In this document: positions 1 to 64,000 of the stretch, in pieces | Position numbering within the stretch: position 1 is the first letter of the stretch | Layout: each line of letters starts with the position of its first letter | DNA from: Isoetes taiwanensis | Taxonomy: Eukaryota > Streptophyta > Lycopodiopsida > Isoetales > Isoetaceae | Direction: 5' to 3' | Assembly (NCBI GenBank): GCA_021234155.1 | Contig: JAJEKV010000001.1 | Span: 27,421,768-27,485,767, forward strand | Length of the DNA: 64,000 nucleotides | The notes under the pieces: model-generated | Told to the model about the DNA's origin: nothing | The model's input: the letters and a program-made list of their open reading frames with translations, nothing else | The model's database searches: none | Translations under genes and position numbers: made by a program

Positions 1-290
1 CTCCTGTATGGTGGGTATCGACATTGGTGATGCCCCTGTCTTATATAGTTTCTCAAGGTATTTCTCCCATTCAGTTCCTTCGATATCGTGTGGTGCATTT
101 TCTGGCTTTCTATTCCCTCCTCCCTTTACTTTAAGTCCTTTCCAGGACTTCCTGGGTTGCTTTTTTAACATTTTGGCCAAACCCCATTGGTGTTGTCTTA
201 AGTTCCTGTTTCGTTTCGATTTCAACATCCTTAAGTATGCTCTGTATCCTCTGACCAGTGTTGGGCAAAGTTTTTAAACCCAATCGGAAA
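1..290 (-). pseudogene. possible retroelement coding remnant (unassigned)
   Basis: On the minus strand one frame stays open from about position 270 to the window edge. It ends in a hydrophilic stretch with the pattern W-E-K-Y-L-E-K-L-Y. That spacing resembles the linker found between endonuclease and reverse transcriptase in some LINE proteins, but the match is too short to name a family. A second minus frame is open over 275-130 and also looks protein-like, so a frameshift is possible. It lies just beyond the broken 3' side of the neighbouring LINE copy. I cannot say which element it belongs to. Confidence 0.2.
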
Positions 291-392
291 GTTTTCTACT
301 CTTTTATCAAATAGCCGGATATTTTCAGTTCCCAATCAGAAATTTGCATTACTCTTACCAAATATGCATAAAAATCTACCGGAATTTTTCCT

Positions 393-1740
393 GGAAGGTG
401 AGCTCTGTCGCCCCCATTATCAGCAAGCCAGCTCTCCAACTTATCAATGTAAAGCCCAAACAATGTTGGGGAGAGAGGGCACCTCTGGCGAACCCCGATA
501 CTACTATTAAATGGTTGGCTTGTCGGATGCAACCGGCCCAAGCATCTCTCATATAACATATACACTGCATTTTGTAAATCTACATGAACCCCCAACTGTC
601 ACAATCTTGCCCATAGCTTTTCCCAAGACACAGTGTCAAAGGCCTTCGCAAAATCCACGAAGCAACAACATAGGTCATGCCGGCGCTTCCTGTTGTCTTC
701 AAGCAGAGTCCGCAACATGAAGACATGGTCAATGGTTGAGTGCGGGGATCTGAATCCTGCCCGGGTGAGGACCCCCACCTCTGCTGCCTTTGCCCAGCCC
801 ATCAACTGCTGCTCGAGAATCCTAGCAAGCAGTTTTGCAAACACCGAACTGACCATGATTGTTTGGTAATTGGCTGGACAGTGCGGGTCACCTGCCTTAT
901 AGATAGGAACAACTCTGCTACTGGTCCACTGCAATGGGAAGCCTTCCTGTAATGCCTTGTTGAACAAGGTGATCAGCACCGGTACTATGGATAGCCCTGC
1001 TCACTTGAGCAATTCTACCTGCATACCATCCAGGTAGGTCTGGCGCTTTCCCATTGGCAAGATGCTGTAAGCCTTGGTCCACGTCCGACTCTGTGATTTC
1101 TAGCACTGGTGCACCCTGATGGTCGTATAGATGTTGCAAGTATTGCCTCCACTGCTCAGGAGTGATGTTCCCTGTGGGCTATATTGGCTTTCTGAGAATC
1201 CGTCGACAGAAGGTCATGGGGTGACGTTCCAGGAGGTAGAACATTTCCCTTTGATGTGCTGCGATGTATCTGGCTTTCTTAGCTTTAAGGAAGATGCAGT
1301 ACTGTCTGACAGCGTGTGGGCATAAAGCAGGGTCTGTGACCTGGCGGAGCCAGCGTTTGTGTTCTTTGCACTCCGCATCAAACCATTGATTATGTGGGAA
1401 GGTTGTGGTCCTGGAGATCCAACGAGGGCGACTTATCCCAAAGCACCTTTCTGCAACAGTCCTAAGCACGCCAATCAGCTGGCCTGTCTGTTGCTCTAGT
1501 GTAAGGTACTGCAAAATTCCTGTCAAGTCGTCTACAAGCATCTCGGCATAAGCCCCTGCATGTTAATAATCCAATCGTAGCCGAGGCATGTGAGGAGTTG
1601 TCGCACATGACCGGGGGTACGCACAATCTGCCAAGCCAGCTCAAGTAAAGTGGTAGATAGTCTGAGTGGACCTCTTCATCCCTATTAGTTGTTCCCACCT
1701 GGAAGTGCTTGACGACATGCATATCCTGCTCAGGCACACT
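393..1740 (-). mobile_element. LINE retrotransposon fragment, copy 1 (endonuclease end to RT block B)
   Basis: This is a decayed non-LTR retrotransposon read on the minus strand. Around 1660 the frame gives E-V-H-S-D-Y-L-P-L, which fits the closing SDH-x-PL motif of an APE-type endonuclease. Further on come the RT blocks V-P-I-Y-K-A-G-D, A-G-F-R-S-P-H-S-T-I-D-H (about 760) and the first catalytic aspartate in F-V-D-F-A-K-A-F-D-T-V (about 640), then G-V-R-Q-R-C-P-L-S-P-T-L-F (about 480). The coding sequence is split over several frames. Similarity to copy 2 stops near 393, before the YADD box, so the 3' end is missing. Its upstream side adjoins the integrase tail of the LTR element near 1740. 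It is the same family as the copies at 13.5-15.1 and 58.2-60.8 kb. Confidence 0.8.
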
Positions 1741-1744
1741 CTCT

Positions 1745-2440
1745 TACGGTCCTGTGCCTGTCGGCTACACTCTTCTGCCGACTTCTTGTTGCTAGGAGGT
1801 ACCCCCTTACTTCTTCCACCAGCTGCTGCATATCTCCTAGCATCTGCTGGGATACTTCAACCTTTGTGCCAAGTATCCGGGGTTAGGCACTGGTACCCGT
1901 AATTTACCATGAAAGGAGACATCTGAGATGACTCCTGCTTGGCACTATTGTAGGCGAATTCTACCAAGTGGATGTACTCATCCCACTTGGACTGCTTATT
2001 CCACACAAAGCTTCTAAGCATGTCTTCCAGGATTCGATTCGTGCGCTCCGTCTGACCATCTGTCTGCGGATGATAAGCTGTGCTCATGGAGAGCTTCGTC
2101 TGAATGGTGCTAAAGAGGTCCTGCCAAAAAGCACTCATAAATTTGGAATCCCCGTCTGAAATTATCTCCCGAGGCATGCCATGGAGCCTAAAAATCTCCT
2201 TTACAAATAGTTTGGCAGTATCTAATGCCGTGTCCGTAGTTCTACAAGGCACAAAATGTGCCATCTTAGATTGTCTACCATTAATGCATCCTTGCCTCGA
2301 AGAGTTTTGGGAAGTCCTGTAATAAAATCCATGCTTATGACCTCCCACTTAGCATTTGGCACCCCCAATGGCTCTAAGGCACCTGGAATTCGAAGCTGCT
2401 CCGCTTTGGTCTGCTAGCACAACTGGCATTCTCGAATATA
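1745..2440 (-). pseudogene. integrase core and C-terminal part, LTR element
   Basis: The retroviral integrase (rve) core is split by a frameshift near 2348. The three catalytic acidic residues can be seen: Asp in S-M-D-F-I-T-G-L-P (about 2330), Asp in I-I-S-D-G-D-S-K-F (about 2170) and Glu in T-D-G-Q-T-E-R-T-N-R (about 2060). After a stop at 1857 the same protein appears to go on to about 1745 with a helical stretch ending Q-K-S-V-A-D-R-H-R, typical of the region just after the core. No GPY/F module or chromodomain can be recognised before the LINE begins. A stop at 2414 separates this part from the zinc-binding segment upstream. Confidence 0.85.
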
Positions 2441-3529
2441 CCTGGCTATCTGCTTCTTCATTCCTGGCCAGAAGTAGCTACTCCGAACCTTGAAGTAGGT
2501 CTTCATGAACCCTGCACGCCCTGCTATTGGGCTGTTGTGTGTGTCATGAAGAATTATCTTCCTTATACCTAACGATTCGGGCACACACAACTTGTCCTTA
2601 TGGTACAACAAGTTGCCTTCCTTCTTATAATGCTTGAAGGCTTCTCGTTCCTTATCTGTTCTAGCCTCCCTGGAGAGACTTTCCCATATCTCCTTGAAAT
2701 CTTCATCTGACGGCAGGGTCTCCTCTATCTTCTTACCAAACTCACTCGAAAGAGTGGAAATGGCATTACAATGCGTTCTTGTCTCAAATGGTCTCCTAGA
2801 GAGAGCATCTGCCACAACATTAAGCTTGCCGGGCTTATACACTATATCAAAATCATACTCCTCAAGGAATTCCATCCACCTCCTTTGCCTTAGGTTGAGG
2901 AGTGGCTGGGTGAAAAGATACTGAAGGCTCTGGTGATCAGTATCTAACTGAAACTTCCTTCCCAGCAAATAATGCCTCCATATCCTTAACGCCCTGACAA
3001 TGGCTAGCAGCTCCTGACCATGCGTTGGGTAGCGTTGCTCTGCATCGTTCATCTTCTTGGAGTCGTAGGCGACTACCCTTCCTTCTTGCATCAAGACTGC
3101 CCCTGTTGCTATCTTACTTGCATCTGTTGCTACCAGCTTATCTTTACTCGGATCCGGGAGAACAAGCACTGGAGCTGTTGTTAAGGCCTCCTTGAGCTTC
3201 TCAAAGGAAGCTTGGACTTTCTCTAACCAATGATTAGCCCAATCCTTAATCTTCTTGGCCTTAGTGAGGTCCGACAAGGGGGGCGCCCACTTAGCAAAGT
3301 CCTTCACGAACTTTCTGTAATATCCCGCCAACCCGAGAAAGCTTCTTACTTCAGCCACATTCCTTGGAGCTTGCCAATCAACTATTGCCTCAATCTTAGA
3401 TGGATCTGTAGAAATTCCCTCGGCTGTTACCACATGCCTCAAGTATTCCACTCGACCTGTTGCAAAGTGGCACTTGGAGAGCTTCCCATATAACCGATGG
3501 CGTCTCAATTTCTCCAACACTTTCCTCAA
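2414..3529 (-). pseudogene. RT end, RNase H and integrase zinc-binding segment, LTR element
   Basis: This 371-codon open stretch begins inside the RT thumb ([15 protein letters not shown]) and runs through the connection ([11 protein letters not shown]). The RNase H domain follows, with V-A-T-D-A-S as the first catalytic Asp and L-D-T-D-H-Q-S-L near its end. Its tail has the conserved [10 protein letters not shown] and D-A-L-S-R-R motifs. The integrase HHCC region closes it: Y-F-W-P-G-M and C-Q-L-C are present, but the second zinc His of the usual S-P-I-A-G-H is Arg. The frame continues upstream without interruption to the stop at 3602. Confidence 0.9.
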
Positions 3530-4070
3530 ATGCTGACAATGATCTTCAAGGGACTTGCTGTAGACTAGAATGTCGTCGAAGAAAACAATGACAAACTCAT
3601 CCTAGAACTCTCTGAAGATGTCGTTCATGAGGCGCATAAAAGTTGCTGGAGCATTCGACAAACCAAAGGGCATTACTGTAAATTCAAAGTGACCATACCG
3701 CGTTCTAAAGGCGGTTTTATGGATATCTTCTTCTTTTATTCTTATCTGGTGGTATCCTGACCTTAAGTCGATCTTAGAGAATACCTTTGCTCCTTGGAGC
3801 TGGTCCATTAAATCATCTGCCCTTGGCAAGGCATACTTATTCTTTATTGTCTGCTTGTTGAGCTGGCGATAGTTTATGCACATTCTTAGGCTGCCATCTT
3901 TCTTCTTCACGAAGAGTATAGGTGCTCCAAAAGGAGACACACTTGCTCTAATAAAACCAAGCTCAAGCAATTCCTGGAGCTGCTTCTTGAGCTCAATCAA
4001 CTCCGGGGTGCTCATTCTGTATGGTGCCTTGCTGGTAGGCTTAGCATCTGGAACTAATGTGATCTCACAT
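3530..4070 (-). pseudogene. reverse transcriptase palm, LTR element
   Basis: The sequence encodes the RT palm of a gypsy element. Visible motifs are the conserved [12 protein letters not shown], the first catalytic Asp in [12 protein letters not shown], the block [10 protein letters not shown], and the double-Asp box as F-F-D-D-I-L. A TAG at 3602-3604 sits 8 codons before the F-F-D-D box, so the active site is split from the front of the domain. Both halves are otherwise in the same frame. The motif wording is that of plant chromoviruses, but without a chromodomain I cannot name the lineage. Confidence 0.92.
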
Positions 4071-4071
4071 T

Positions 4072-4920
4072 CTACATATAAGGTGGTAACTGCCGGATTT
4101 CATCCGGGAATACATCCTTAAATTCTGAGATGAGCCTTGCTACTGGCTTTGGCAACTGATTCTCCTTTTGGTCACTTCCATCCTGCTTATTTGGCTCAAT
4201 TGCCTCTAACCTCAAAATATAGTCCACCTTATTTCTTTCTATACTCTTCCTTAGCTGCTTCAAAGAAGTACACTGCATGGGAGAAGCTGCCTTCTTACCT
4301 TTCACTATGAATTTGGTGCCGTCCAGTGCTGTCATAGAGATCTCATTACGGTCGCAGTCGATCATCGCTTTAGCCGGCTTTAGGAATTCCATTCCGACTA
4401 TCAGGTCATACCTTCCAATTTCCATGACCTCTGCCCCCATCGGCCACTTACTTCCACTAAGGTCTATGTCGAATGTGATCCTCCTCCCCTTAGTGTGCCG
4501 AATGGCACCGTTTGCCATGCTAACTGGCCTTGGCTTAGACTTCAAGACTTTATTCTTCATTAGAGCAGCCAGGCAAAGTTGTGAGAGCTACCTGTATCTA
4601 TCAACACTAGATATGGGTTGCTATCTATGATCCCCTCAGCCGCAATGACTGTGGACTGATTTTCAATTTCATCTGACTCAATGTTTGCACAAATATGGCA
4701 CTCACCATCTATAAAATCCTGGGCCTCGTGCTGGTTGTCGTCTTCGTCCGCTTCTGTTGGTGAATCCCAATCCCCAAGCTCTGCCAAAGCTGCCTGCATG
4801 ACGAATGGGCAATCATGTGTTCGGTGCCCTGGCTGGAAGCACCTAAAACATAGCTTCTTCTCGATGCATTCCTGTCTCTTCTCCTCGCGGCAAACTGTCC
4901 AAAAGACGCTTTAGTGCACT
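4072..4920 (-). pseudogene. gag zinc knuckle and aspartic protease, LTR element
   Basis: At about 4870-4825 the minus strand encodes C-F-R-C-F-Q-P-G-H-R-T-H-D-C, a perfect CX2CX4HX4C nucleic-acid-binding knuckle. About 70 residues later comes the retropepsin active site L-I-D-T-G-S-S-H-N-F (near 4590). The flap-side region (I-V-G-M-E-F-L) follows in the next open stretch, 4560-4072. A shift or stop near 4560 splits the protease just after the active site. The order knuckle-protease-RT fits a single gag-pol polyprotein. Confidence 0.88.
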
Positions 4921-5022
4921 ACCCCCTGATGCATTCTGCGGCTTACGATCCCCAAAGGTCTTACCCTGGGCTCTTCCTTGCTGCTGGCCTCCTGATGGCG
5001 TAGTTGCTGATTGCTTACTCTG

Positions 5023-6075
5023 TTACTGCCCTTGGTACTGCCCTGTTGACTTCCTTTTGAAGGCCGACTGTTTCTCCCCCGGCGTTGCTGGAGCTTCTTC
5101 CAAACTTATGGCTTTATCCTCGGCTTCTGCCACTGACTTTGGGTTGATTGCTCGGACTAGCCTTTTGATGTTGTTGTTCAATCCCTCAATGTAAGTTTCA
5201 ACCGCTTGCCTTTCCGAAACTCCGGGAACATGGAGCCTGAGCCGCATGAATTCCTCTGTGTACTTTGCTACTGACAAGGTACCACGGTTCAATCTGTAGA
5301 ATTGCTGGATTTGCCTGCTAGTATGTGATCTAGGCACATAATGTCTGCGAAAGGCCTTGCTGAAGGTCTTGAATCTGCAACTGTTCCGTTTGAGCTTATT
5401 GGACTTTGCGTAGCCTTTCCACCAAATTCTAGCTGCTCCTATCAAGTTTGTTGTAGCAACCTTCCCTATATCCTTGTCCTTCATGCCATAAGAGTTGCCA
5501 AACTCCTCCATCTCGTCAAGCCAGGCTTCTGCCTCCATACCTGACCTGTCCTTCCCTGAGAATTGACCCAACTTCCTAGTCTTCCACACATTGCTCATAG
5601 CACTGTCAACTTTCTTTTGATAGTTGTCTGCCTTCCTTGCCCTGGCTCTTACCTGAGAAGTATCGGACTCACTCTCTGAGCTGGAACTGTCTTGGCTGTC
5701 CGAAGTGTCTGATGAACTGGAGCTAGGTGGTGTTGGTGTCCTTCTGTTTCTCCTTTTCCTCTTTCTGTCTCTGACATTTCCCTGATTGTCCTGCCCCTCC
5801 GGCTGTGGACCTTCTTCGATGCCTTGCTGAGGTAGTGGTGGAGGAGGTGGTGGTGCAGGTGCATATTCTTGGGCATTCATCAATGGGGTGGCCCAGTGGA
5901 TTAACTGATGCATCTGATTCCTCATCTGGACGAGCCTTGCGTTGATTGATTCCACCGTCATTTCCTCGTTGTTGTCATCTTGATCACGTCCAAATAGGTT
6001 TCTGGGTACCCACTGGTGATGTCGGCCCTGGCCTTCAGAACCTGAGTTGGTGTTCCTTGCTGCAAGGATTAATCA
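5023..6075 (-). pseudogene. gag (capsid) region, LTR element
   Basis: The 312-codon stretch starting at Met 5961 carries a retrotransposon-gag capsid domain. It contains the typical A-R-I-W-W-K-G-Y, F-K-A-F-R-R-H-Y-V-P and A-K-Y-T-E-E-F-M-R-L blocks. The N-terminal third has a proline run and an S/D-rich stretch. The frame stays open upstream of that Met to about 6075, with N-L-F-G-R-D-Q-D-D-N-N, a wording common at gag starts, so the true start may be farther up. A possible splice acceptor (TTGCAG) lies near 6063. A stop at 5023 cuts it, and the same frame then continues toward the zinc knuckle. Confidence 0.88.
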
Positions 6076-6290
6076 TCAATACTTGTTATTTAGGTTACAC
6101 ATTAATCATGCTTGTTTATATTTGAATTATTGTTAGATACAAAAAGAAATCATATGAAAATTCCACTTACAAGTCAAGATCATGGTAAGACATTAATTAA
6201 TATATTATATATATAGAAATACATTACATGATAATAACTGAAGAGAGGATTTTCAATACAATTTAATTAATCTACAAGGCAAGTTTTCCA
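6076..6290 (-). other. AT-rich spacer between second extra gene and gag
   Basis: About 215 bases with strong AT bias and alternating TA runs (6195-6220). No open frame and no recognisable element end is seen. It would be the 3' flank of the second extra gene and the 5' flank of gag. Nothing here shows a separate promoter for gag beyond the AT richness. Confidence 0.4.
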
Positions 6291-6292
6291 TC

Positions 6293-7814
6293 ATCGATGC
6301 CCCCTCATAGACTTGAAGAAGTTCTTGACATTCTTCAATCGTAGCCCCTTGCCGACGTTCTGCAGGATTCTTGCTGCAGATCCTCATTCTAATGCTCTTG
6401 CCATCTGTGGTGCCGGAAGTTTTGGTGCAGTCGCCGCCACTACTGACAAGTGTGCATCTCTGAGATGGCCCCTGGCGAAGTCGAGGGCATGGAGAACTAC
6501 GGATCGCTTGAAGAGGATAACATGATCTACAACATAATCTATCTTGGCATGTTGTCCGAAGCCTGAGAGTGCTATAAGTAGCGCCACCGACTCTTCTCCT
6601 CTTGGGCTGAACTCCTTATGGAAAACTATCATCTGCTCTTGACTAAGGGCCGGAAGATAGTATCTGAGTGCCTTGCCTTTCACTGCGCCCCCGGTTCCCG
6701 TACCTTTCCTCTGAGCTGCTTCGCCGAAGACATCTAATGCGATGAGATCTTCGTGATCCCTCCACATTGTTGTTGCGTTCTCCAAGTTGATGCTGCTAGA
6801 TGCTTCACGCATGCTCCTGGAGCGCACTGGTCGGCTAGAGCTTGGGCCTCTTCCCGGCTTGTACAACCTGCTTTGAATCTGCTGGAATTCTTCTTCTGGA
6901 ATGATGGGTTCCTGATGCTGATACATCTGCCTTATCTGCTGATAAGCTTGAATGTCTGACATTGTTTTCCCGGCGTAGGAGTGTCGCTCGGCTACTTCCC
7001 TTGGGATTTCTTGGTAGGAGTAGTCGATGAAGTCACTGCCCTGTTCTTGTGCAATTAGGCCTAAGAGCTCGGCGATCCTGAGACCTTCTTCTTGGCAATA
7101 AGGAAGGTTGAGGATGTCGTTTGCCAGTATGTACTCCTCGCCGTCGATGATGACTGGGGTCAGGGCCGTGATGCCAACTGGCGGTTCGAAATCTCGCCTT
7201 AGTACTTCCTGTTGCCGGGCTATACGCCTCTCCATCCTTCTTGCCTCCCTCATTTCTCAACTTGGGTTCTCCTCCCCTTGCTCTTCATAATCCTGCTCAA
7301 TCTGCAACATAGGTGTTCCCGACGTGGAGCCGTAGAATTCGTACTCCGCAGTCTCGATCTCGTGGATATCTATCTGCTGCCCCCGAGTGTCGAGAGGTGC
7401 CAAATCTAAAGGTTGAATTGACGGCTCCCCTGGTTGGTTGACTGCCTTGTACTGCATGAACAAAGCTAGGGCTGCTTGGGCTGAAAGGTATCTATGCCTA
7501 TGGTGCTTGCAAGTCATGTAGTCTGGCATGTTTCTGGTCCTATCCCACAGCCTACTCTTGCCCCTGGCTCCTCCCCCTACGACTTGGGTAAGCAAATCTA
7601 GGGATACCCATTTCCCTCCCCTAGGTGGCAAGCTAATTTCCCAGGGTAGGATCTGCTGGTCATACTGGCAAATGATATCAGTGTAATAGGGGGTTCTAGT
7701 CAATGTTGCATGAAGGTCAAAGAGATGATCGAAGACATGGAAGGCTTGGTCAGCAGGAAAATCACGGATGTGATTGGCAGCATCATATCATCTGACAAAG
7801 TTTGAGGGCGCCAT
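6293..7814 (-). pseudogene. second extra gene of the LTR element, unknown protein of about 500 residues
   Basis: One frame can be read from ATG 7814 (M-A-P-S-N-F-V-R) to a final stop near 6293, broken by three in-frame stops at 7788, 7257 and 6384; without them it would be about 505 residues. I recognise no family. Near residue 60-110 there is a compact block (K-W-V-S-L-D-L-L-T-Q-V-V-G-G, then R-L-W-D-R-T-R-N-M-P-D-Y, then C-K-H-H-R-H-R-Y-L) that could be a small nucleic-acid-binding domain; that is a guess. A charged helix rich in Arg/Glu follows the 7257 stop, then an acidic Gln-rich part and a hydrophobic C-terminal region. It lies between the H3-like gene and gag on the same strand. A TATAAAAG box 110 bases upstream suggests its own transcript. 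Confidence 0.6.
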
Positions 7815-7923
7815 TGAGCAGAGATGGTTATGAAAAATGGCTTGCAAAGACCAATAGAGAGCTGGAAAATGGCCTAAAGTGCTGAGAGCAGTTTTGATGG
7901 GGAGAAAATGACAAATGGAGCCC

Positions 7924-7931
7924 CTTTTATA
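7924..7931 (-). promoter_or_regulatory. TATA box of the second extra gene
   Basis: The minus strand reads CTATAAAAGGGGC here, a textbook plant TATA box. It lies about 110 bases upstream of the ATG at 7814, with a pyrimidine-rich stretch between, as expected for a start site about 30 bases downstream. It lies inside the retrotransposon, well away from the LTR promoter. Confidence 0.6.
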
Positions 7932-8085
7932 GACTAGGGTTGCCTCGGGTTCTGTGCACAAGGGTTCTTGATGGGAAAGAACTTTTGTTCGAAGGCTATG
8001 GGTGTCCAAATGAGCTACCATGAAGTGCAATTCTAAGCAAAACAAAGCAAGAAACACTACATGGCAGTTTGTTGGGTCAAATTTG

Positions 8086-8405
8086 GTCAAACTTGGCGAA
8101 AATGGGCAAAACCGGGTTGGTGCGCGCCAAACGCCTCTGCGTCGCGAACGCAGGTGGCTTCGGCGCGGTCCAACCCGATTTCGGGGATTTTTGGCTCAGA
8201 TTTGAATTTCTGGAAGTTTGGAGATGCTAATATGGCTATTTGGCATGATTCTAATCTAACTAGAAACTTTCCGCATGCAAAATGGACATCAAATGGCGCC
8301 AGATCGGCGAAATCGGGTTGGTGCGCGCCAAACACGTCTGTGTCGCGGACGCAGGTGGCTCCGGCGCGGTCCGACCCGATTTCGGGAATTTGGCTTGGGT
8401 TCAAA
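8086..8405. repeat. two ~105-bp direct repeats with E2F-like cores
   Basis: Segments at about 8095-8195 and 8295-8400 are about 85-90 percent alike by eye. Both hold GGGTTGGTGCGCGCCAAAC and GCGGTCC-ACCCGATTTCGGG. On the minus strand each gives TTTGGCGCGC, which fits the E2F consensus TTTSSCGC. They lie 170-480 bases upstream of the second extra gene's TATA box and downstream of the H3-like gene. No coding frame is convincing here. A regulatory role is inferred only from the site match and position. Confidence 0.55.
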
Positions 8406-8605
8406 CAAATTTTTATTAGGTTTTTAACTAATTAAACTTATTATGAACATTTTAATCATGATACACAAAACTAAGCTACAATTAGAGCTATTTAACCACA
8501 TTTTCGTGCAATTATCGAAATCAATTTACAAAACAAATTTTATATATTTATAAGGAAAACAGTTTAATTACATTAATTATTAATATTATACAAAATTTGG
8601 GAGGC

Positions 8606-9735
8606 TCAAGGGTACTCCTTGCGGATCCTCCGCGCCAAGTGGAGATCCTTGGGCATCACGGTCACCCTCTTGGCGTGGATTGCACACAAGTTCCCTTCTT
8701 CAAAAAGCTGGGTGAGCTCCGCCTCGGCTGCCACCTGCAGGACCCGTGTCGTCAACGATGTCACCCTATAGTCGGTGACGAACTCCTGCATAGCTTCCCG
8801 CATCAAGCGCTCAAAGGGAGCCTTCCTGATTAGGAGATTAGTGCACTGGTGGAAGTGCTAATCTCCCGAAAAACACGGGCGTGCCGAGAATTAGGCCCAT
8901 GGTGGGCCTTTTTGGGCTTCTCAGGACGTGGAGGTGGCGGCTTGGGCTGATTTTTCTTCGGCCGGCCGCCTTCAACATACCGCTCCACGTTCCGCCGGCA
9001 GTACCAGTCATTATACCTCGTCCAACGACGGAGGTATTCCTGGTATGCTTTGAGGCGGCGTCTGAAAAGGCGCTCCTCTCGCAACGCGAACGGTCGCTCG
9101 CCCACCTTCTGCTTTTTCACCACCTTTGGTGGCTTGGGCCACTTGGGGTAAGGTGGTCTTGCGTTGGGGTCTGAGGATTCCCCAACGACCTCGTTCTCTT
9201 TCTCCTCCACTTCCTCCTCATCGTTGCCTCCTCCTTCTTCTTCCTCCTCATGCGGGGGAGGCTCCTTGATCCTGACGGTCCCTCGGGGCCTATCATTCCT
9301 GTTCTTCGTCCTCCGCTCCTTCTCAAGCAGCTCCCTCTCTCTCTTCTTTCGTGCTGCCCTGTCCTCCGGCCACTCTGCAACCTTGTTCTTGCCCTTCTTC
9401 TTTGCTGCCGAAGGACCCGCCTCCTGGGTCTGCTGCTGTTCCTGGTTCTCCTCCTGTTCTTCGTCTTGGTGCTCCACCTCTGTGTCAGACGAGGGCCCAA
9501 AATGGCGAAACTCGTCGGTTTGCTGCGTGCCCGCCGACGAAGAGCTGCTGCTGCTATCGGGGCCCTCCTCCTGGGAGATGTGGAAGGTATCATCACTGGA
9601 GGAGAACACCTCTTCGCCCGGCTTCGGTCGAAGGTGTGGCGGAATCTTCTTGACATGGCGACCTGCTGCTACGTGTGCCATCGAGAGTGTAGGCCTCTCC
9701 CCAAACTTCCTAGCTGTCTGCTTGGTGCGTGCCAT
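8606..9735 (-). pseudogene. histone H3-like gene carried by the LTR element (one frameshift)
   Basis: The protein starts M-A-R-T-K-Q-T-A-R-K, identical to the first ten codons of histone H3, including K4 and K9; the next residue is F, not S10. Residues about 25-42 (G-R-H-V-K-K-I-P-P-H-L-R-P-K-P-G) recall the H3 stretch G-G-V-K-K-P-H-R-F-R-P-G. Then come more than 200 residues absent from H3: an S/D/E-rich acidic part, K/R-E helices, and a Pro-Lys-rich part. The histone fold resumes at R-V-F-R-E-I (about 8865) and, after a frameshift at 8826-8850, continues as A-P-F-E-R-L-M-R-E to [11 protein letters not shown] and A-R-R-I-R, ending at 8606. From R-E-A to N-L-C the spacing equals canonical H3, so loop 1 is not lengthened as in CenH3. 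The break lies in a near-duplicate CTAATCTC/CTAATC, which suggests slippage. A TATA-like box lies about 90 bases upstream. Confidence 0.88.
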
Positions 9736-9823
9736 ACTTAACGGTCTAGAAAATGGGTGACGTAAGGCTGAGCAAGAGAGATATGGTGGAGGAAAGAGTT
9801 TGGGAGGGAAATGAGGTGGCAGA

Positions 9824-9833
9824 TATTTAAAAA
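9824..9833 (-). promoter_or_regulatory. TATA-like box of the H3-like gene
   Basis: The minus strand reads CCTTTTTAAATATCTGCC, with the AT core about 90 bases before the ATG at 9735. A C/T-rich leader follows. An ACGTCA hexamer, a motif known from plant histone gene promoters, occurs at 9758-9763 on the minus strand, but downstream of the TATA box, so its meaning is doubtful. Confidence 0.45.
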
Positions 9834-9839
9834 GGAGGG

Positions 9840-10301
9840 TCCTTGGGAATATTCTCCTACCATTAATAGGCCTACTTATTAGCCCCCCTTATTAATTACA
9901 CCAATGTACCCTAATTATTAGTACATATTTAATTATTGGTATCCATACTTAATTTCGTATTATACCTTAAAATTTTTAAATTTCCTAATAGTTTGAAGTA
10001 TTAATTATGGATTTGCGCCATTTTTCACTCAGGTCTCAGATTGGCATAATTCTTCGACCCATTTTAGGTGAAATTTGATGCAGATGCATAATTTTCACTT
10101 CAATTTTACTAGAAGGTGAATTTGACTCATTCATTTCTTCGTCTAACACTTAACCTATTTTCAGACCCACTACCTAGGAGAAAAAATTTTCCCCTATTTT
10201 CGAGGTTCGATGGTGAAAATTTTTATTTCACACCCCTATAGGCCTGTTAGACTACTTTCATGGTTATGGTCAGTGCTAGTTCCTGGTCAACCAAGAACAT
10301 C
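9840..10301 (-). other. leader between primer site and H3-like gene
   Basis: AT-rich sequence with no convincing open frame. It lies directly after the primer-binding site and would be the untranslated leader of the full-length element RNA plus the upstream region of the H3-like gene. Confidence 0.4.
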
Positions 10302-10313
10302 GCTCTGATACCA
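10302..10313 (-). promoter_or_regulatory. primer-binding site, initiator-Met tRNA
   Basis: The minus strand reads TGGTATCAGAGC, complementary to the 3' end of plant initiator methionine tRNA. It starts one base after the CA end of the LTR, the usual place for the minus-strand primer. This fixes the element's direction and marks sequence to the left as internal. Confidence 0.9.
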
Positions 10314-10314
10314 T

Positions 10315-11962
10315 TGTGACGCTCCCTGCTAAATATACGGCACCCGACCGTACACTCGGTCGGCAGGAAATTCCCCATCCGGTCCTTCAACCGCACGGGC
10401 CCTCCGTCTATCCCGCACTCTGAGATGATCGTAGTGCGGGAAGGGGACACGAAGGTGTCTTGCGTGCCCTTTCCCTATGGGGTCCTATCACAGCGGAAGC
10501 ACAAACATCGTCAGAACTAGCAATACAAAGCAACATACTACCTCGAAGGGTAGCTCAACCACATATCCATAGGTGCAAAGAACATAATCATATGCCATAA
10601 AACAGGAGAGCTCCTACCCAGGGCTCCGACACATAGGGGAGTCGACTGACTGGATAGGCCTCAGGATAGAGCAGACCGAGTCATAACAATGGCGGGGCTG
10701 GCATAAGACAATGGCTAGGGTTGACCACTCCATCCGCCCCTCCTGTGCATACTTTGCAGATGGGCTAGATCAGGCTCTGGCATGACTCTAACCTTCCGGA
10801 TACGCAATCCCATGGCATCACCCATCAGGACTACTCCAGGTTGCATCTCCCTGGTCCGTTGAGGTAGGTAGGGTTGCATCTCCCCTTCCCGGGGTCTAGA
10901 GGCTCCACGGGCGGCTAGAGAATCGTGGCGACACACGATTCGTACCCGACTGAACCCCCCAAAAACAAGAGCCAAGCTGACACTTGCAACTCTTGAGAGG
11001 CAGGGCGACACCATCGCCCCAGGAAGTGTCGGACCCATGCCCGGCCCACATGAGGTGACCGACCATAAGCCTAGCCCACTATGGGATCCCCCGAAGCCCC
11101 CACTCGGCAGGGATCCTCCCTCCATCTTGCCTCTAGCCCCGTTATGTAGTGCTGAGTCACATCATAGCTTCCATAGCCCGGTGGGTTCCTATGCACAGGC
11201 CGCAACTAATAGAAACTAAGGGATCTACACTAGGGGCATACTACACATGGTCCTAGGTCTCTACCCCCCTTTCCAATACAAGAGGAGCAAACATGATCAA
11301 CCATCATCACCTACATCACATCATGATCATTATCATATGAACATCTTAACCTAATCATACATATCTAACTAACAGTTAGGGTTCCTTGATTAGGGTTCAA
11401 GATGTTCAACAAAGGTTCTAGGGTGGCTCTACTCTAGACACGAAATACTAACCCATCTGGAGTGCTAACTTCCAGATGAACTAACATGAACTCTACTCAA
11501 CCTACCTCCTCCAGAAGTGCTTCCTCCCATCCCTGGCGTTTCCATGCTCCTTGATGTGGGTCGAAGGCTTGCTCCCTCTACGATCATACACACCTTCCAG
11601 GGGCTGCTGCTCCAGGCTAGACTATGACGAACGATGCTCGAAACGGGGTTTCGGGCACGTAGATGAGAGTTCAGGTGCTAGGTCAGGGAAAAGGGTCTAG
11701 GGTTAGGGTTAGAGCCAATATAGGTGTGGGTCCACATGGGATGCCACGTGGCACCACTAAGATGAGGCCGTGTGGCGGTTGCCCAATAGGATAAGACCAT
11801 GTGGAAATGGGCCTTATCCTAAGGTTATCTAAGTTAAACAATTAACTTAGATGTGCACCCCTTGCCACTTTCTAAGGCATACAAGGCTACCTAGGTAGAC
11901 TTGTATGGTGACGGGTCCAGGAATATACGTATTTATAGCGTATATTCCCCTGGAACGTCACA
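10315..11962 (-). repeat. 5' LTR of the gene-carrying retrotransposon (1648 bp)
   Basis: Both ends are the inverted TGTGACG/CGTCACA with TG...CA termini. On the minus strand it begins TGTGACGTTCCAGG at 11962 and ends GGGAGCGTCACA at 10315, next to the primer site. The interior is GC-richer than its surroundings and has no real open frame. It is closely related to the fragment at 11963-13196. Without the 3' LTR the insertion cannot be dated here. Confidence 0.88.
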
Positions 11963-13196
11963 ACTACCCTGGGCTCAGACTCCAAGGGATCAACTGACGG
12001 CCAGGGTCTCAAGATATGAACAGACGGAGATATAACATGGCGTTGGCTGGCATAAGACAATGGCTAGGGTTGTCCACTCCATCCGCCCCTCCTGTGCACA
12101 CTTTGCAGATAGGCTGAATCATGCTATGACGTGCTTGTAGCCCTCCAGAGACGCAATCCCAAGGAATCACCCTTCGGAACTACTCCGGGTTACATCTCCC
12201 CGGTCCGATGAGGCAGGTCAGAGAGGCGTCTCCTCCCCGAGTATGACGGATCCCTGGGTGTGCTAGAGAACACGTGCCCCCTCAGTGACCCCCGCATCCG
12301 TACCCGACTTACTCTCCTAAATCTAAAGGTCAGCTCACCAACCCGTTCGAGCCCAGGACGGTCACATATGACTCACGCCCTCCGGCTCAGGGAGTGTCAG
12401 ACCCATACCCGGCCCACACACGGTGACCGGCTATAAGCCTAGCACACTGTAGGAGTCTTGTAGCCGCGCTAGGCAAGACCCCACCCCCGATTCACCCTCA
12501 TACTCGTTGTCTGGTGCTGAACCACATCATAGCATCCACAGCCAGGTAGGCTCTTGTGCACAGGCCGCAGTTATTGGGTATTAAGGGATCTAGCTAGAGA
12601 CATCTCTAATTCCTAGGAAGCTTTTAGGTCTCTACCCTGCCCTTAATTCCCAATACATGGGGGAAGCAGAAAGAACTAATGTAACTACCATTCATGTATT
12701 CAGCACAATTCATAAAGAGAATTTAACCATTCCATCTACTCAAAGAAGTGTTAGCATAAAAGAAACCTATCTATTGACTAACCAGTGTCCTGGCTGGACC
12801 CATGGTCACGGTAGGAATCCATATCTCGAAACTGGTAGGTAGGTGTTGGCAAAACAAGCTTAGGCTACTGGCTGCTGCTCCTCCTTAGTCCCAATTCGAA
12901 TTTGGGAGAGGAAATGGGGTAGGACCCCTATTCCTAGGCCCAAAATGGTAAGTCCCCTCTGGCCAATCGATTTGGGTCAGGTGGCACTCCCTTATTGGTG
13001 ATAATTAGTTAATTAACCCATAATGGCTTAATTAGGTAAATTAGGCCATTATAATTTATAATTATCCATTTGGGATTTATTAGCATAGCTAAATAAAACC
13101 ATTATGGTCGACCCTCACTTGGACCATTAGGCCCATTGTGTCGTGGTGATGTGTCCTGGTGTGCATACATATACCGTATATGCCTGGAACGTCACA
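11963..13196 (-). repeat. older related LTR, truncated by the 5' LTR insertion
   Basis: This fragment starts on the minus strand at 13196 with TGTGACGTTCCAGGC and matches the neighbouring LTR over most of its length, for example TGGCATAAGACAATGGCTAG and CTCCATCCGCCCCTCCTG. It stops where the younger LTR begins, about 330 bases before its own expected end. The simplest reading is that the gene-carrying element inserted into an older solo or partial LTR of the same family. Confidence 0.8.
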
Positions 13197-13495
13197 ATTT
13201 CTCATTAGGGTTTTCCTCGGAAACCCAAAAGTGTGGGGTTTTTCATCCCGATGAGAAGTTGTCGCCACTACCCTTCTATACTGCCTATGTACACTTTCTT
13301 TTTTATGGGGTAGCTCGACATTGTTCCTATGGTCAGCTCCCCATCAATATTATTCAAACATTGTATACTGCTGTTGTGATGAATAACAAGCCTATCTATC
13401 GGCCGATTTTTGTGTTCCTTGCGAGTCCCTTACTAGAATAAGATTACATGTTTCAAGAATGGATTGTCAGGTAAGAAATGGTGGCATAGATCTAA
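13197..13495. other. spacer between old LTR and LINE copy 2
   Basis: A plus-strand frame stays open to 13441, but its protein resembles nothing I know and it starts inside the LTR. I see no supported gene here. Confidence 0.3.
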
Positions 13496-13496
13496 G

Positions 13497-15125
13497 AATG
13501 AGAATGAGAATGAGAATGATATTTTATCGTCCACTGAGGCCAATCGGCCTATGGGACCCATAAGAAGCGCAGCAAACTTATTACTGTCCGGGTTAAAAAA
13601 CCCCCGCCCCGAAGGGTTTTCGAGGGAAAAACCGTGGCAGTAATAAGAATACTGTCAAACTGTACAAGTATACATCAATGTATATATACATGTCAAGTGT
13701 GTGCCCGAGGACATAGCTGATCTCGCATGTCCATAACCTCCTGAAGGTATGATCCCAGCACCCGTACGGATGCTGTGCTCAATGTCACATGTAACGGCTG
13801 GCCAGGCCTGACCAACTCAGCATAGCACGTCCGAATTTGATCATATGCTGGGCAACTTTGAAGGGTATGAGATTCATCCTCAATGACTCCCATTTGGCAG
13901 CATTGACAAAGCCTGTCCTGGCGTGGCTCACCAATCCATCTGCCCGTCTCAATTCGAAGATGATGTGTCCCTGTGCGAATGGAGGCAATGCGTTTGCGCC
14001 TTTTCATGGGCAAGTGAGTACGCAGGTAGCATTGCGGGCCTCGTTCCAATGTGGGATTTATGTGGCACTGGTAGTGTGCTGTCTTGACATGTTCAAGGGC
14101 ATTGGCATCCCAAAGCTTGCTGAGGAAGCAAGCGTCAAGATATTGCCTCAAGCTATGGCGGTCTGCCTCTGCTTGCACCTGTATGCACCTGTGCTCCTGC
14201 ACATTCCATCTAGCCATCCATTGAGCTCTCTTTTCCCTCCAGCAGGCCTTGAGGCGCTGCGGCCCCATTGCCATGATATAAGCTAGTTTAGGGAGACGAG
14301 CATCGTCCATATTGACCACCTTCTGAAAATAGACAATGTGGCAATCAAGGGCCGCCCTCAAGAGGCAAGAATCCCGCTCCTCTGCGGTAGAATTTGATAT
14401 GGGACGGTGGACTTCACCCCTAGTGCTCGTACTAAGAAGGCTTTCTGGACCTGCTCCAAGTCATTCCAAGTAGCAAGTGATACTACTGGACCCCATACTT
14501 CCACCCCGTATAAAAGGACAGGCTCTACTAAGACCTTGAACAGGTGTGACTGATGGGCCCAATCATACAACTCCACTCTATGACTATTGTTTTGCATTGC
14601 ATATAGTGCCTTCCAGTCTGCCGTCACTCGTAGCCGTATGGATGTGTCCCAGTGCATAGTAGAAGGAAACTCCACTCCCAAATACTTGTATGTGGATGCC
14701 ACTTCCACATTCTGGCCTTGGTAACTGAAGGAGGGGACCCTCGGCTGACGTGAAGATGATATGAAAACCACCTTAGTCTTGGCCAGGTTGACGCGCATAT
14801 CAGTCGCGTGGCAGAATGTGTCCAGGGCATCGAGATGTCGTTGCATGTCTGCTGGTGTGTAAGCTAGGAGGTCTACATCATCAGCATATATTAACTGTCT
14901 GATGATCTGATAGAGAAGGTGAGCTCCATCGCCCCCATTATCAGCAAGCCAGCTCTCCAATTGATCAATGTAAAGCCCAAACAATGTTGGGGAGAGAGGG
15001 CATCCCTGACGAACCCCGATACTACTATCAAATGGTTGGCTTGTCTCACACGAACTGACCCGAGCATCTTTCATATAGCACAGACACCGCGCATTCTCGC
15101 AAATCTCTACAGGAACCCCCAAATT
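13497..15125 (-). mobile_element. LINE retrotransposon copy 2, 5'-truncated (RT, zinc finger, 3' UTR, hexamer tail)
   Basis: It begins within the RT domain. The 255-codon stretch 15122-14358 has G-V-R-Q-G-C-P-L-S-P-T-L-F, then L-I-Y-A-D-D-V-D-L-L, the catalytic YADD, then L-A-K-T-K and Y-L-G-V-E-F. A single-base shift near 14360 leads into 14361-13693, which ends with a zinc-binding motif C-Q-C-C followed by H-T-L-Q-S-C (Cx2Cx9Hx4C), as in many plant LINE proteins. The 3' UTR contains AAAAAACCCCCGCCCCGAAGG and ends CGATAAAATAT before a (CATTCT)n tail at 13497-13525. Copy 3 has the same UTR and end, which fixes the element's 3' border. Only one shift is seen in about 475 codons, so this is the best-preserved of the three copies. 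Confidence 0.9.
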
Positions 15126-16835
15126 GCGGTTGATATAAGTCTTAGATCAGCTCAATGCATTCGTTTAGCATACACCCTATCCCTAAAACAATTAAATGAG
15201 TTGTTATAATAAAAAGAGGGGGCTTGAACTAGTAAAAACTAGCGCAAACATCAGCATTGGTCAATCCCTTTGCTGTCTTAACTGGCATACGAGAACTATT
15301 AAAAGTCCAGGATGGTACCATTCTTTCTTGGTATCCAACTACAAAAATCTTTACTGCTATTACAATAAGTCTCAATCAGAACAGTTAAATATCCTTGAAA
15401 CAAATGATCAATGGAGTTTATGCCAAATAAATTCATTGGGAGCATTAAAGAACTATTAAACCTTTACCTTAGATGGATAGGAACCATATAATATTTTCAT
15501 GGCTTTTACAGGTCTGGAAATTCTGTGTTGTAGAATGAGCCAAAATGAAGAGTGACTTAAGATTTCTGATCATAAACAAACCCAACATTGACCATTATAA
15601 TGATAAAACAATAACGCATCAAAGCATCATGTTTAAGAGTCTGCAATATTATCCGTGTCATAGCCTTTAGATTTCAGGTCTTAAATGATAACTGGAATGC
15701 ATTTCATAGCAGAATTAAAGATGCACACAACCCAAATGTTGCTGGTGCTACATGAAAACTCCACACATCACTTTAGCAAATAAGAGACAAGAATGACACA
15801 CCTAAGCATTTCACCGTCCTCAGAAGTGCCAGAATCACCCGGATTCCTCAGATGAGGTATTTGATGCAATCTAGAATTTGCTCATCATGGATCATACTGA
15901 TATTCATATTTTTACCCATAGATAAGGTAGGGTCCCCTTCGTTGATGCACTTAATAGAAACTCAATCCAAATAATTTGTACAAACAACAAGCAATTGCTT
16001 GGATTTCACTTTTAAAATGTGCCTAGCATGTAACACATCAATCAATAATATTAAGTTTCAGGGCCAAAGACATCTTACAACTATTTTTGCAAAGCAGCCT
16101 TGAATTGGGGCACGGGGAGGGGGGGGGGGGATGGATCTTACCACCATAATGGTGATGCATGTCACCATATGGAGCACTTTACCATGGTGCAGGAAACCCC
16201 CCTAATGGTGCACTGTGTAACTGTGATTGGTGCGCTTTTTAGCTTCAATTGGAGACATCTGGATCTCTTCTTAGTGCATTGCAATACCTGTAATGGTGCA
16301 TCTAATGACCTTTAATAGTTCAGTCTGTTCAATAGTTTGGTACACCAAATTACCATAGAAGTAATCTTTAAGTTTAAATAAATATCAAACAACCGTTACA
16401 CAGATTCATTACACGATTGATATAATTCAGCATTGAAGGAGTTGAACCTCCAATTAACCTTCATTTAAAGGTTAACTATCCCAAATTACTGGCCTGCAAA
16501 ACAGATAGCTCTTGTTACTTTATGAAGTTTGTTCTACATCAAATGATAGTTGAACAGAAAAGAACTCCATATAAATCTCGCTTACAGCTAAACTAAAAAG
16601 ATGAGAGGACAAATTTTACTTTTACACCAAAGTTATTTTTACAATAAAATAGCCAAACATAACACAACCATATAGTGGAAAAAAAGACAAAGTTTCATTG
16701 ATTTGACAAGTCATATCATATTCAATGATTTCAGATGTGCAAGGGCTTCTGCCCTGTATATGTCATCCAGACATTCCTATTCTGAGAGGTTTCAGATTCT
16801 CCTTGAGAGTCGGTGTGATCCATAGAGTAGATATT
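15126..16835. other. intergenic, no supported gene
   Basis: AT-rich sequence with short, unconvincing frames. A run of 11 G occurs near 16118-16130. ATGGTGCA-like words recur at 16140-16310. I see no gene. Confidence 0.5.
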
Positions 16836-16839
16836 AGCG

Positions 16840-18364
16840 TTATCTACTACTATAGGAAGACTCACAAGTAACATTATCTTGTACAATAGCATAAGCATTA
16901 CTACTAACATCATTATGTTCATTATCATTTGAGATAACCTGCTGATTCTCTCCCTCATTTATGACATTAAGACTTCCAAGACTTCGCTTGCATTTCTTTC
17001 CCCAAACAGGAAATGTTCTTTCATAAGTGGGACCTCGCTTACCATTCTTTTGCATCTCTCTTGACCTCCTTCTCTCTTCCCTTACTTTTTTAGCCTCTTC
17101 CTTCCTCATCCTTTCTCTCTCTTTTGCTGGTTTTCTTTCTGCTTGCATCCTTTTCTTTTCTTCCATTTTCCTGTCTAACTCTAGCTGCATCCTCTGGTCT
17201 CTTTTGTTCTTGTAGCCTTGCAGAAACTACTTCATCTGATGTAACATAAAGTTTCCCTCAGGAAGCCTCAACCTCTTTACCTTCTATTAATTCTTATTGC
17301 CCCTAAATTTGCATCTGCCCCTGCTACATCTGACCCTGCTCCTGCTGCCCCTGCTACATCTGGCCCTGCTGCATTATCAATATTATTTGCATCTATTATC
17401 ACAACATCTAACACATCTGCTGCTGCTACATTACCAACATTTTCACCTTTACTAGTGGTTAAAAAGTGTGCTGCTACCGCTACATCTGCACTTGCTGCAA
17501 TATCATCATTATTATCATTATTTTCACCTTCATTTGTGGTTAAAGATTGTCCTGCTGCCCTTTCTGTATTATCAACATCATTATCAATATTTTCACCTTT
17601 ATTTATGGTTGGAGATTGTGCCTCTGCTGCTAACCTATCAGCAACTGGATCAGGCCTTACAACTTCTTCATTAAATGGCCAACTACCAGTTTTAGAAAAT
17701 CCTGTAGAGATATTGGATGGAGTGAAAGAGCAAACAATTGCATCAAAAACTAAGGTCGCAAGATCTTCTTTGGTATGTTTTATACTATATGTAGCATGCA
17801 TGAATTGTCCTCTGAGCCTTCTGAAAGCAGATTTGGAGGGTGCAAAACATGAAACGTCTTAAGGTTGTAATCTATGGGAGGTATGCGCAGGAGGCAAAAG
17901 AATGTGCAAGCCTATATCTTTGGCCTTCAAGATGGTTTCAATGGTAACATGGCTTCCATGGCCATCAATGATTAGAAGATAGGTCTATCCAATGAAATTC
18001 CACTAGGAACCGTATTTCTGAAGTGATCCAGCCAAGCAAAAAATAACTCATCTGTCATCCAAGCAGATTTTTGGTAGCTCGTTATGGCTCCGGGTTCATA
18101 ACCTGCCAGCAAGTTATTTCCTGCCATCCTCCTACCTTTGAAAATATACACGTTAGGAAGTTTAACTCCTATGGCATTGACACAAAACAAAACTGTCATC
18201 CACTTTCTATTGTTTGGAATTGTCTCTTTGATATCCTTCATTCCCTTTCTAGCTATTACTCGCATGCCAGTTCAATTTCCTGCTTGCACCCATGTTTCAT
18301 CAGCGTCTAGATCCTAGATGGATCAAGTTCCAATTTATCATAAATCTCTCTCAAGGTGGTATAG
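16840..18364 (-). pseudogene. pogo/jerky-like DDE transposase, main part (split by the MULE)
   Basis: Minus-strand remnants of a DDE_1 superfamily transposase (Tc1/mariner-pogo type). In order: N-F-Y-T-T-L-R-E-I-Y-D-K near 18345, the first catalytic Asp in D-A-D-E-T-W (about 18285), then F-C-V-N-A-I-G and Y-I-F-K-G-R-R-M, W-M-T-D-E-L-F-F-A-W, and the second Asp in L-I-I-D-G-H-G-S-H (about 17965). The third Asp lies in L-Q-P-stop-D-V (about 17870). The tail G-F-S-K-T-G-S-W-P-F-N fits the family. Downstream is a low-complexity stretch with N-E-G-E-N repeats and a K/R/E-rich C-terminus to 16840. At least one frameshift (17972) and two stops are present. The N-terminal DNA-binding part lies on the other side of the inserted MULE, from 38547. 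Confidence 0.85.
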
Positions 18365-18373
18365 AAATTTCTA
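18365..18373. repeat. left 9-bp target-site duplication of the MULE
   Basis: AAATTTCTA directly abuts the left inverted repeat. The same nine bases in the same orientation follow the right inverted repeat at 38547-38555. Nine bases is the standard duplication made by Mutator-like transposases. Confidence 0.92.
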
Positions 18374-18468
18374 GGGAAAATTTTAAAAATGCCCTTATAG
18401 TTTGGAGTATTTGCGAAAATGCCCCAATATTCTCAAAAATTGCAAATTTGCCCCTAATTTTTGCCTTA
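18374..18468 (+). repeat. left terminal inverted repeat of the MULE
   Basis: It starts GGGAAAATTTTAAAAATGCC and ends near CCCCTAATTTTTGCC. By eye it differs from the reverse complement of 38452-38546 at about four of 95 positions. Confidence 0.92.
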
Positions 18469-19377
18469 CGAGCAAAAGAACTTGTCGATGAATTACTTAG
18501 ATGGACTGAGCAGCTCCAAGCAACATAGAAGGAGGAAAAACAGTCGGCTATTCCCCAATCCCTTTGTAGACCAGCTAATTTTTTTTGGCGGAGTTTTGTT
18601 TAGAACGTTCAATCTGGAATTTGATTTCATAAGGCACATTTGACTGGCACCGAAAGGCTGGGGTCATGATGTGATAATATAAACTTGTGGAAAGGGCAAA
18701 CGATCTGGTAGATTATAATTTGGAGCTAGGAAGGTTTTAATTGGAGCTAGGATGGTCGGAAATTATCAAAAAATTGTTGGCAATTCAATGTCTTGTTTGC
18801 CTTCAGAACTTTACAATTGGCATATTACTATGGATCCTACATGAATTGGGCAATGTTGTCCATGATGTAGCGCTAGCATAGATGAAACAAGATCCTCTAG
18901 CTGAAACCATCCTGGACGTCCAGAATGTCCATCACACAATTCTAACGATCAAAGTTTAACAAAAATGAATTCTATTACATATACACAACATTCATACAGT
19001 AAACCTGCATCCTCGCATGCTGAAAAAAATTGCTGCAAATGTGGTACCTTGAATGGCATTTAATTGAATAAAATGCCAAGGTCTTCATACTTTGCATACA
19101 TATTGATACGAGAGATTCTCACAACCACAAATCTTGATGCACGAAATGAGTGTGCTGCATTTTGGCTTCTGCTAAATGTGTGCTTTGAGAAGCTGGCATA
19201 TGACTTTGTCAGGAGATCGTGGCTGTCCATGAGAAAACCTCATGAGGCAAGTTGTCTTTGATGAATATAACCTGCAATCATGTAATTCCAAATAACAACA
19301 TCCCTCAAAAGCATCCTTTGTGAAGTCGCATTTGCATCCAACTTTTGTTCTTGTGTATTCTGCAACAGCTATATTAT
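18469..19377. other. MULE subterminal sequence, no gene
   Basis: No convincing open frame or family match. It would be the non-coding left shoulder of the MULE. Confidence 0.45.
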
Positions 19378-20092
19378 GACATATTTAGCAAAATTTAGAC
19401 TTATTCAAATCTAATAGATACGCTTCAAGGATGTCATGATAAGATTATATGTATTTTTAATTTTGTTGATTTTAGTAAATTGTTCAATTTATTTTTAGAT
19501 CAAAAGTATGATGGAAACTAAAGTATGAAATTGCTTTCCAAACTAATATTCACTTTAATCTTTTAGAATTAAATTCTTATCTAAGAAACTTTGTATGCTT
19601 AAAATGTTATTTTTTTATAATAATTTTAAATTGAAATTGAATACGTTTATGTTTTAATAATAACTATTGAATAGTTTATTTTTGATGAAGTAAAATATAT
19701 TGAAAATTAATGGATAATAAACTGAACCTAGACTTTCTTTAAGGTGTTTTTTGTGAAATTCTCATAATAGTTTTAAGTCAATCGCTTATCACACCATCAA
19801 ATTTCATTTAGAAATTATCATTGCCAAATTTTAAATTTGTTAAATCACTGAAAATTGAACCGTTATATTCTTGGAATGTTTAATAATAAATAGATTCAAG
19901 CAAAATTTAGTTTGAAAAGCAATTTTATTCTTCGATAATCATTACACTTTTAATTTAAAGACGAACTTATATAATTAAAATTTACATATATTATAACAAT
20001 CAAGAAGAATTTAAACAATATATATATATTTTTATAATGGCATCCTTGTGCTATCCATCAAATCTAAATAAATCTATTTTGTTGGATATGTC
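19378..20092. mobile_element. 715-bp TIR element, copy A (inside the MULE)
   Basis: It begins GACATATTTAGCAAAATTTA and its far end, reverse-complemented, reads GACATATCCAACAAAATAGA. The two ends match imperfectly over about 45 bases. The body is very AT-rich and non-coding. A second copy lies at 20845-22250. I could not identify a clear target duplication, so the superfamily is open. Confidence 0.7.
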
Positions 20093-20602
20093 CTGATTCT
20101 AAAAGGTCAAGGTCATGGAATGGTATTATCGTCTCTTTTAATTCTGTCTGGTTTTGCCCAGTGATCAAACTTTTTTGTCATAGCTTTTAATAGAACTCAG
20201 GGTCTCTGGAAATTGATCTTTAGTGGATTTTGAAAATGTGAACTTGTGTTGACTAACATCTGTTTTGGTGAGGATTTTGATGAAGAACAGCTGCCAATCC
20301 GCCATCTAACCAACAATCAATAATCAATTAGAACCCAAATCTATAAAACAAAACCAAGAACAAAATAAGGAACTTCCAAACCAAACCTGAAGATAAACTG
20401 GACGTAACACTGAAGAAAATATAGAAAATAGGAAGAGATGAAAACATAGAAGAGCTCGACATCTTTTTATAGACCATTCTATCATTTTGGTCTGCAAAAT
20501 CCCAACAAAAACTTTCAGTGAATCAAAACAGGCCTTTATATAAACTATATAAAATAGAAGACATAGAACAATCCAACAGAAGAGAAAATAGCCGATGACC
20601 AA

Positions 20603-20806
20603 TTAATCTTCCTGGTCGGTTTCTTCTTCATCCCCATTTGACTCATCTTCATCCTTATTTTCGTCCTCACTTTCTTCTTCACCACATTTGATGGCATAGA
20701 TGCATTTTCTGCTTTCAGTTTTCTTGTAAAATTTGACTACTTCACCTGCAACAAGGGTTTTATCCTTTACATAGTTGCGCCGACCCACAGATAAGTGTGG
20801 CATCAA
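20603..20806 (-). CDS. small acidic-tailed protein or exon, unknown
   Basis: The 67-codon frame lies between the two copies of the TIR element. The first half is mixed (M-P-H-L-S-V-G-R-R-N-Y), and the last 25 residues are almost all D/E/S/N, ending at a stop. It may be the last exon of a captured gene. The same strand continues AT-rich and non-coding to 20324. I do not recognise the family. Confidence 0.35.
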   Translation of the reverse strand: MMPHLSVGRRNYVKDKTLVAGEVVKFYKKTESRKCIYAIKCGEEESEDENKDEDESNGDEEETDQED

Positions 20807-20844
20807 GACATCAGATGCATACCTTCTATATTTTACCTTCTTAT

Positions 20845-22250
20845 GACATATTTAGCAAAATTTGGACTTATTCAAATCTAATAAATATGTTTCAAAGATG
20901 TAATGATAAGATTGTATGTATTTTTAACTTTGTTGATTTTAGTAAATTGTTCAATTTATTTTTAGATCAAAAGTATGATGGAAACTAAGGTATAAAATTG
21001 CTTTCTAAACTAATATTCACTTTAATCTTTTAGAATTAAATTCTTATCTAAGAAACTCTGTATGCTTAAAATATTATTTTTTTTAAATATCTAAAAATAA
21101 TAATTTTAAATTGAAATTGAATACGTTTATGTTTTAATAATAGCTATTGAATAGTTTATTTTTTATGAAGTAAAATATATTGAAAATTAATGGATAATAA
21201 ACTGAACCTAAACTTTCTCTAAGGTATTTTTAAACGTGTAAAAATTTGTAAATTGTGAAAATTCTCATAATAGTTAAAAGTTAATCGCTTATCACACCAT
21301 CAAATTTCATTTAGAAATTATCATTGCCAAATTTTAAATTTGTTAAATCACTGAAAATTGAACCTTTATATTCTTGGAATATCTAATTCTAAATAGATTC
21401 AAGCGAAAATTAGTTTGAAAAGCAATTTGATTCTTCGATAATCATTACACTTTTAATTTAAAGATGAACTTATATAATTAAAATTTATAAATATTATAAC
21501 AATCAAGAAAAATTAAACAATATATATATACAAGAAAATTAATACGTCCTACGGCGCATTGTTCCAGTTTTAGCATGTCCTTATATTCCCTTTAATTCTC
21601 CTGGATTCCCTTACATTCTAGAAATTTCTAGAACATTTTAGAACTTTCTGGAACATTTTGAAACTTTCAAAACATCGTAGAATATTATAGTCTATTTTAT
21701 CTTAATTAGAACATTACCCTTAAGTATATTTGAAACATAAATTATTCATAGAATTAATACTTGGTCTAGTGGTTAGAGTGGGGGGTTTGGGAGGTTGAGG
21801 ACCAGGATTTGAATCCCCCCAATAACATAAAAATTTTTAAAAGCCTTTCCTTAAGGATTGAGCATTCAATATGAGCCTTAGGATCTTAGACTTGATCAAC
21901 GATCAAGATCATATAAAAGCAATATGAGCCGTAGGATCTATTACATATAATTCCCAAAGCCACGTGGACCGTAGGATGTGTCACCAAGCCACGTGAGCCG
22001 TCGGATCTCAGTCCGACGGTCAGGATCAGATCAATCTGGACCGTAGGACCACGGTACACATATTATATGTAAACTCCCAGGCCATCTGGGCCGTAGGATA
22101 CGTCCCAAACCCACGTGAGCCGTCGGATCTCGAACGGACGGTCGGATAAGCGCGAAACATAAGAACATATATAGATTAGATATATATTTATAATGGCATC
22201 CTTATGCTATCTATCAAATCTGAATAAGTCTAAGTTTTGTTGAATATGTC
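20845..22250. mobile_element. TIR element, copy B, interrupted by a 650-bp insertion
   Basis: It matches copy A from GACATATTTAGC at 20845 to about 21530, then resumes at about 22181 and ends at TATGTC, 22250. The intervening 21531-22180 is foreign. Its own ends match each other over about 45 bases, reading GACATATTCAACAAAACTTA on the reverse complement of the far end. Confidence 0.7.
21531..22180. mobile_element. 650-bp insertion with tRNA-like head and GCCGTCGGATC repeats
   Basis: It splits copy B of the TIR element inside a (TA)n stretch. At 21758-21830 it holds a tRNA-like segment: an A-box-like TGGTCTAGTGGTTAGAG and a B-box-like GGATTTGAATCCCCC. Further on, the words ACGTGAGCCGTCGGATCT and GACCGTAGGA recur with a spacing of about 120 bases (21960-22020, 22080-22150). 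It could be a tRNA-derived SINE or a composite. No coding frame. Confidence 0.55.
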
Positions 22251-22580
22251 ATTATTCCAGAAAGATGAATTCCTAGATTTCATATTGTCATATTTCCTGG
22301 ATACTCCATGTCTCATAACGCAGGTGCTGCCTCCATAACATGGAGGTGAAACCTGCAACATGACAGATTACATAGTGCAATACTAAAATTGCGTGATTGC
22401 TCTGTTTTTTTTTAATCCCGGTGATTTAACACTTAAAGTATTATAAGACTCCCTTTTGAGCAAAATAGAAATCAGAAGTTGACACTTGACTTTGCCATTA
22501 AATTAGTGTTAGAACACAAACTGATGCCATCACATGTATTTGACAAATCAGGCTTTAAGCGAAGTTTTACTTTCTTTGAC

Positions 22581-22898
22581 TCAGGTCCTATAAGCTCCTA
22601 TTTTATTTTTCTTTGATTGAGCAATTCCACTTTCCATGTTAACTACAGAACCTAAGCTCCGAACAGCTTTTGCATGTGCACTTTTTGTGCTATTTGATTC
22701 TCTGACTGAATCTCCATCATTCATGGTAACCTTTGCCCCAACTCTGGCAGCTCGTTTTGCATTTGGAGTTCCAGAACGCTTGAGGACTGAGGGGTCAGAC
22801 TCTAGTTCCTGGGAATCATTGGGCCCCATCTTCAACTCGGTAGGAATATCTACCTGCTGCAAGTTCTCCTCAAATTCCTCAACAATAGCTTCCATCAC
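22581..22898 (-). CDS. terminal exon of an unknown or captured gene
   Basis: The 105-codon frame (M-M-E-A-I-V-E-E-F-E-E-N to a stop at 22581) is hydrophilic, rich in Ser, Asn and Lys, and has no domain I recognise. It lies just downstream, on the same strand, of two spliced SCAPER-like exons and could be the end of that captured gene or of a chimera. Confidence 0.4.
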   Translation of the reverse strand: MMEAIVEEFEENLQQVDIPTELKMGPNDSQELESDPSVLKRSGTPNAKRAARVGAKVTMNDGDSVRESNSTKSAHAKAVRSLGSVVNMESGIAQSKKNKIGAYRT

Positions 22899-22967
22899 TA
22901 TGCTTTGCCTTTGGAATTATTTTACCAGACTTAGTTTGTTTCAAGGCTGTGCCGAAAGTATTCTTAC

Positions 22968-23200
22968 CAATATTGAAATCACATGTGCATCGCTGAAAAA
23001 AGCAAATGCCAAGTCGCAGATCTGCATAGGGCAAAAAACCAATTCATTAAAGCAAATCAAATAGATGCAAGTGTAAAATAGAGGGTTACCTTGTGGAGTA
23101 TAGTTGGACTTTTACCCCAACGAAGAACTGCCTAGTTCTCTGGATGAAGCAAACCAAAATACCCAAGCAGGAGCAGTGTCTCCAGTAACAATGATGCAAC
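22968..23200 (-). pseudogene. two captured exons resembling plant SCAPER homologue
   Basis: The exon at 23200-23090 reads E-T-L-L-L-L-G-Y-F-G-L-L-H-P-E-N, one TAG, then A-V-L-R-W-G-K-S-P-T-I-L-H-K. It is followed by a GT donor, a short intron, and an exon at 23021-22968 reading I-C-D-L-A-F-A-F-F-S-D-A-H. From memory this wording is that of the C-terminal part of plant homologues of the S-phase cyclin A-associated ER protein. Both exon edges keep AG/GT. The in-frame stop makes it non-functional. It is probably a host gene fragment captured by the MULE. Confidence 0.5.
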
Positions 23201-23755
23201 CTATCAAGACAGCACAGTAATTAGGAAGGATATAGTTCTTCTTCAGTAATTAGGAAGGATATAGTTGTCTTCTTTAACAGTTACCTGTACTCTTATTTCT
23301 AATCCACTTTCCTTATGAAGATTGCTAGTTCTGAATGTTCAGCCCCAGGGTTTAGAAACAAGACAAACAGTGGCAGAATCATATACATTGATTGAAAACC
23401 TTACGGCAAACAACTAACTCATGCACTTTAGGGTATGCATACTACTGCAACCTGCATACCTGATCAGTAGCATTCTTCCTTTTGCAAGTTTACAGAAAAG
23501 GGTGAAAGCATTTTGTAGTGGGACAAAAACGTGCATTTTAGCACCACAATTTTGGGTGCTAAGTGTGGTGGGATAAACCGAATTTGTAGTGGGAGAGGCA
23601 GTTATTTTTTCAAATATACACATGATTACTTATTCAAAATTTTGTCTTTTCTTAATTACACGATGCCTGTTTTCATTTTCCCCAAAAAACTCTGATCCCG
23701 CTCCCTAAATCCGGCAAGACCATTTCTGATTTCTGGCAAGAAGATCGATCACGAA
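23201..23755. other. non-coding stretch in the MULE
   Basis: No supported gene. It contains a few TGTGGTG and GTAGTGGGA words near 23560-23600, just upstream of the next gene. Confidence 0.4.
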
Positions 23756-25804
23756 ATGGCTTCGATCATACCGGACTTGAATGCCATGGGATACACCTAC
23801 AAGGAAATGTACAGGCAAGAAAAGCATTACGCCACACAAGAAGAAATCGAGTCTGTTTGGGGGCCGAAAGTATCAGGGAAATCCACTTACAGGTGGGTTG
23901 CATTCTAGATTCGGGGATGCCCATGATTCTCTGTTGTTTAAAATATTGTTTTGTTTCATCATGCAGGTTGAAGAATCTGAGCAAGGAGAGGTATAATGAA
24001 TATATGTCCCTTTACAGGAAAATCTCACAAAGGATGTGTGCCTGGGGAGGCATGGCCTCACAGACTATGGCTATTGCGTATTACCTTCACACAAAAGGTA
24101 AAGAAAAAACTGGTTGAGTTTCTGGCAACAGTTAAGAGAAAAAGGGTCGGAAGCCTCTCCGTCCCAACGTAAGAGGAAGCATGCAAGCATTTCAAATAGT
24201 GAGGAAGCAGAGCAAAATGCCACAGATGATGCTTCCTCTCTTGAAATGACTAGGCCACAATTCAAGCCTTCTCAAGCTGTAAGAAGAATCTCGGGGAAAA
24301 TCACTGAAAAAATAGGTACTTTTCAACCCTCTTCTTCTGGAACCACCATATGATGCAATTTAATATTGGAACTGTTATTTTCCAGAAAGGTCTAGCAAGC
24401 TTGAACAATCAGGTACACCATTTCTTCTTCATTTGGGTGTGTTGTAAGTTATGTGTAGGAAATTTGTGCTGCGAGTTTCGAGTTGTGGTGGATAATTTCA
24501 GTTCACAGTAGTATGTAGCTCCAAATGTGTTACAGGGCAGTCATATGGTGCCAATTATATGTTAATAATATAGTTTATAGCATATGTAGTGTCATATATA
24601 GTACCAAACGTGGTACCTTATCTGAATAGTGAATTGGCTTCCATATGTTTCTATACTTAGTGTCATATGTGATGTTAGATATGGTGGTACTTGTGAATGG
24701 TGGATTGTCTGCCATATGTGGTGCCAACTGCTGTGCTAAATATTGCACCACGCTATGTGCCACATGTGGGGTGGTGGATGCCTGCCGGATGTGGTGCTTT
24801 GTGTGCATTGTGGTGCCACATGTGGTGTCTAATGTGGCACCACTATGGTTCCACATTTTGCACCACATGTGGTGTCTTTGACGGCATTTGTGGTGCGAAG
24901 TAATGGATGTCTGCCATATGTGGTGCATTGTGGTGCCATATGTGCCACATGCCACACCACATGTGGTGCCTATGACGCCATTTGTGGTGCAAGTTTGTCA
25001 TGATGGAATTTGTGGTGTGTAAAGTAGTGCCTGTTGTGTCATGTGGTACTAACCTTGGATTCCTTTCCAGTTGAATTTACACTGGGAGAATGGATCAACT
25101 CTACAAGATCAGAAGTGATTCAGTGTAATGCAAGGTTGCAAACTTGTGATCAAAGCCTGCAGGTGCTACAAATGAAGGTTCAGCACCTTGAGTTCCAGAC
25201 CGAGAAGATGAATAAAGATTTAAAAAAATGGGAAGGAATGATGAAGGATAAACCAAGTCGTGCAGACGGTATTCGGGCTATATGCCAAGATACAGAGGCT
25301 GAGCTCAAGGAACTATTACCAGACCTTGAGCAGACAAAAATCGAGGAGCTTAATCTGCTGTCAGCCAGGGAAGCAGACACAACAACATTGAAAGTGCTGG
25401 AACCAAGGTTAGAGAGGTTTTTGTCGTGCAAGGACCGTCTTCCTTTATTTGTCTTGGATCTACTACTTCCAGACCTTGATAAGGCTGAAGATTATGGTAG
25501 TGGCTGTCCATTCTGTGGCAAGATCCTCTAGTGGATGGGGAAACCACTACCAACTTTGATTGCTGAATGCAGTCACCAATACCATCTTCCATGTCTGCTC
25601 AGCCTCTTGAGGTACTTCATAACAAAATTCCTGAAGTGCTTAGTATATTTGTATTCTCATTGACAAATTTGTGTTCATTTTGCAGGATTTGTAATCACTA
25701 TTGTATTGAGAATTGCTGTCATGAATTTTCTACAGCATGGGTACAAGCCTTAGGTGTGAGTAGGGAGGATCAAAAGCAACTTCAAGCTACTGAGACACTT
25801 ATAG
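23756..25804 (+). pseudogene. spliced gene: coiled coil plus RING-like zinc finger (one internal TAG)
   Basis: Exons can be built with GT-AG borders: 23756-23892, 23967-24097, about 24131-24315, 24386-24412 (27 bases), 25071-25611 and 25686-25804. The start is A-T-G at 23756 (M-A-S-I-I-P-D-L-N). Exon 3 is basic and Ser-rich. Exon 5 has a long helical stretch (L-Q-M-K-V-Q-H-L-E-F, E-L-L-P-D-L-E-Q) and then a zinc site: C-P-F-C, C-S-H-Q-Y-H-L-P-C and, in exon 6, C-N-H-Y-C and C-C-H-E-F. This spacing is like a RING-H2-type finger. A TAG at 25529-25531 lies between C-P-F-C and the rest, so the finger is cut unless the stop is spliced out or read through. The joint between exons 2 and 3 is uncertain in phase. 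The transcript may continue into the HAD region downstream. Confidence 0.55.
24530..25045. repeat. TGTGGTG/CCACAT motif array in an intron
   Basis: Within the long intron 4 the words TGTGGTGCCA, CATATGTGGTG and ACATGTGGTG recur at irregular spacings of about 15-40 bases. The array is not a simple tandem repeat. The same word is enriched at 28.72-28.83, 29.8, 32.1-32.2 and 34.3-34.96 kb, all inside the MULE. Confidence 0.65.
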
Positions 25805-25868
25805 GTAAGCGCCCTTGTCATATTGAGATGCCAAAGCATAGTTACAATCAATTGTGATTCAATTCCAG

Positions 25869-27198
25869 GTTTGCAGAGCATGGTGCCATTTACTAATTCA
25901 GGTTTAACTGTTCCTACTGGTGGCAATGACTTTGTGAGTCCATATAGCATACCAAAAGGGACTTATTTTCTACTCTCAAAGATAACCAAGTCTTGTTTGA
26001 TGCAATTGGGATATGTAGCTTACTTCTTCATCCCTACTTTGTAGATATAGAGGTACAATGTGCTCAGCTAGGGGGACAAGACACTCACACCCCTTCAAAA
26101 GCATTAGACACAGATAGAAACTCGGGCAAATCAGAAGATGCATCAGGTTATAGGAACTCGGACAAATCAGTAGATGTCAACAAATCAGTAGGTGCATCAA
26201 ATCAAGCTCCAACTCGACAACAATCTGCCAAATCAGCAGATGCATTAAGTCATGCTCCACACCAATCTGCCAAATCAGCAGATGCATCAGGTTATGATAT
26301 GAACAAATCGATAGGTGAATCTAAGTCACAAGGTAACTTCCAACCTTTTGTGCCTGTCTTCTTTTTAATTTGACCCATATAGTTACAGAATCTGTTCAAT
26401 TTTTGTAGCTGGAAGTGTCTCAGAAAAAAATCAAGAGCAGAATTCCAAGAAAAAGACACCTCCAAGACATGCTGAAGCAGAAGTTTCCAGTCCTGCACCA
26501 AGACATGCTGAAGCAGAAGTTTCCAGCCTGCACCAACTCTGTCCATGCAGAAGACTACAAGGTTAAGCCCAATCCTACTTGTTTTTTACTACAATGGAGT
26601 TTTGGGTAGAAGTTATGACAAGAGTCAAAAAATACCCACTGCCAAAGAAGAGGGTGTTACCATGGTCACACTTAACAGATCCAAGGTTGCAGTAACTAGA
26701 CCAGGCTGGGCCGAATTCTTAGATTGGTGCAGTCAGAATTTTCATATAGCACTTTGGTCTAGCCTGCAGGCTCAACACATGAGAATGATAGTTAAGGGAG
26801 CATTGATAAAATACAAGGACAAATTCCAGTTCATATGGACTCAGGATCAGTGTACAAGCACAAATTTATATAATAGTGGAAAGCCAATTTTTCTGAAGCA
26901 CCTCAAAAAGGTCTACGACGCATATCCAGGTTTCACAAAAGAGAACGTGCTTCTCATTGATGACAGCAGATACAAAGGGTACCTCAATGAGCCAAACACC
27001 ATGATCTGTCCAAACAGCTGGAGCCCTGACAGAGTAGATGGCAATTTCCTCATGAATGATCTAAAGGATTGGCTTCAAGGGTTGCTGAAGGCAGAGAATG
27101 TGCAAAGTTACGTCGAAAGCAACAAAATGCTGAATATGTTTGACACTGAGAGTCAAACTTGTATTAATATGATGAAAAAACATAGAACTAAAGCCTAG
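25869..27198 (+). pseudogene. FCP1/NIF-like HAD protein with Ser-Ala-Asp repeats, catalytic Asp lost
   Basis: The segment 26050-26335 encodes short repeats around K-S-A-D-A-S, ending at a GT donor. After an acceptor near 26408 come two 30-base copies encoding P-R-H-A-E-A-E-V-S-S, the second one base shorter, which shifts the frame. From 26545 the frame is open to a TAG at 27196. It has the FCP1-like order: L-L-V-F-Y-Y-N-G-V-L (motif I), R-P-G-W-A-E-F-L-D-W-C and I-A-L-W-S-S (motif II region), F-I-W-T-Q-D-Q-C, and L-L-I-D-D-S-R-Y-K-G-Y-L-N-E-P-N-T (motif III). In active members motif I reads D-L-N-G or D-L-D-G; here the nucleophile Asp position is Tyr. Phosphatase activity is therefore unlikely; a binding role or decay are both possible. 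Upstream joins to the RING-like gene are possible. Confidence 0.7.
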
Positions 27199-27394
27199 AA
27201 ATAGTATTATTGTGTATATGATGTAACTTCTCTATACTTTTTAATATAAACAAAGTTTTACTTCAATTGTTCATTTCTTGGCTATTTCAATGTTCCTCAA
27301 GGTTTTCAATGATCTTCCATTTGCTGAATGTAAACTTACACCACCAGCACGAGGACTGCAGTGTTAAGAGCGCACATCTGACCAGAACACTTGC

Positions 27395-28035
27395 CACTTG
27401 AAGTGTTTAAAGGACAGCAGGAGCCTCTTGTACTTGATCAAGATTCAACCAGAATATTGGAGAAAAGTAGGGATTGGTTCAGTGACAGGATAGTCCATTT
27501 GTTCATAAGGTTAGTAATTTAATATAAACAACTCAGATTTGAAGTCTTCTGTTGTTTTTTAAAGCATCTTGTTTTACCAGACCTTGGACTTTGGCAGGTG
27601 TATGCACCAATTCTGCATCAAGCATGACATGGAACAGAGGTTCCGTTTCATGGATCCGCTCGTTTACACATTACTGTCGAACGAGCATGCTTCAAAGGAC
27701 AAACTGTTGAACCCTCAACTTGCAATTTCAGAATGTACCATTCTGCCAGCATGTTATCAGCAGCACTGGACAGTGTATATCATTGTAGGTCTTGGAGGTC
27801 AGCTAGTTAAATGTCAGCCAAGTGTGTACCATTTTGACAACCTAGAATACTGTCATGAGTTTTGTTGAGGATGCAAACACAAAATTCCCAAGCACCATAA
27901 AGCTGCACCACAAGAGAATTACAAGTTCCCCCACTCAGTCTGATTACTGGTCGTGTGGTCCTTCTATATGTGTCTTTGTAAAGAAAGTTGTGGCTGCAGT
28001 AATGCGAGACTTGGACATACTATCCCAATGCAAGG
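27395..28035 (+). pseudogene. Ulp1-like (C48) cysteine protease
   Basis: A first exon (about 27395-27508) contains R-D-W-F-S-D-R-I-V, the W-L-x-D start of Ulp1 domains, and ends at a GT donor. The main part starts near 27573. The catalytic His is in Q-Q-H-W-T-V-Y-I-I, the Asp in V-Y-H-F-D-N-L-E-Y, and after a frameshift near 27860 the oxyanion Gln and catalytic Cys are in T-Q-S-D-Y-W-S-C-G-P-S-I-C. All catalytic residues are present. Family members remove SUMO or related modifiers, and Ulp1-like genes are known passengers of some plant MULEs. The frameshift, and an uncertain phase at the intron, make this copy doubtful as a working gene. Confidence 0.8.
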
Positions 28036-28559
28036 TGAGTTCGTAAATTTGAAGGTATTACTCATCCAATGTGAGGCCTGATATGTTTGTTGCAAGGGTG
28101 TACCAATTTCTAGTGGGGAGCTGTTGGACGCGCAGAATGATGATTGATGTTGTGAAGCACAGTTGCTCTAGTAATGAAGCTGAGGTTGACAGATCAATAG
28201 ATCTTTACTTGTAATCTATTATTTGTATTATTGTAACCAAAGAGGTTATTCTTGTAACCTATCCTTTCATTGATATTCTAATGTACATTGTTGTATACTA
28301 TTGTATACAATAGACTTTTCTGGCTGACCAGAGCAACACTTTGGTGGAGTTCAAATCTCCAAAAGAAATTGATGTAAATTAAAGTATCTTGGAATAAAAA
28401 GCTAAAGATGTATTCAAAGAGACATCTAGATGAAAAGGTTATATTTTTACCATATTCAAAAGAAATACAGAAGCAATATAAATCTGTGAAGTTTGCAAAC
28501 TGAAAAAAAAAAACACAGAATCCCTGAAGCAAAAGTTAGTGGCCTTGCAAGAATCTTTG

Positions 28560-28834
28560 CAGAAAGCAGAGCTTAATGAGATTTTGCCTTAAATCAATTC
28601 AGGGACCTAGTTTGGGATCGATATATTGTTGTCACCAACAGTCAGGATACTCTGAGGAATCTGAGAGCTATTCCATTTTCTGACCGGGTCAAAAAATGGT
28701 CAATGCCCCTGGCTGATTGTGGTGACAATGTGGTGATACATGTGGTGATAGATGTGGTGATGCAAATGGTACATGTGGTGAATCATGTGGTGGCATGTGG
28801 TACATGTGGTGACATGTGGTATATGTGGTGAATC
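28560..28834 (+). repeat. leftover 3' exon copy plus TGTGGTG array
   Basis: 28594-28750 is a direct repeat of 29687-29845 (about 85 percent alike by eye) and encodes F-R-D-L-V-W-D-R-Y-I-V-V-T, L-R-N-L-R-A-I-P. It looks like the last exon of an earlier tandem copy of the gene that follows. Next comes a (ATGTGGTGA)-type array at 28720-28830, immediately before the next ATG. Confidence 0.55.
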
Positions 28835-29850
28835 ATGTCGAAAAAATTCTCAATTCTCAATTCCTTTCACCATTTAAACCCTAAAAATCTGGCATTTCTT
28901 CACGCTTTTGCAAATCTCCCGAGATCTGCATCGCTCTCCTCTGATTCAGCCTCCTTCCTTCACGCCGGTTCCTTATGGGGTTTCTCATCCTCATGCTCCG
29001 CTCTGATGCGACATTGGATGAGATACTCAAGCAGAGAGTGTCGCTTCTACAACACCGGAAATGGGACCTCTACAATGGTATTTCAGTAAACTTACCTATT
29101 GTTCATTCCTTAAACATGTTTTGATATGTTTGCTTCTAATCTGAATGTGGTGGATTCTAATATTTTATTCTCTAATGATCCTAGGATACCTTGACTTTTT
29201 AAGGGGAGAAGGCAAAATGAAGCTTGTCAAACATTCTCCCTTTCGGGATCCAATAATTGATGGTGTGTTTGAGAACAATATGGCATCTCGAGAGGAACAG
29301 TATCTGATGCGTGTTGGTAAGCTACCACAAAAGAAGGATAGTGAAGAGTTATGGGCAGCAATCTTCTGCAGAGAGGTTATATAGGTTCACTGCTTATGGT
29401 GGTTCTTGTGGAACTATCACTTCAGCCTAACAGAAAGACAGCTGTCTAGATACAGATCCATGTACTACAATCATTTACAGATTGCAGATCTATATGGGTC
29501 ACTTATTATTCTGTTGGGAGATGTTGATTATTTCCGTCTACTCTACCTCGGCGACTGGCCTGCTAATGGCTATACCTTTGGGACTGCTGAGCCCTTCAAT
29601 ACCTACTTCAATTCCATCTTTTTTCATGATCCATAAGCTTATGCTATGGCATTTTGAAGATAGTGATGCTAATGAATTTTGGCCTCATATCAATTCAGGG
29701 ACCTAATTTGGGATCCATATATTGCTGTCACCAAAATCAGTCAAGATACTATGAGGAATCTGAGAGCCATTCCACTTTTTGACCGGGTCAAAAATGGTCA
29801 ATGCCCCTGGCTGATTGTGGTGAAAACTGTGGTGAAAACTGTGGTGATAC
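28835..29850 (+). pseudogene. unknown MULE gene A (member of a two-gene family)
   Basis: The ATG at 28835 lies right after a TGTGGTG array. The first exon (M-S-K-K-F-S-I-L-N-S) is Ser/Leu-rich and may be a targeting sequence. An acceptor near 29184 leads to D-F-L-R-G-E-G-K-M-K-L and E-E-L-W-A-A-I-F. A stop or shift near 29382 is followed by R-Q-L-S-R-Y-R-S-M-Y-Y-N-H and D-L-Y-G-S-L-I-I-L-L-G-D. The end is F-R-D-L-I-W-D-P-Y-I-A-V-T. The Y-N-H / D-x-x-G / I-L-x-G pattern matches gene B on the opposite strand at 31.0-31.8 kb. I know no family for either. Confidence 0.4.
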
Positions 29851-30054
29851 CGTGATGATGCAAACGTTGTTTTTATATTTTACATAATAAAAATACATAT
29901 GGAAATCTACCATACCAGGTAGAATAGTAATTACATAAGCACACATGGAATACAGATTCATGGGCCTTTTAACAAAATTATCTAAAGATGTCTTAGATAC
30001 ATATCGATGAGCAAAATTTTTGGACCAAGTTTTTCTTTTTTTTCAAGTTCAGTT

Positions 30055-30822
30055 CTAGACCATTTCCTCCACATCCTGCATGGTTAAATCAGAGACCTCA
30101 TTCCTGCCAAACATCTTCAGCAACATGTCTAGCGTGGTAGTATGGTAGTTAGTGAAGTCCAATAAGAGGAGGACATGGGCCTCCCTCCTTTGCTGCCATT
30201 TGTGGTATAAGTTCTGAAAGTAAGGCTTCAGGCTATTGAACCTCCACAATTCATGCTGCTTCAGCACTTTTTTTATGGCTTTGGCATGCACCATCTCCCT
30301 TCTCAGTGCCTTAAAAGTTTCCTCCTGCTCAAGCTTAGAAAGCCGGGATTCTTCTTCATCTGAGTATTCAGCATTCCCCATCATCCTATCAGCAGCACCA
30401 AACCTATTCGGTCTACTCTGCCCGTCTGTGTAGCACATCATCACAAATATTAAGATTAGTAATATAGAAATCACATTCTACTACAAAGAAAGGGAAGCAC
30501 CTATCACTGCCTTGGCTTCTAATTCTTTAAGCCTATCAGGAATTAACTTATGTTTAAGCCTAGAATACCTCGGAATTCATGGATCCTCCGGTGGCGCTAC
30601 TCCTCTAATATTCGCCTCTGTTCCTGGTTTATTTGCTCCAGTATAAGTCCTACCAGATGCGACTGCATTTGAACTGGCGAAATTGTTTGTGCTCGTGTTC
30701 TCCTTCTGTCTTCTTCCGCTATAGCTGGATGGGGATAAGCCAATGTCTGCATGCAAAACTAGATTTATCCTTTCCGTCCAATGCTTCCTGCCCAGCCAGC
30801 TTTTGAATGATTGACCTTGCAT
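30055..30822 (-). CDS. unknown two-exon helical gene in the MULE
   Basis: Exon 1 (30822-about 30580) begins M-Q-G-Q-S-F-K-S-W-L-G-R and is Ser/Asn/Gly-rich. After an intron with ACACAG near 30430, exon 2 to 30055 encodes mostly charged helix (D-E-E-E-S-R-L-S-K-L-E-Q-E-E), then L-L-L-L-D-F-T-N-Y-H-T-T and a short acidic end. Exon 1 seems to run into a stop before a clear donor, so the join is uncertain. No family recognised. Confidence 0.4.
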
Positions 30823-31016
30823 TTGATGTTACAGATTTCCAATGGTGGGTTTCATCATGTGTTTCTCTGTCCCATTCTGTTCATCCTTAATGTAATTTTT
30901 CTTTGTGTCACTTTCACACTGCTCCCACCAAATCCAGCCACTGTACCTTTCCCCTTAGTCTTTTAAAGAGTGAATTAGTCTATTAAATAGTGAAGATTGA
31001 AGAGTGAAGATTTATA

Positions 31017-31771
31017 TTAAACATATAAAATGATTACATAAGGTAGAGTGAGGATTTGTATTAAATATTTCAGATTACATGAGAAACAAAAACAGACTTC
31101 TGCACAACTTCTTATATACATTGCTTTCGAACTTAGGATGATAAAATTCATTCCTGGTCCTTGCCTTACTGTGCTTCTATCAAAGAGATCTGGGTCCAGC
31201 TCTTCCTCGTCCTCTTCTATGATCACCAAATCAGTGGACATCGGGTCAGCTTGCCAGCCTATTTCATCCCATTCCGGAGGGAAAGCAAAAAACCATAATG
31301 TGGTAGTGTTACCAAACAGAATAGCAGCTTCTCCATGTGCATCCTGCTTGGTCTTGTGATGATAGAACATATCCCTGAAGTGAAGGAATTGGCCCTCTGT
31401 AAACAACCTATCATAACTAAACAAGAACCTGTCTAGCATAAAGGCTTGGTAGCCATTAAGGAGAGAAGGTTTTAACCTTTGCAGATCCTGGTCAATAGTA
31501 TGAGAAAGAGGCCAAAGACTCTCGTTATTAAAAATTTCAGTGGCAGCAGAGTAAGGAGAGAGGTCTGGGAGGTTCGGTGTACAATTCATCCTCTTGGTTA
31601 GAGCTTTCAGCATTTCTGTGGTCATATTTTCATCCGGTGAGTAGAGAAATTTCTGTTGCCTGTGAAAATCGGGACAACAGGCCTAGGTATTAGCGACTCT
31701 TCTTCTCTGGTCACATTGTCCCATTCCGGTACTCCTTGGTTTTGCAGCATCCAAGAGGTGAAGTTAGCCAT
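31017..31771 (-). CDS. unknown MULE gene B (paralogue of gene A, opposite strand)
   Basis: A start at 31771 (M-A-N-F-T-S-W-M-L-Q-N-Q) gives a short first exon. An acceptor TTTTCACAG near 31660 leads into a long exon, open to 31017. It contains F-L-H-F-R-D-M-F-Y-H-H-K-T-K, D-A-H-G-E-A-A-I-L-F-G-N, F-F-A-F-P-P-E-W, and an acidic stretch (E-E-D-E-E-E-L-D). The M-F-Y-H-H ... D-A-H-G ... I-L-F-G series aligns with gene A. Gene B appears unbroken apart from its intron and could be expressed. No known domain. Confidence 0.5.
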
Positions 31772-31789
31772 GTCGAAGCTCCCAAACTG

Positions 31790-31920
31790 TAGCTGTTGTA
31801 AACTCTAAACTGCTTCCCAACTGTAAACTGTAAACTGCTTCCGAAGTAGCTGCTGTTGTAAACTGTAAGCTGCTCTCCCGAACTGCTGTAAACTGTAAAC
31901 AGTCGGGAGCCAGAAGAATG
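31790..31920. repeat. minisatellite of CTGTAAACTG-like units
   Basis: About a dozen variants of TGTAAACTG and CTGCTTCC alternate here, just upstream of gene B's start. Probably replication slippage in the 5' region. Confidence 0.6.
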
Positions 31921-32099
31921 GCACCTCGGGCCTTTTGGATTGCCCGAGGTCATTAATTTTTGCCATCCCTTAATGATCTTCGGGTACGGACGACTGTCAG
32001 CCAAAGGATGATGAGGGGAATTGATGGGACCGAGAGAATTTAAGGAAAAGGAAAGGAAAAGTGGACAAGTTGTTCAGAAGGATCTATCTGGCTCGGTGG

Positions 32100-32225
32100 A
32101 AGAGCCAGAAAGTGACACATGTGGTGAAACATAAACATGTGGTGAAACATGTGGTGAACCTGGCGTGGTGACCCATGTGGTGAAACATTTGTTGACATGT
32201 GGTGAACCTGGCGCATGTTACATCA
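32100..32225. repeat. ACATGTGGTGAA array between genes
   Basis: ACATGTGGTGAAAC and CCTGGCG alternate about six times. It is the same core word as the other arrays in this MULE. It lies between gene B and the 3' end of the next gene. Confidence 0.65.
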
Positions 32226-34314
32226 GGGACATCAAAATACAATTACATATTACATCAAAAGCAAACATATTACATTGAAACAAGGGACATCAAAATACAA
32301 TTGAGCATGGAATTGAGTTTCTTATATTATTCCCAAACAAGGCAAGACACAACAACATATATTCAAAATTTCTGAATCATTTCCTAACCTGTAAGAATGT
32401 GTTCAACAATGAACTTAGGATCTCAGCTGACGTCATACTGTAGCTCCATAAAAAACTATTCTTTATCAGACATGCTATCTTCATCAGATAAAACCTCGGG
32501 CAAGTTTTCTAGAATCTTTTCCTCATCTCGAGCACCTTTCTTGATCTCCTGCATGGGAACTCGAATAGCACAAATTTGAGTAGAGAATACAAGTGACTTT
32601 GGCTCGTTTGTGCACAACTCATACATCATCTTTGACCGAGGCTTCTTTCTATAGTAAATGCCCTCCACAATGGTTTCACCTCTCACAAACCAGTTTCCGT
32701 TCTGCTTGAAGTCATTTTCAACTTCAAATTTTGGCTTGTTGCATAGCAACATCCAAAATACAGAATCCTCCTCATTTCCTTTAGGTGTAGCAACAGCAAA
32801 GTTATCTTCTTCTCTGAGTGCTTCTGCAAGTACATTTGCCAAGGTTGAGTCTGGTAGACTTGCGGGTCTCTTCCACATCTGCATGAACATTGGAGGATGG
32901 TTCAACGACTACAAGGTTCCATTCATCTACATACAATTTGTTCTCACACATGTCCCATTTTCCATCCAAACAATTGCTGCAAAAACATGATAGCTTTCTG
33001 GTATGTAGCTGTGTTGGATTTCCTGTGCTGAATCCATGGACTGGATGAATTTGCCTGGTTTCCTGTTGATATCCTCAGGTTTTATTTCCCAAAAGTATCT
33101 CTGAACTTTTCTTCCATTTTCAGTCCACTCAGATGTACCACATTGAAATTGTTTCTCTGCAATTTTCACCACATCATGGGCATTATCTAGTTTAATGTCA
33201 GGATGTTTAAGCTGTAGACCTCGTATCCATCTTTTCAATTCTGCTGCCTTCCCATCATGTTCACCTTTTCCATGGTTTGATCCAAAGAAGTTCCACATCA
33301 TGTTGACCTCTGTATCACAACCGTACCTTCCAACAAAATAAAATGGTCTGGATGCTTTGAATTGTGATGCAACACCATCTGAAAATACATAGTGTTGTTT
33401 GGGGACATTGCCTTTCTGCTTTAAGTACTCAAAATGTTTCATAAAACAATGTTGAACAAAAAGTGTGTCATGTTCCCTATCATCTGACACATAGTAGTGT
33501 GTTTCCTTCTCAATGGTGTCTGTCCGTGGATCAACCTGATAGGTTATTTGAACAAATATAGTTATCTGGTTGTTGACCCAGCGCATGGACTGAACTTTAT
33601 TCTGCTCCTTAAAAGTATAATTCTCTGCAAAGTCAACCACGGATAGGTAAGCATCTCCAGGCACGTTATCAAGGAGTTCTTTGTACTGGCCTGCCTCCAC
33701 TTATATCTGAAGTTGTGTAAAGGAAATTTTGGAAGCTTCTCCAACATTTTGTTCACCAGTGGAAGACTTGCAGTTTCATTGTGTTGGTGAACGAGCTTAG
33801 ACTTCTTACTGCCATCTCTGAATTCAGCTTTTTCATAGTCTAGGTATTCCCACTTCACCATGCCACTATCACTAGATTGTTCATGTGGGCAGATAGGGAA
33901 CTTCTTAATCCCACACTCTTCACACTCACCCAGAATGCATTCCTTCTTATGGTAAGGTTGGAAGCTAGATTTCTCACATAAAATTCCCTACCACAGACTT
34001 CTTGTGCTACTTATTTTGTATTCAGACGCCCTGCATTCACCATATATGTCTGACCTGCAAAGTTGACAAGTGCAGCTGCAGCTTTTTGGGTGCTTAGTTC
34101 TCATACTATTGAAGCCATCTATTAGCATCTGCATTCTAACATGGTATATACAACAGCAACTATTGAAGTCCTTTAATTTTACAACAAACCATGGTTTCAG
34201 CTTTTCAAACATCCTCTGTTTGATCATAACACTAGGATGTTCCGTCTTGAATTTCCTGAACAATTGCAACTGCAAGGAAGATAACAAAGGTGATCAGCAT
34301 ATTACATAATTTAT

Positions 34315-34965
34315 TGTACACTACATTTTCCACCACACTAGGCACCACATAGCATATATTACAGCATTTATTTACACCACGTTATTCACCACACAGCATA
34401 TATTACAGACATTCATCTTACACCTCGTTATTCACCACACTAGGCACCACAAAGCATATATTATATAATTTATTGTACACCATATTTTTCACCACACGAG
34501 GCACCACATAGCATAAATTACAGCATTTATTTTACACCATGTTATTCACCACACTAGGCACCACAAAGCATATATTATATAATTTATTGTACACCATATT
34601 TTTCACCACACTAGGCACCACATAGCATATATTACAGCATTTATTTTACACCATGTTATTCACCACACTAGGCACCACAAAGCATATATTTACAGCATTT
34701 ATTTTACACCATATTTTTCACCACACTAGGCACCACATAGCATATATTACAGCATGTATTTTACATCATGTTATTCACCACACTAGGCACCACAAAGTAT
34801 ATATTTACAGCATTTGTTTTACACCACGTGCCTCATCACACTAGGCACTACATATCATATATCACAGCATTAATAGGCACCACATACCACAAGCAATCAC
34901 TAACCACACCAACCACATATCACAAGCAATCACTAACCACATACCACATTAACAATAAAAAATGT
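34315..34965. repeat. ~57-bp tandem satellite of CACCACACTAGGCACC units in an intron
   Basis: About ten copies of a unit with CACCACACTAGGCACCACA, then AGCATATATTACAGCATTTA and TTTACACCATGTTATT fill an intron of the preceding gene. Copies alternate between two subtypes (ATAGCATA and AAAGCATA), so a dimer of about 115 bases may be the real repeat. The right end decays into CACATACCACA words. Confidence 0.85.
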
Positions 34966-35105
34966 GGTGAAGATGAAGAAATGAAATAACCTGTGATTCT
35001 TCCAGATAGTGAGTGGCATGATCCTGTCTTACATTTCGTTCCAATCTTCTAAACTTGACATCCTTTGCATTTGGAGAGACCCTACTGTTTTTAGTCCAAA
35101 ATTGC

Positions 35106-35314
35106 TGCACAAGTTCTATGACAGAATTGGGAATTGCACCTGCTCTTCTAACTCTTTTGTACAAAACCTATTTCCCCCCTTTGCAATCTATCTCTTCCCT
35201 CTTCAATTTTGCACAAGTTCTATGACAGAATTGGGAATTGCATCTGCTCTTCTAACTCTTTTGTACAAAACCTATTTCCCCCCTTTGCAATCTATCTCTT
35301 CCCTCTTCAATTTT
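35106..35314. repeat. 104-bp tandem duplication across an exon
   Basis: The segment starting TGCACAAGTTCTATGACAGA occurs twice head to tail with one clear base change. It duplicates the splice-acceptor side of the exon that encodes A-I-P-N-S-V-I-E-L-V-Q. The upstream copy (minus strand) ends in a stop. Confidence 0.85.
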
Positions 35315-36131
35315 GCTTTGCTAAGATTCCTAGGATGAACACCCAGCACTTTACCAAAACCCCGAAAAGCGGCGACATTAGCATTTTTTGGTAATGCTTC
35401 CTCTTACTGACCATAGCAAGGCAACTACTCTTGTCTGCTAAACTGTCATTGCTTTGTTAGACTTCTTCACAAGTTGAATGGAAGCCACGAGGTTGTCGAC
35501 CACAATGCTCTTGGCTTGCAAATCTTTCAGCTCTTCACCAAGTACGCTGTCCATTGTGTCATCTTCCAGGAAATCTCGTAAAACCTCTTTCTTATCACTG
35601 TCAGCCAAGCCATTAGTGGTGCTATGAAATGAAGATAATAATTTCAACACCATCCGACGCCTAGTAGAGGCCGTTCTGGTGGATCCTCCCTCTGCTGATG
35701 CAATTTTTGCTAATTCTTCTTTGGCTTCCCTTTTTCTTTTCCTTTGGCGTCTTTTATGATCCCGTTCTTAATCTGGAGTTCTCTTTCTCACACCTGTGCT
35801 CCAGTTTGAGATTTTAGGCAGATTTGCTTCCAAATTAAATGATTCAAAGTATGAATCGGATTGATCCACAACTGGATTAAGCACCATAGCCATGTGCTTC
35901 AGGAAGGGTGGGTTTAGGAATCGGTTAGGTGGAAATTGGAATGGAGCGGGTGGTTTAGGAATCGGGTTGTTGCAGTTCAAGAAATGATTGAATCCGGGCA
36001 GCTAGGTGCCAAACAAACATTTAAAATCGCACCACAAATTTGATATCTCCCACCACATTTTTAGGGGGGACATGGGGGACACCCAGGGTGTTCCACTACA
36101 CCATGCTTTCATCCAAAAACAAGGACATATC

Positions 36132-37839
36132 TTATTCAGCCATTGAATTCCTGCAGCTTTTGCGATTATATCGTGCATACTGCCCACATCGTGAGCATCT
36201 GAATGGGCGCAATTCTCTGAAATGATCTTCTGTACGGATCTGCTTCTTTTTTGGCCTTTCTGGTTGTTTATGTGTTGCCGGAGGTTTCATATCCACTTCC
36301 TCCTCCTCTAACACATCTTCAAAGGGAAAAATGGCACCCTCATAAGCATCACACTATGATTTTAGAGAATAACCTTTGTTAGCAAACTCTTGTGGTTTTC
36401 TCTTCAACCATAATATTGCTCCTATTGCATGAGCACAAGGAATTCCCCTGTGCTGCCAAGAACAACAAGTGCATGTCTGATTTTCTAAATCCACAACTCG
36501 TCTATGCTCTGGTGTGATCACTTCAAATACAATGCCATTTGATGGCAAAATTCTATACTGTCTGGCACGATTCACTGCTTCAGCTATGTGCTTCTCTTTC
36601 TCAGGCACCAATTTCAGAGAAGCATTTTGTCCCGAATTATACCATTCTCGTCTAGCTTCATCCCCCCCTTTTGTGAAACCTGTCCATCAATGCATGCCTA
36701 ATATCTATAAGCATTGCAATGATGGATTTTTCTCTTGCATCAAGTAGAAGCGAATTTAGTGATTCTGCTATGTTTGATGTGAGATGGCCAAAACGTTGAC
36801 CAGGAAAGTATGCGGTAGCCCATGTACTAGGTAGAGCAGCTTGCATTAACCAATCTGTTGCATCACTATTAACTCTTCTCATATTACAAACCTGCTCATC
36901 ATATTCTGTAACAGCGTTGGCTCTCGCTGCCTCCCAGAAAAAGTGTAGGAACTCTGTATTGTTGCATTTCTTTTTCAAGTTTGCTTCAAGATGCCTCATG
37001 CAATAAGCATTTGCATTGTTAGGAAAAATAGCAAATAGTGCCTCCTGTAATCCCTTATCTCTATCTGACACAAATGTAAGATTAGGATGTACTTCTAGGC
37101 AGTCTCGTATTTGCATCAAAAGCCAAGTCCAGTTCTCCGTATTCTCGTTATCAATAACTCCAAATGCAACAGGATAAAGACCTCCTGTAGCATCAATTCC
37201 TGTAGCACAAATTAAGTGACCAAGGTATTTACCTGTCAAAAAAGTGGCATCCAATCCCAAAAACGGTCTGCAACTCAAAAACCCAGTTAAACATGCACCA
37301 TAAGCAACAAACAATCTATAGAAACGTCCATCAATCTCTTCAAGTACTGTTTTACTTCCTGGATTAGTTTCTAATAATTTCTGACAAAAGCCATGAAGCT
37401 TTCTATATGCTCTCTTATGATCTCCATTGATTGCGTTCATTGCTATCTCTTTTGCCCTGTAAGCCACATTGTATGTAATAGTTACACCAGCTTCTCTTCG
37501 AAAATCATCTATTAGCTCTGCTGGTTTATAATGCGGATGCTCCCTCAACTTCTCTTGATATTTCCTGGCCAACCAGCTTGCAGAAGCTTCCTTGTTGCCC
37601 AATTGCTGGACATCACCACAAGTATGTTCTCCTACATCTCGAATCACACATCTCGGTCCATAACCAATTAAAGAATAATATAAATGCCATGCACAATCTT
37701 CTTGTGTGCATTTCACTCTGTATCTTGATTTATCAGACTTAATGACTTTAATTTCAGTGAAAGTTGCAATAGCTTCTGCCCGAACTGCATTTTTTACATC
37801 CGCCATTGAATCAAATTGTTTTCCTTTAATCAATTCCAT
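36132..37839 (-). pseudogene. mudrA-like: MURA transposase of the MULE (nearly intact)
   Basis: The ATG at 37839 opens 393 codons. The N-terminal DNA-binding part has C-T-Q-E-D-C and H-T-C, the zinc residues of the MuDR/WRKY-GCM1 fold. The DDE core follows: Asp in F-L-G-L-D-A-T-F-L, Asp in F-V-S-D-R-D-K-G-L with C-M-R-H-L-E-A-N-L after it, and Glu in S-N-I-A-E-S-L-N-S-L. In a run of seven G (36661-36668) the frame shifts by one base and continues into 36611-36354 with the SWIM finger C-T-C-C-S-W-Q-H-R-G-I-P-C-A-H-A. One TAG at 36354 follows, then the C-terminal part to 36132 with C-S-R-C-G-Q-Y-A-R-Y-N-R-K-S-C. That last motif would be a CCHC knuckle in relatives, but here it has an extra residue and no His. 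The gene points inward from the right inverted repeat, as usual for MULEs. Confidence 0.93.
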
Positions 37840-37870
37840 GTGTACAAAGGCAATTCATGCAGCATTGAAG

Positions 37871-38098
37871 CAGTGTTGTTTCCGTACGGGTACGGTACCT
37901 TTCAAGTACTTAGCATACCGTACCAGAGGTACGCCGTACGGAATGAAAAATGAAATGTTTTTGCTTCAAATTTTTGGAGTTTTCAACACAAGTACGGTAA
38001 GTATTTTAAAGGTACAGTATGTATTTTATAGGTATTGTAAGTATTTTACAAGTATTTTATAGGTACGGTACGTATTTTATAGGTACGGTAACAACACT
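37871..38098. mobile_element. ~230-bp MITE-like repeat rich in GGTACGGTA
   Basis: It starts CAGTGTTGTTTCCGTACG and ends TACGGTAACAACACTT. These ends match as inverted repeats over about 16 bases. Inside, GTACGGTA and TATTTTATAGGTACGG recur, and the same words go on to 38200. It lies between the MURA start and the right inverted repeat, so it may sit in the transposase promoter. Confidence 0.55.
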
Positions 38099-38451
38099 TT
38101 TTAACGTACTGGTTTTTTTTCGGTACGTTAAAAATTCAGAGGTACGTTACGAGGTATGATACGTAAAATACTTACAGTACCGTACAGGTACGGTTTGAAG
38201 ACATTCTGACTAGAAGCAAGAAAAGGATGAAAGGAAAAGAAATCACATGCATACATACCTGTTCAATGCAAAACAGATCCTGGTGTTTAATGCTAATGCT
38301 GGATCATAACGATTTGAAGACTTGAACGAACGTGCCGAAATAAGGTCATATTCGATGCCGAAATTAAGAGAGCTATGCCGATTTCAGGTTTTCCTGTGCC
38401 GAAAAGCACTTCCCGCGAAAAAAAATAGCCATTCTCATGCATCTTGTATTT

Positions 38452-38546
38452 TACGGCAAAAATTAGGGGCAATTTTGCAATTTTTGAGAATATTGGGGCA
38501 TTTTCGCAAATACCCCAAACTATAAGGGCATTTTTAAAATTTTTCC
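38452..38546 (-). repeat. right terminal inverted repeat of the MULE
   Basis: Reverse complement of the left repeat, with about four differences in 95 bases. The outer end is AAAATTTTTCC, directly followed by the target duplication. Confidence 0.92.
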
Positions 38547-38555
38547 AAATTTCTA
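38547..38555. repeat. right 9-bp target-site duplication of the MULE
   Basis: AAATTTCTA in the same orientation as at 18365-18373. Confidence 0.92.
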
Positions 38556-38700
38556 AGGTTTCTTGTGGTCATGGTTTTCATTCTACTTATTTCACCCTGG
38601 ACTACCATAGTCGTCGGATCTGTCGATCTTACGACAAAGACTATACGTTGGAGCTTCTGGGCACCTCTCTTTTCGCTTATGATCATTTATGATTGGGGGC
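38556..38700 (-). pseudogene. pogo-like transposase, part upstream of the MULE insertion
   Basis: Read on the minus strand, about 50 codons stay open from 38700 to the target site (T-M-T-T-R-N-L-R). The same frame goes on past the target site at the left flank as N-F-Y-T-T-L-R-E-I-Y-D-K-L-E. This shows that both flanks were one gene before the MULE arrived. The more N-terminal DNA-binding part is not recognisable. Confidence 0.6.
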
Positions 38701-39165
38701 GCCTATGATTTTAAAATATGAAATGCGTGTTCCCCTAAGGTCTTGATGGAATATCGAGTGTCTATACAACTTTGCCTAAGGTTTTAGAATATGAAATATG
38801 GGGGCTCAAACCCCTACCAAAATAACTCAAAGTCCTAATAAGGCGTTGCAAATGAGAAAGGCATGCAGCTTGGCCGGATCTTTGCTGTGTCGATATGCAA
38901 ATAAAAAAAAGGCATCTACAAAATACAAAAGCTATGGCATGAGAGCTTCTCGGTCTTTTTTTAGCTTCTTAATCTTGCCCAATGGTCGAATGCAAAAAAA
39001 AAAAAACCACCCTTTTTATTAAACTTGTTTCCCCAACCAATATTTTGTAAAAAAAGCATTTGCCAACATAATTGAAAAGAAGTATAGCATATATAATATG
39101 TAACGTGGCACATCTTTGTAAGAAATTTAAGAATATAGTATTATACTTTTAAATCCGTCAGGCCC
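38701..39165. other. non-coding, no supported gene
   Basis: AT-rich sequence with a repeated phrase (TATGATTTTAAAATATGAAATG near 38705 and TTTTAGAATATGAAATATGG near 38780). No gene seen. Confidence 0.4.
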
Positions 39166-39312
39166 ATCGCGGTGGTGGTCTAGTGGTAAGGCCTTGGATT
39201 GGGGTGATCTCCACCAGGGTTCAAAACCCACTGGCTATCATCGGGTAGGAGACGTGGGCGGGTGGAATTCCCACCAACCATGCCTTCAACCAAAAAAAAA
39301 GAAAAGGAAAAT
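39166..39312 (+). mobile_element. tRNA-derived SINE
   Basis: The head reads GGTGGTCTAGTGGTAAGGCC (A-box region) and, 35 bases on, CAGGGTTCAAAACCC (B box), the spacing of a Pol III internal promoter. A tRNA-unrelated body follows, then an A-rich tail (CAACCAAAAAAAAAG). It is not a working tRNA gene because the acceptor stems do not pair. Confidence 0.75.
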
Positions 39313-39689
39313 AAAATACGTTACGTTAGTACCAAGCAAGTGTCGTATGATCTGGTATTTAGCTTAGGATATGCATTTTACGATAACAATTGGCAACACT
39401 TTTGAGACACCTCATTTGTTGGCATATATATAATTTTGGGTCTTATCAGTTTAGAAAGCAAAATTATGAGTTCAAAAAGTATGAACCTTACTTTTGGGCA
39501 CCCATTGCTATAAACTGAAAAACTTGAAAAAAAAAAAAAAGGATTAAAACTTTGTTGGCAAAGTGAGTACACCCATAAAAAGAACGAAAAAAAAAGAGAA
39601 CAAAGTTTCGTGCCTCATTTTGAAAGCTCATATAATGGGGTAGCTCTCATTCCGGCGCTTGAAAGCAAAGGCGGAATGTAGGAACTTAA

Positions 39690-40180
39690 GCATATACAAT
39701 AAGATCTTAAAGTGCTTCCACCAATTTCTATGCTCAAGACATCATAGCATTTCTGAAATGTTAGAGCAAGTAAGGTATCTACATGACGGATTCTTAACTG
39801 TCTTAAAAGCATGTTCCAGTATCTACATGACGGATTCTTAGTTGTCTTAAAAGCATGTCCCAGATAGATATGTATGCTTTCTCATAGATATGCATGTTTT
39901 GATAGATATGTATGCTGAATATGGAAGCTTGGGTGAGACATGCCATATAGAAATCAGGTATCATGGAGTGCCCTTATTCCAAGATATTTCCAACATGATA
40001 AAGATCCAAAGGCATTGCAATGTTTCCAAATGATGCAACTGGAAAGAATACTACTAGATATTTCAAGCATTATCAAAGCTTGTGCTTGCAAGCTTGATAG
40101 CACACGATTTGGTTTTGTTGGCAAGCTTCATACTACACGATTTGTTCTTGATGTAAATGTTAATAAAAAGATTTGAAGCA
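39690..40180 (+). pseudogene. PPR protein fragment
   Basis: Pieces in different frames read V-L-K-A-C-S-S, I-D-M-Y-A-E-Y-G-S-L and, after M-P-Y-R-N-Q-V-S-W-S-A-L-I, A-L-Q-C-F-Q-M-M and I-I-K-A-C-A-C, then G-K-L-H-T. These are the typical blocks of PLS-class pentatricopeptide proteins that act on organelle RNA. A 48-bp tandem duplication (39776-39866) and several shifts show decay. Confidence 0.8.
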
Positions 40181-42600
40181 GACATTGTTATGCAAGCTGC
40201 TTGCCCAGAACCTCAACTTGAAGTGAATGTAAAGTGTGTACTATGCAATAAGTTGTATCTCTCAAATCAGATACATGTCCCATGCTACATCAAAAGATTC
40301 GTTGCCACCTTTTGTTAATTGGGTATAATTTTCTGTTATGTTTCTTCGCACATTTCAGCTCCAATGTATTATGGTGGATACACTATCCTTATTGCACTAT
40401 CCTTATTGTTTTTTTTGGATCATTGGATCGAAGCATGATTCCATGAATATGCCAAATGAAGGGCTGTGGAATTTCCACATCAGACCCACGTATAAGTTTG
40501 CGCATCCCATATGGCTATTATAGGTATACATACATGGTATACTTCAATCTATACACATAAAAAATGCACGAACACCATTGCATTCACAAAAGAGAGATAA
40601 GAACAAAGGAGAATGAAGAACAGATAAGAAGAACTTAGAGTGAAGAGGTGGCATTTACTAAGAATGTGACATAGCACAAAGAGCACTGCAATTTCAGCAG
40701 AAAGTACATGCTTGAACAACGAAACTCAGCAAACTAGGTTCCCAAATTTGGTCGAAGAAGAACTGCAACACAGGAGGCAGTCCTGGCTTATCTCCACCCG
40801 AACAAGATCCTACATACTAATCTTTTTTGAGGTTCTGGCTTATCTTATAGAGTCATGTCTATCCTGAGCCCCATCGCGAGCACCAATCCTTGGAAACCAT
40901 AGCCATAACTGGAAACCACGTAGCCATAGCTAGAGTAGCCATAGCTAGAAATCGAGTATGCATCCAAACCCCAGGAAGCCAAGCTTTATGCAAAAATCAG
41001 CCACAATTCCGGAGCCTATCTTTGCCTACTATTTTACCTATCAATCTCTGCCTGCTGTTTTATGTCGCCTAAGCATGGCAGAAGCCGCCTCTGGCGGCCG
41101 CCATGAATTTGGAAAATTACGCAAGGTCCAAAAAAATTCTAACAAAAACCTAACCTCTATTTTTTGCCAAACCATTAACAAAATCATAGTAAGAGATAAA
41201 TTCCCAACCTTATCACAAATTAAAGTCAAATTTGATTGATTCAGTTTTTCCTCCCTCCACATTTCAAACATCCACCAAAATACTGGTACATAAGCTCCTT
41301 CGAGCTACCTTAACAATGATCCAATAATTTACTCGGCATTTCAATGTTATGTCTATAAATGGACTGCAGACTTCATTATGACAATACACACTAGCATGTT
41401 CCAATTGTAAACACTTCAGAAGGCCTTGTGAATGTATACCTTTTTTCTGCCACCTCATAGTTAACTTACAGTGCCTGAGTATAATTGAGGTCAAAGGAAC
41501 AAACAATATGTATTTTTGATATAGATGCTACCAATTAAACTCAACTAATCAAACCATAATCCTCGAACTTTGAGCTCAAGCAGTACAAATACATTGCAAA
41601 GTATCCTAGAACTAACGTATATGATTCTGAGCACTGGCAATTTTTGCTATGAAGATGGATTTAGAGCTTTGAGTATAAAGTCGAAATTATTTTAAGACAG
41701 AATAGTTCTCTAGAATAGTGACAAGATTGATAACCGCAATGCTGCAACCAAACTCTGAAATCAAAATTCAAATCAAAAACCTCAAACAATTTTACCGAAA
41801 ATGATGGATGAGAATTTAAAACTCGAATCTCAGTACTGCAATCATACCTTTGTTGCTGATTAGATATCCACAAATTAGTCCACTACAAATAACAAATATC
41901 ATTGACAAAAAATCGTTCTGAAGGTGCAAAGATACAGAATCAGTTGAACCCCTTGAGTCTCTCAATCTGCCCAAAGAGCAGAGTGACAAGGGTGACAACT
42001 TATCTTCTAAGCTTTACTATGAGAGCACAAGCAACGACTTCCAAGCTTCTCGGCTTCTGAAATACAGCTAAATACACAAACTCATACCTGATCCTCGTTT
42101 CCAAGCTTCACTTTTGAAAGGCTTCCAAGCTTCTACGCTTCGATTCTGACTGTCGACAAACTCCAAAAACCATAATGTCATTGTAGGTGCTATATTTGGG
42201 AGCTCAAAGTTGTTGCCACACCAAGAAAGGGTCGAGAGTCGGCTGCTCTAAAATGAATTTAACCAAACCACCAAAGGCTGAGATCCAAATGCATGCTAAT
42301 GAAATCTCAGCTTTTATATGCAATCTACAAAGAAATGAACAGACTTCAACTTTGTGTCAGTGCCCCACTCTTTTATATGAGCACAAAGTTGAAACCAGAT
42401 CCCTCTACAAGAACCAAAACGTTCTAGAATCGCAACAACAATTTCTAGAAGCACCTGCATCCTTCCTAATTTTTTTGTGCTTATACGTGTACATTCCTTA
42501 AGATAGGCATACACGTTCATAATCTTCATTTCGGCAGCCCCCTTCCTTATCGTCCATATAATAAGTATATGTTAGGGATATATATTTGGACTTGGTGGAA
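40181..42600. other. intergenic, no supported gene
   Basis: Short frames only, none resembling a protein I know. The segments near 40900-40950 repeat CCATAGCTAGA-like words. Confidence 0.45.
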
Positions 42601-42748
42601 CCTTTGAATTAAGTATCTTTTAAACTTTCACTTGGCAAATTTTTTTTTCTAGCAAAAGTAAACAAGGTGCTGCGCACGGAGGGTTGCCCTCCATGGCCGG
42701 AGGGTGAAATGGATAGTATAAATAATAGAAACGTTAAATGATTTAAGC

Positions 42749-43484
42749 TCACTGCATAAGAGCGACAATACCAATAGGAATTGTTGAGATAATAACCCCA
42801 AATGATGATAAGAAGACAAAGAGAGACAGCCATCCAACTCCAGATACTCTTAATATGAGTAATCCCAATGTGGTGAGAAGCGTGTTCACAGTGGCAATGG
42901 TGCTCTGGGCCTGAATTGCTTTGCCACAAATACGAGCAAATGTTGCTACCTGAGAGAAAGCAGTAAAAATGTTAGTATTTTTTATAGTCATGATAACATA
43001 ACACCTTCATACTAAGGTACACACGCACCACTGGTGCAATTTCTTCATAGACCAATGAAAGATGAGATGATTTAAGGGACTGAATTCCTGATCTTATAGA
43101 ACGCATATCCAAAACTAGAATAAAAGAGAATATGAGGCTCACAAGACTCTGTAACCACAATAGCCAAACGTTCAAAGCCAAACTTATGGGTCTCAACAAG
43201 ACTCAAGATACAAGCACCACAATATCTAATGCTTGGTACAAGCCTCGTTATATCTGTAGAGCAAATCGACTAGTTGCAGAGATAAAGGCTGATAGCCATG
43301 CAACCATAGCCCCTGAATAATCTTTTATCAATTGTTGGAAGATAGTGGATCTTTGTGTTCTCTTCTTCTTATTTACGGGAATAAATGATATTTGGCAAAG
43401 TGTGAGAAATGAGAATGCATCTCTCTTTGATTTGAGGTTAACAATTGTACCAGAGATGGTTGACTGTGTAATGAATGCAATCAA
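42749..43484 (-). pseudogene. AI-2E/PerM-like membrane protein fragment
   Basis: Minus-strand pieces: exon-like 43190-43030 (V-Y-E-E-I-A-P-V-V-R) with a donor, then, after TCTCAG at about 42953, A-R-I-C-G-K-A-I-Q-A-Q, T-T-L-G-L-L-I-L-R and V-I-I-S-T-I-P-I-G-I-V-A-L. The hydrophobic pattern and the I-S-T-I-P-I-G end recall the last membrane helices of AI-2E/PerM-type transporters. The segment 43484-43248 on the same strand may be an earlier, frame-shifted exon. The identification rests on motif memory. Confidence 0.4.
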
Positions 43485-43558
43485 TGTAAGTGAGCTTTCA
43501 TAGGACGTAGTTGTGTTGGAGACAATGGAAATTCAAATTACTTATGTAGTGCATGCGT

Positions 43559-44144
43559 GCAGAGATTATTCGAGGGAGCAAGAATGTTTATGGTCCTTGG
43601 GTTGCCAGCAATGGGTTGTAAGTATGCATTAGAGGGTATTTCGGGAATAAGTTCCAAATATGATTATGATTCCACAGGATGTTTCACACCACATAATGAG
43701 CTATCTAAACTTTATAATAAAAAGCTTCACACGCGAATTACCAAGGCCCAAGATCAACTTGAAACTGCATACTTGATTTATGGAGATGTTTATAACATGC
43801 ACAATGATATTATTAAGCATGCCACCACATTTGGTAGGTTTTTTTACAGATTCCTCTTTCCAAATTTTATGAACTACAACCATCTTGTTTCAAATGCAGG
43901 ATTTACAAATGTAGGGATAGAATCAGCTTGTTGTGGAGGAGTGGGATCATTCAAGCATCAAGGAGATGCATGCACGAGTTTGAACGTGTGTGTTAATCCC
44001 GAAAACTTTGTGAGTTGGGATGGCCTTCACTTTACAGAGGCTTTCAATTCTATTGCAGCCAACTTATTCCTCACAGGAAATTACATTGAACCATGGCGAA
44101 CAAATTTCAGTCAAATATGCAACTTAGATTTTAGCATTTTTTAG
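43559..44144 (+). pseudogene. GDSL esterase/lipase, C-terminal half
   Basis: It begins right after TGCAG, as if at an exon start. It shows block III (M-V-L-G-L-P-A-M-G-C), then G-C-F-T-P-H-N-E-L and N-K-K-L, I-Y-G-D-V-Y, and finally block V with the catalytic Asp and His in W-D-G-L-H-F-T-E-A. A 66-base GT-AG intron probably lies at 43834-43900, joining to G-F-T-N-V-G-I-E-S-A-C-C-G. The N-terminal exons with the nucleophile Ser (GDS block) are not found upstream, so this is a truncated copy. Such enzymes are secreted lipid or polysaccharide esterases. Confidence 0.85.
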
Positions 44145-44695
44145 CATGTTTTCAACAAAAAGTCCAATGTGAACTAGTTCATTCTAATTTTACATCTTCA
44201 AGCAATATCACATGATTGAAAAATTGGGCAAATGGATACAAAATTTTCATTATTGATTCTAACTTTTGGAATGTCGTGCTTTAAATGAATCTATGTCTAG
44301 ATTTTGCATATTAAAGGAACTACTATCTATGATCCTTGTTTGTGCCCAATTCAGTACATGTCGAGTTTAGCATATTTTATATGTTTGTTGTAAATTAATT
44401 TAGACTTCTCATTTTATGAAGTAGTTGTACCTCTCGGGTGCCTAGATCAACAGATCTTCTGGAAACTACTCCTGAACCAAGATTCATGACGGCATATATT
44501 TTGCTCCAGAAATTCGTTTTAATCACAAAAAACATTGATTTTGCTTATTTAAATGCTTCTCTTTAACCGTTCTGATTGATCATTAAATTTACTTAAATGC
44601 TCATGTCCAGATCGAACAGCTCTCAATGACAGCTACATATAATAGGTGCAGATCCAACTTCATGAATATTGTTATGTTCTTATTTAAAGCCTAAG
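44145..44695. other. intergenic, no supported gene
   Basis: AT-rich, no gene seen. It is the 3' flank of the GDSL fragment. Confidence 0.4.
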
Positions 44696-44699
44696 AATA

Positions 44700-45920
44700 C
44701 AAAGTTGCCGTACACATTTTTGAGCTGAAACCACGTAGCACGTCTACATTTCCTCGTGCTTCAACCATTTTCCTCCAAGCAGGCAAGTCATAACCACATC
44801 GTTTGAATTGCCGATTGAATTGAATCAGGCACTGTCAGTTCTCATAGACTTTTACCATTTGCAGGAATATAAGACCAGCACTATAAATGTCAAACCGATC
44901 AGGCACATTCATCTGCACAAGTGACAATATGTACTTACCCTTTTATCATTTGAATCCTGCCAGGGCCTTTATATAAGATTTTTGATACCCGCCAAAGTAT
45001 CGAGAAAGTGCAACCGCAATTGGCGAGAGTGGAGCCGATGGTGTCCGAGTGCTCGTAATATATTGCTCGGTGCTACATATCCGCATGTTTACAAAGCACC
45101 AGATTTAAGGACTAAGCACACATTGGTTTTAGCGGTGCGAAAAGTTTCCTACGTAAAACGATTCAACATGTAAACTTGCAATGTTAAAGTCAGGTAGCTA
45201 TGCCGATTATACGCACATAGGTGATAATGCCTATTATAAAACATATGAAAGCAAAATATATCAACTCGGGGGCACATGATGTTACTGCAGCAATCATGTG
45301 AGCCCTTAAAATAAAATAGTTTCTTTTGGTGTTGGCAATCGACTTAAGTTTGACACAAAAGCCAAATTGGTAAATCTTTGTAACGTAAAGTTTTGGTACA
45401 CATGGATAACTTGAAAAGTTGATGATATTTTGCTTTGTTGGTTGGGAACAACACGATATGCCCGATCCGTGTATACTAGTTTAATCTTTGCGGGAGGAAC
45501 CGATGGCTCCTCCAAGTGAAGAAAAAAAAGACTTGAAAAGCATAAATTGGGGTCAATCCATGAATACGCTTGAACGCACCGTGGGTCCAAAGCAGAAACT
45601 CCTTTGGAATGTAATTTATTCCCACCCGCAAGTCAGCAGCAGCTCCAAGATCAATGATTTTAAATGTCCCGGATTCTAAAAATAACATAAAACAAATTAA
45701 GCAAAGAACAACTGAAAAGTCGCATCAAGCTCTAAGAACAACCTTCCGAGAAAATTATGTTTTGAGGTTTTAGTCACTGTGGACTATTCCAAGATCGTGA
45801 AGGCTCCTTAGGGCATTCAAAATTTGACACATCATAGTTCTTATGATTCTGTTTTTCTCTTTCGTCAGTATCCAACATATCTTCAACCTCGCTCATTACA
45901 ATTTCAACCCACTTGTTTAA
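44700..45920 (-). pseudogene. STN7-like: STN7-like thylakoid protein kinase fragment
   Basis: Exon-like blocks on the minus strand in the right order: K-N-R-I-I-R-T-M-M-C-Q-I-L and L-G-I-V-H-S-D-stop-N (45860-45770), [13 protein letters not shown] and [10 protein letters not shown] (45670-45575), E-Q-Y-I-T-S-T-R-T-P-S-A-P (45050-45000), P-D-R-F-D-I-Y-S-A-G-L-I-F-L-Q-M (44890-44858), and L-I-Q-F-N-R-Q-F-K-R-C-G-Y-D-L (44815-44765). These match the kinase domain of the state-transition kinase STN7. The catalytic loop H-R-D-V-K-P is H-S-D-stop-N, so it is dead. Introns with GT/AG edges remain, so it is a DNA-level copy, not a retrocopy. Confidence 0.85.
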
Positions 45921-46089
45921 GAAGACGTGTTTGACAAGACAGAAAAATTCTTGTAAAAATCTTGGATGCACATACATTATAAGAAAAATATTTACTTGAT
46001 CATTAGGTCCGATAAGGTGTTACGTCCCTCGTACCTTCACACAAGCGAAATTCATTCTTTTTGCTTGAATTCTCGCATCATGAAAATGA

Positions 46090-46690
46090 CCTATTCTAAC
46101 CTTGGTGAGCAGCTGCAACCTTCGGAGATATGGTACATTTGCAATTGGTCCAACAGGAAAATGCCGGTGTACAAGACCGTCATGGAAAAACATATATGCC
46201 ATTCAACATAGTGATGCCCAAACTCTGCCAGTCAAACGGTTAAATCATAAGAGGAAAAGTTGTAGAAACAACATAGCTAGACACCGCAGGCGAGTTGATA
46301 AACCGCTACCAAAGCGAGTCCGGGACAAGTCCTTTGTGGAAAATTCCAAAAGCCATAAGAGCAATTGCGGGGATAGCATTTACAATAGCAAAGACATCAT
46401 TGAGTTCAAAAGGTCCTTCTCGAGGGCGATGGTGTCACCGCCAAATGAGCAACCAACTTATGAGCCAACTTAATAACTGTTAGGAAGTCACTCTTGAATG
46501 TGTTGTTTTTCACCTCATGCATGCTCCAAAGTGATGCGCCAAAGAACGCGGTGCGCCCATCTAGCTCAAAACTCCATACCCACTTGGAATTGTTCTTAAT
46601 GTCAGCTTACATACTTGAGTTGCCATACATAGCAGTTAAGATTTCATTACACAAATGGCGTGCAAAAGCCTTCAGACAATGCATGAAGCA
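46090..46690 (-). pseudogene. BCH-like: beta-carotene hydroxylase fragment (non-heme di-iron)
   Basis: Minus-strand blocks: V-G-M-E-F-stop-A-R-W-A-H-R and G-A-S-L-W-S-M-H-E (46590-46500), H-H-R-P-R-E-G-P-F-E-L-N-D-V-F-A-I-V (46440-46370) to H-K-G-L-V-P, and A-Y-M-F-F-H-D-G-L-V-H-R, F-P-V-G-P-I-A-N-V-P-Y-L-R-R (46200-46110). The His clusters HxxxxH and HxxHH that bind iron in plastid BCH enzymes are partly kept. A TGA replaces Trp, and two single-base shifts (near 46545 and 46105) break it. The introns are kept. It makes xanthophylls in plastids when intact. Confidence 0.85.
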
Positions 46691-46699
46691 AAGAAACAT

Positions 46700-48180
46700 G
46701 CATAAAAACTAGGGTAATGGCAAATGTCAAAGAGTTCTTTGATGCAACTTATCGCAGCTCCAACTTCGTCCATGGTACTTCGAAGTTCCCTCGCGATATC
46801 AAACATCGATACAAATTAGGAAATAGAAAAGTTTACTTTTCCAAGAAATAGCATGATTGTTCAAAATAGTAGCAAAGACAATTGATAGTTTTACTTAGAC
46901 ATCAAAGCTCAAACTTATCCCCGATCCAAACAACAAAGACGTTCCTATCCATGGACGGCAATGTAAAAGATCACATATCGCGTTCTCATTTCGTTTTCTT
47001 AGACTTCACAAGAATTTCTCGGTTCGATAAGGGGCGTAACAACATGCCGCCTAATAAACCCTGATCTGTAATTTGTTCTCCAAAACCACTTCAAAGCTTT
47101 TCTGAAAAGGAGGGCATACGGATCCTCATTTTGCTGGATCACATTAAAATGATCGCTTTTCTAAGGAAAGCAAGACTGTGATACGCCGAGATTATTTTAG
47201 CACCTTCTTGTAATGTACCGGCACATACGTGAAACCCAAGCCAGCGAGAACTGCAATAATCACTGCATACAAGAAGACGCCTCCCCATGAAAGTACCCTT
47301 CTACGCCAAGTATCTAAGGCATTCTGCTTGTGTTTGTGGGCCTCTCATCGCGGGACTTGGAGGACTTCACCTCTTGCCGGTTAGGGCGCTATAACAGTAA
47401 TGACAAGCAATCACATTGCGTATGTTCCGGCATTTTGGAGTGTTCTGGAGCTACAAGTTAACCGGTTTCCAGAGGGGCTCCCCTGCAACATAAATGACCT
47501 AGCATTTACCGCCAACAGTGGGTTTTTAGCAGTCATTAGCATATCCCATGTATATACTGGCATATACTTGAAATATGCCATAAACCCACATAAACAAGGG
47601 TTTGCCCCCTTAGGGGCAACCCAAAAATGTAAATTCTGTAGCTTTAAACATATTGTGCTACAATTACAAATAATAATCAACAATCAAGGAACATATGATA
47701 ATATTAAAAAACTTTTAACAGAAGCCCACAAAATAGCTTATAACATCCATAGTCTGAGCTACATCCAATGCAATGACACCCTTCTAGATTTGGTGATTGC
47801 ACTTATCTCTAAATCTTGAAGGAAGATATTATTCAACCAACTTGGGCATCTAGATGGATTTTTGATATCTCTTACAATTGCTTTCTAAAGATATATACAT
47901 GGTATATATAATAGAAATTCATAGTTTGAAAAACTACTATCACTCATGATGCTAGATGGCGATGTGTAAGAATCTTTAATAAGAATTCATTTTTGTTTGG
48001 CTATTAATGATCTGCTATATAAATATTTTAATATAAAGAAAGAATAATCCTAAAAAAATAATGGAATACTTGTTTTAACTATGGCTATTTTTTATTTTTT
48101 CAAAAGAAATCTCTCTTCATAAAATTCGCCACAAAAATCACCTAGGTCCCCTAAAAAATCGCCATTTGGCTATTAATACC
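46700..48180. other. unassigned stretch with coding-like pieces
   Basis: Minus-strand segments near 47290-47200 (W-G-G-V-F-L-Y-A-V-I-I-A-V-L-A-G-L) look like a membrane helix, and 46830-46750 (I-A-R-E-L-R-S-T-M-D-E-V-G-A-A) looks protein-like. They may be further captured exons, but I cannot name the genes. A plus-strand frame at 47400-47819 is open for 139 codons and matches nothing I know. Confidence 0.3.
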
Positions 48181-48182
48181 CA

Positions 48183-48404
48183 CTAATTTTTTCCGGAAAC
48201 AACTCCATCAACTTTCACATGCATGACATCGTTAAAAAAGTGCAGAGCTTCATCCACATCTGAATGGTCATCTTCCTCTGTTTCTACCCACAATACTATC
48301 CTCAAGTTCAAGTTTCTGTCATCATACTGATAGACCCTGGTTTTGCTCTCTAGTATGATGTTGGGGTTCAGAGTCATGGGGTCTGTCCATGTCTGCACAC
48401 CCAC
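48183..48404 (-). pseudogene. unknown protein fragment
   Basis: 73 codons, acidic (E-T-E-E-D-D-H-S-D-V-D-E), with M-T-L-N-P-N-I-I-L. Protein-like in composition, but no family recognised and no clear exon edges. Confidence 0.25.
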
Positions 48405-48513
48405 CTCAACAGAATGCCTGTCATGTAATCATACATATGTCTCCCCTTACTCGTCAACTTTCCCCACAAATATCTTACACCAGAGTCCATAACAGATCAT
48501 CAACCAAAGTTGC

Positions 48514-49000
48514 ATCTATTGCAGAATGGACACAGTTATGGAGATATCAGTCATAAAGCCCTTAGAATAAATAGTTTGTACTTGGTTACATAATGTAGGT
48601 GGCAAATGTTAGTCCTGTAGATGCAAGGAATGCATGAGATCGCGATATGTGGTTTGTGTTGTGCCATGAAACACCTCCTTATAAACATGTAGTTATGCTG
48701 AAGATTATGGTGAAGAATCTTGTTGGGTCTTCCACCTTGCATCCATCGCAAGGTGGACACAATCATGGAGATATCAGTCATACATCCCTTAGAATAAATA
48801 GTCTGTACCTGGTTAAGTAATGCAGGTGGAGAATGTTGGACCTATAGATGCAAGAAATGCATGAGATCCTGGGGTGCGACATGTGGTTTTTGTTGCCTCT
48901 CTCTCACTTGGTGGAAATTGTGCTGGGTGAAACTCCTCCTCGTAAACATGTAGTTGTGCTGAAGATTCTGGTGAGGAATCTTGTTTGGTCTCCCTCCCAT
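48514..49000. repeat. ~230-bp direct repeat pair
   Basis: GGAGATATCAGTCATA followed by CCCTTAGAATAAATAG appears at 48540 and again at 48770; the similarity extends over GATGCAAG-AATGCATGAGATC and CATGTAGTT-TGCTGAAGATT. It is a divergent tandem duplication of non-coding sequence. Confidence 0.65.
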
Positions 49001-49377
49001 TTGGCATCTATGGTTGAATGTGCGCTTGCAAAGGCTCGTCTTATTGGGAATGAAGTTGTGTTGGAGATTCTGGCAAAAGCTTCTCTGGGAAGAACTCCTT
49101 GCGGCAATGAAGTTGTACTGAAGCTAGAGAGTCCACTAACAAGGTCTCATGAAAGTCTTCCAAAGGCATTCTCTTATCAATCAAGAAGTTCCTCTACGGA
49201 CCAAAGAGAAAGGGTGGTATAGTTATGCGAACTAGCTTTCCCTCATCATCCATGAAAAGCTGTTATGGGCAAAGAGAGAAGGCAGTAAAGTGGCATTGAT
49301 TTGTCTTTGACTCTAAAGTTGTGCTCTAGTACCACAGATGTATGCCACTTTTTCTAGTTTCATGCTACCTTTTGCTT

Positions 49378-49382
49378 AATGC
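49378..49382. repeat. left 5-bp target-site duplication of the TRIM cluster
   Basis: AATGC before the first LTR. The same five bases follow the last LTR at 51355-51359. Five bases is typical for LTR retrotransposon integrase. Confidence 0.75.
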
Positions 49383-51354
49383 TGTAACGGGCCCATGGTA
49401 GACTGCTCGAGTATTCGAACGTTGAATGTGCCTGTGGGGCGTTCCCGAGGCATCGGCATAAATGGGTAGAAGCGACTACTCATAAATATCTAGCGGTTTT
49501 GCCCAGTTGGTTAAGGGCATGTCGGTTAGGAATGTTACAGTTGGTATCAGAGCAGGTCTCGAGTTCGAGTCTCCATGGGTGCCTATATGCATGGGTAATT
49601 TGCAAAGACTTGGTAATCATTGTGACATGGTATACTAGTGGCGTAGACCGTGAACGGGCCCATGGTAGACCGCCGAGTATTCGAACCTTGAATGTGCCCG
49701 TAGGGCGTTCTCGAGACACCGCATAAATGGGTAGAAGCGACTACTCATAAACGTCTAGACGGTTTTGCCCAGTTGGTTAAGGGCATGTCGGTTAGGAACG
49801 TTATAGTTGGTATCAGAGCAGGTCTCGAGTTCGAGTCTCATGGTAATTTGCAAAGACTTGGTAATCATTGTGACATGGTACATAGACATGGTATAATCGA
49901 GCCTTGAATGTGCCTCGTATGCCCCCGGAGACACCGCATAAAATGGGTAGAAGCGACTACTCATAAACGCCTCTTGAATGTGCCCCTCGTATGCCCCGGT
50001 GACACCGCATAAATGGGTAGAAGCGACTACTCATAAACGTCTAGACGATTTTGCCCAGTTGGTTAAGGCATGTCGATTAGGAACGTTATAGTTGGTATCA
50101 GAGCAGGTCTCGAGTTCGAGTCTCATGGGTGCCTATATGCATGGGTAATTTGCAAAGACTTGGTAATCATTGTGACATGGTACATAGACATGGTATAACC
50201 TTGGATGCTCGAGGACGAGCATAGTTCTAGTGGGAGAGACTATAACGTTCCTAACTGACATGCCCTTAACCAACTGGGCAAAACCGTCTAGACGTTTATG
50301 AGTAGTCGCTTCTACCCATTTATGCCTCTCTCGAACGCCCCACAGCACATTCAAGGTTCGAATACTGGAGGTCTACCATGGGCCCAAGCATCTCTCCCAC
50401 TAGAACTATGCTCGGCAAAAACTGTCTAGACATTTATGAGTAGTCGCTTCTACCCATTTATGCGGTGTCTCGAACGCATACAGGCACATTCAAGGTTCGA
50501 ATACTCGGCGGTCTACCATGGGCCCGTTCTGATCTCTCCCACTAGAACTATGCTCGGCAAAACCGTCTAGACATTTATGAGTAGTCGCTTCTACCCATTT
50601 ATGCGGTGTCTCGAACGCTTACGAGGCACATTCAAGGTTCGAATACTGGCGATCTACCATGGGCCCGTTCTGGTCTCTCCCACTAGAACTATGCTCGTCT
50701 TCGAGCATCCAAGGCTATACCATGTCTATGTCATACCATGTCACAATGATTACCAAGTCTTTGCAAATTGCCCATGCATATAGGCACCCATGGAGACTCG
50801 AACTCGAAACCTGCTCTGATACCAACTGTAACATCCCTAACCGACATGCAACAGGCCCATGGTAGACACTCGAGTATTCGAACCTTAAATGTGCCTGTGG
50901 GGCGTTCCCGACATCGGCATAAATGGGTAGAAGCGACTACTCATAAGCGTCTAGACGGTTTTGCCCAGTTGGTTAAGGGCATGTCGGTTAGGAACGTTGC
51001 AGTTGGTATCAGAGCAGGTCTCGAGTTCGAGTCTCCAAGGGTGCCTATATGCAATTATGCATGGGTAATTTGCAAAGACTTGGTAATCATTGTGACATGG
51101 TACATAGACATGGTATAACCTTGGATGCTCGAGGACGAGCATAGTTCTAGTGGGAGAGACTGTAACGGGCCCATGGTAGACCGCTCGAGTATTCGAACCT
51201 TGAATGGGCCCATAGACCGCTCGAGTATTCGAACCTTGAATGTGCCTGTGGGGCGTTCCCGAGACATCGGCATAAATGGGTAGAAGCGACTACTCATAAA
51301 CGTCTAGACGGTTTTGCCCAGTTGGTTAAGGGCATGTCTGTTAGGAACGTTACA
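49383..51354. mobile_element. rearranged cluster of a TRIM (miniature LTR retrotransposon)
   Basis: LTRs of about 155 bases, TGTAACGGGCCC to AACGTTACA, occur directly at 49383-49539, 49651-49805, about 49900-50090, 50850-51001 and 51161-51354, and inverted at 50241-50387, about 50410-50525, about 50560-50665 and 50825-50848. A Met-tRNA primer site TGGTATCAGAGC follows the LTRs two bases on, at 49542, 49808, 50093 and 51004 (plus) and 50813-50824 (minus). A purine tract AGTGGGAGAGAC precedes LTRs at 50229 and 51149. Internal sequence is about 150 bases and codes for nothing. The last LTR has a 38-base internal duplication. The whole is bounded by one 5-bp duplication. Confidence 0.85.
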
Positions 51355-51359
51355 AATGC

Positions 51360-53168
51360 AATGCGATATAAATTTTGTACGGACCCATTCTTAGACGGGT
51401 GGCTTAAAATGCAAAATGGAGAACCCAATTTTGAAACATAGTGCTCCAATTGCTTTCCCCTAAACATTCAATGCTTCTCACCAATTCAAGGGGGTTCTTG
51501 AGGGCTTTTAGCATGAGAGTTGAGCAAAAACCCAAGGAGAGTGTGTCAGGATGATAACAAAGCAATTAAAGAGGAAAGTGATCCATTTTATTGTGAGCCA
51601 CTATTGGAGGCCGGTCTACTATTGGTTCATCCCCCAAGATCGAATAGATTATATAGGTACTCGTAGGTATGGAATATATGATCAATTGGTGTATAATGGT
51701 GACACATGTATTTTCTTTTAGAAAGAAACCTGCAATGTCTCGTATGTTGTAGCTCAAATCTTCCGTTGCATGGTGCATGTTAAACATATCATTAGGATGA
51801 CAACACCCAATCACAATCAATCCCCATTCAAGACTAAAATATTGTAAGACCTATAGAAGAATGTAAATATTGCGTATGCACCACAAGGCAAGGCTCTTTG
51901 ATCATGTCAACATTTCGTGACAATGAAATATTCCTACAAGGGAAATCTAATATTTTTTTTTTTATTATAAACCACCAATTAGGTGTAACAAGTTTTTAGT
52001 GAGCACCTCACACCTTGGAAAATTGATGGTAAAATTGTATAATCTTATCCAAAGAAGCTTTGGTCCAGTGTTAACTATGTGCTTGAGCTTTTAGATACAA
52101 AGGGGCCCATTCAGTTGAGTGCATGTTGTGTCATTCTGCAGTATGACAAGATGGAAAAGAAATTCAGGAATAGGCAATGATGATGATACGCGCCATCAAA
52201 TTTGCAGTGCAAGAGGCATCCATGCCAAATTGAAAAGGAGCACACTTTTCCAATAATGTTACCCACAACTAGGCTGAGGGCAACATAGGCAACATAGACA
52301 ACACGTGCACGTGGACACTGTATCTTGGAATGTGCTTCTAGCACAAACTAAAAAAATAAATAGATAGATAGATAGATAGATAGATAGTATTTTTACGTCA
52401 TACCACATTGGCAGCGTCCATGAGGACATATGACGGACCCCCAGAGACTTGAACACATTGAACACAAGATCTCTGAAAAAAAAAAAAAAAAAAAAAAAAA
52501 AAGAAAAGAAGAGAGAGTGAGAATTCAGAAACATGTTCTTGAGATAGAAGAGATAAATAGCACTTTTTAAAGGACCACAACATCAAAATTGCCTCAGCAC
52601 CAAAGATATTATAGATTTGACTATTTCCAGAGATATATGAAGGAAAATGGGCTTGGTCATGCCATTACAACATAATAGAACAAAAATGTGGGCTGGGTTT
52701 GTCTTCTACTTTATCATGTGCCAAATGTCAACAGATGTATGCCATTTCAACATTTTCTAGTAGTCTTCTACAATCTCTTTTTTTAATTGTCCAGATTGCA
52801 TACTGCTAAATAATATGGTGTTGATGATGTTGCATACAACCTGCAAAAATTGGAAGTAGGTACGTATTGTAATACATAAGGCTAGTACATTCATTAGTAC
52901 GTGTGATAATATTTAGATCAGATCTTTATGAATGCTCTGTTGCAGAAACAAACATGAATCTTATGCAACCACTGCCACAGTCATCACATGCTTCAATTTA
53001 CTTTTCCATTCCATTGAATCCATAAAGCTGGATATACAAATTCAACATTGAATTTGCCATACTTTTCTTCATAAATCTAAATGAAAATGAAGCTAATACA
53101 TTATTCTACTAACATTTGCTTCATTTCCATGTCCAGAGATATATACAGAGGCTCTGATTTGGTACTTG
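51360..53168. other. intergenic with microsatellites
   Basis: No supported gene. A (GATA)n run of about seven units lies at 52357-52387, and an A run of about 29 bases at 52473-52502, which could be the tail of an old retrocopy. The 3' side is the downstream flank of the EXORDIUM-like gene. Confidence 0.5.
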
Positions 53169-54131
53169 TTATGGCTTTGGATAGGTGCAGCTAGTTGTGG
53201 AGGGACTCCATAACGCAGGCAATAAAAACATCCTTGATCCAATTCCATATGCATTGAAGCTTGCTCTGGTCTTTTGATCCACCATTAAGTTGCCAGGATA
53301 ACCAGAATAAGCCCCACTTCCAAAAATTCCAGTGCATGCTGTGGCAGCTTCTAATGGAGCTGTAGCATCCCCCTGAAAATATCCACTGCTGAATGGATTG
53401 GTAGCAGCTCCGGCGATTATTGTAGCCATATTTATTATCATTCCATCCATGCCAGTATCTCCGTTTGGAGCAATTAGTGGCTTCGTATCAGGGCCAAAAT
53501 ATTTCTTTGCACTCGCAAATGGCCACGCACATTTTCCAGCACATTGCGTTGCAGAGTTCCCCACCCAAGCATATGGAAGCTGATGATCCTTTGTCAGTTT
53601 AATAGATGAATGTGATGCACAAGTCTGAACACAAAAACCTTCCACATAAACATCATCAGAAGTAAGAATGATGTACAAATCCTTTGAATCTGCAGAAAAT
53701 GAACGAGAATTTGCATTCTTCTTCAAAAGACTTTCCAGGTCGCTTTTCTTGAGATTCTTTCCAAGAGAATAAGAAAAAGAATACTCTGCAGCAAGCTTAA
53801 CAATTTCAGGAACTGATTTACCAGATGAATCCTTGTAACCAGCGGTGGTTCTCCACCACGAATTAACAGATGGATTCTTCTCGTTCTTGGAAGAAAAAGA
53901 GGCGAGGAAATCCTTAACGATGCTCCTCTGGGAGGAGCTGAATGATCCATACCATATCAAAAAAACATTAATAGCTCCATTACCGGAAAGAAGAGGTCCG
54001 TTGTGGTAAGGAAGGATCAAAGGAGCGTCTGGAACGAGCTCGGAAAGGTGCCGATGATGCGCAAGGCGGGCATTTACAAAGAAAAACGTGGAAGAAAGGG
54101 CAAGAGCAAGCAAAAAGATCTTGGAACTCAT
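53169..54131 (-). CDS. EXL-like: EXORDIUM-like / phosphate-induced protein 1, intact
   Basis: A single exon of 320 codons. I chose ATG 54131 because it gives M-S-S-K-I-F-L-L-A-L-A-L-S-S, a clean signal peptide ending near V-N-A; an ATG at 54188 would add 19 residues before it. The mature part has the PHI-1 family blocks: G-P-L-L-S-G-N-G-A-I-N-V-F-L-I-W-Y-G, N-S-W-W-R-T-T, L-P-Y-A-W-V-G-N-S, and C-A-W-P-F. Near the end come I-N-M-A-T-I-I-A-G and the A-C-T-G-I-F-G-S-G-A-Y ... G-Y-P-G-N-L pattern, with a final C-T-Y-P. Family members are secreted to the cell wall and linked to brassinosteroid- and nutrient-related growth control. Length and end match the family, with no breaks. It is the one convincing working host gene here. 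Confidence 0.95.
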   Translation of the reverse strand: MSSKIFLLALALSSTFFFVNARLAHHRHLSELVPDAPLILPYHNGPLLSGNGAINVFLIWYGSFSSSQRSIVKDFLASFSSKNEKNPSVNSWWRTTAGYKDSSGKSVPEIVKLAAEYSFSYSLGKNLKKSDLESLLKKNANSRSFSADSKDLYIILTSDDVYVEGFCVQTCASHSSIKLTKDHQLPYAWVGNSATQCAGKCAWPFASAKKYFGPDTKPLIAPNGDTGMDGMIINMATIIAGAATNPFSSGYFQGDATAPLEAATACTGIFGSGAYSGYPGNLMVDQKTRASFNAYGIGSRMFLLPALWSPSTTSCTYPKP

Positions 54132-54255
54132 ATTGGACGAGGAATTACAAGGCGGAATATGGAAGATTGGCGGAAAACAAAAAAGCAAGCAGAAGATGAG
54201 CTTAAGCTTGGGAAGCCATAGCCAAGTCCGGCGATGGAAGAGGGGCCTTGCTGTG

Positions 54256-54267
54256 CCATTTTATAAG
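54256..54267 (-). promoter_or_regulatory. TATA box of the EXORDIUM-like gene
   Basis: The minus strand reads CTTATAAAATGG, about 130 bases upstream of the chosen start at 54131. This leaves room for a 5' leader of about 95 bases. No other TATA-like element is nearer. Confidence 0.6.
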
Positions 54268-54269
54268 CA

Positions 54270-57055
54270 AGCGTGCTCTTGCGTTCCCACGTGCAACGTC
54301 TCTATTTCCCGGCCGTTTCCTTTCCTTTTCCGACTAAATCCCGGATCGGAAAAATCAAATGTTCTGACCGACGATTCTCTGTATCTTTTGGCCCCGTCTA
54401 ATCATTCTTACAGCTGTATTCCAACGTGTCGGGATCCCTGCGGCCCAGATTTGGCCACGTCGCTCCTCAAAATTAGCAAAGACATTTCTTGCGCCTTTGT
54501 TATCATTATCTTCTGTCAACCTTGGAATGTTGTTTATATGCTATTCGAATTATTCTTTTGGCCATTTTTTCCGCATGCTTGTCTCAATCCCCTTCAATAA
54601 TCCTTTTGACCCTTGAGCAATGCTTTGCCCATTTTTCCCTCATGTTTTTGTCTCCATCCTGTTCAATTAGCCCTGGTGTCGCTTCAATTCACCTAGGGTC
54701 GGTCGGATGTCGCATCGCATTCATCACCAGTCTCTCGTATCAACAGCATCCGAAAAACGTTACTCAAATCTATCACCAACAATGTTCCTTTGCTAGCTGT
54801 TGATGAAGCATGGAAAATCTATTCTTGGCGTTGTATACTTCTCACGAGAACACTGTGTAAGGCTTACTCCCAGATCACACTTTACATGTTACATATCATG
54901 TTTGTAAGAAAGGAAAAGAAAATACAACATGCTACATGTACTAGATAACTATTATAAACGATATGAGAGGAGTTCCATTTACATAATCGAACTACAATAA
55001 CTGCATTCTTTCTAAGAACTATGATATATTATAACCTTTTCTTTCTCTTCTTTGAATGACACGAAATTTCGTTAATCTAAGGAATTATAAACATGGATGG
55101 GAGACTGAAAACCTAATGTAGAAAACGTCTACTAGAGCAGAACCACCTGCCACCTTCCAACATATAATACCTAAATGAATCACGCATAAATATGAAGCTG
55201 AAGATAATGCTCTCAACTCAAATATGACTCTTGTCCGTTGATAAAGATATGTATGCTTTGACAATGTGGTGCTTAACTTCAATGACCACCTGAGCATCAG
55301 GGCATCTAATGCTCTTGAAAATAAGAGATTTCTTCATTTCCAAGTTGACCAGAGAATCTAGGATAATGACCCATGTATGATATGCTATAACTTGTCCTAA
55401 ATTCAACTCATGAATTAGCCCCAAGCATCAACTTCTTTTGATCAAATTTTTGGGATACAAAATCGGTATTGATTGAGATGAACACATTAGATTTATATCT
55501 TTAGAAACTCGCATATTTAATGGTTGAGTAGGTGTAGCCAGAGCATATACCGAACATTGCAGTGTTATGCAAAATGATGTTGCATTGTCTATTGCGCCAT
55601 CTCTATATAAATAGCATTTTGGATGTCTATATCATATCAATTTTCATAATTAATCATGAATACGTAGCCACTCAACCAGCATTTCAGTAATATTTGAAAG
55701 ACCTAATATTTTTGAATGGCAACAAGGAGGCCTGGGTGCTTGCTAGAGAGGGTAAGCCAGACATTGGAGCTAGTGTAGGAAAGAGAAAGAATGGAAAATA
55801 TGTAAGATGAGTTGATGCATAAATAAAGGATAAGGAGGTGCCCACAAAAATTAAATGTTGTGGAGAAGCTAACGACAAACCAAGTCTTGAGAGGAAGACA
55901 AGTGCGATAAAACATTATTCTAAATAGCTTGTGCAGCGACATATCATCCAAAATAAAGCCAGTTGCCATGCTAACTTGACGACCATACATGCACATATTG
56001 GACGTCAACACGAGTATACTATAAAAAGATATTGCAATGTGGAGTTTAAACTTATGACCTTTAAATTACAAGTCAAAAGGTTCCCACTAGATGGGATATC
56101 TAGTACATGAGTTGGAGTACACAATATATAATTGTCCATTTTTTCAATATGATTTAACTATGATTTATTGCAAGTATTACACAAGTTATATTGATCAGTG
56201 CATCTAGAGTGAGCATTGTCTGTTATTGTTAAAAGTACATATTCATGGTTTATCTAGAGCTCGAACTCTTTTATTTTAGGATTTTTCCAGTCCATTAGCT
56301 TTGGATTTTCATCTCTATGGCACCATCATCATGGCATCTCCATGGCACTGTCAAATTGGGGAAAATAGGGGAAAATTGGAAGACTTGCTCCAAGTTGTGC
56401 ACCAAATCAGATTGATCCATAGCTTTGTCAGTAGCTCTTAAACTATTAATGACAAATACGTAACCTAAATGTCAACTTCTTAGTCCCATTTAGAGAACTT
56501 GCTAGGCCTCCAGGGAGAACATGAGATGCCATATACAGAGTTATAATGAGGGGCAGGCAAAAATTTGAATTCTTGTTGAGATATTCCACTGGGCATGTTG
56601 CCCCAAAAGGGCAACATACTAACTGCTTTAAGTCCAGGACAATTACCCTAAGGGACTAGGTCAAAGTTTGGAAGAGCTTGTTAGCCAACATTGATGTGAA
56701 GGTCAAACAAAAGAGACACATCTTCAAGCTCAACACCAAGCATTCAAGGTCAAACTCCACTAGAGATACCTTATTTGTGGTTAAATATTCAGCCAAAGTT
56801 ATGAAGATTGTGGGTTTTGAAGTTTGAAAGACACTCATTTGAAGTTTAGAAAAAGTTTGGAAGACCCCTTGATATATGATTCCAAGTCCTAGCCTTTTTC
56901 TCCTCGCATCCTGCCTTGCTTGGAAACATGCTAAGTGCAAAAACAAGCCAGGGTTTATGATATGGGTCTAGGTAACGCCAGAACAAACTTATCTCAAGTT
57001 CTAAGTAGGATTAGCATTTGAAATAAATGTAGACTCTAGCAAGTATTTTGTAATT
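54270..57055. other. intergenic, no supported gene
   Basis: Upstream region of the EXORDIUM-like gene and AT-rich sequence. Short frames exist on both strands, but none looks like a known protein. Confidence 0.5.
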
Positions 57056-57058
57056 TTT

Positions 57059-57550
57059 TTTCAATATAACCACCAATGCATAACTACCATTAACATTAAT
57101 TACCATAAACCATTACATCAGACACTCCTAAATTCAAATCCCCTGAAACCCCCTTTGGTCTGGGTGCATACTTACACGGAGTGACTCCGGGCATCAAGAG
57201 CTGTTGGATGGGCATATTTGCCCTTTATTCCTTGATCTAGACCGTTGATAGCGATCCTCGTTTGTGGAGTATGCTTGTACAAGTTTTGGTATACTATATA
57301 TCAAGGTTTGCAAAATACTATAAGGTTTGAGGCGATATATTGAACGGTGTTGATTTTGTACATGTGTTATATGATTTTAAGGGGCTCTCGCTGCCTGGGG
57401 TCATCGCTATGTAATGCACCTAAACTAAAGGGGTTTCAGGGGGGTTTGAATTTAGGAGTGCTGGATGTAATGGTTTATATCAATTAATGTTAATGGTAGT
57501 TATGCTTTGGTTGCTATATTAGACTAGCAGTAGCGCAGGTTTGGGGTAAA
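57059..57550. mobile_element. fold-back MITE, copy 1
   Basis: The left arm (57059-57180), read in reverse complement, gives ACCAAAGGGGGTTTCAGGGG and TTAATGTTAATGGTAGTTAT. The right arm (57415-57540) gives ACTAAAGGGGTTTCAGGGGG and the same TTAATGTTAATGGTAGTTAT. The arms pair over about 110 bases around a 230-base centre containing CCTCGTTTGTGG and GGCTCTCGCTGCC. No coding capacity. Confidence 0.75.
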
Positions 57551-58145
57551 GGATAGGTTGAATAGAAAGACATAGGGCGAAGGGCATATGAAGAAAAATA
57601 AGAGGAGAAAATATAGACTGGAAGATAAGATGTCGAGATAAGCATGAGGGGTAGGAGGAGCTTTGGATGTACTTAACATGAATAGGCCTTAAATGCTAGA
57701 ATATAAGTTTGCTTAGATGTTGGATCATAGTTTTTTCATTTTCCATCTTTTGGTATATATGACTTTTTGTGTGCAATGATCAGCTATTGTGGGTTAACCT
57801 CCCCAAAATACACTTATACATGAAATATGAAGGGGTGTTAAGTTGAACCAATACAAGCCAGTATTGGTGAGACTGGAGCAATGTGTAAAGATAACAATTT
57901 TATATCTAGTCCAAGTATTTCACAACGTATTCTTGAACCACAAATTTGAAATCTATAACACCAAGGTATTAATGTGCATCCAACAAATCTGCACCCTCTT
58001 CCTAGATCTACAACAAGCCCCCCACCCTTAGATAACCCAAACAAGTTATTCCACCAATTGCAATGAGAAGAGTGAGTGGCAATAACATGTGCACTCAGCC
58101 GTGCACCAAATTTCAACTTGAGATACCATACCAAAACCCGAAAGA
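57551..58145. other. intergenic, no supported gene
   Basis: No gene seen. It lies between a MITE and the 5' edge of LINE copy 3. Confidence 0.4.
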
Positions 58146-58149
58146 CATT

Positions 58150-60795
58150 ATTTAGAAATTGAACTCCTTCTATTATGAACAGGCAGAGAACTACGCCGAG
58201 ATGCTCATGGACGCCCTGCCAGCAATTCTGCGGACCCCCACACTAGAGCAGCAGACAGCACCCGGACTTCGCGCTATTAGGGGATGCAAATGGACAGTGC
58301 TTTGGCGTAAACCCCGCGTCGCCGCTCAGGGACAACAACATTTCCGCGTAATCGGTGGTTTGATGCAGAGTGTAAAGAACGCAAGCGCCAGCTCCGTCAC
58401 ATCCTGGATCCAGTACTAACTGCCAGGCCACCACCGGCACACCCATCCAAGGAGACAAAGGCGCCAGACCTTGCCGTGCATCGGGGGAGATGTTCGCCTG
58501 TTGGACACTCATCCTCGAACCTTTTGGCACAGAGTGCTTCAAGGCCAGCCCGTACCTACGTGGGACATCACACCCGTGCAATGGGAACAAAGACTTGCAA
58601 AGCAGCTCTATGACCCACCGGGACGCCAGACGCGCCCATACCCCCACGGGATGGCCCCCATTGGTTCTCACCGAGGAGGATGTTGTGGAGGGCATGCAAC
58701 GGCCGGCTAATGGGAAGGCAACACCTCGATGGTATGCGGCCGAAGTTACTCAAATGGGCGGTGGTAGGCGCTTAATGCCGATCCTCACTACCCCTTCAAC
58801 GAGCATTGCGGGGAAGGTTTCCCAGACAATGGACCACAAGCAAGGTTGTCCCCATTCACAAGGCGGGTGACCCACACCGTCCGCCAATTACCTGGACGAT
58901 CATGGTCGGGCCTCAAGATTTGCCAAACTGTTGGCGGGCATTCTCGAAAAGCCGGTTGACCCATTTGGAGGCGGCCAGATGTCGCGAAGCCCTCACACAA
59001 GCGCTTTTTAGACCCCGCCACTCAACGATTGACCATATCTTTACACCGCGGGCAATCGATTGAAGACAACCGTAACCATCGGCCAGGACTTGTATTTGCT
59101 GCTTTGTGGACTTTGCGAAGGCTTTTGATACGGTCCCCCGAGAAAAGCTATGGGCTAGATCGCATCAATCACCGTCGCTGCCTGCGTGCGTAATGCCATA
59201 TACAAAGCCGTATGAGAGTTGTTTTGGCAAGATGCAGCCGACGGGCCAAGCATTCACCAGTAGTATCGGGGTCCGGCAGGGCTGCCCCCTCTCACCAACA
59301 CTTTTTGGCCTCTACATTGATCGGTTAGAGCCCCGGCTTCCGAGCATGGGGATGGCATACTGACTTTTTGCACCAGGTCATCCGCCATCTATCACGGATG
59401 ATGTTGACCTTCTAGCCCACACCCCGAAGCTATGCGGTCTCATCCGGATGCCCTAGACACATTCAATCCGGCCTCTGAACATGTGCGTGAATCTGGCCAA
59501 GACCAGGGTGGTTCTCATATCCTCTTCACGCCACCCCACGCCTCCTGCACTCACATATCGGGGATAGCCTGTGGAGGTCACGCCCACCTACAAGTACCTA
59601 GGGGTGGAGTTCCCCCTCCTCGCTGTTGGGAGGCGTCCCGACAGCCAGGTGAAAGCTTTATGCCATGCAACAACAATCACCGGGCGAGCTCTATGATTGG
59701 GGCCATCGGTCACATCTGTTTTGGGCACTCGTCGAGCTGTCCTTAAATGCGGGATCGAGGTTTTGGGCCCGGTCGTCTCTTTGGCGACTGGAATGACTTA
59801 GGCAGTGCGAAGGCATTTTTAACCACGGGCACTTGGGGTGAAACCTTCATCCCCTATCGGATTCTCGCAGAAAAACGGATTTTTGCCGCTTCAGCGGGCA
59901 GCCCTTGATAGACACATCGCCTATTTTTCGTGAAGTGGTTAATATGGGTGATGCTCGGCTCCGTGCGGCTTCTGTTTAATGGCAATGGGCCTTGCGCCGC
60001 TCGGGAACTGTTGGCGGGGTAAGAGAGATCGCTGGTTCGCCGGATGGAACGTCGGCGAGCACAAAAGCGTCTTGGTAGACACGCGAGGCCGATCGTGATA
60101 GTCTCATGGGAGTACCTAGATGCTTGCTTCCTTGGCAAGCTCGGGACCCCGGGCTCTAGAGCAGTCAAAACGGCCCATTACAAGGAGCACATCAACCCGT
60201 GTTAGCCCGGGGCCGTAGCTCTACTGCGTCCCAAACGCCCACGAAAAAACACGGACTCATTGCCTCCATTCGCACGGGTGCCCACCATCTTCGCGATCGA
60301 GGCGGCGGTGGATTGGGAGCCCCCGCCAGACAGAAGCTCTGTCGGTCAAACAAAAGCGAGGTGCCATTGAGGATGAGTCTCACACTTTCCGCGAGTTGCC
60401 CAAAGATTCGGGCCGATCCGGGCCAAATACGCCCCTTAGTACCGGCCGGACTTGCCCCTACATTTGCCGATGAACACGCCAAGATCGTGCTCACGGGTCG
60501 CATATCATTCAGGAGGTACTGGATCTGCGAGCTCACGTTTGCCCCCGCCTGGCTGCCCGCTGATCAGGCACCACGGGTGCGGTGCATGAGTGTATATATT
60601 TGTGTGTTTTGGCATTTCGTATATTGGAACAGTTTGTCAGCAGGCTGATTGCTGCCATGGTTTTTCCCTCGAAAACCCTTCGGGGCAGGGGTTTTTTAAT
60701 CCGGGTAGTAATCCGCTTGCTGCGCTTTTGTATTGGGTCCCATAGACCGATTGGTCTCCGTGGACGATAAAAATACCTTCCTTCCTTCCTTCGTT
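58150..60795 (+). mobile_element. LINE retrotransposon copy 3 (highly decayed, with 3' UTR)
   Basis: Plus-strand counterpart of the two minus-strand copies. It starts in the linker (N-Y-A-E-M-L-M-D-A-L, near 58190) and shows F-V-D-F-A-K-A-F-D-T-V (split, 59100), G-V-R-Q-G-C-P-L-S-P-T-L-F-G-L-Y-I-D (59265-59320), and a remnant of Y-K-Y-L-G-V-E-F (59595). The zinc-finger part near 60330-60400 is badly broken. The 3' UTR (60640-60770), with GGTTTTTCCCTCGAAAACCC and GGGTCCCATAGACCGA, matches copy 2, and it ends CGATAAAAATA followed by a (CCTT)n tail at 60773-60792. Its GC content is higher than that of its flanks. Many shifts show it is older than, or of a different source from, copy 2. Confidence 0.85.
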
Positions 60796-61165
60796 CATTA
60801 GATACCATTATAAAAAACCCAAAAAACTTAACTCCATTGCAAAAAAATTAGTTAAAAACGCGACTCCTCAATAGCCTACATCTACTAAGCTGCTTTGCTA
60901 TTAAGCCAAGTCAGTTTTGTTCCGATCTAAATGAAAAAGAAATATTGCTAATTAGGGGCTTTCATAGAGATAAGTGACGAAAATTATAGCTAGTTAGGGC
61001 CAGAGATGAGTAACATTGATCCAAATCACCATATGAGCTCTTGACAATTGATATCTTCATGAAAAAATATTGAAGTTGTAAGGTGTGGAAAGGAATATTG
61101 TATCCCCAATGGAACTCTGCCCAACAACTTTGAGACATAATTGTACATGAGTGCAAAACAATTAC
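60796..61165. other. intergenic, no supported gene
   Basis: AT-rich sequence without a gene. Confidence 0.4.
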
Positions 61166-61510
61166 CCCTTATTCACCCCTTATTCCTTAATCTAAACCGT
61201 ACGTAAAGTTCCTCGTTTGTGGGGTATGCAAGTACAAAATTTGCTATACTGTATAACAAGATTTGCAAAATACTATAAGATTTCAAGCGGAATACTATAT
61301 GGTGTTGATTTCGTACGTGCAAAATACAATTATGAGGGCTCTCGCTGCCCTACGTCACCCCCCGTGTGAATATGCACCCAAACCAAAGGGGGTTTAAGGG
61401 GGATTTTAATTTAAATGTGTTGGACCCAATGGTTGTGTTAATTAATGTCAATGGTAGTTATGTGTTGGTTGTTAATGTCAATGGTTGTTATGCGTTGGGG
61501 GATTTAATTT
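61166..61510. mobile_element. fold-back MITE family, copy 2 (one arm and centre)
   Basis: It shares CCTCGTTTGTGGGGTATGC, GTTTGCAAAATACTATAAG-like and GGGCTCTCGCTGCC with the centre of copy 1, then one arm with AACCAAAGGGGGTTTAAGGG and AATGTCAATGGTAGTTATG. The left arm is not found, so it is truncated. Confidence 0.65.
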
Positions 61511-62219
61511 TTATATGTTGGATGCCTCATAATTGTATTTTGCATGTAACTAGAATTCATTTGAGGCTTTCATCTGTAGCTTTTGAATTTGATCACAATA
61601 AAGCAAATAGAACATAAGTAAAAGTTACAATAAAGATAGAGCAGATTGATCCCATTATTCTGAAAGTTATAAAGTTTGCAATACAAAGAAAACCCCCTGT
61701 TATTATGCTACATATTGTTACTTCCGCTACAACTATTTCTCTTTCACAATGACACCATTATGATTTTGGATGCTCCATCTCTAGCTTAAAGGTAATGCAT
61801 GATTCACCTTATGGTTCGATTAAAGTTCCAAACCTACAATATAAATGCATTCTTGTGGCCACTGTTTGACTGATCTACGTGACATGGAAAAGGGCGTGGA
61901 ATAATCCGCCTGTTGTGTGCATAAGAATCCGTTTGTTGATTGAAGCTAAAGGCTGGCTGCTATGAACAATTCGGCAGCCAGGAATATCCAAGAGTTGGAA
62001 GCAAACATAGGGCCTAAACTCTAAACTCTTTTTGAATCTGCAGCAAATCTTAGGAAGGAAACAAAAAGGGGTTTTGCAGCACTACATTATAGAATCAGGA
62101 AACCAATACCTTGTAAAAAAAAACATTATGCTAACTGAAGAAACATTAAAAAACAAATACCTTTGTAAGTGTGAGCAAAAAATCCATCTCGTGGTAGTAA
62201 AATCCACTCCGGCAATAAG

Positions 62220-62515
62220 AATCCAAGAGGGCAAGTACACATGCATATGCACACATGCACACACATGCACACATGCACATGCACTTGCACTTGCACTTGC
62301 ACATGCACAATACACATGCACATGCACATGCACAATACACATGCACATGCACATGCACTTGCACGCACATGCACATGCACACGCATGCACATGCATGTGC
62401 ACATGCACATGCATACACATGCGCAGTGTTCATGCACAAACACTGCGATGTGCATGTGCACATGCATGTGCATGTGTGTGCATGTGCATGTGTTCATGCA
62501 CAAACACATGCAGAG
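62220..62515. repeat. (CACATG)n array that switches strand, with a central hairpin
   Basis: ACATGC/CACTTGC hexamers run to about 62415. Past a perfect hairpin, CGCAGTGTT - 8 bases - AACACTGCG (62423-62449), the array continues as GCATGT on the same strand. It is alternating purine-pyrimidine almost throughout. The long Cys/His-rich frames here are only the translation of the repeat. Confidence 0.85.
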
Positions 62516-62519
62516 AAAG

Positions 62520-64000
62520 ACAACAACCCTCGGATTGTTCCAACCAACAAAAATCAACGGCCCATAAAGGGTGCACTCTAGAAATACTATTTAGTACATC
62601 TCAACGAATACAACAACGAAATCATAGAAAAACCATGTGAAAAAACGTATAAAAATCTAAAAGTAACCCCCTGTTATTGTGCTACATATTGATGTAGCTA
62701 TTTTGTAAAACCTCAAAGTGGCTCAAAAGCATCCTTTGTAATAATTGCACAAACAACACCCCTTTATGTTTCATATATAACATTAGTATTACTCATATAC
62801 TCTTGTATTGATTTTACTATTAGGTTCGATCAAGATAAAAGCATTCGATTTCGTCAAATAAACTCATGATTGTAAATCACGTCGGGATCTCAAAAGTATC
62901 TGACATCAATAAGCCTAAAAATAGAATTAAGAGATGAAATAAATTGCAAATGGGTGGGTTATGGTTGCACAAGAATGATAGGGTTGTTGGCTCCATTCTG
63001 GGACAACCATGACAGACAGTAGTTCTTGGTGTTTTTTAACATGGGTTGTTTCATAGGGTGCCTTTTCAGTTGGAATATTTAAGAGGAACTTGTGCATTCT
63101 TTAAAAAAGACTTAAATATTTTGGAGTCATGGTTCTAAGCCAAAAAAAAAACAATTTTTATTAAAGCCTAATGGAAAAGCAACGATTGTCAACTGATGGG
63201 ATTGTGGTGCCAATTACCAGATTGGAAGTTCCAGAGCGGATGACATTGGATTCATAAGGTAATGAAGAACATTCCCATTCCTTACGCTTCCTGAGATGGG
63301 TTTGCCAGATTAATTTTTGTGATTGAGGAATAAACAATATGAGTTATATATGTGATGAAAGCTATTTTAAATTGGGATTGGAAGCTCAAACTTTTCCAAA
63401 CTTCCAAAAGAGAGTTGCGAAGAGAAGACCTTATATCTACATGATAAATTTTTGTTGAGCCTGAAATAGCTCTCCGGAAACTTGAACAGGAACAAGTGAT
63501 TTCAATGTGTTCTCTTGAAGATTCATAGCAAGCCAAAGTTTGCTGAAGTTGATATCTGATGTGCATTAGCCTTGGTAGCAGTTATTGTGTTGTGTATATG
63601 CCTTTCTGTGCAGTGTCATCGTGTTGTAATGGACACATATGAATTGTGAAAACTTTGATGAGAAATACAAGAGATAATAATGCTAAATTATGCCAAATGA
63701 TTGTTGGTGAGACAAAATTGTTGTGAATATTTCAGATGCATGATGGTTACTCATAATAGACTTTGTGGCAATGCATTAATAGACTCTATGAAATTCTACT
63801 GAATTTAGTTCTTGTTTTGTTAACTTTTACTGCCATATCTGCAGATCTATCACTTGATAAGTTTTGGTAACTTTGATGCACGCTTGAGACTTTCTTAGAA
63901 CTAAGTGATCCTCACTTCCCACATCCTTGCTATTGGCATCCCTTAAAACCATTGCACTTTTTGGTTCATAACTACGTGATAGAATGATCCCATGAAATGC
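62520..64000. other. intergenic to window end, no supported gene
   Basis: AT-rich sequence. The minus-strand frame at 63282-63566 has no recognisable motif. No RNA gene is seen. Confidence 0.5.

Follow-up and report, generated by a model that had tools for sequence, protein, structure and literature searches.

Retrotransposon silencing acts through histone H3 marks. In Isoetes taiwanensis (Lycopodiopsida), an LTR retrotransposon lies beside or around a reading frame that begins like histone H3, which raises the question of whether this element has a histone of its own and what such a protein could do for it. We examined this locus in a stretch of 64,000 nucleotides (GCA_021234155.1, contig JAJEKV010000001.1, positions 27,421,768 to 27,485,767 of the forward strand), hereafter the window. 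If an LTR lineage preserves its own H3, it would be countering silencing directly at the nucleosome level.

Structure of the element in the window

A preliminary description made from the sequence had proposed a single gene with an exact H3 beginning, a long charged insert and a C-terminal H3 fold, placed on the coding strand of an LTR element between the primer-binding site (PBS) and gag. The features recognized in the window are the following.

10315..11962, minus strand: 5' LTR of about 1648 bp, with ends TGTGACG...CGTCACA (sequence reading and LTR DNA search)
10302..10313, minus strand: PBS TGGTATCAGAGC, which we take to be of the plant initiator-Met tRNA type (sequence reading; placement in other copies)
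9736..10301, minus strand: leader from the PBS to the H3-like gene, with upstream ATGs (ATG and indel counts)
9735-8606, minus strand: whole H3-like gene, as two open pieces in different frames
8830..9735, minus strand: first open piece of the H3-like gene, 301 aa and stop, with the MARTKQTARK tail, the charged spacer and the start of alpha-N
9706..9735, minus strand: H3 tail MARTKQTARK (ORF reading; K4 in 29/30, R8 in 30/30 and K9 in 29/30 copies)
8606..8857, minus strand: second open piece of the H3-like gene, the H3 histone fold, 83 aa and stop (PF00125, 7e-25; solved H3 chains, 1.4e-26)
7257..7787, minus strand: first piece of ORFX, without Pfam match (dN/dS 0.111 in 14 copies; kin to a family B ORF, E 2e-6)
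6384..7256, minus strand: second piece of ORFX, without Pfam match above the cut-off (dN/dS 0.137 in 16 copies; kin to a family B ORF, E 5e-12)
5023..6072, minus strand: gag, Ty3-type capsid (PF03732, 1.6e-16; PF19259, 1.2e-15)
4072..4587, minus strand: aspartyl protease region (PF08284, 0.0053, below the cut-off; 45% to family B gag-pol)
3602..4099, minus strand: reverse transcriptase (RT), N part (PF00078, 7.2e-23)
2414..3601, minus strand: RT C part, RNase H and integrase zinc domain (PF17917, 8.5e-34; PF17921, 6.6e-14)
1857..2348, minus strand: integrase core, then LINE-like sequence (PF00665, 4.5e-05, below the cut-off; 81% over 69 residues to the family B integrase)

The order gag, protease, RT, RNase H and integrase is that of Ty3/Gypsy elements, with the Pfam matches of the protease and the integrase core below the cut-off. 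The minus-strand ORF from 9735 begins MARTKQTARKFGERP, identical to H3 through K9 and followed by F at position 10, and the H3 fold ends at 8609, before a stop at 8606-8608 (Pfam Histone and solved H3 chains, as listed). The proposed beginning, insert and fold were thereby all recovered, with 246 residues of spacer from the tail end (RPKPG) to the alpha-N region in copy L012. The reading as one gene from tail to fold holds in some other copies but fails in the window, where the tail frame ends with a stop at 8830-8832, and the open frame of the fold, a different one, begins only at 8857; since tail and fold lie in different frames, the window gene is broken. The placement on the coding strand between PBS and gag was also correct, although a further ORF before gag (7787-6384) had been overlooked. 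Twelve upstream ATGs precede the H3 start and could hinder translation. Predicted structures of two window pieces had low confidence (mean pLDDT 59.9 and 54.7), too poor for a structure search.

A genome search with the LTR scored 40 of 7501 candidate places, with 89-100% identity and most starting at base 11962. The window element's own 3' LTR is absent among these 40, the nearest being on the opposite strand, so these places offer no pair by which to date this copy. LTR pairs with TG..CA ends were found around copies of the same family (family A) on contigs C908 and C1028. Beyond the element, a second LTR-like stretch (11964-13199) directly adjoins its LTR, and the part at 11964-12608 has 76% identity to an LTR region of a related family (B, see below) and is possibly a solo LTR. 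RT fragments, presumably LINE-type, occur at 1-1850, 13500-15150 and 58800-60700, partly matching each other, the first adjoining the cut end of the element. Repeat arrays are present at 34296-34871 and 49380-51350, pieces of the latter recurring at the edge of the family B locus L039, and a direct repeat of 89 bases (8102-8190 and 8303-8391, 89% identical) lies in the interval from the H3 gene to ORFX.

Other copies of the gene

A genome search with the H3-like gene scored 131 places at E <= 1.9e-112, the window included, among 10,505 first-look candidates; so many places at this level in one genome exclude a chance match, and these copy numbers are lower bounds. We read 30 copies, namely the window, the 20 best protein matches to it, a choice that favours low dN, and nine from the end of the list of 131 (hereafter lower-ranked copies). 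The match to the window runs from the LTR through the gene in 18 of the 20 best-matching copies (not in L009 and L016) and further into ORFX or gag in 18 (not in L016 and L021). In 19 of 21 copies the PBS precedes the start position by 561-692 bp, in one of them with a single mismatch.

The same arrangement is seen when starting from the other end of the element. From 105 scored places in a search with RT-integrase (33,883 candidates), ten loci were read, at ranks 3-8 and 10-13, ranks 2 and 9 being omitted because the gene had already been found there. All ten have A-type H3 sequence at the predicted place, although in L063 only the first part of the gene falls inside the stretch fetched, and in L059 and L065 the identity to copy L012 is only 41% and 33%. 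The preliminary description had suggested asking whether intact copies have the gene at this position, and had named its absence from every other copy as the sign of a chance neighbour. Other copies do have it there, in 19/21 copies by the upstream PBS and in 10/10 from the RT-integrase side. A host H3-like gene that happens to stand beside an element is thus rejected, and we give this reading practically no credence: the same order is repeated on many contigs, between LTR pairs, and in every RT-picked locus.

Up to the fold, 28 of 30 copies have a gene length divisible by three; the window copy and L017 do not. By a strict count, 11/30 copies are uninterrupted to the end of the fold, one of them (L011) without ATG. 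In L018 (positions 1-1184), a second A-type element piece, with HAKRV, stands directly before the LTR part, which suggests tandem or nested insertions.

Selection on the gene

Ratios of dN to dS were obtained by the Nei-Gojobori method with gap-touching codons masked. For the whole gene and the fold, they were 0.123 and 0.061 in 21 copies, 0.139 and 0.066 in the nine lower-ranked copies, and 0.131 and 0.063 in all 30 (codon bootstrap for the fold 0.040-0.089). Residues 2-10 gave 0.096 (0.030-0.197) in the 30 copies, so that the copy-to-copy comparison suggested earlier revealed purifying selection on tail and fold alike. The bootstrap interval of residues 11-27 was 0.099-0.558; by point estimate the first ten residues are tighter than this next stretch, with overlapping intervals. 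The RT-picked sample showed weaker constraint than the earlier samples (fold 0.102, residues 2-10 0.102, whole gene 0.179) in seven of the ten loci, L059, L063 and L065 being excluded as not alignable from the start. Other genes of the same copies have similar values, 0.111-0.137 in ORFX and gag, 0.109 in the protease (5 copies) and 0.097 in RT (4 copies).

We also separated changes shared by at least two copies from singletons. In the 21 copies, shared changes are synonymous much more frequently than singletons are, with per-site ratios (shared vs singleton) of 0.07 vs 0.52 in the fold, 0.04 vs 2.45 in residues 2-10 and 0.17 vs 0.56 in the whole gene. In the nine lower-ranked copies singletons are constrained too (whole gene 0.32, vs 0.26 for shared changes), as expected if these are older lineages. 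Relative to L012, 49 of 50 indels in the gene are multiples of three, compared with 6 of 78 in the leader (17 copies, excluding L009, L016 and the window). Taken together, these data show that the H3-like gene is an integral part of the element and is maintained by selection.

The alternative of a passenger, a captured H3 fragment without function, was considered since the capture of host sequences by plant LTR elements (maize Bs1 and others) is well documented in the text of PMC13317346, many of the copies are decayed, and the dN of the gene is close to the divergence of the leader. In 17 copies (excluding L009, L016, L018 and the window), the gene has a median dS of 0.82 and a dN of 0.10, while leader and LTR diverge by 0.10 and 0.11. 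With the leader as a neutral clock, dN would look neutral. We do not read it so, because dN and dS are measured on one set of codons and therefore share one history, the reading frame is preserved, 36% of the synonymous differences are transversions, which is not CpG decay alone, and dS is also high in gag and ORFX (0.44-0.61). A leader and LTR divergence close to gene dN makes the leader unfit as a clock, and its low value would fit better with exchange or constraint of LTR and leader. Neutral evolution is rejected by the dN/dS of 0.06-0.18, the in-frame indels and the presence of the gene in two diverged families, and we regard a functionless passenger as very improbable. As an observation apart, synonymous divergence of the gene is about eight times that of the adjoining leader and LTR in these 17 copies, for which modular exchange or constraint is possible.

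The LTR pairs flanking the two family A copies on C908 and C1028 differ by K2P of 0.015 and 0.025, indicating that these copies moved recently in evolutionary terms. Mean dS between gene copies ranges from 0.76 (21 copies) to 1.30 (lower-ranked copies), thus the gene seems to have been kept far longer than any single insertion.

A sister family and the origin of the gene

A search with canonical H3 scored 150 places of 9,022 candidates, 15 of host type (96-98%) and 135 others (71-86%), many of the latter in open frames of 400 or more. Nine of the 135 were read and all belong to one family, B; six have 409-420 residues from M to stop, having been chosen for long open frames, which favours intact copies, and three are decayed. 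In one copy read in context (L039), an LTR related to that of A and an identical PBS are followed by the H3 ORF, by ORFs resembling ORFX and by gag-pol; RT was not found in this gag-pol. The PBS lies 745-786 bp upstream in the three copies with sufficient sequence, three others being too short. Families A and B share 49% identity in gag, 81% in integrase and 22-24% in ORFX. The family B ORFs between the H3 gene and gag (L039, 4996-7037) are without Pfam match above the cut-off.

For the H3 domain of family B, dN/dS is 0.036 across the six copies, and the identity to host H3 is 88%, compared with 62% in A. A tail end of ARTKQTARK type is absent from B, and the N-termini of A and B have weak, uneven similarity, with 2 to 447 of 2000 shuffles equally good; in a profile comparison only the fold aligned. 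F54 and P135 are common to both families against the host. L124 occurs in B and, within A, in 15/21 copies, 3/9 lower-ranked and 0/7 RT-picked ones, and is not general in A. The H3 tree that had been proposed to date the capture joined A (copies from the top-ranked 20 only) and B in one branch apart from 10 other H3 sequences, with moderate support (84), but gives no date. Since B has a host-like H3 fold at the same place, the simplest reading of these comparisons is that the gene was probably captured once from a host H3, before the families split.

No protein relatives outside this genome were found for the first part of the A protein (1470 candidates) or for residues 1-300 of B (3539 candidates), in a database that includes plant proteins. 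With the H3 part of B as query, host-type H3 gene models of other eukaryotes are among the best 120 of 5867 matches. One host-type H3 ORF of this genome, at L058, has K for R in the PHRYRPG motif.

Tail and fold residues and the possible role of the protein

Family A has the histone fold, but not the canonical tail ARTKQTARKS joined directly to alpha-N; instead it keeps ARTKQT(A/Y)RK followed by the long spacer. In the 30 copies, K4 is present in 29, T6 and R8 in all and K9 in 29 (one gap), and position 7 is A in 22 and Y in 7. Position 10 is F in 17 copies, Y in 4, T in 4, A in 2, P in 2 and a gap in one; serine occurs in none, in agreement with the loss of Ser10 noted at the beginning. K9 is also present in six of the seven aligned RT-picked loci, with R in L066. 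Within the fold, K56 is replaced by Q in 21/21 copies and by Q (6) or M (3) in the lower-ranked ones, K79 by V in 21/21 and by R, Q, W or V in all nine lower-ranked ones, and F84 is gone. These losses could result in weaker nucleosomes. Residues taken as contacts of DNA or of the other H3 are retained in family A above the rest (21/25 vs 34/64, p 0.008, in a typed fold string), which favours a fold used as a histone. We take a longer loop 1 and the loss of Q68 to be the marks of CENH3. Neither family combines these marks: the loop-1 insertion is in neither, and the second feature is mixed, with Q68 in B and E68 in A.

We consider it rather probable that this chromodomain-bearing Ty3/Gypsy (chromovirus) lineage encodes an H3 variant which is kept by selection, pairs with H4 and has its effect on chromatin. 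That a large element family preserves its own H3 suggests action on chromatin with a stolen histone, a role we infer from sequence comparisons. Marking of new copies, recruitment of K4/K9 readers and escape from silencing, as put forward in the preliminary description, are conceivable roles. The H3-like ORF would be translated from element RNA, its fold would pair with host H4 and take the normal H3 chaperone route, and a variant with a long charged arm would enter chromatin or pre-deposition complexes, where it may alter marking, silencing or integration at element copies. The ARTKQT(A/Y)RK end of family A would keep the K4/K9 surface without Ser10, K56 being Q or M in the copies read. As a more tentative extension, which we see as possible and still doubtful, the element H3 would be deposited with host H4 at element copies, presenting K4 and K9 on a tail that lacks the Ser10 switch, K56 being changed to Q/M, so that new copies would start silencing-resistant; the two families would then have diverged, A keeping the tail end and B a near-canonical fold with another N-terminal domain.

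The H3 mimic could instead be a soluble decoy that never enters nucleosomes. It would occupy either the enzymes and proteins that write and read K4/K9 or the H3 chaperones, and thereby blunt the silencing of the element. The preserved tail end in A, its link to the fold broken by a charged spacer of 246 residues, and the divergence at K56, K79 and F84 agree with it. However, a tail decoy has no need of a histone fold, the interfaces of the A fold are retained above background (for the residues taken as contacts), and B combines the absence of the tail end with a near-canonical fold under strong constraint (dN/dS 0.036). We therefore consider a decoy unlikely.

The integrase of L045, the one element read to its end, is followed by a chromodomain (PF00385, 5.8e-08, above the cut-off), which was seen in that element and not in the window copy, which is cut. 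The aromatic cage of chromodomains consists of Y24, W45 and Y48, as given in PMC3350952. By-eye alignment places L, within KWKHLP of L045, at the position of HP1 Y48, unlike a Group I chromodomain (H3K9me reader). With this aromatic missing, the sequence does not support a simple loop with the integrase as reader of K9 on the element's own H3. This bears on another reading, in which the fold, with or without host H4, would be part of the particle or integration complex, either condensing the element cDNA or acting with the integrase chromodomain to tether the pre-integration complex to chromatin. The position upstream of gag in two families and the chromodomain in the lineage speak for it, but with L for Y48 the chromodomain may not read H3K9 methylation; we judge this reading quite improbable.

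Returning to the reading of an H3 variant acting on chromatin, the element would represent a natural experiment that shows what a parasite requires of H3 and what it can lose, and the more than 100 scored places in each of two families provide internal replicates.

Comparison with known elements and histones

The Isoetes element resembles plant chromoviruses in its LTR, Met-type PBS, gag, protease, RT-RNase H-integrase and chromodomain (the last in one element), and differs in having two extra genes before gag, one an H3 variant. Chromodomain elements of the lycophyte Selaginella are described in PMC3350952, whose passages on them mention no H3-type gene. Captured-gene LTR elements of the Bs1 type likewise carry host sequence (PMC13317346), whereas in Isoetes purifying selection acts on the gene in two families; the main text of that source does not contain the word histone. 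Within the titles and abstract beginnings of open PMC papers, with subscription papers and most preprints outside this set, we found no earlier report of a retrotransposon-encoded histone H3, and its novelty is provisional given this scope.

Compared with canonical plant H3, the element proteins share the histone fold, the first ten residues (A) and 88% fold identity (B). They differ in the 246-residue spacer and the absence of K56 and K79 in A, the other N-terminal domain in B, the missing Ser10, and in being encoded by a mobile element. A search of IMG/VR, with the B query only, gave one unrelated histone doublet (L040), which we take to be of giant-virus-like type. It is also a parasite-borne histone, an H4-H3-like doublet, but it is only 38% identical, has another architecture, and gag and RT are absent from its 4 kb. 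Viral mimics of histone tails, such as that of HDV as treated in PMC6972770, similarly engage chromatin factors through a histone-like motif, whereas in Isoetes the tail is accompanied by a complete histone fold and appears to be derived from H3.
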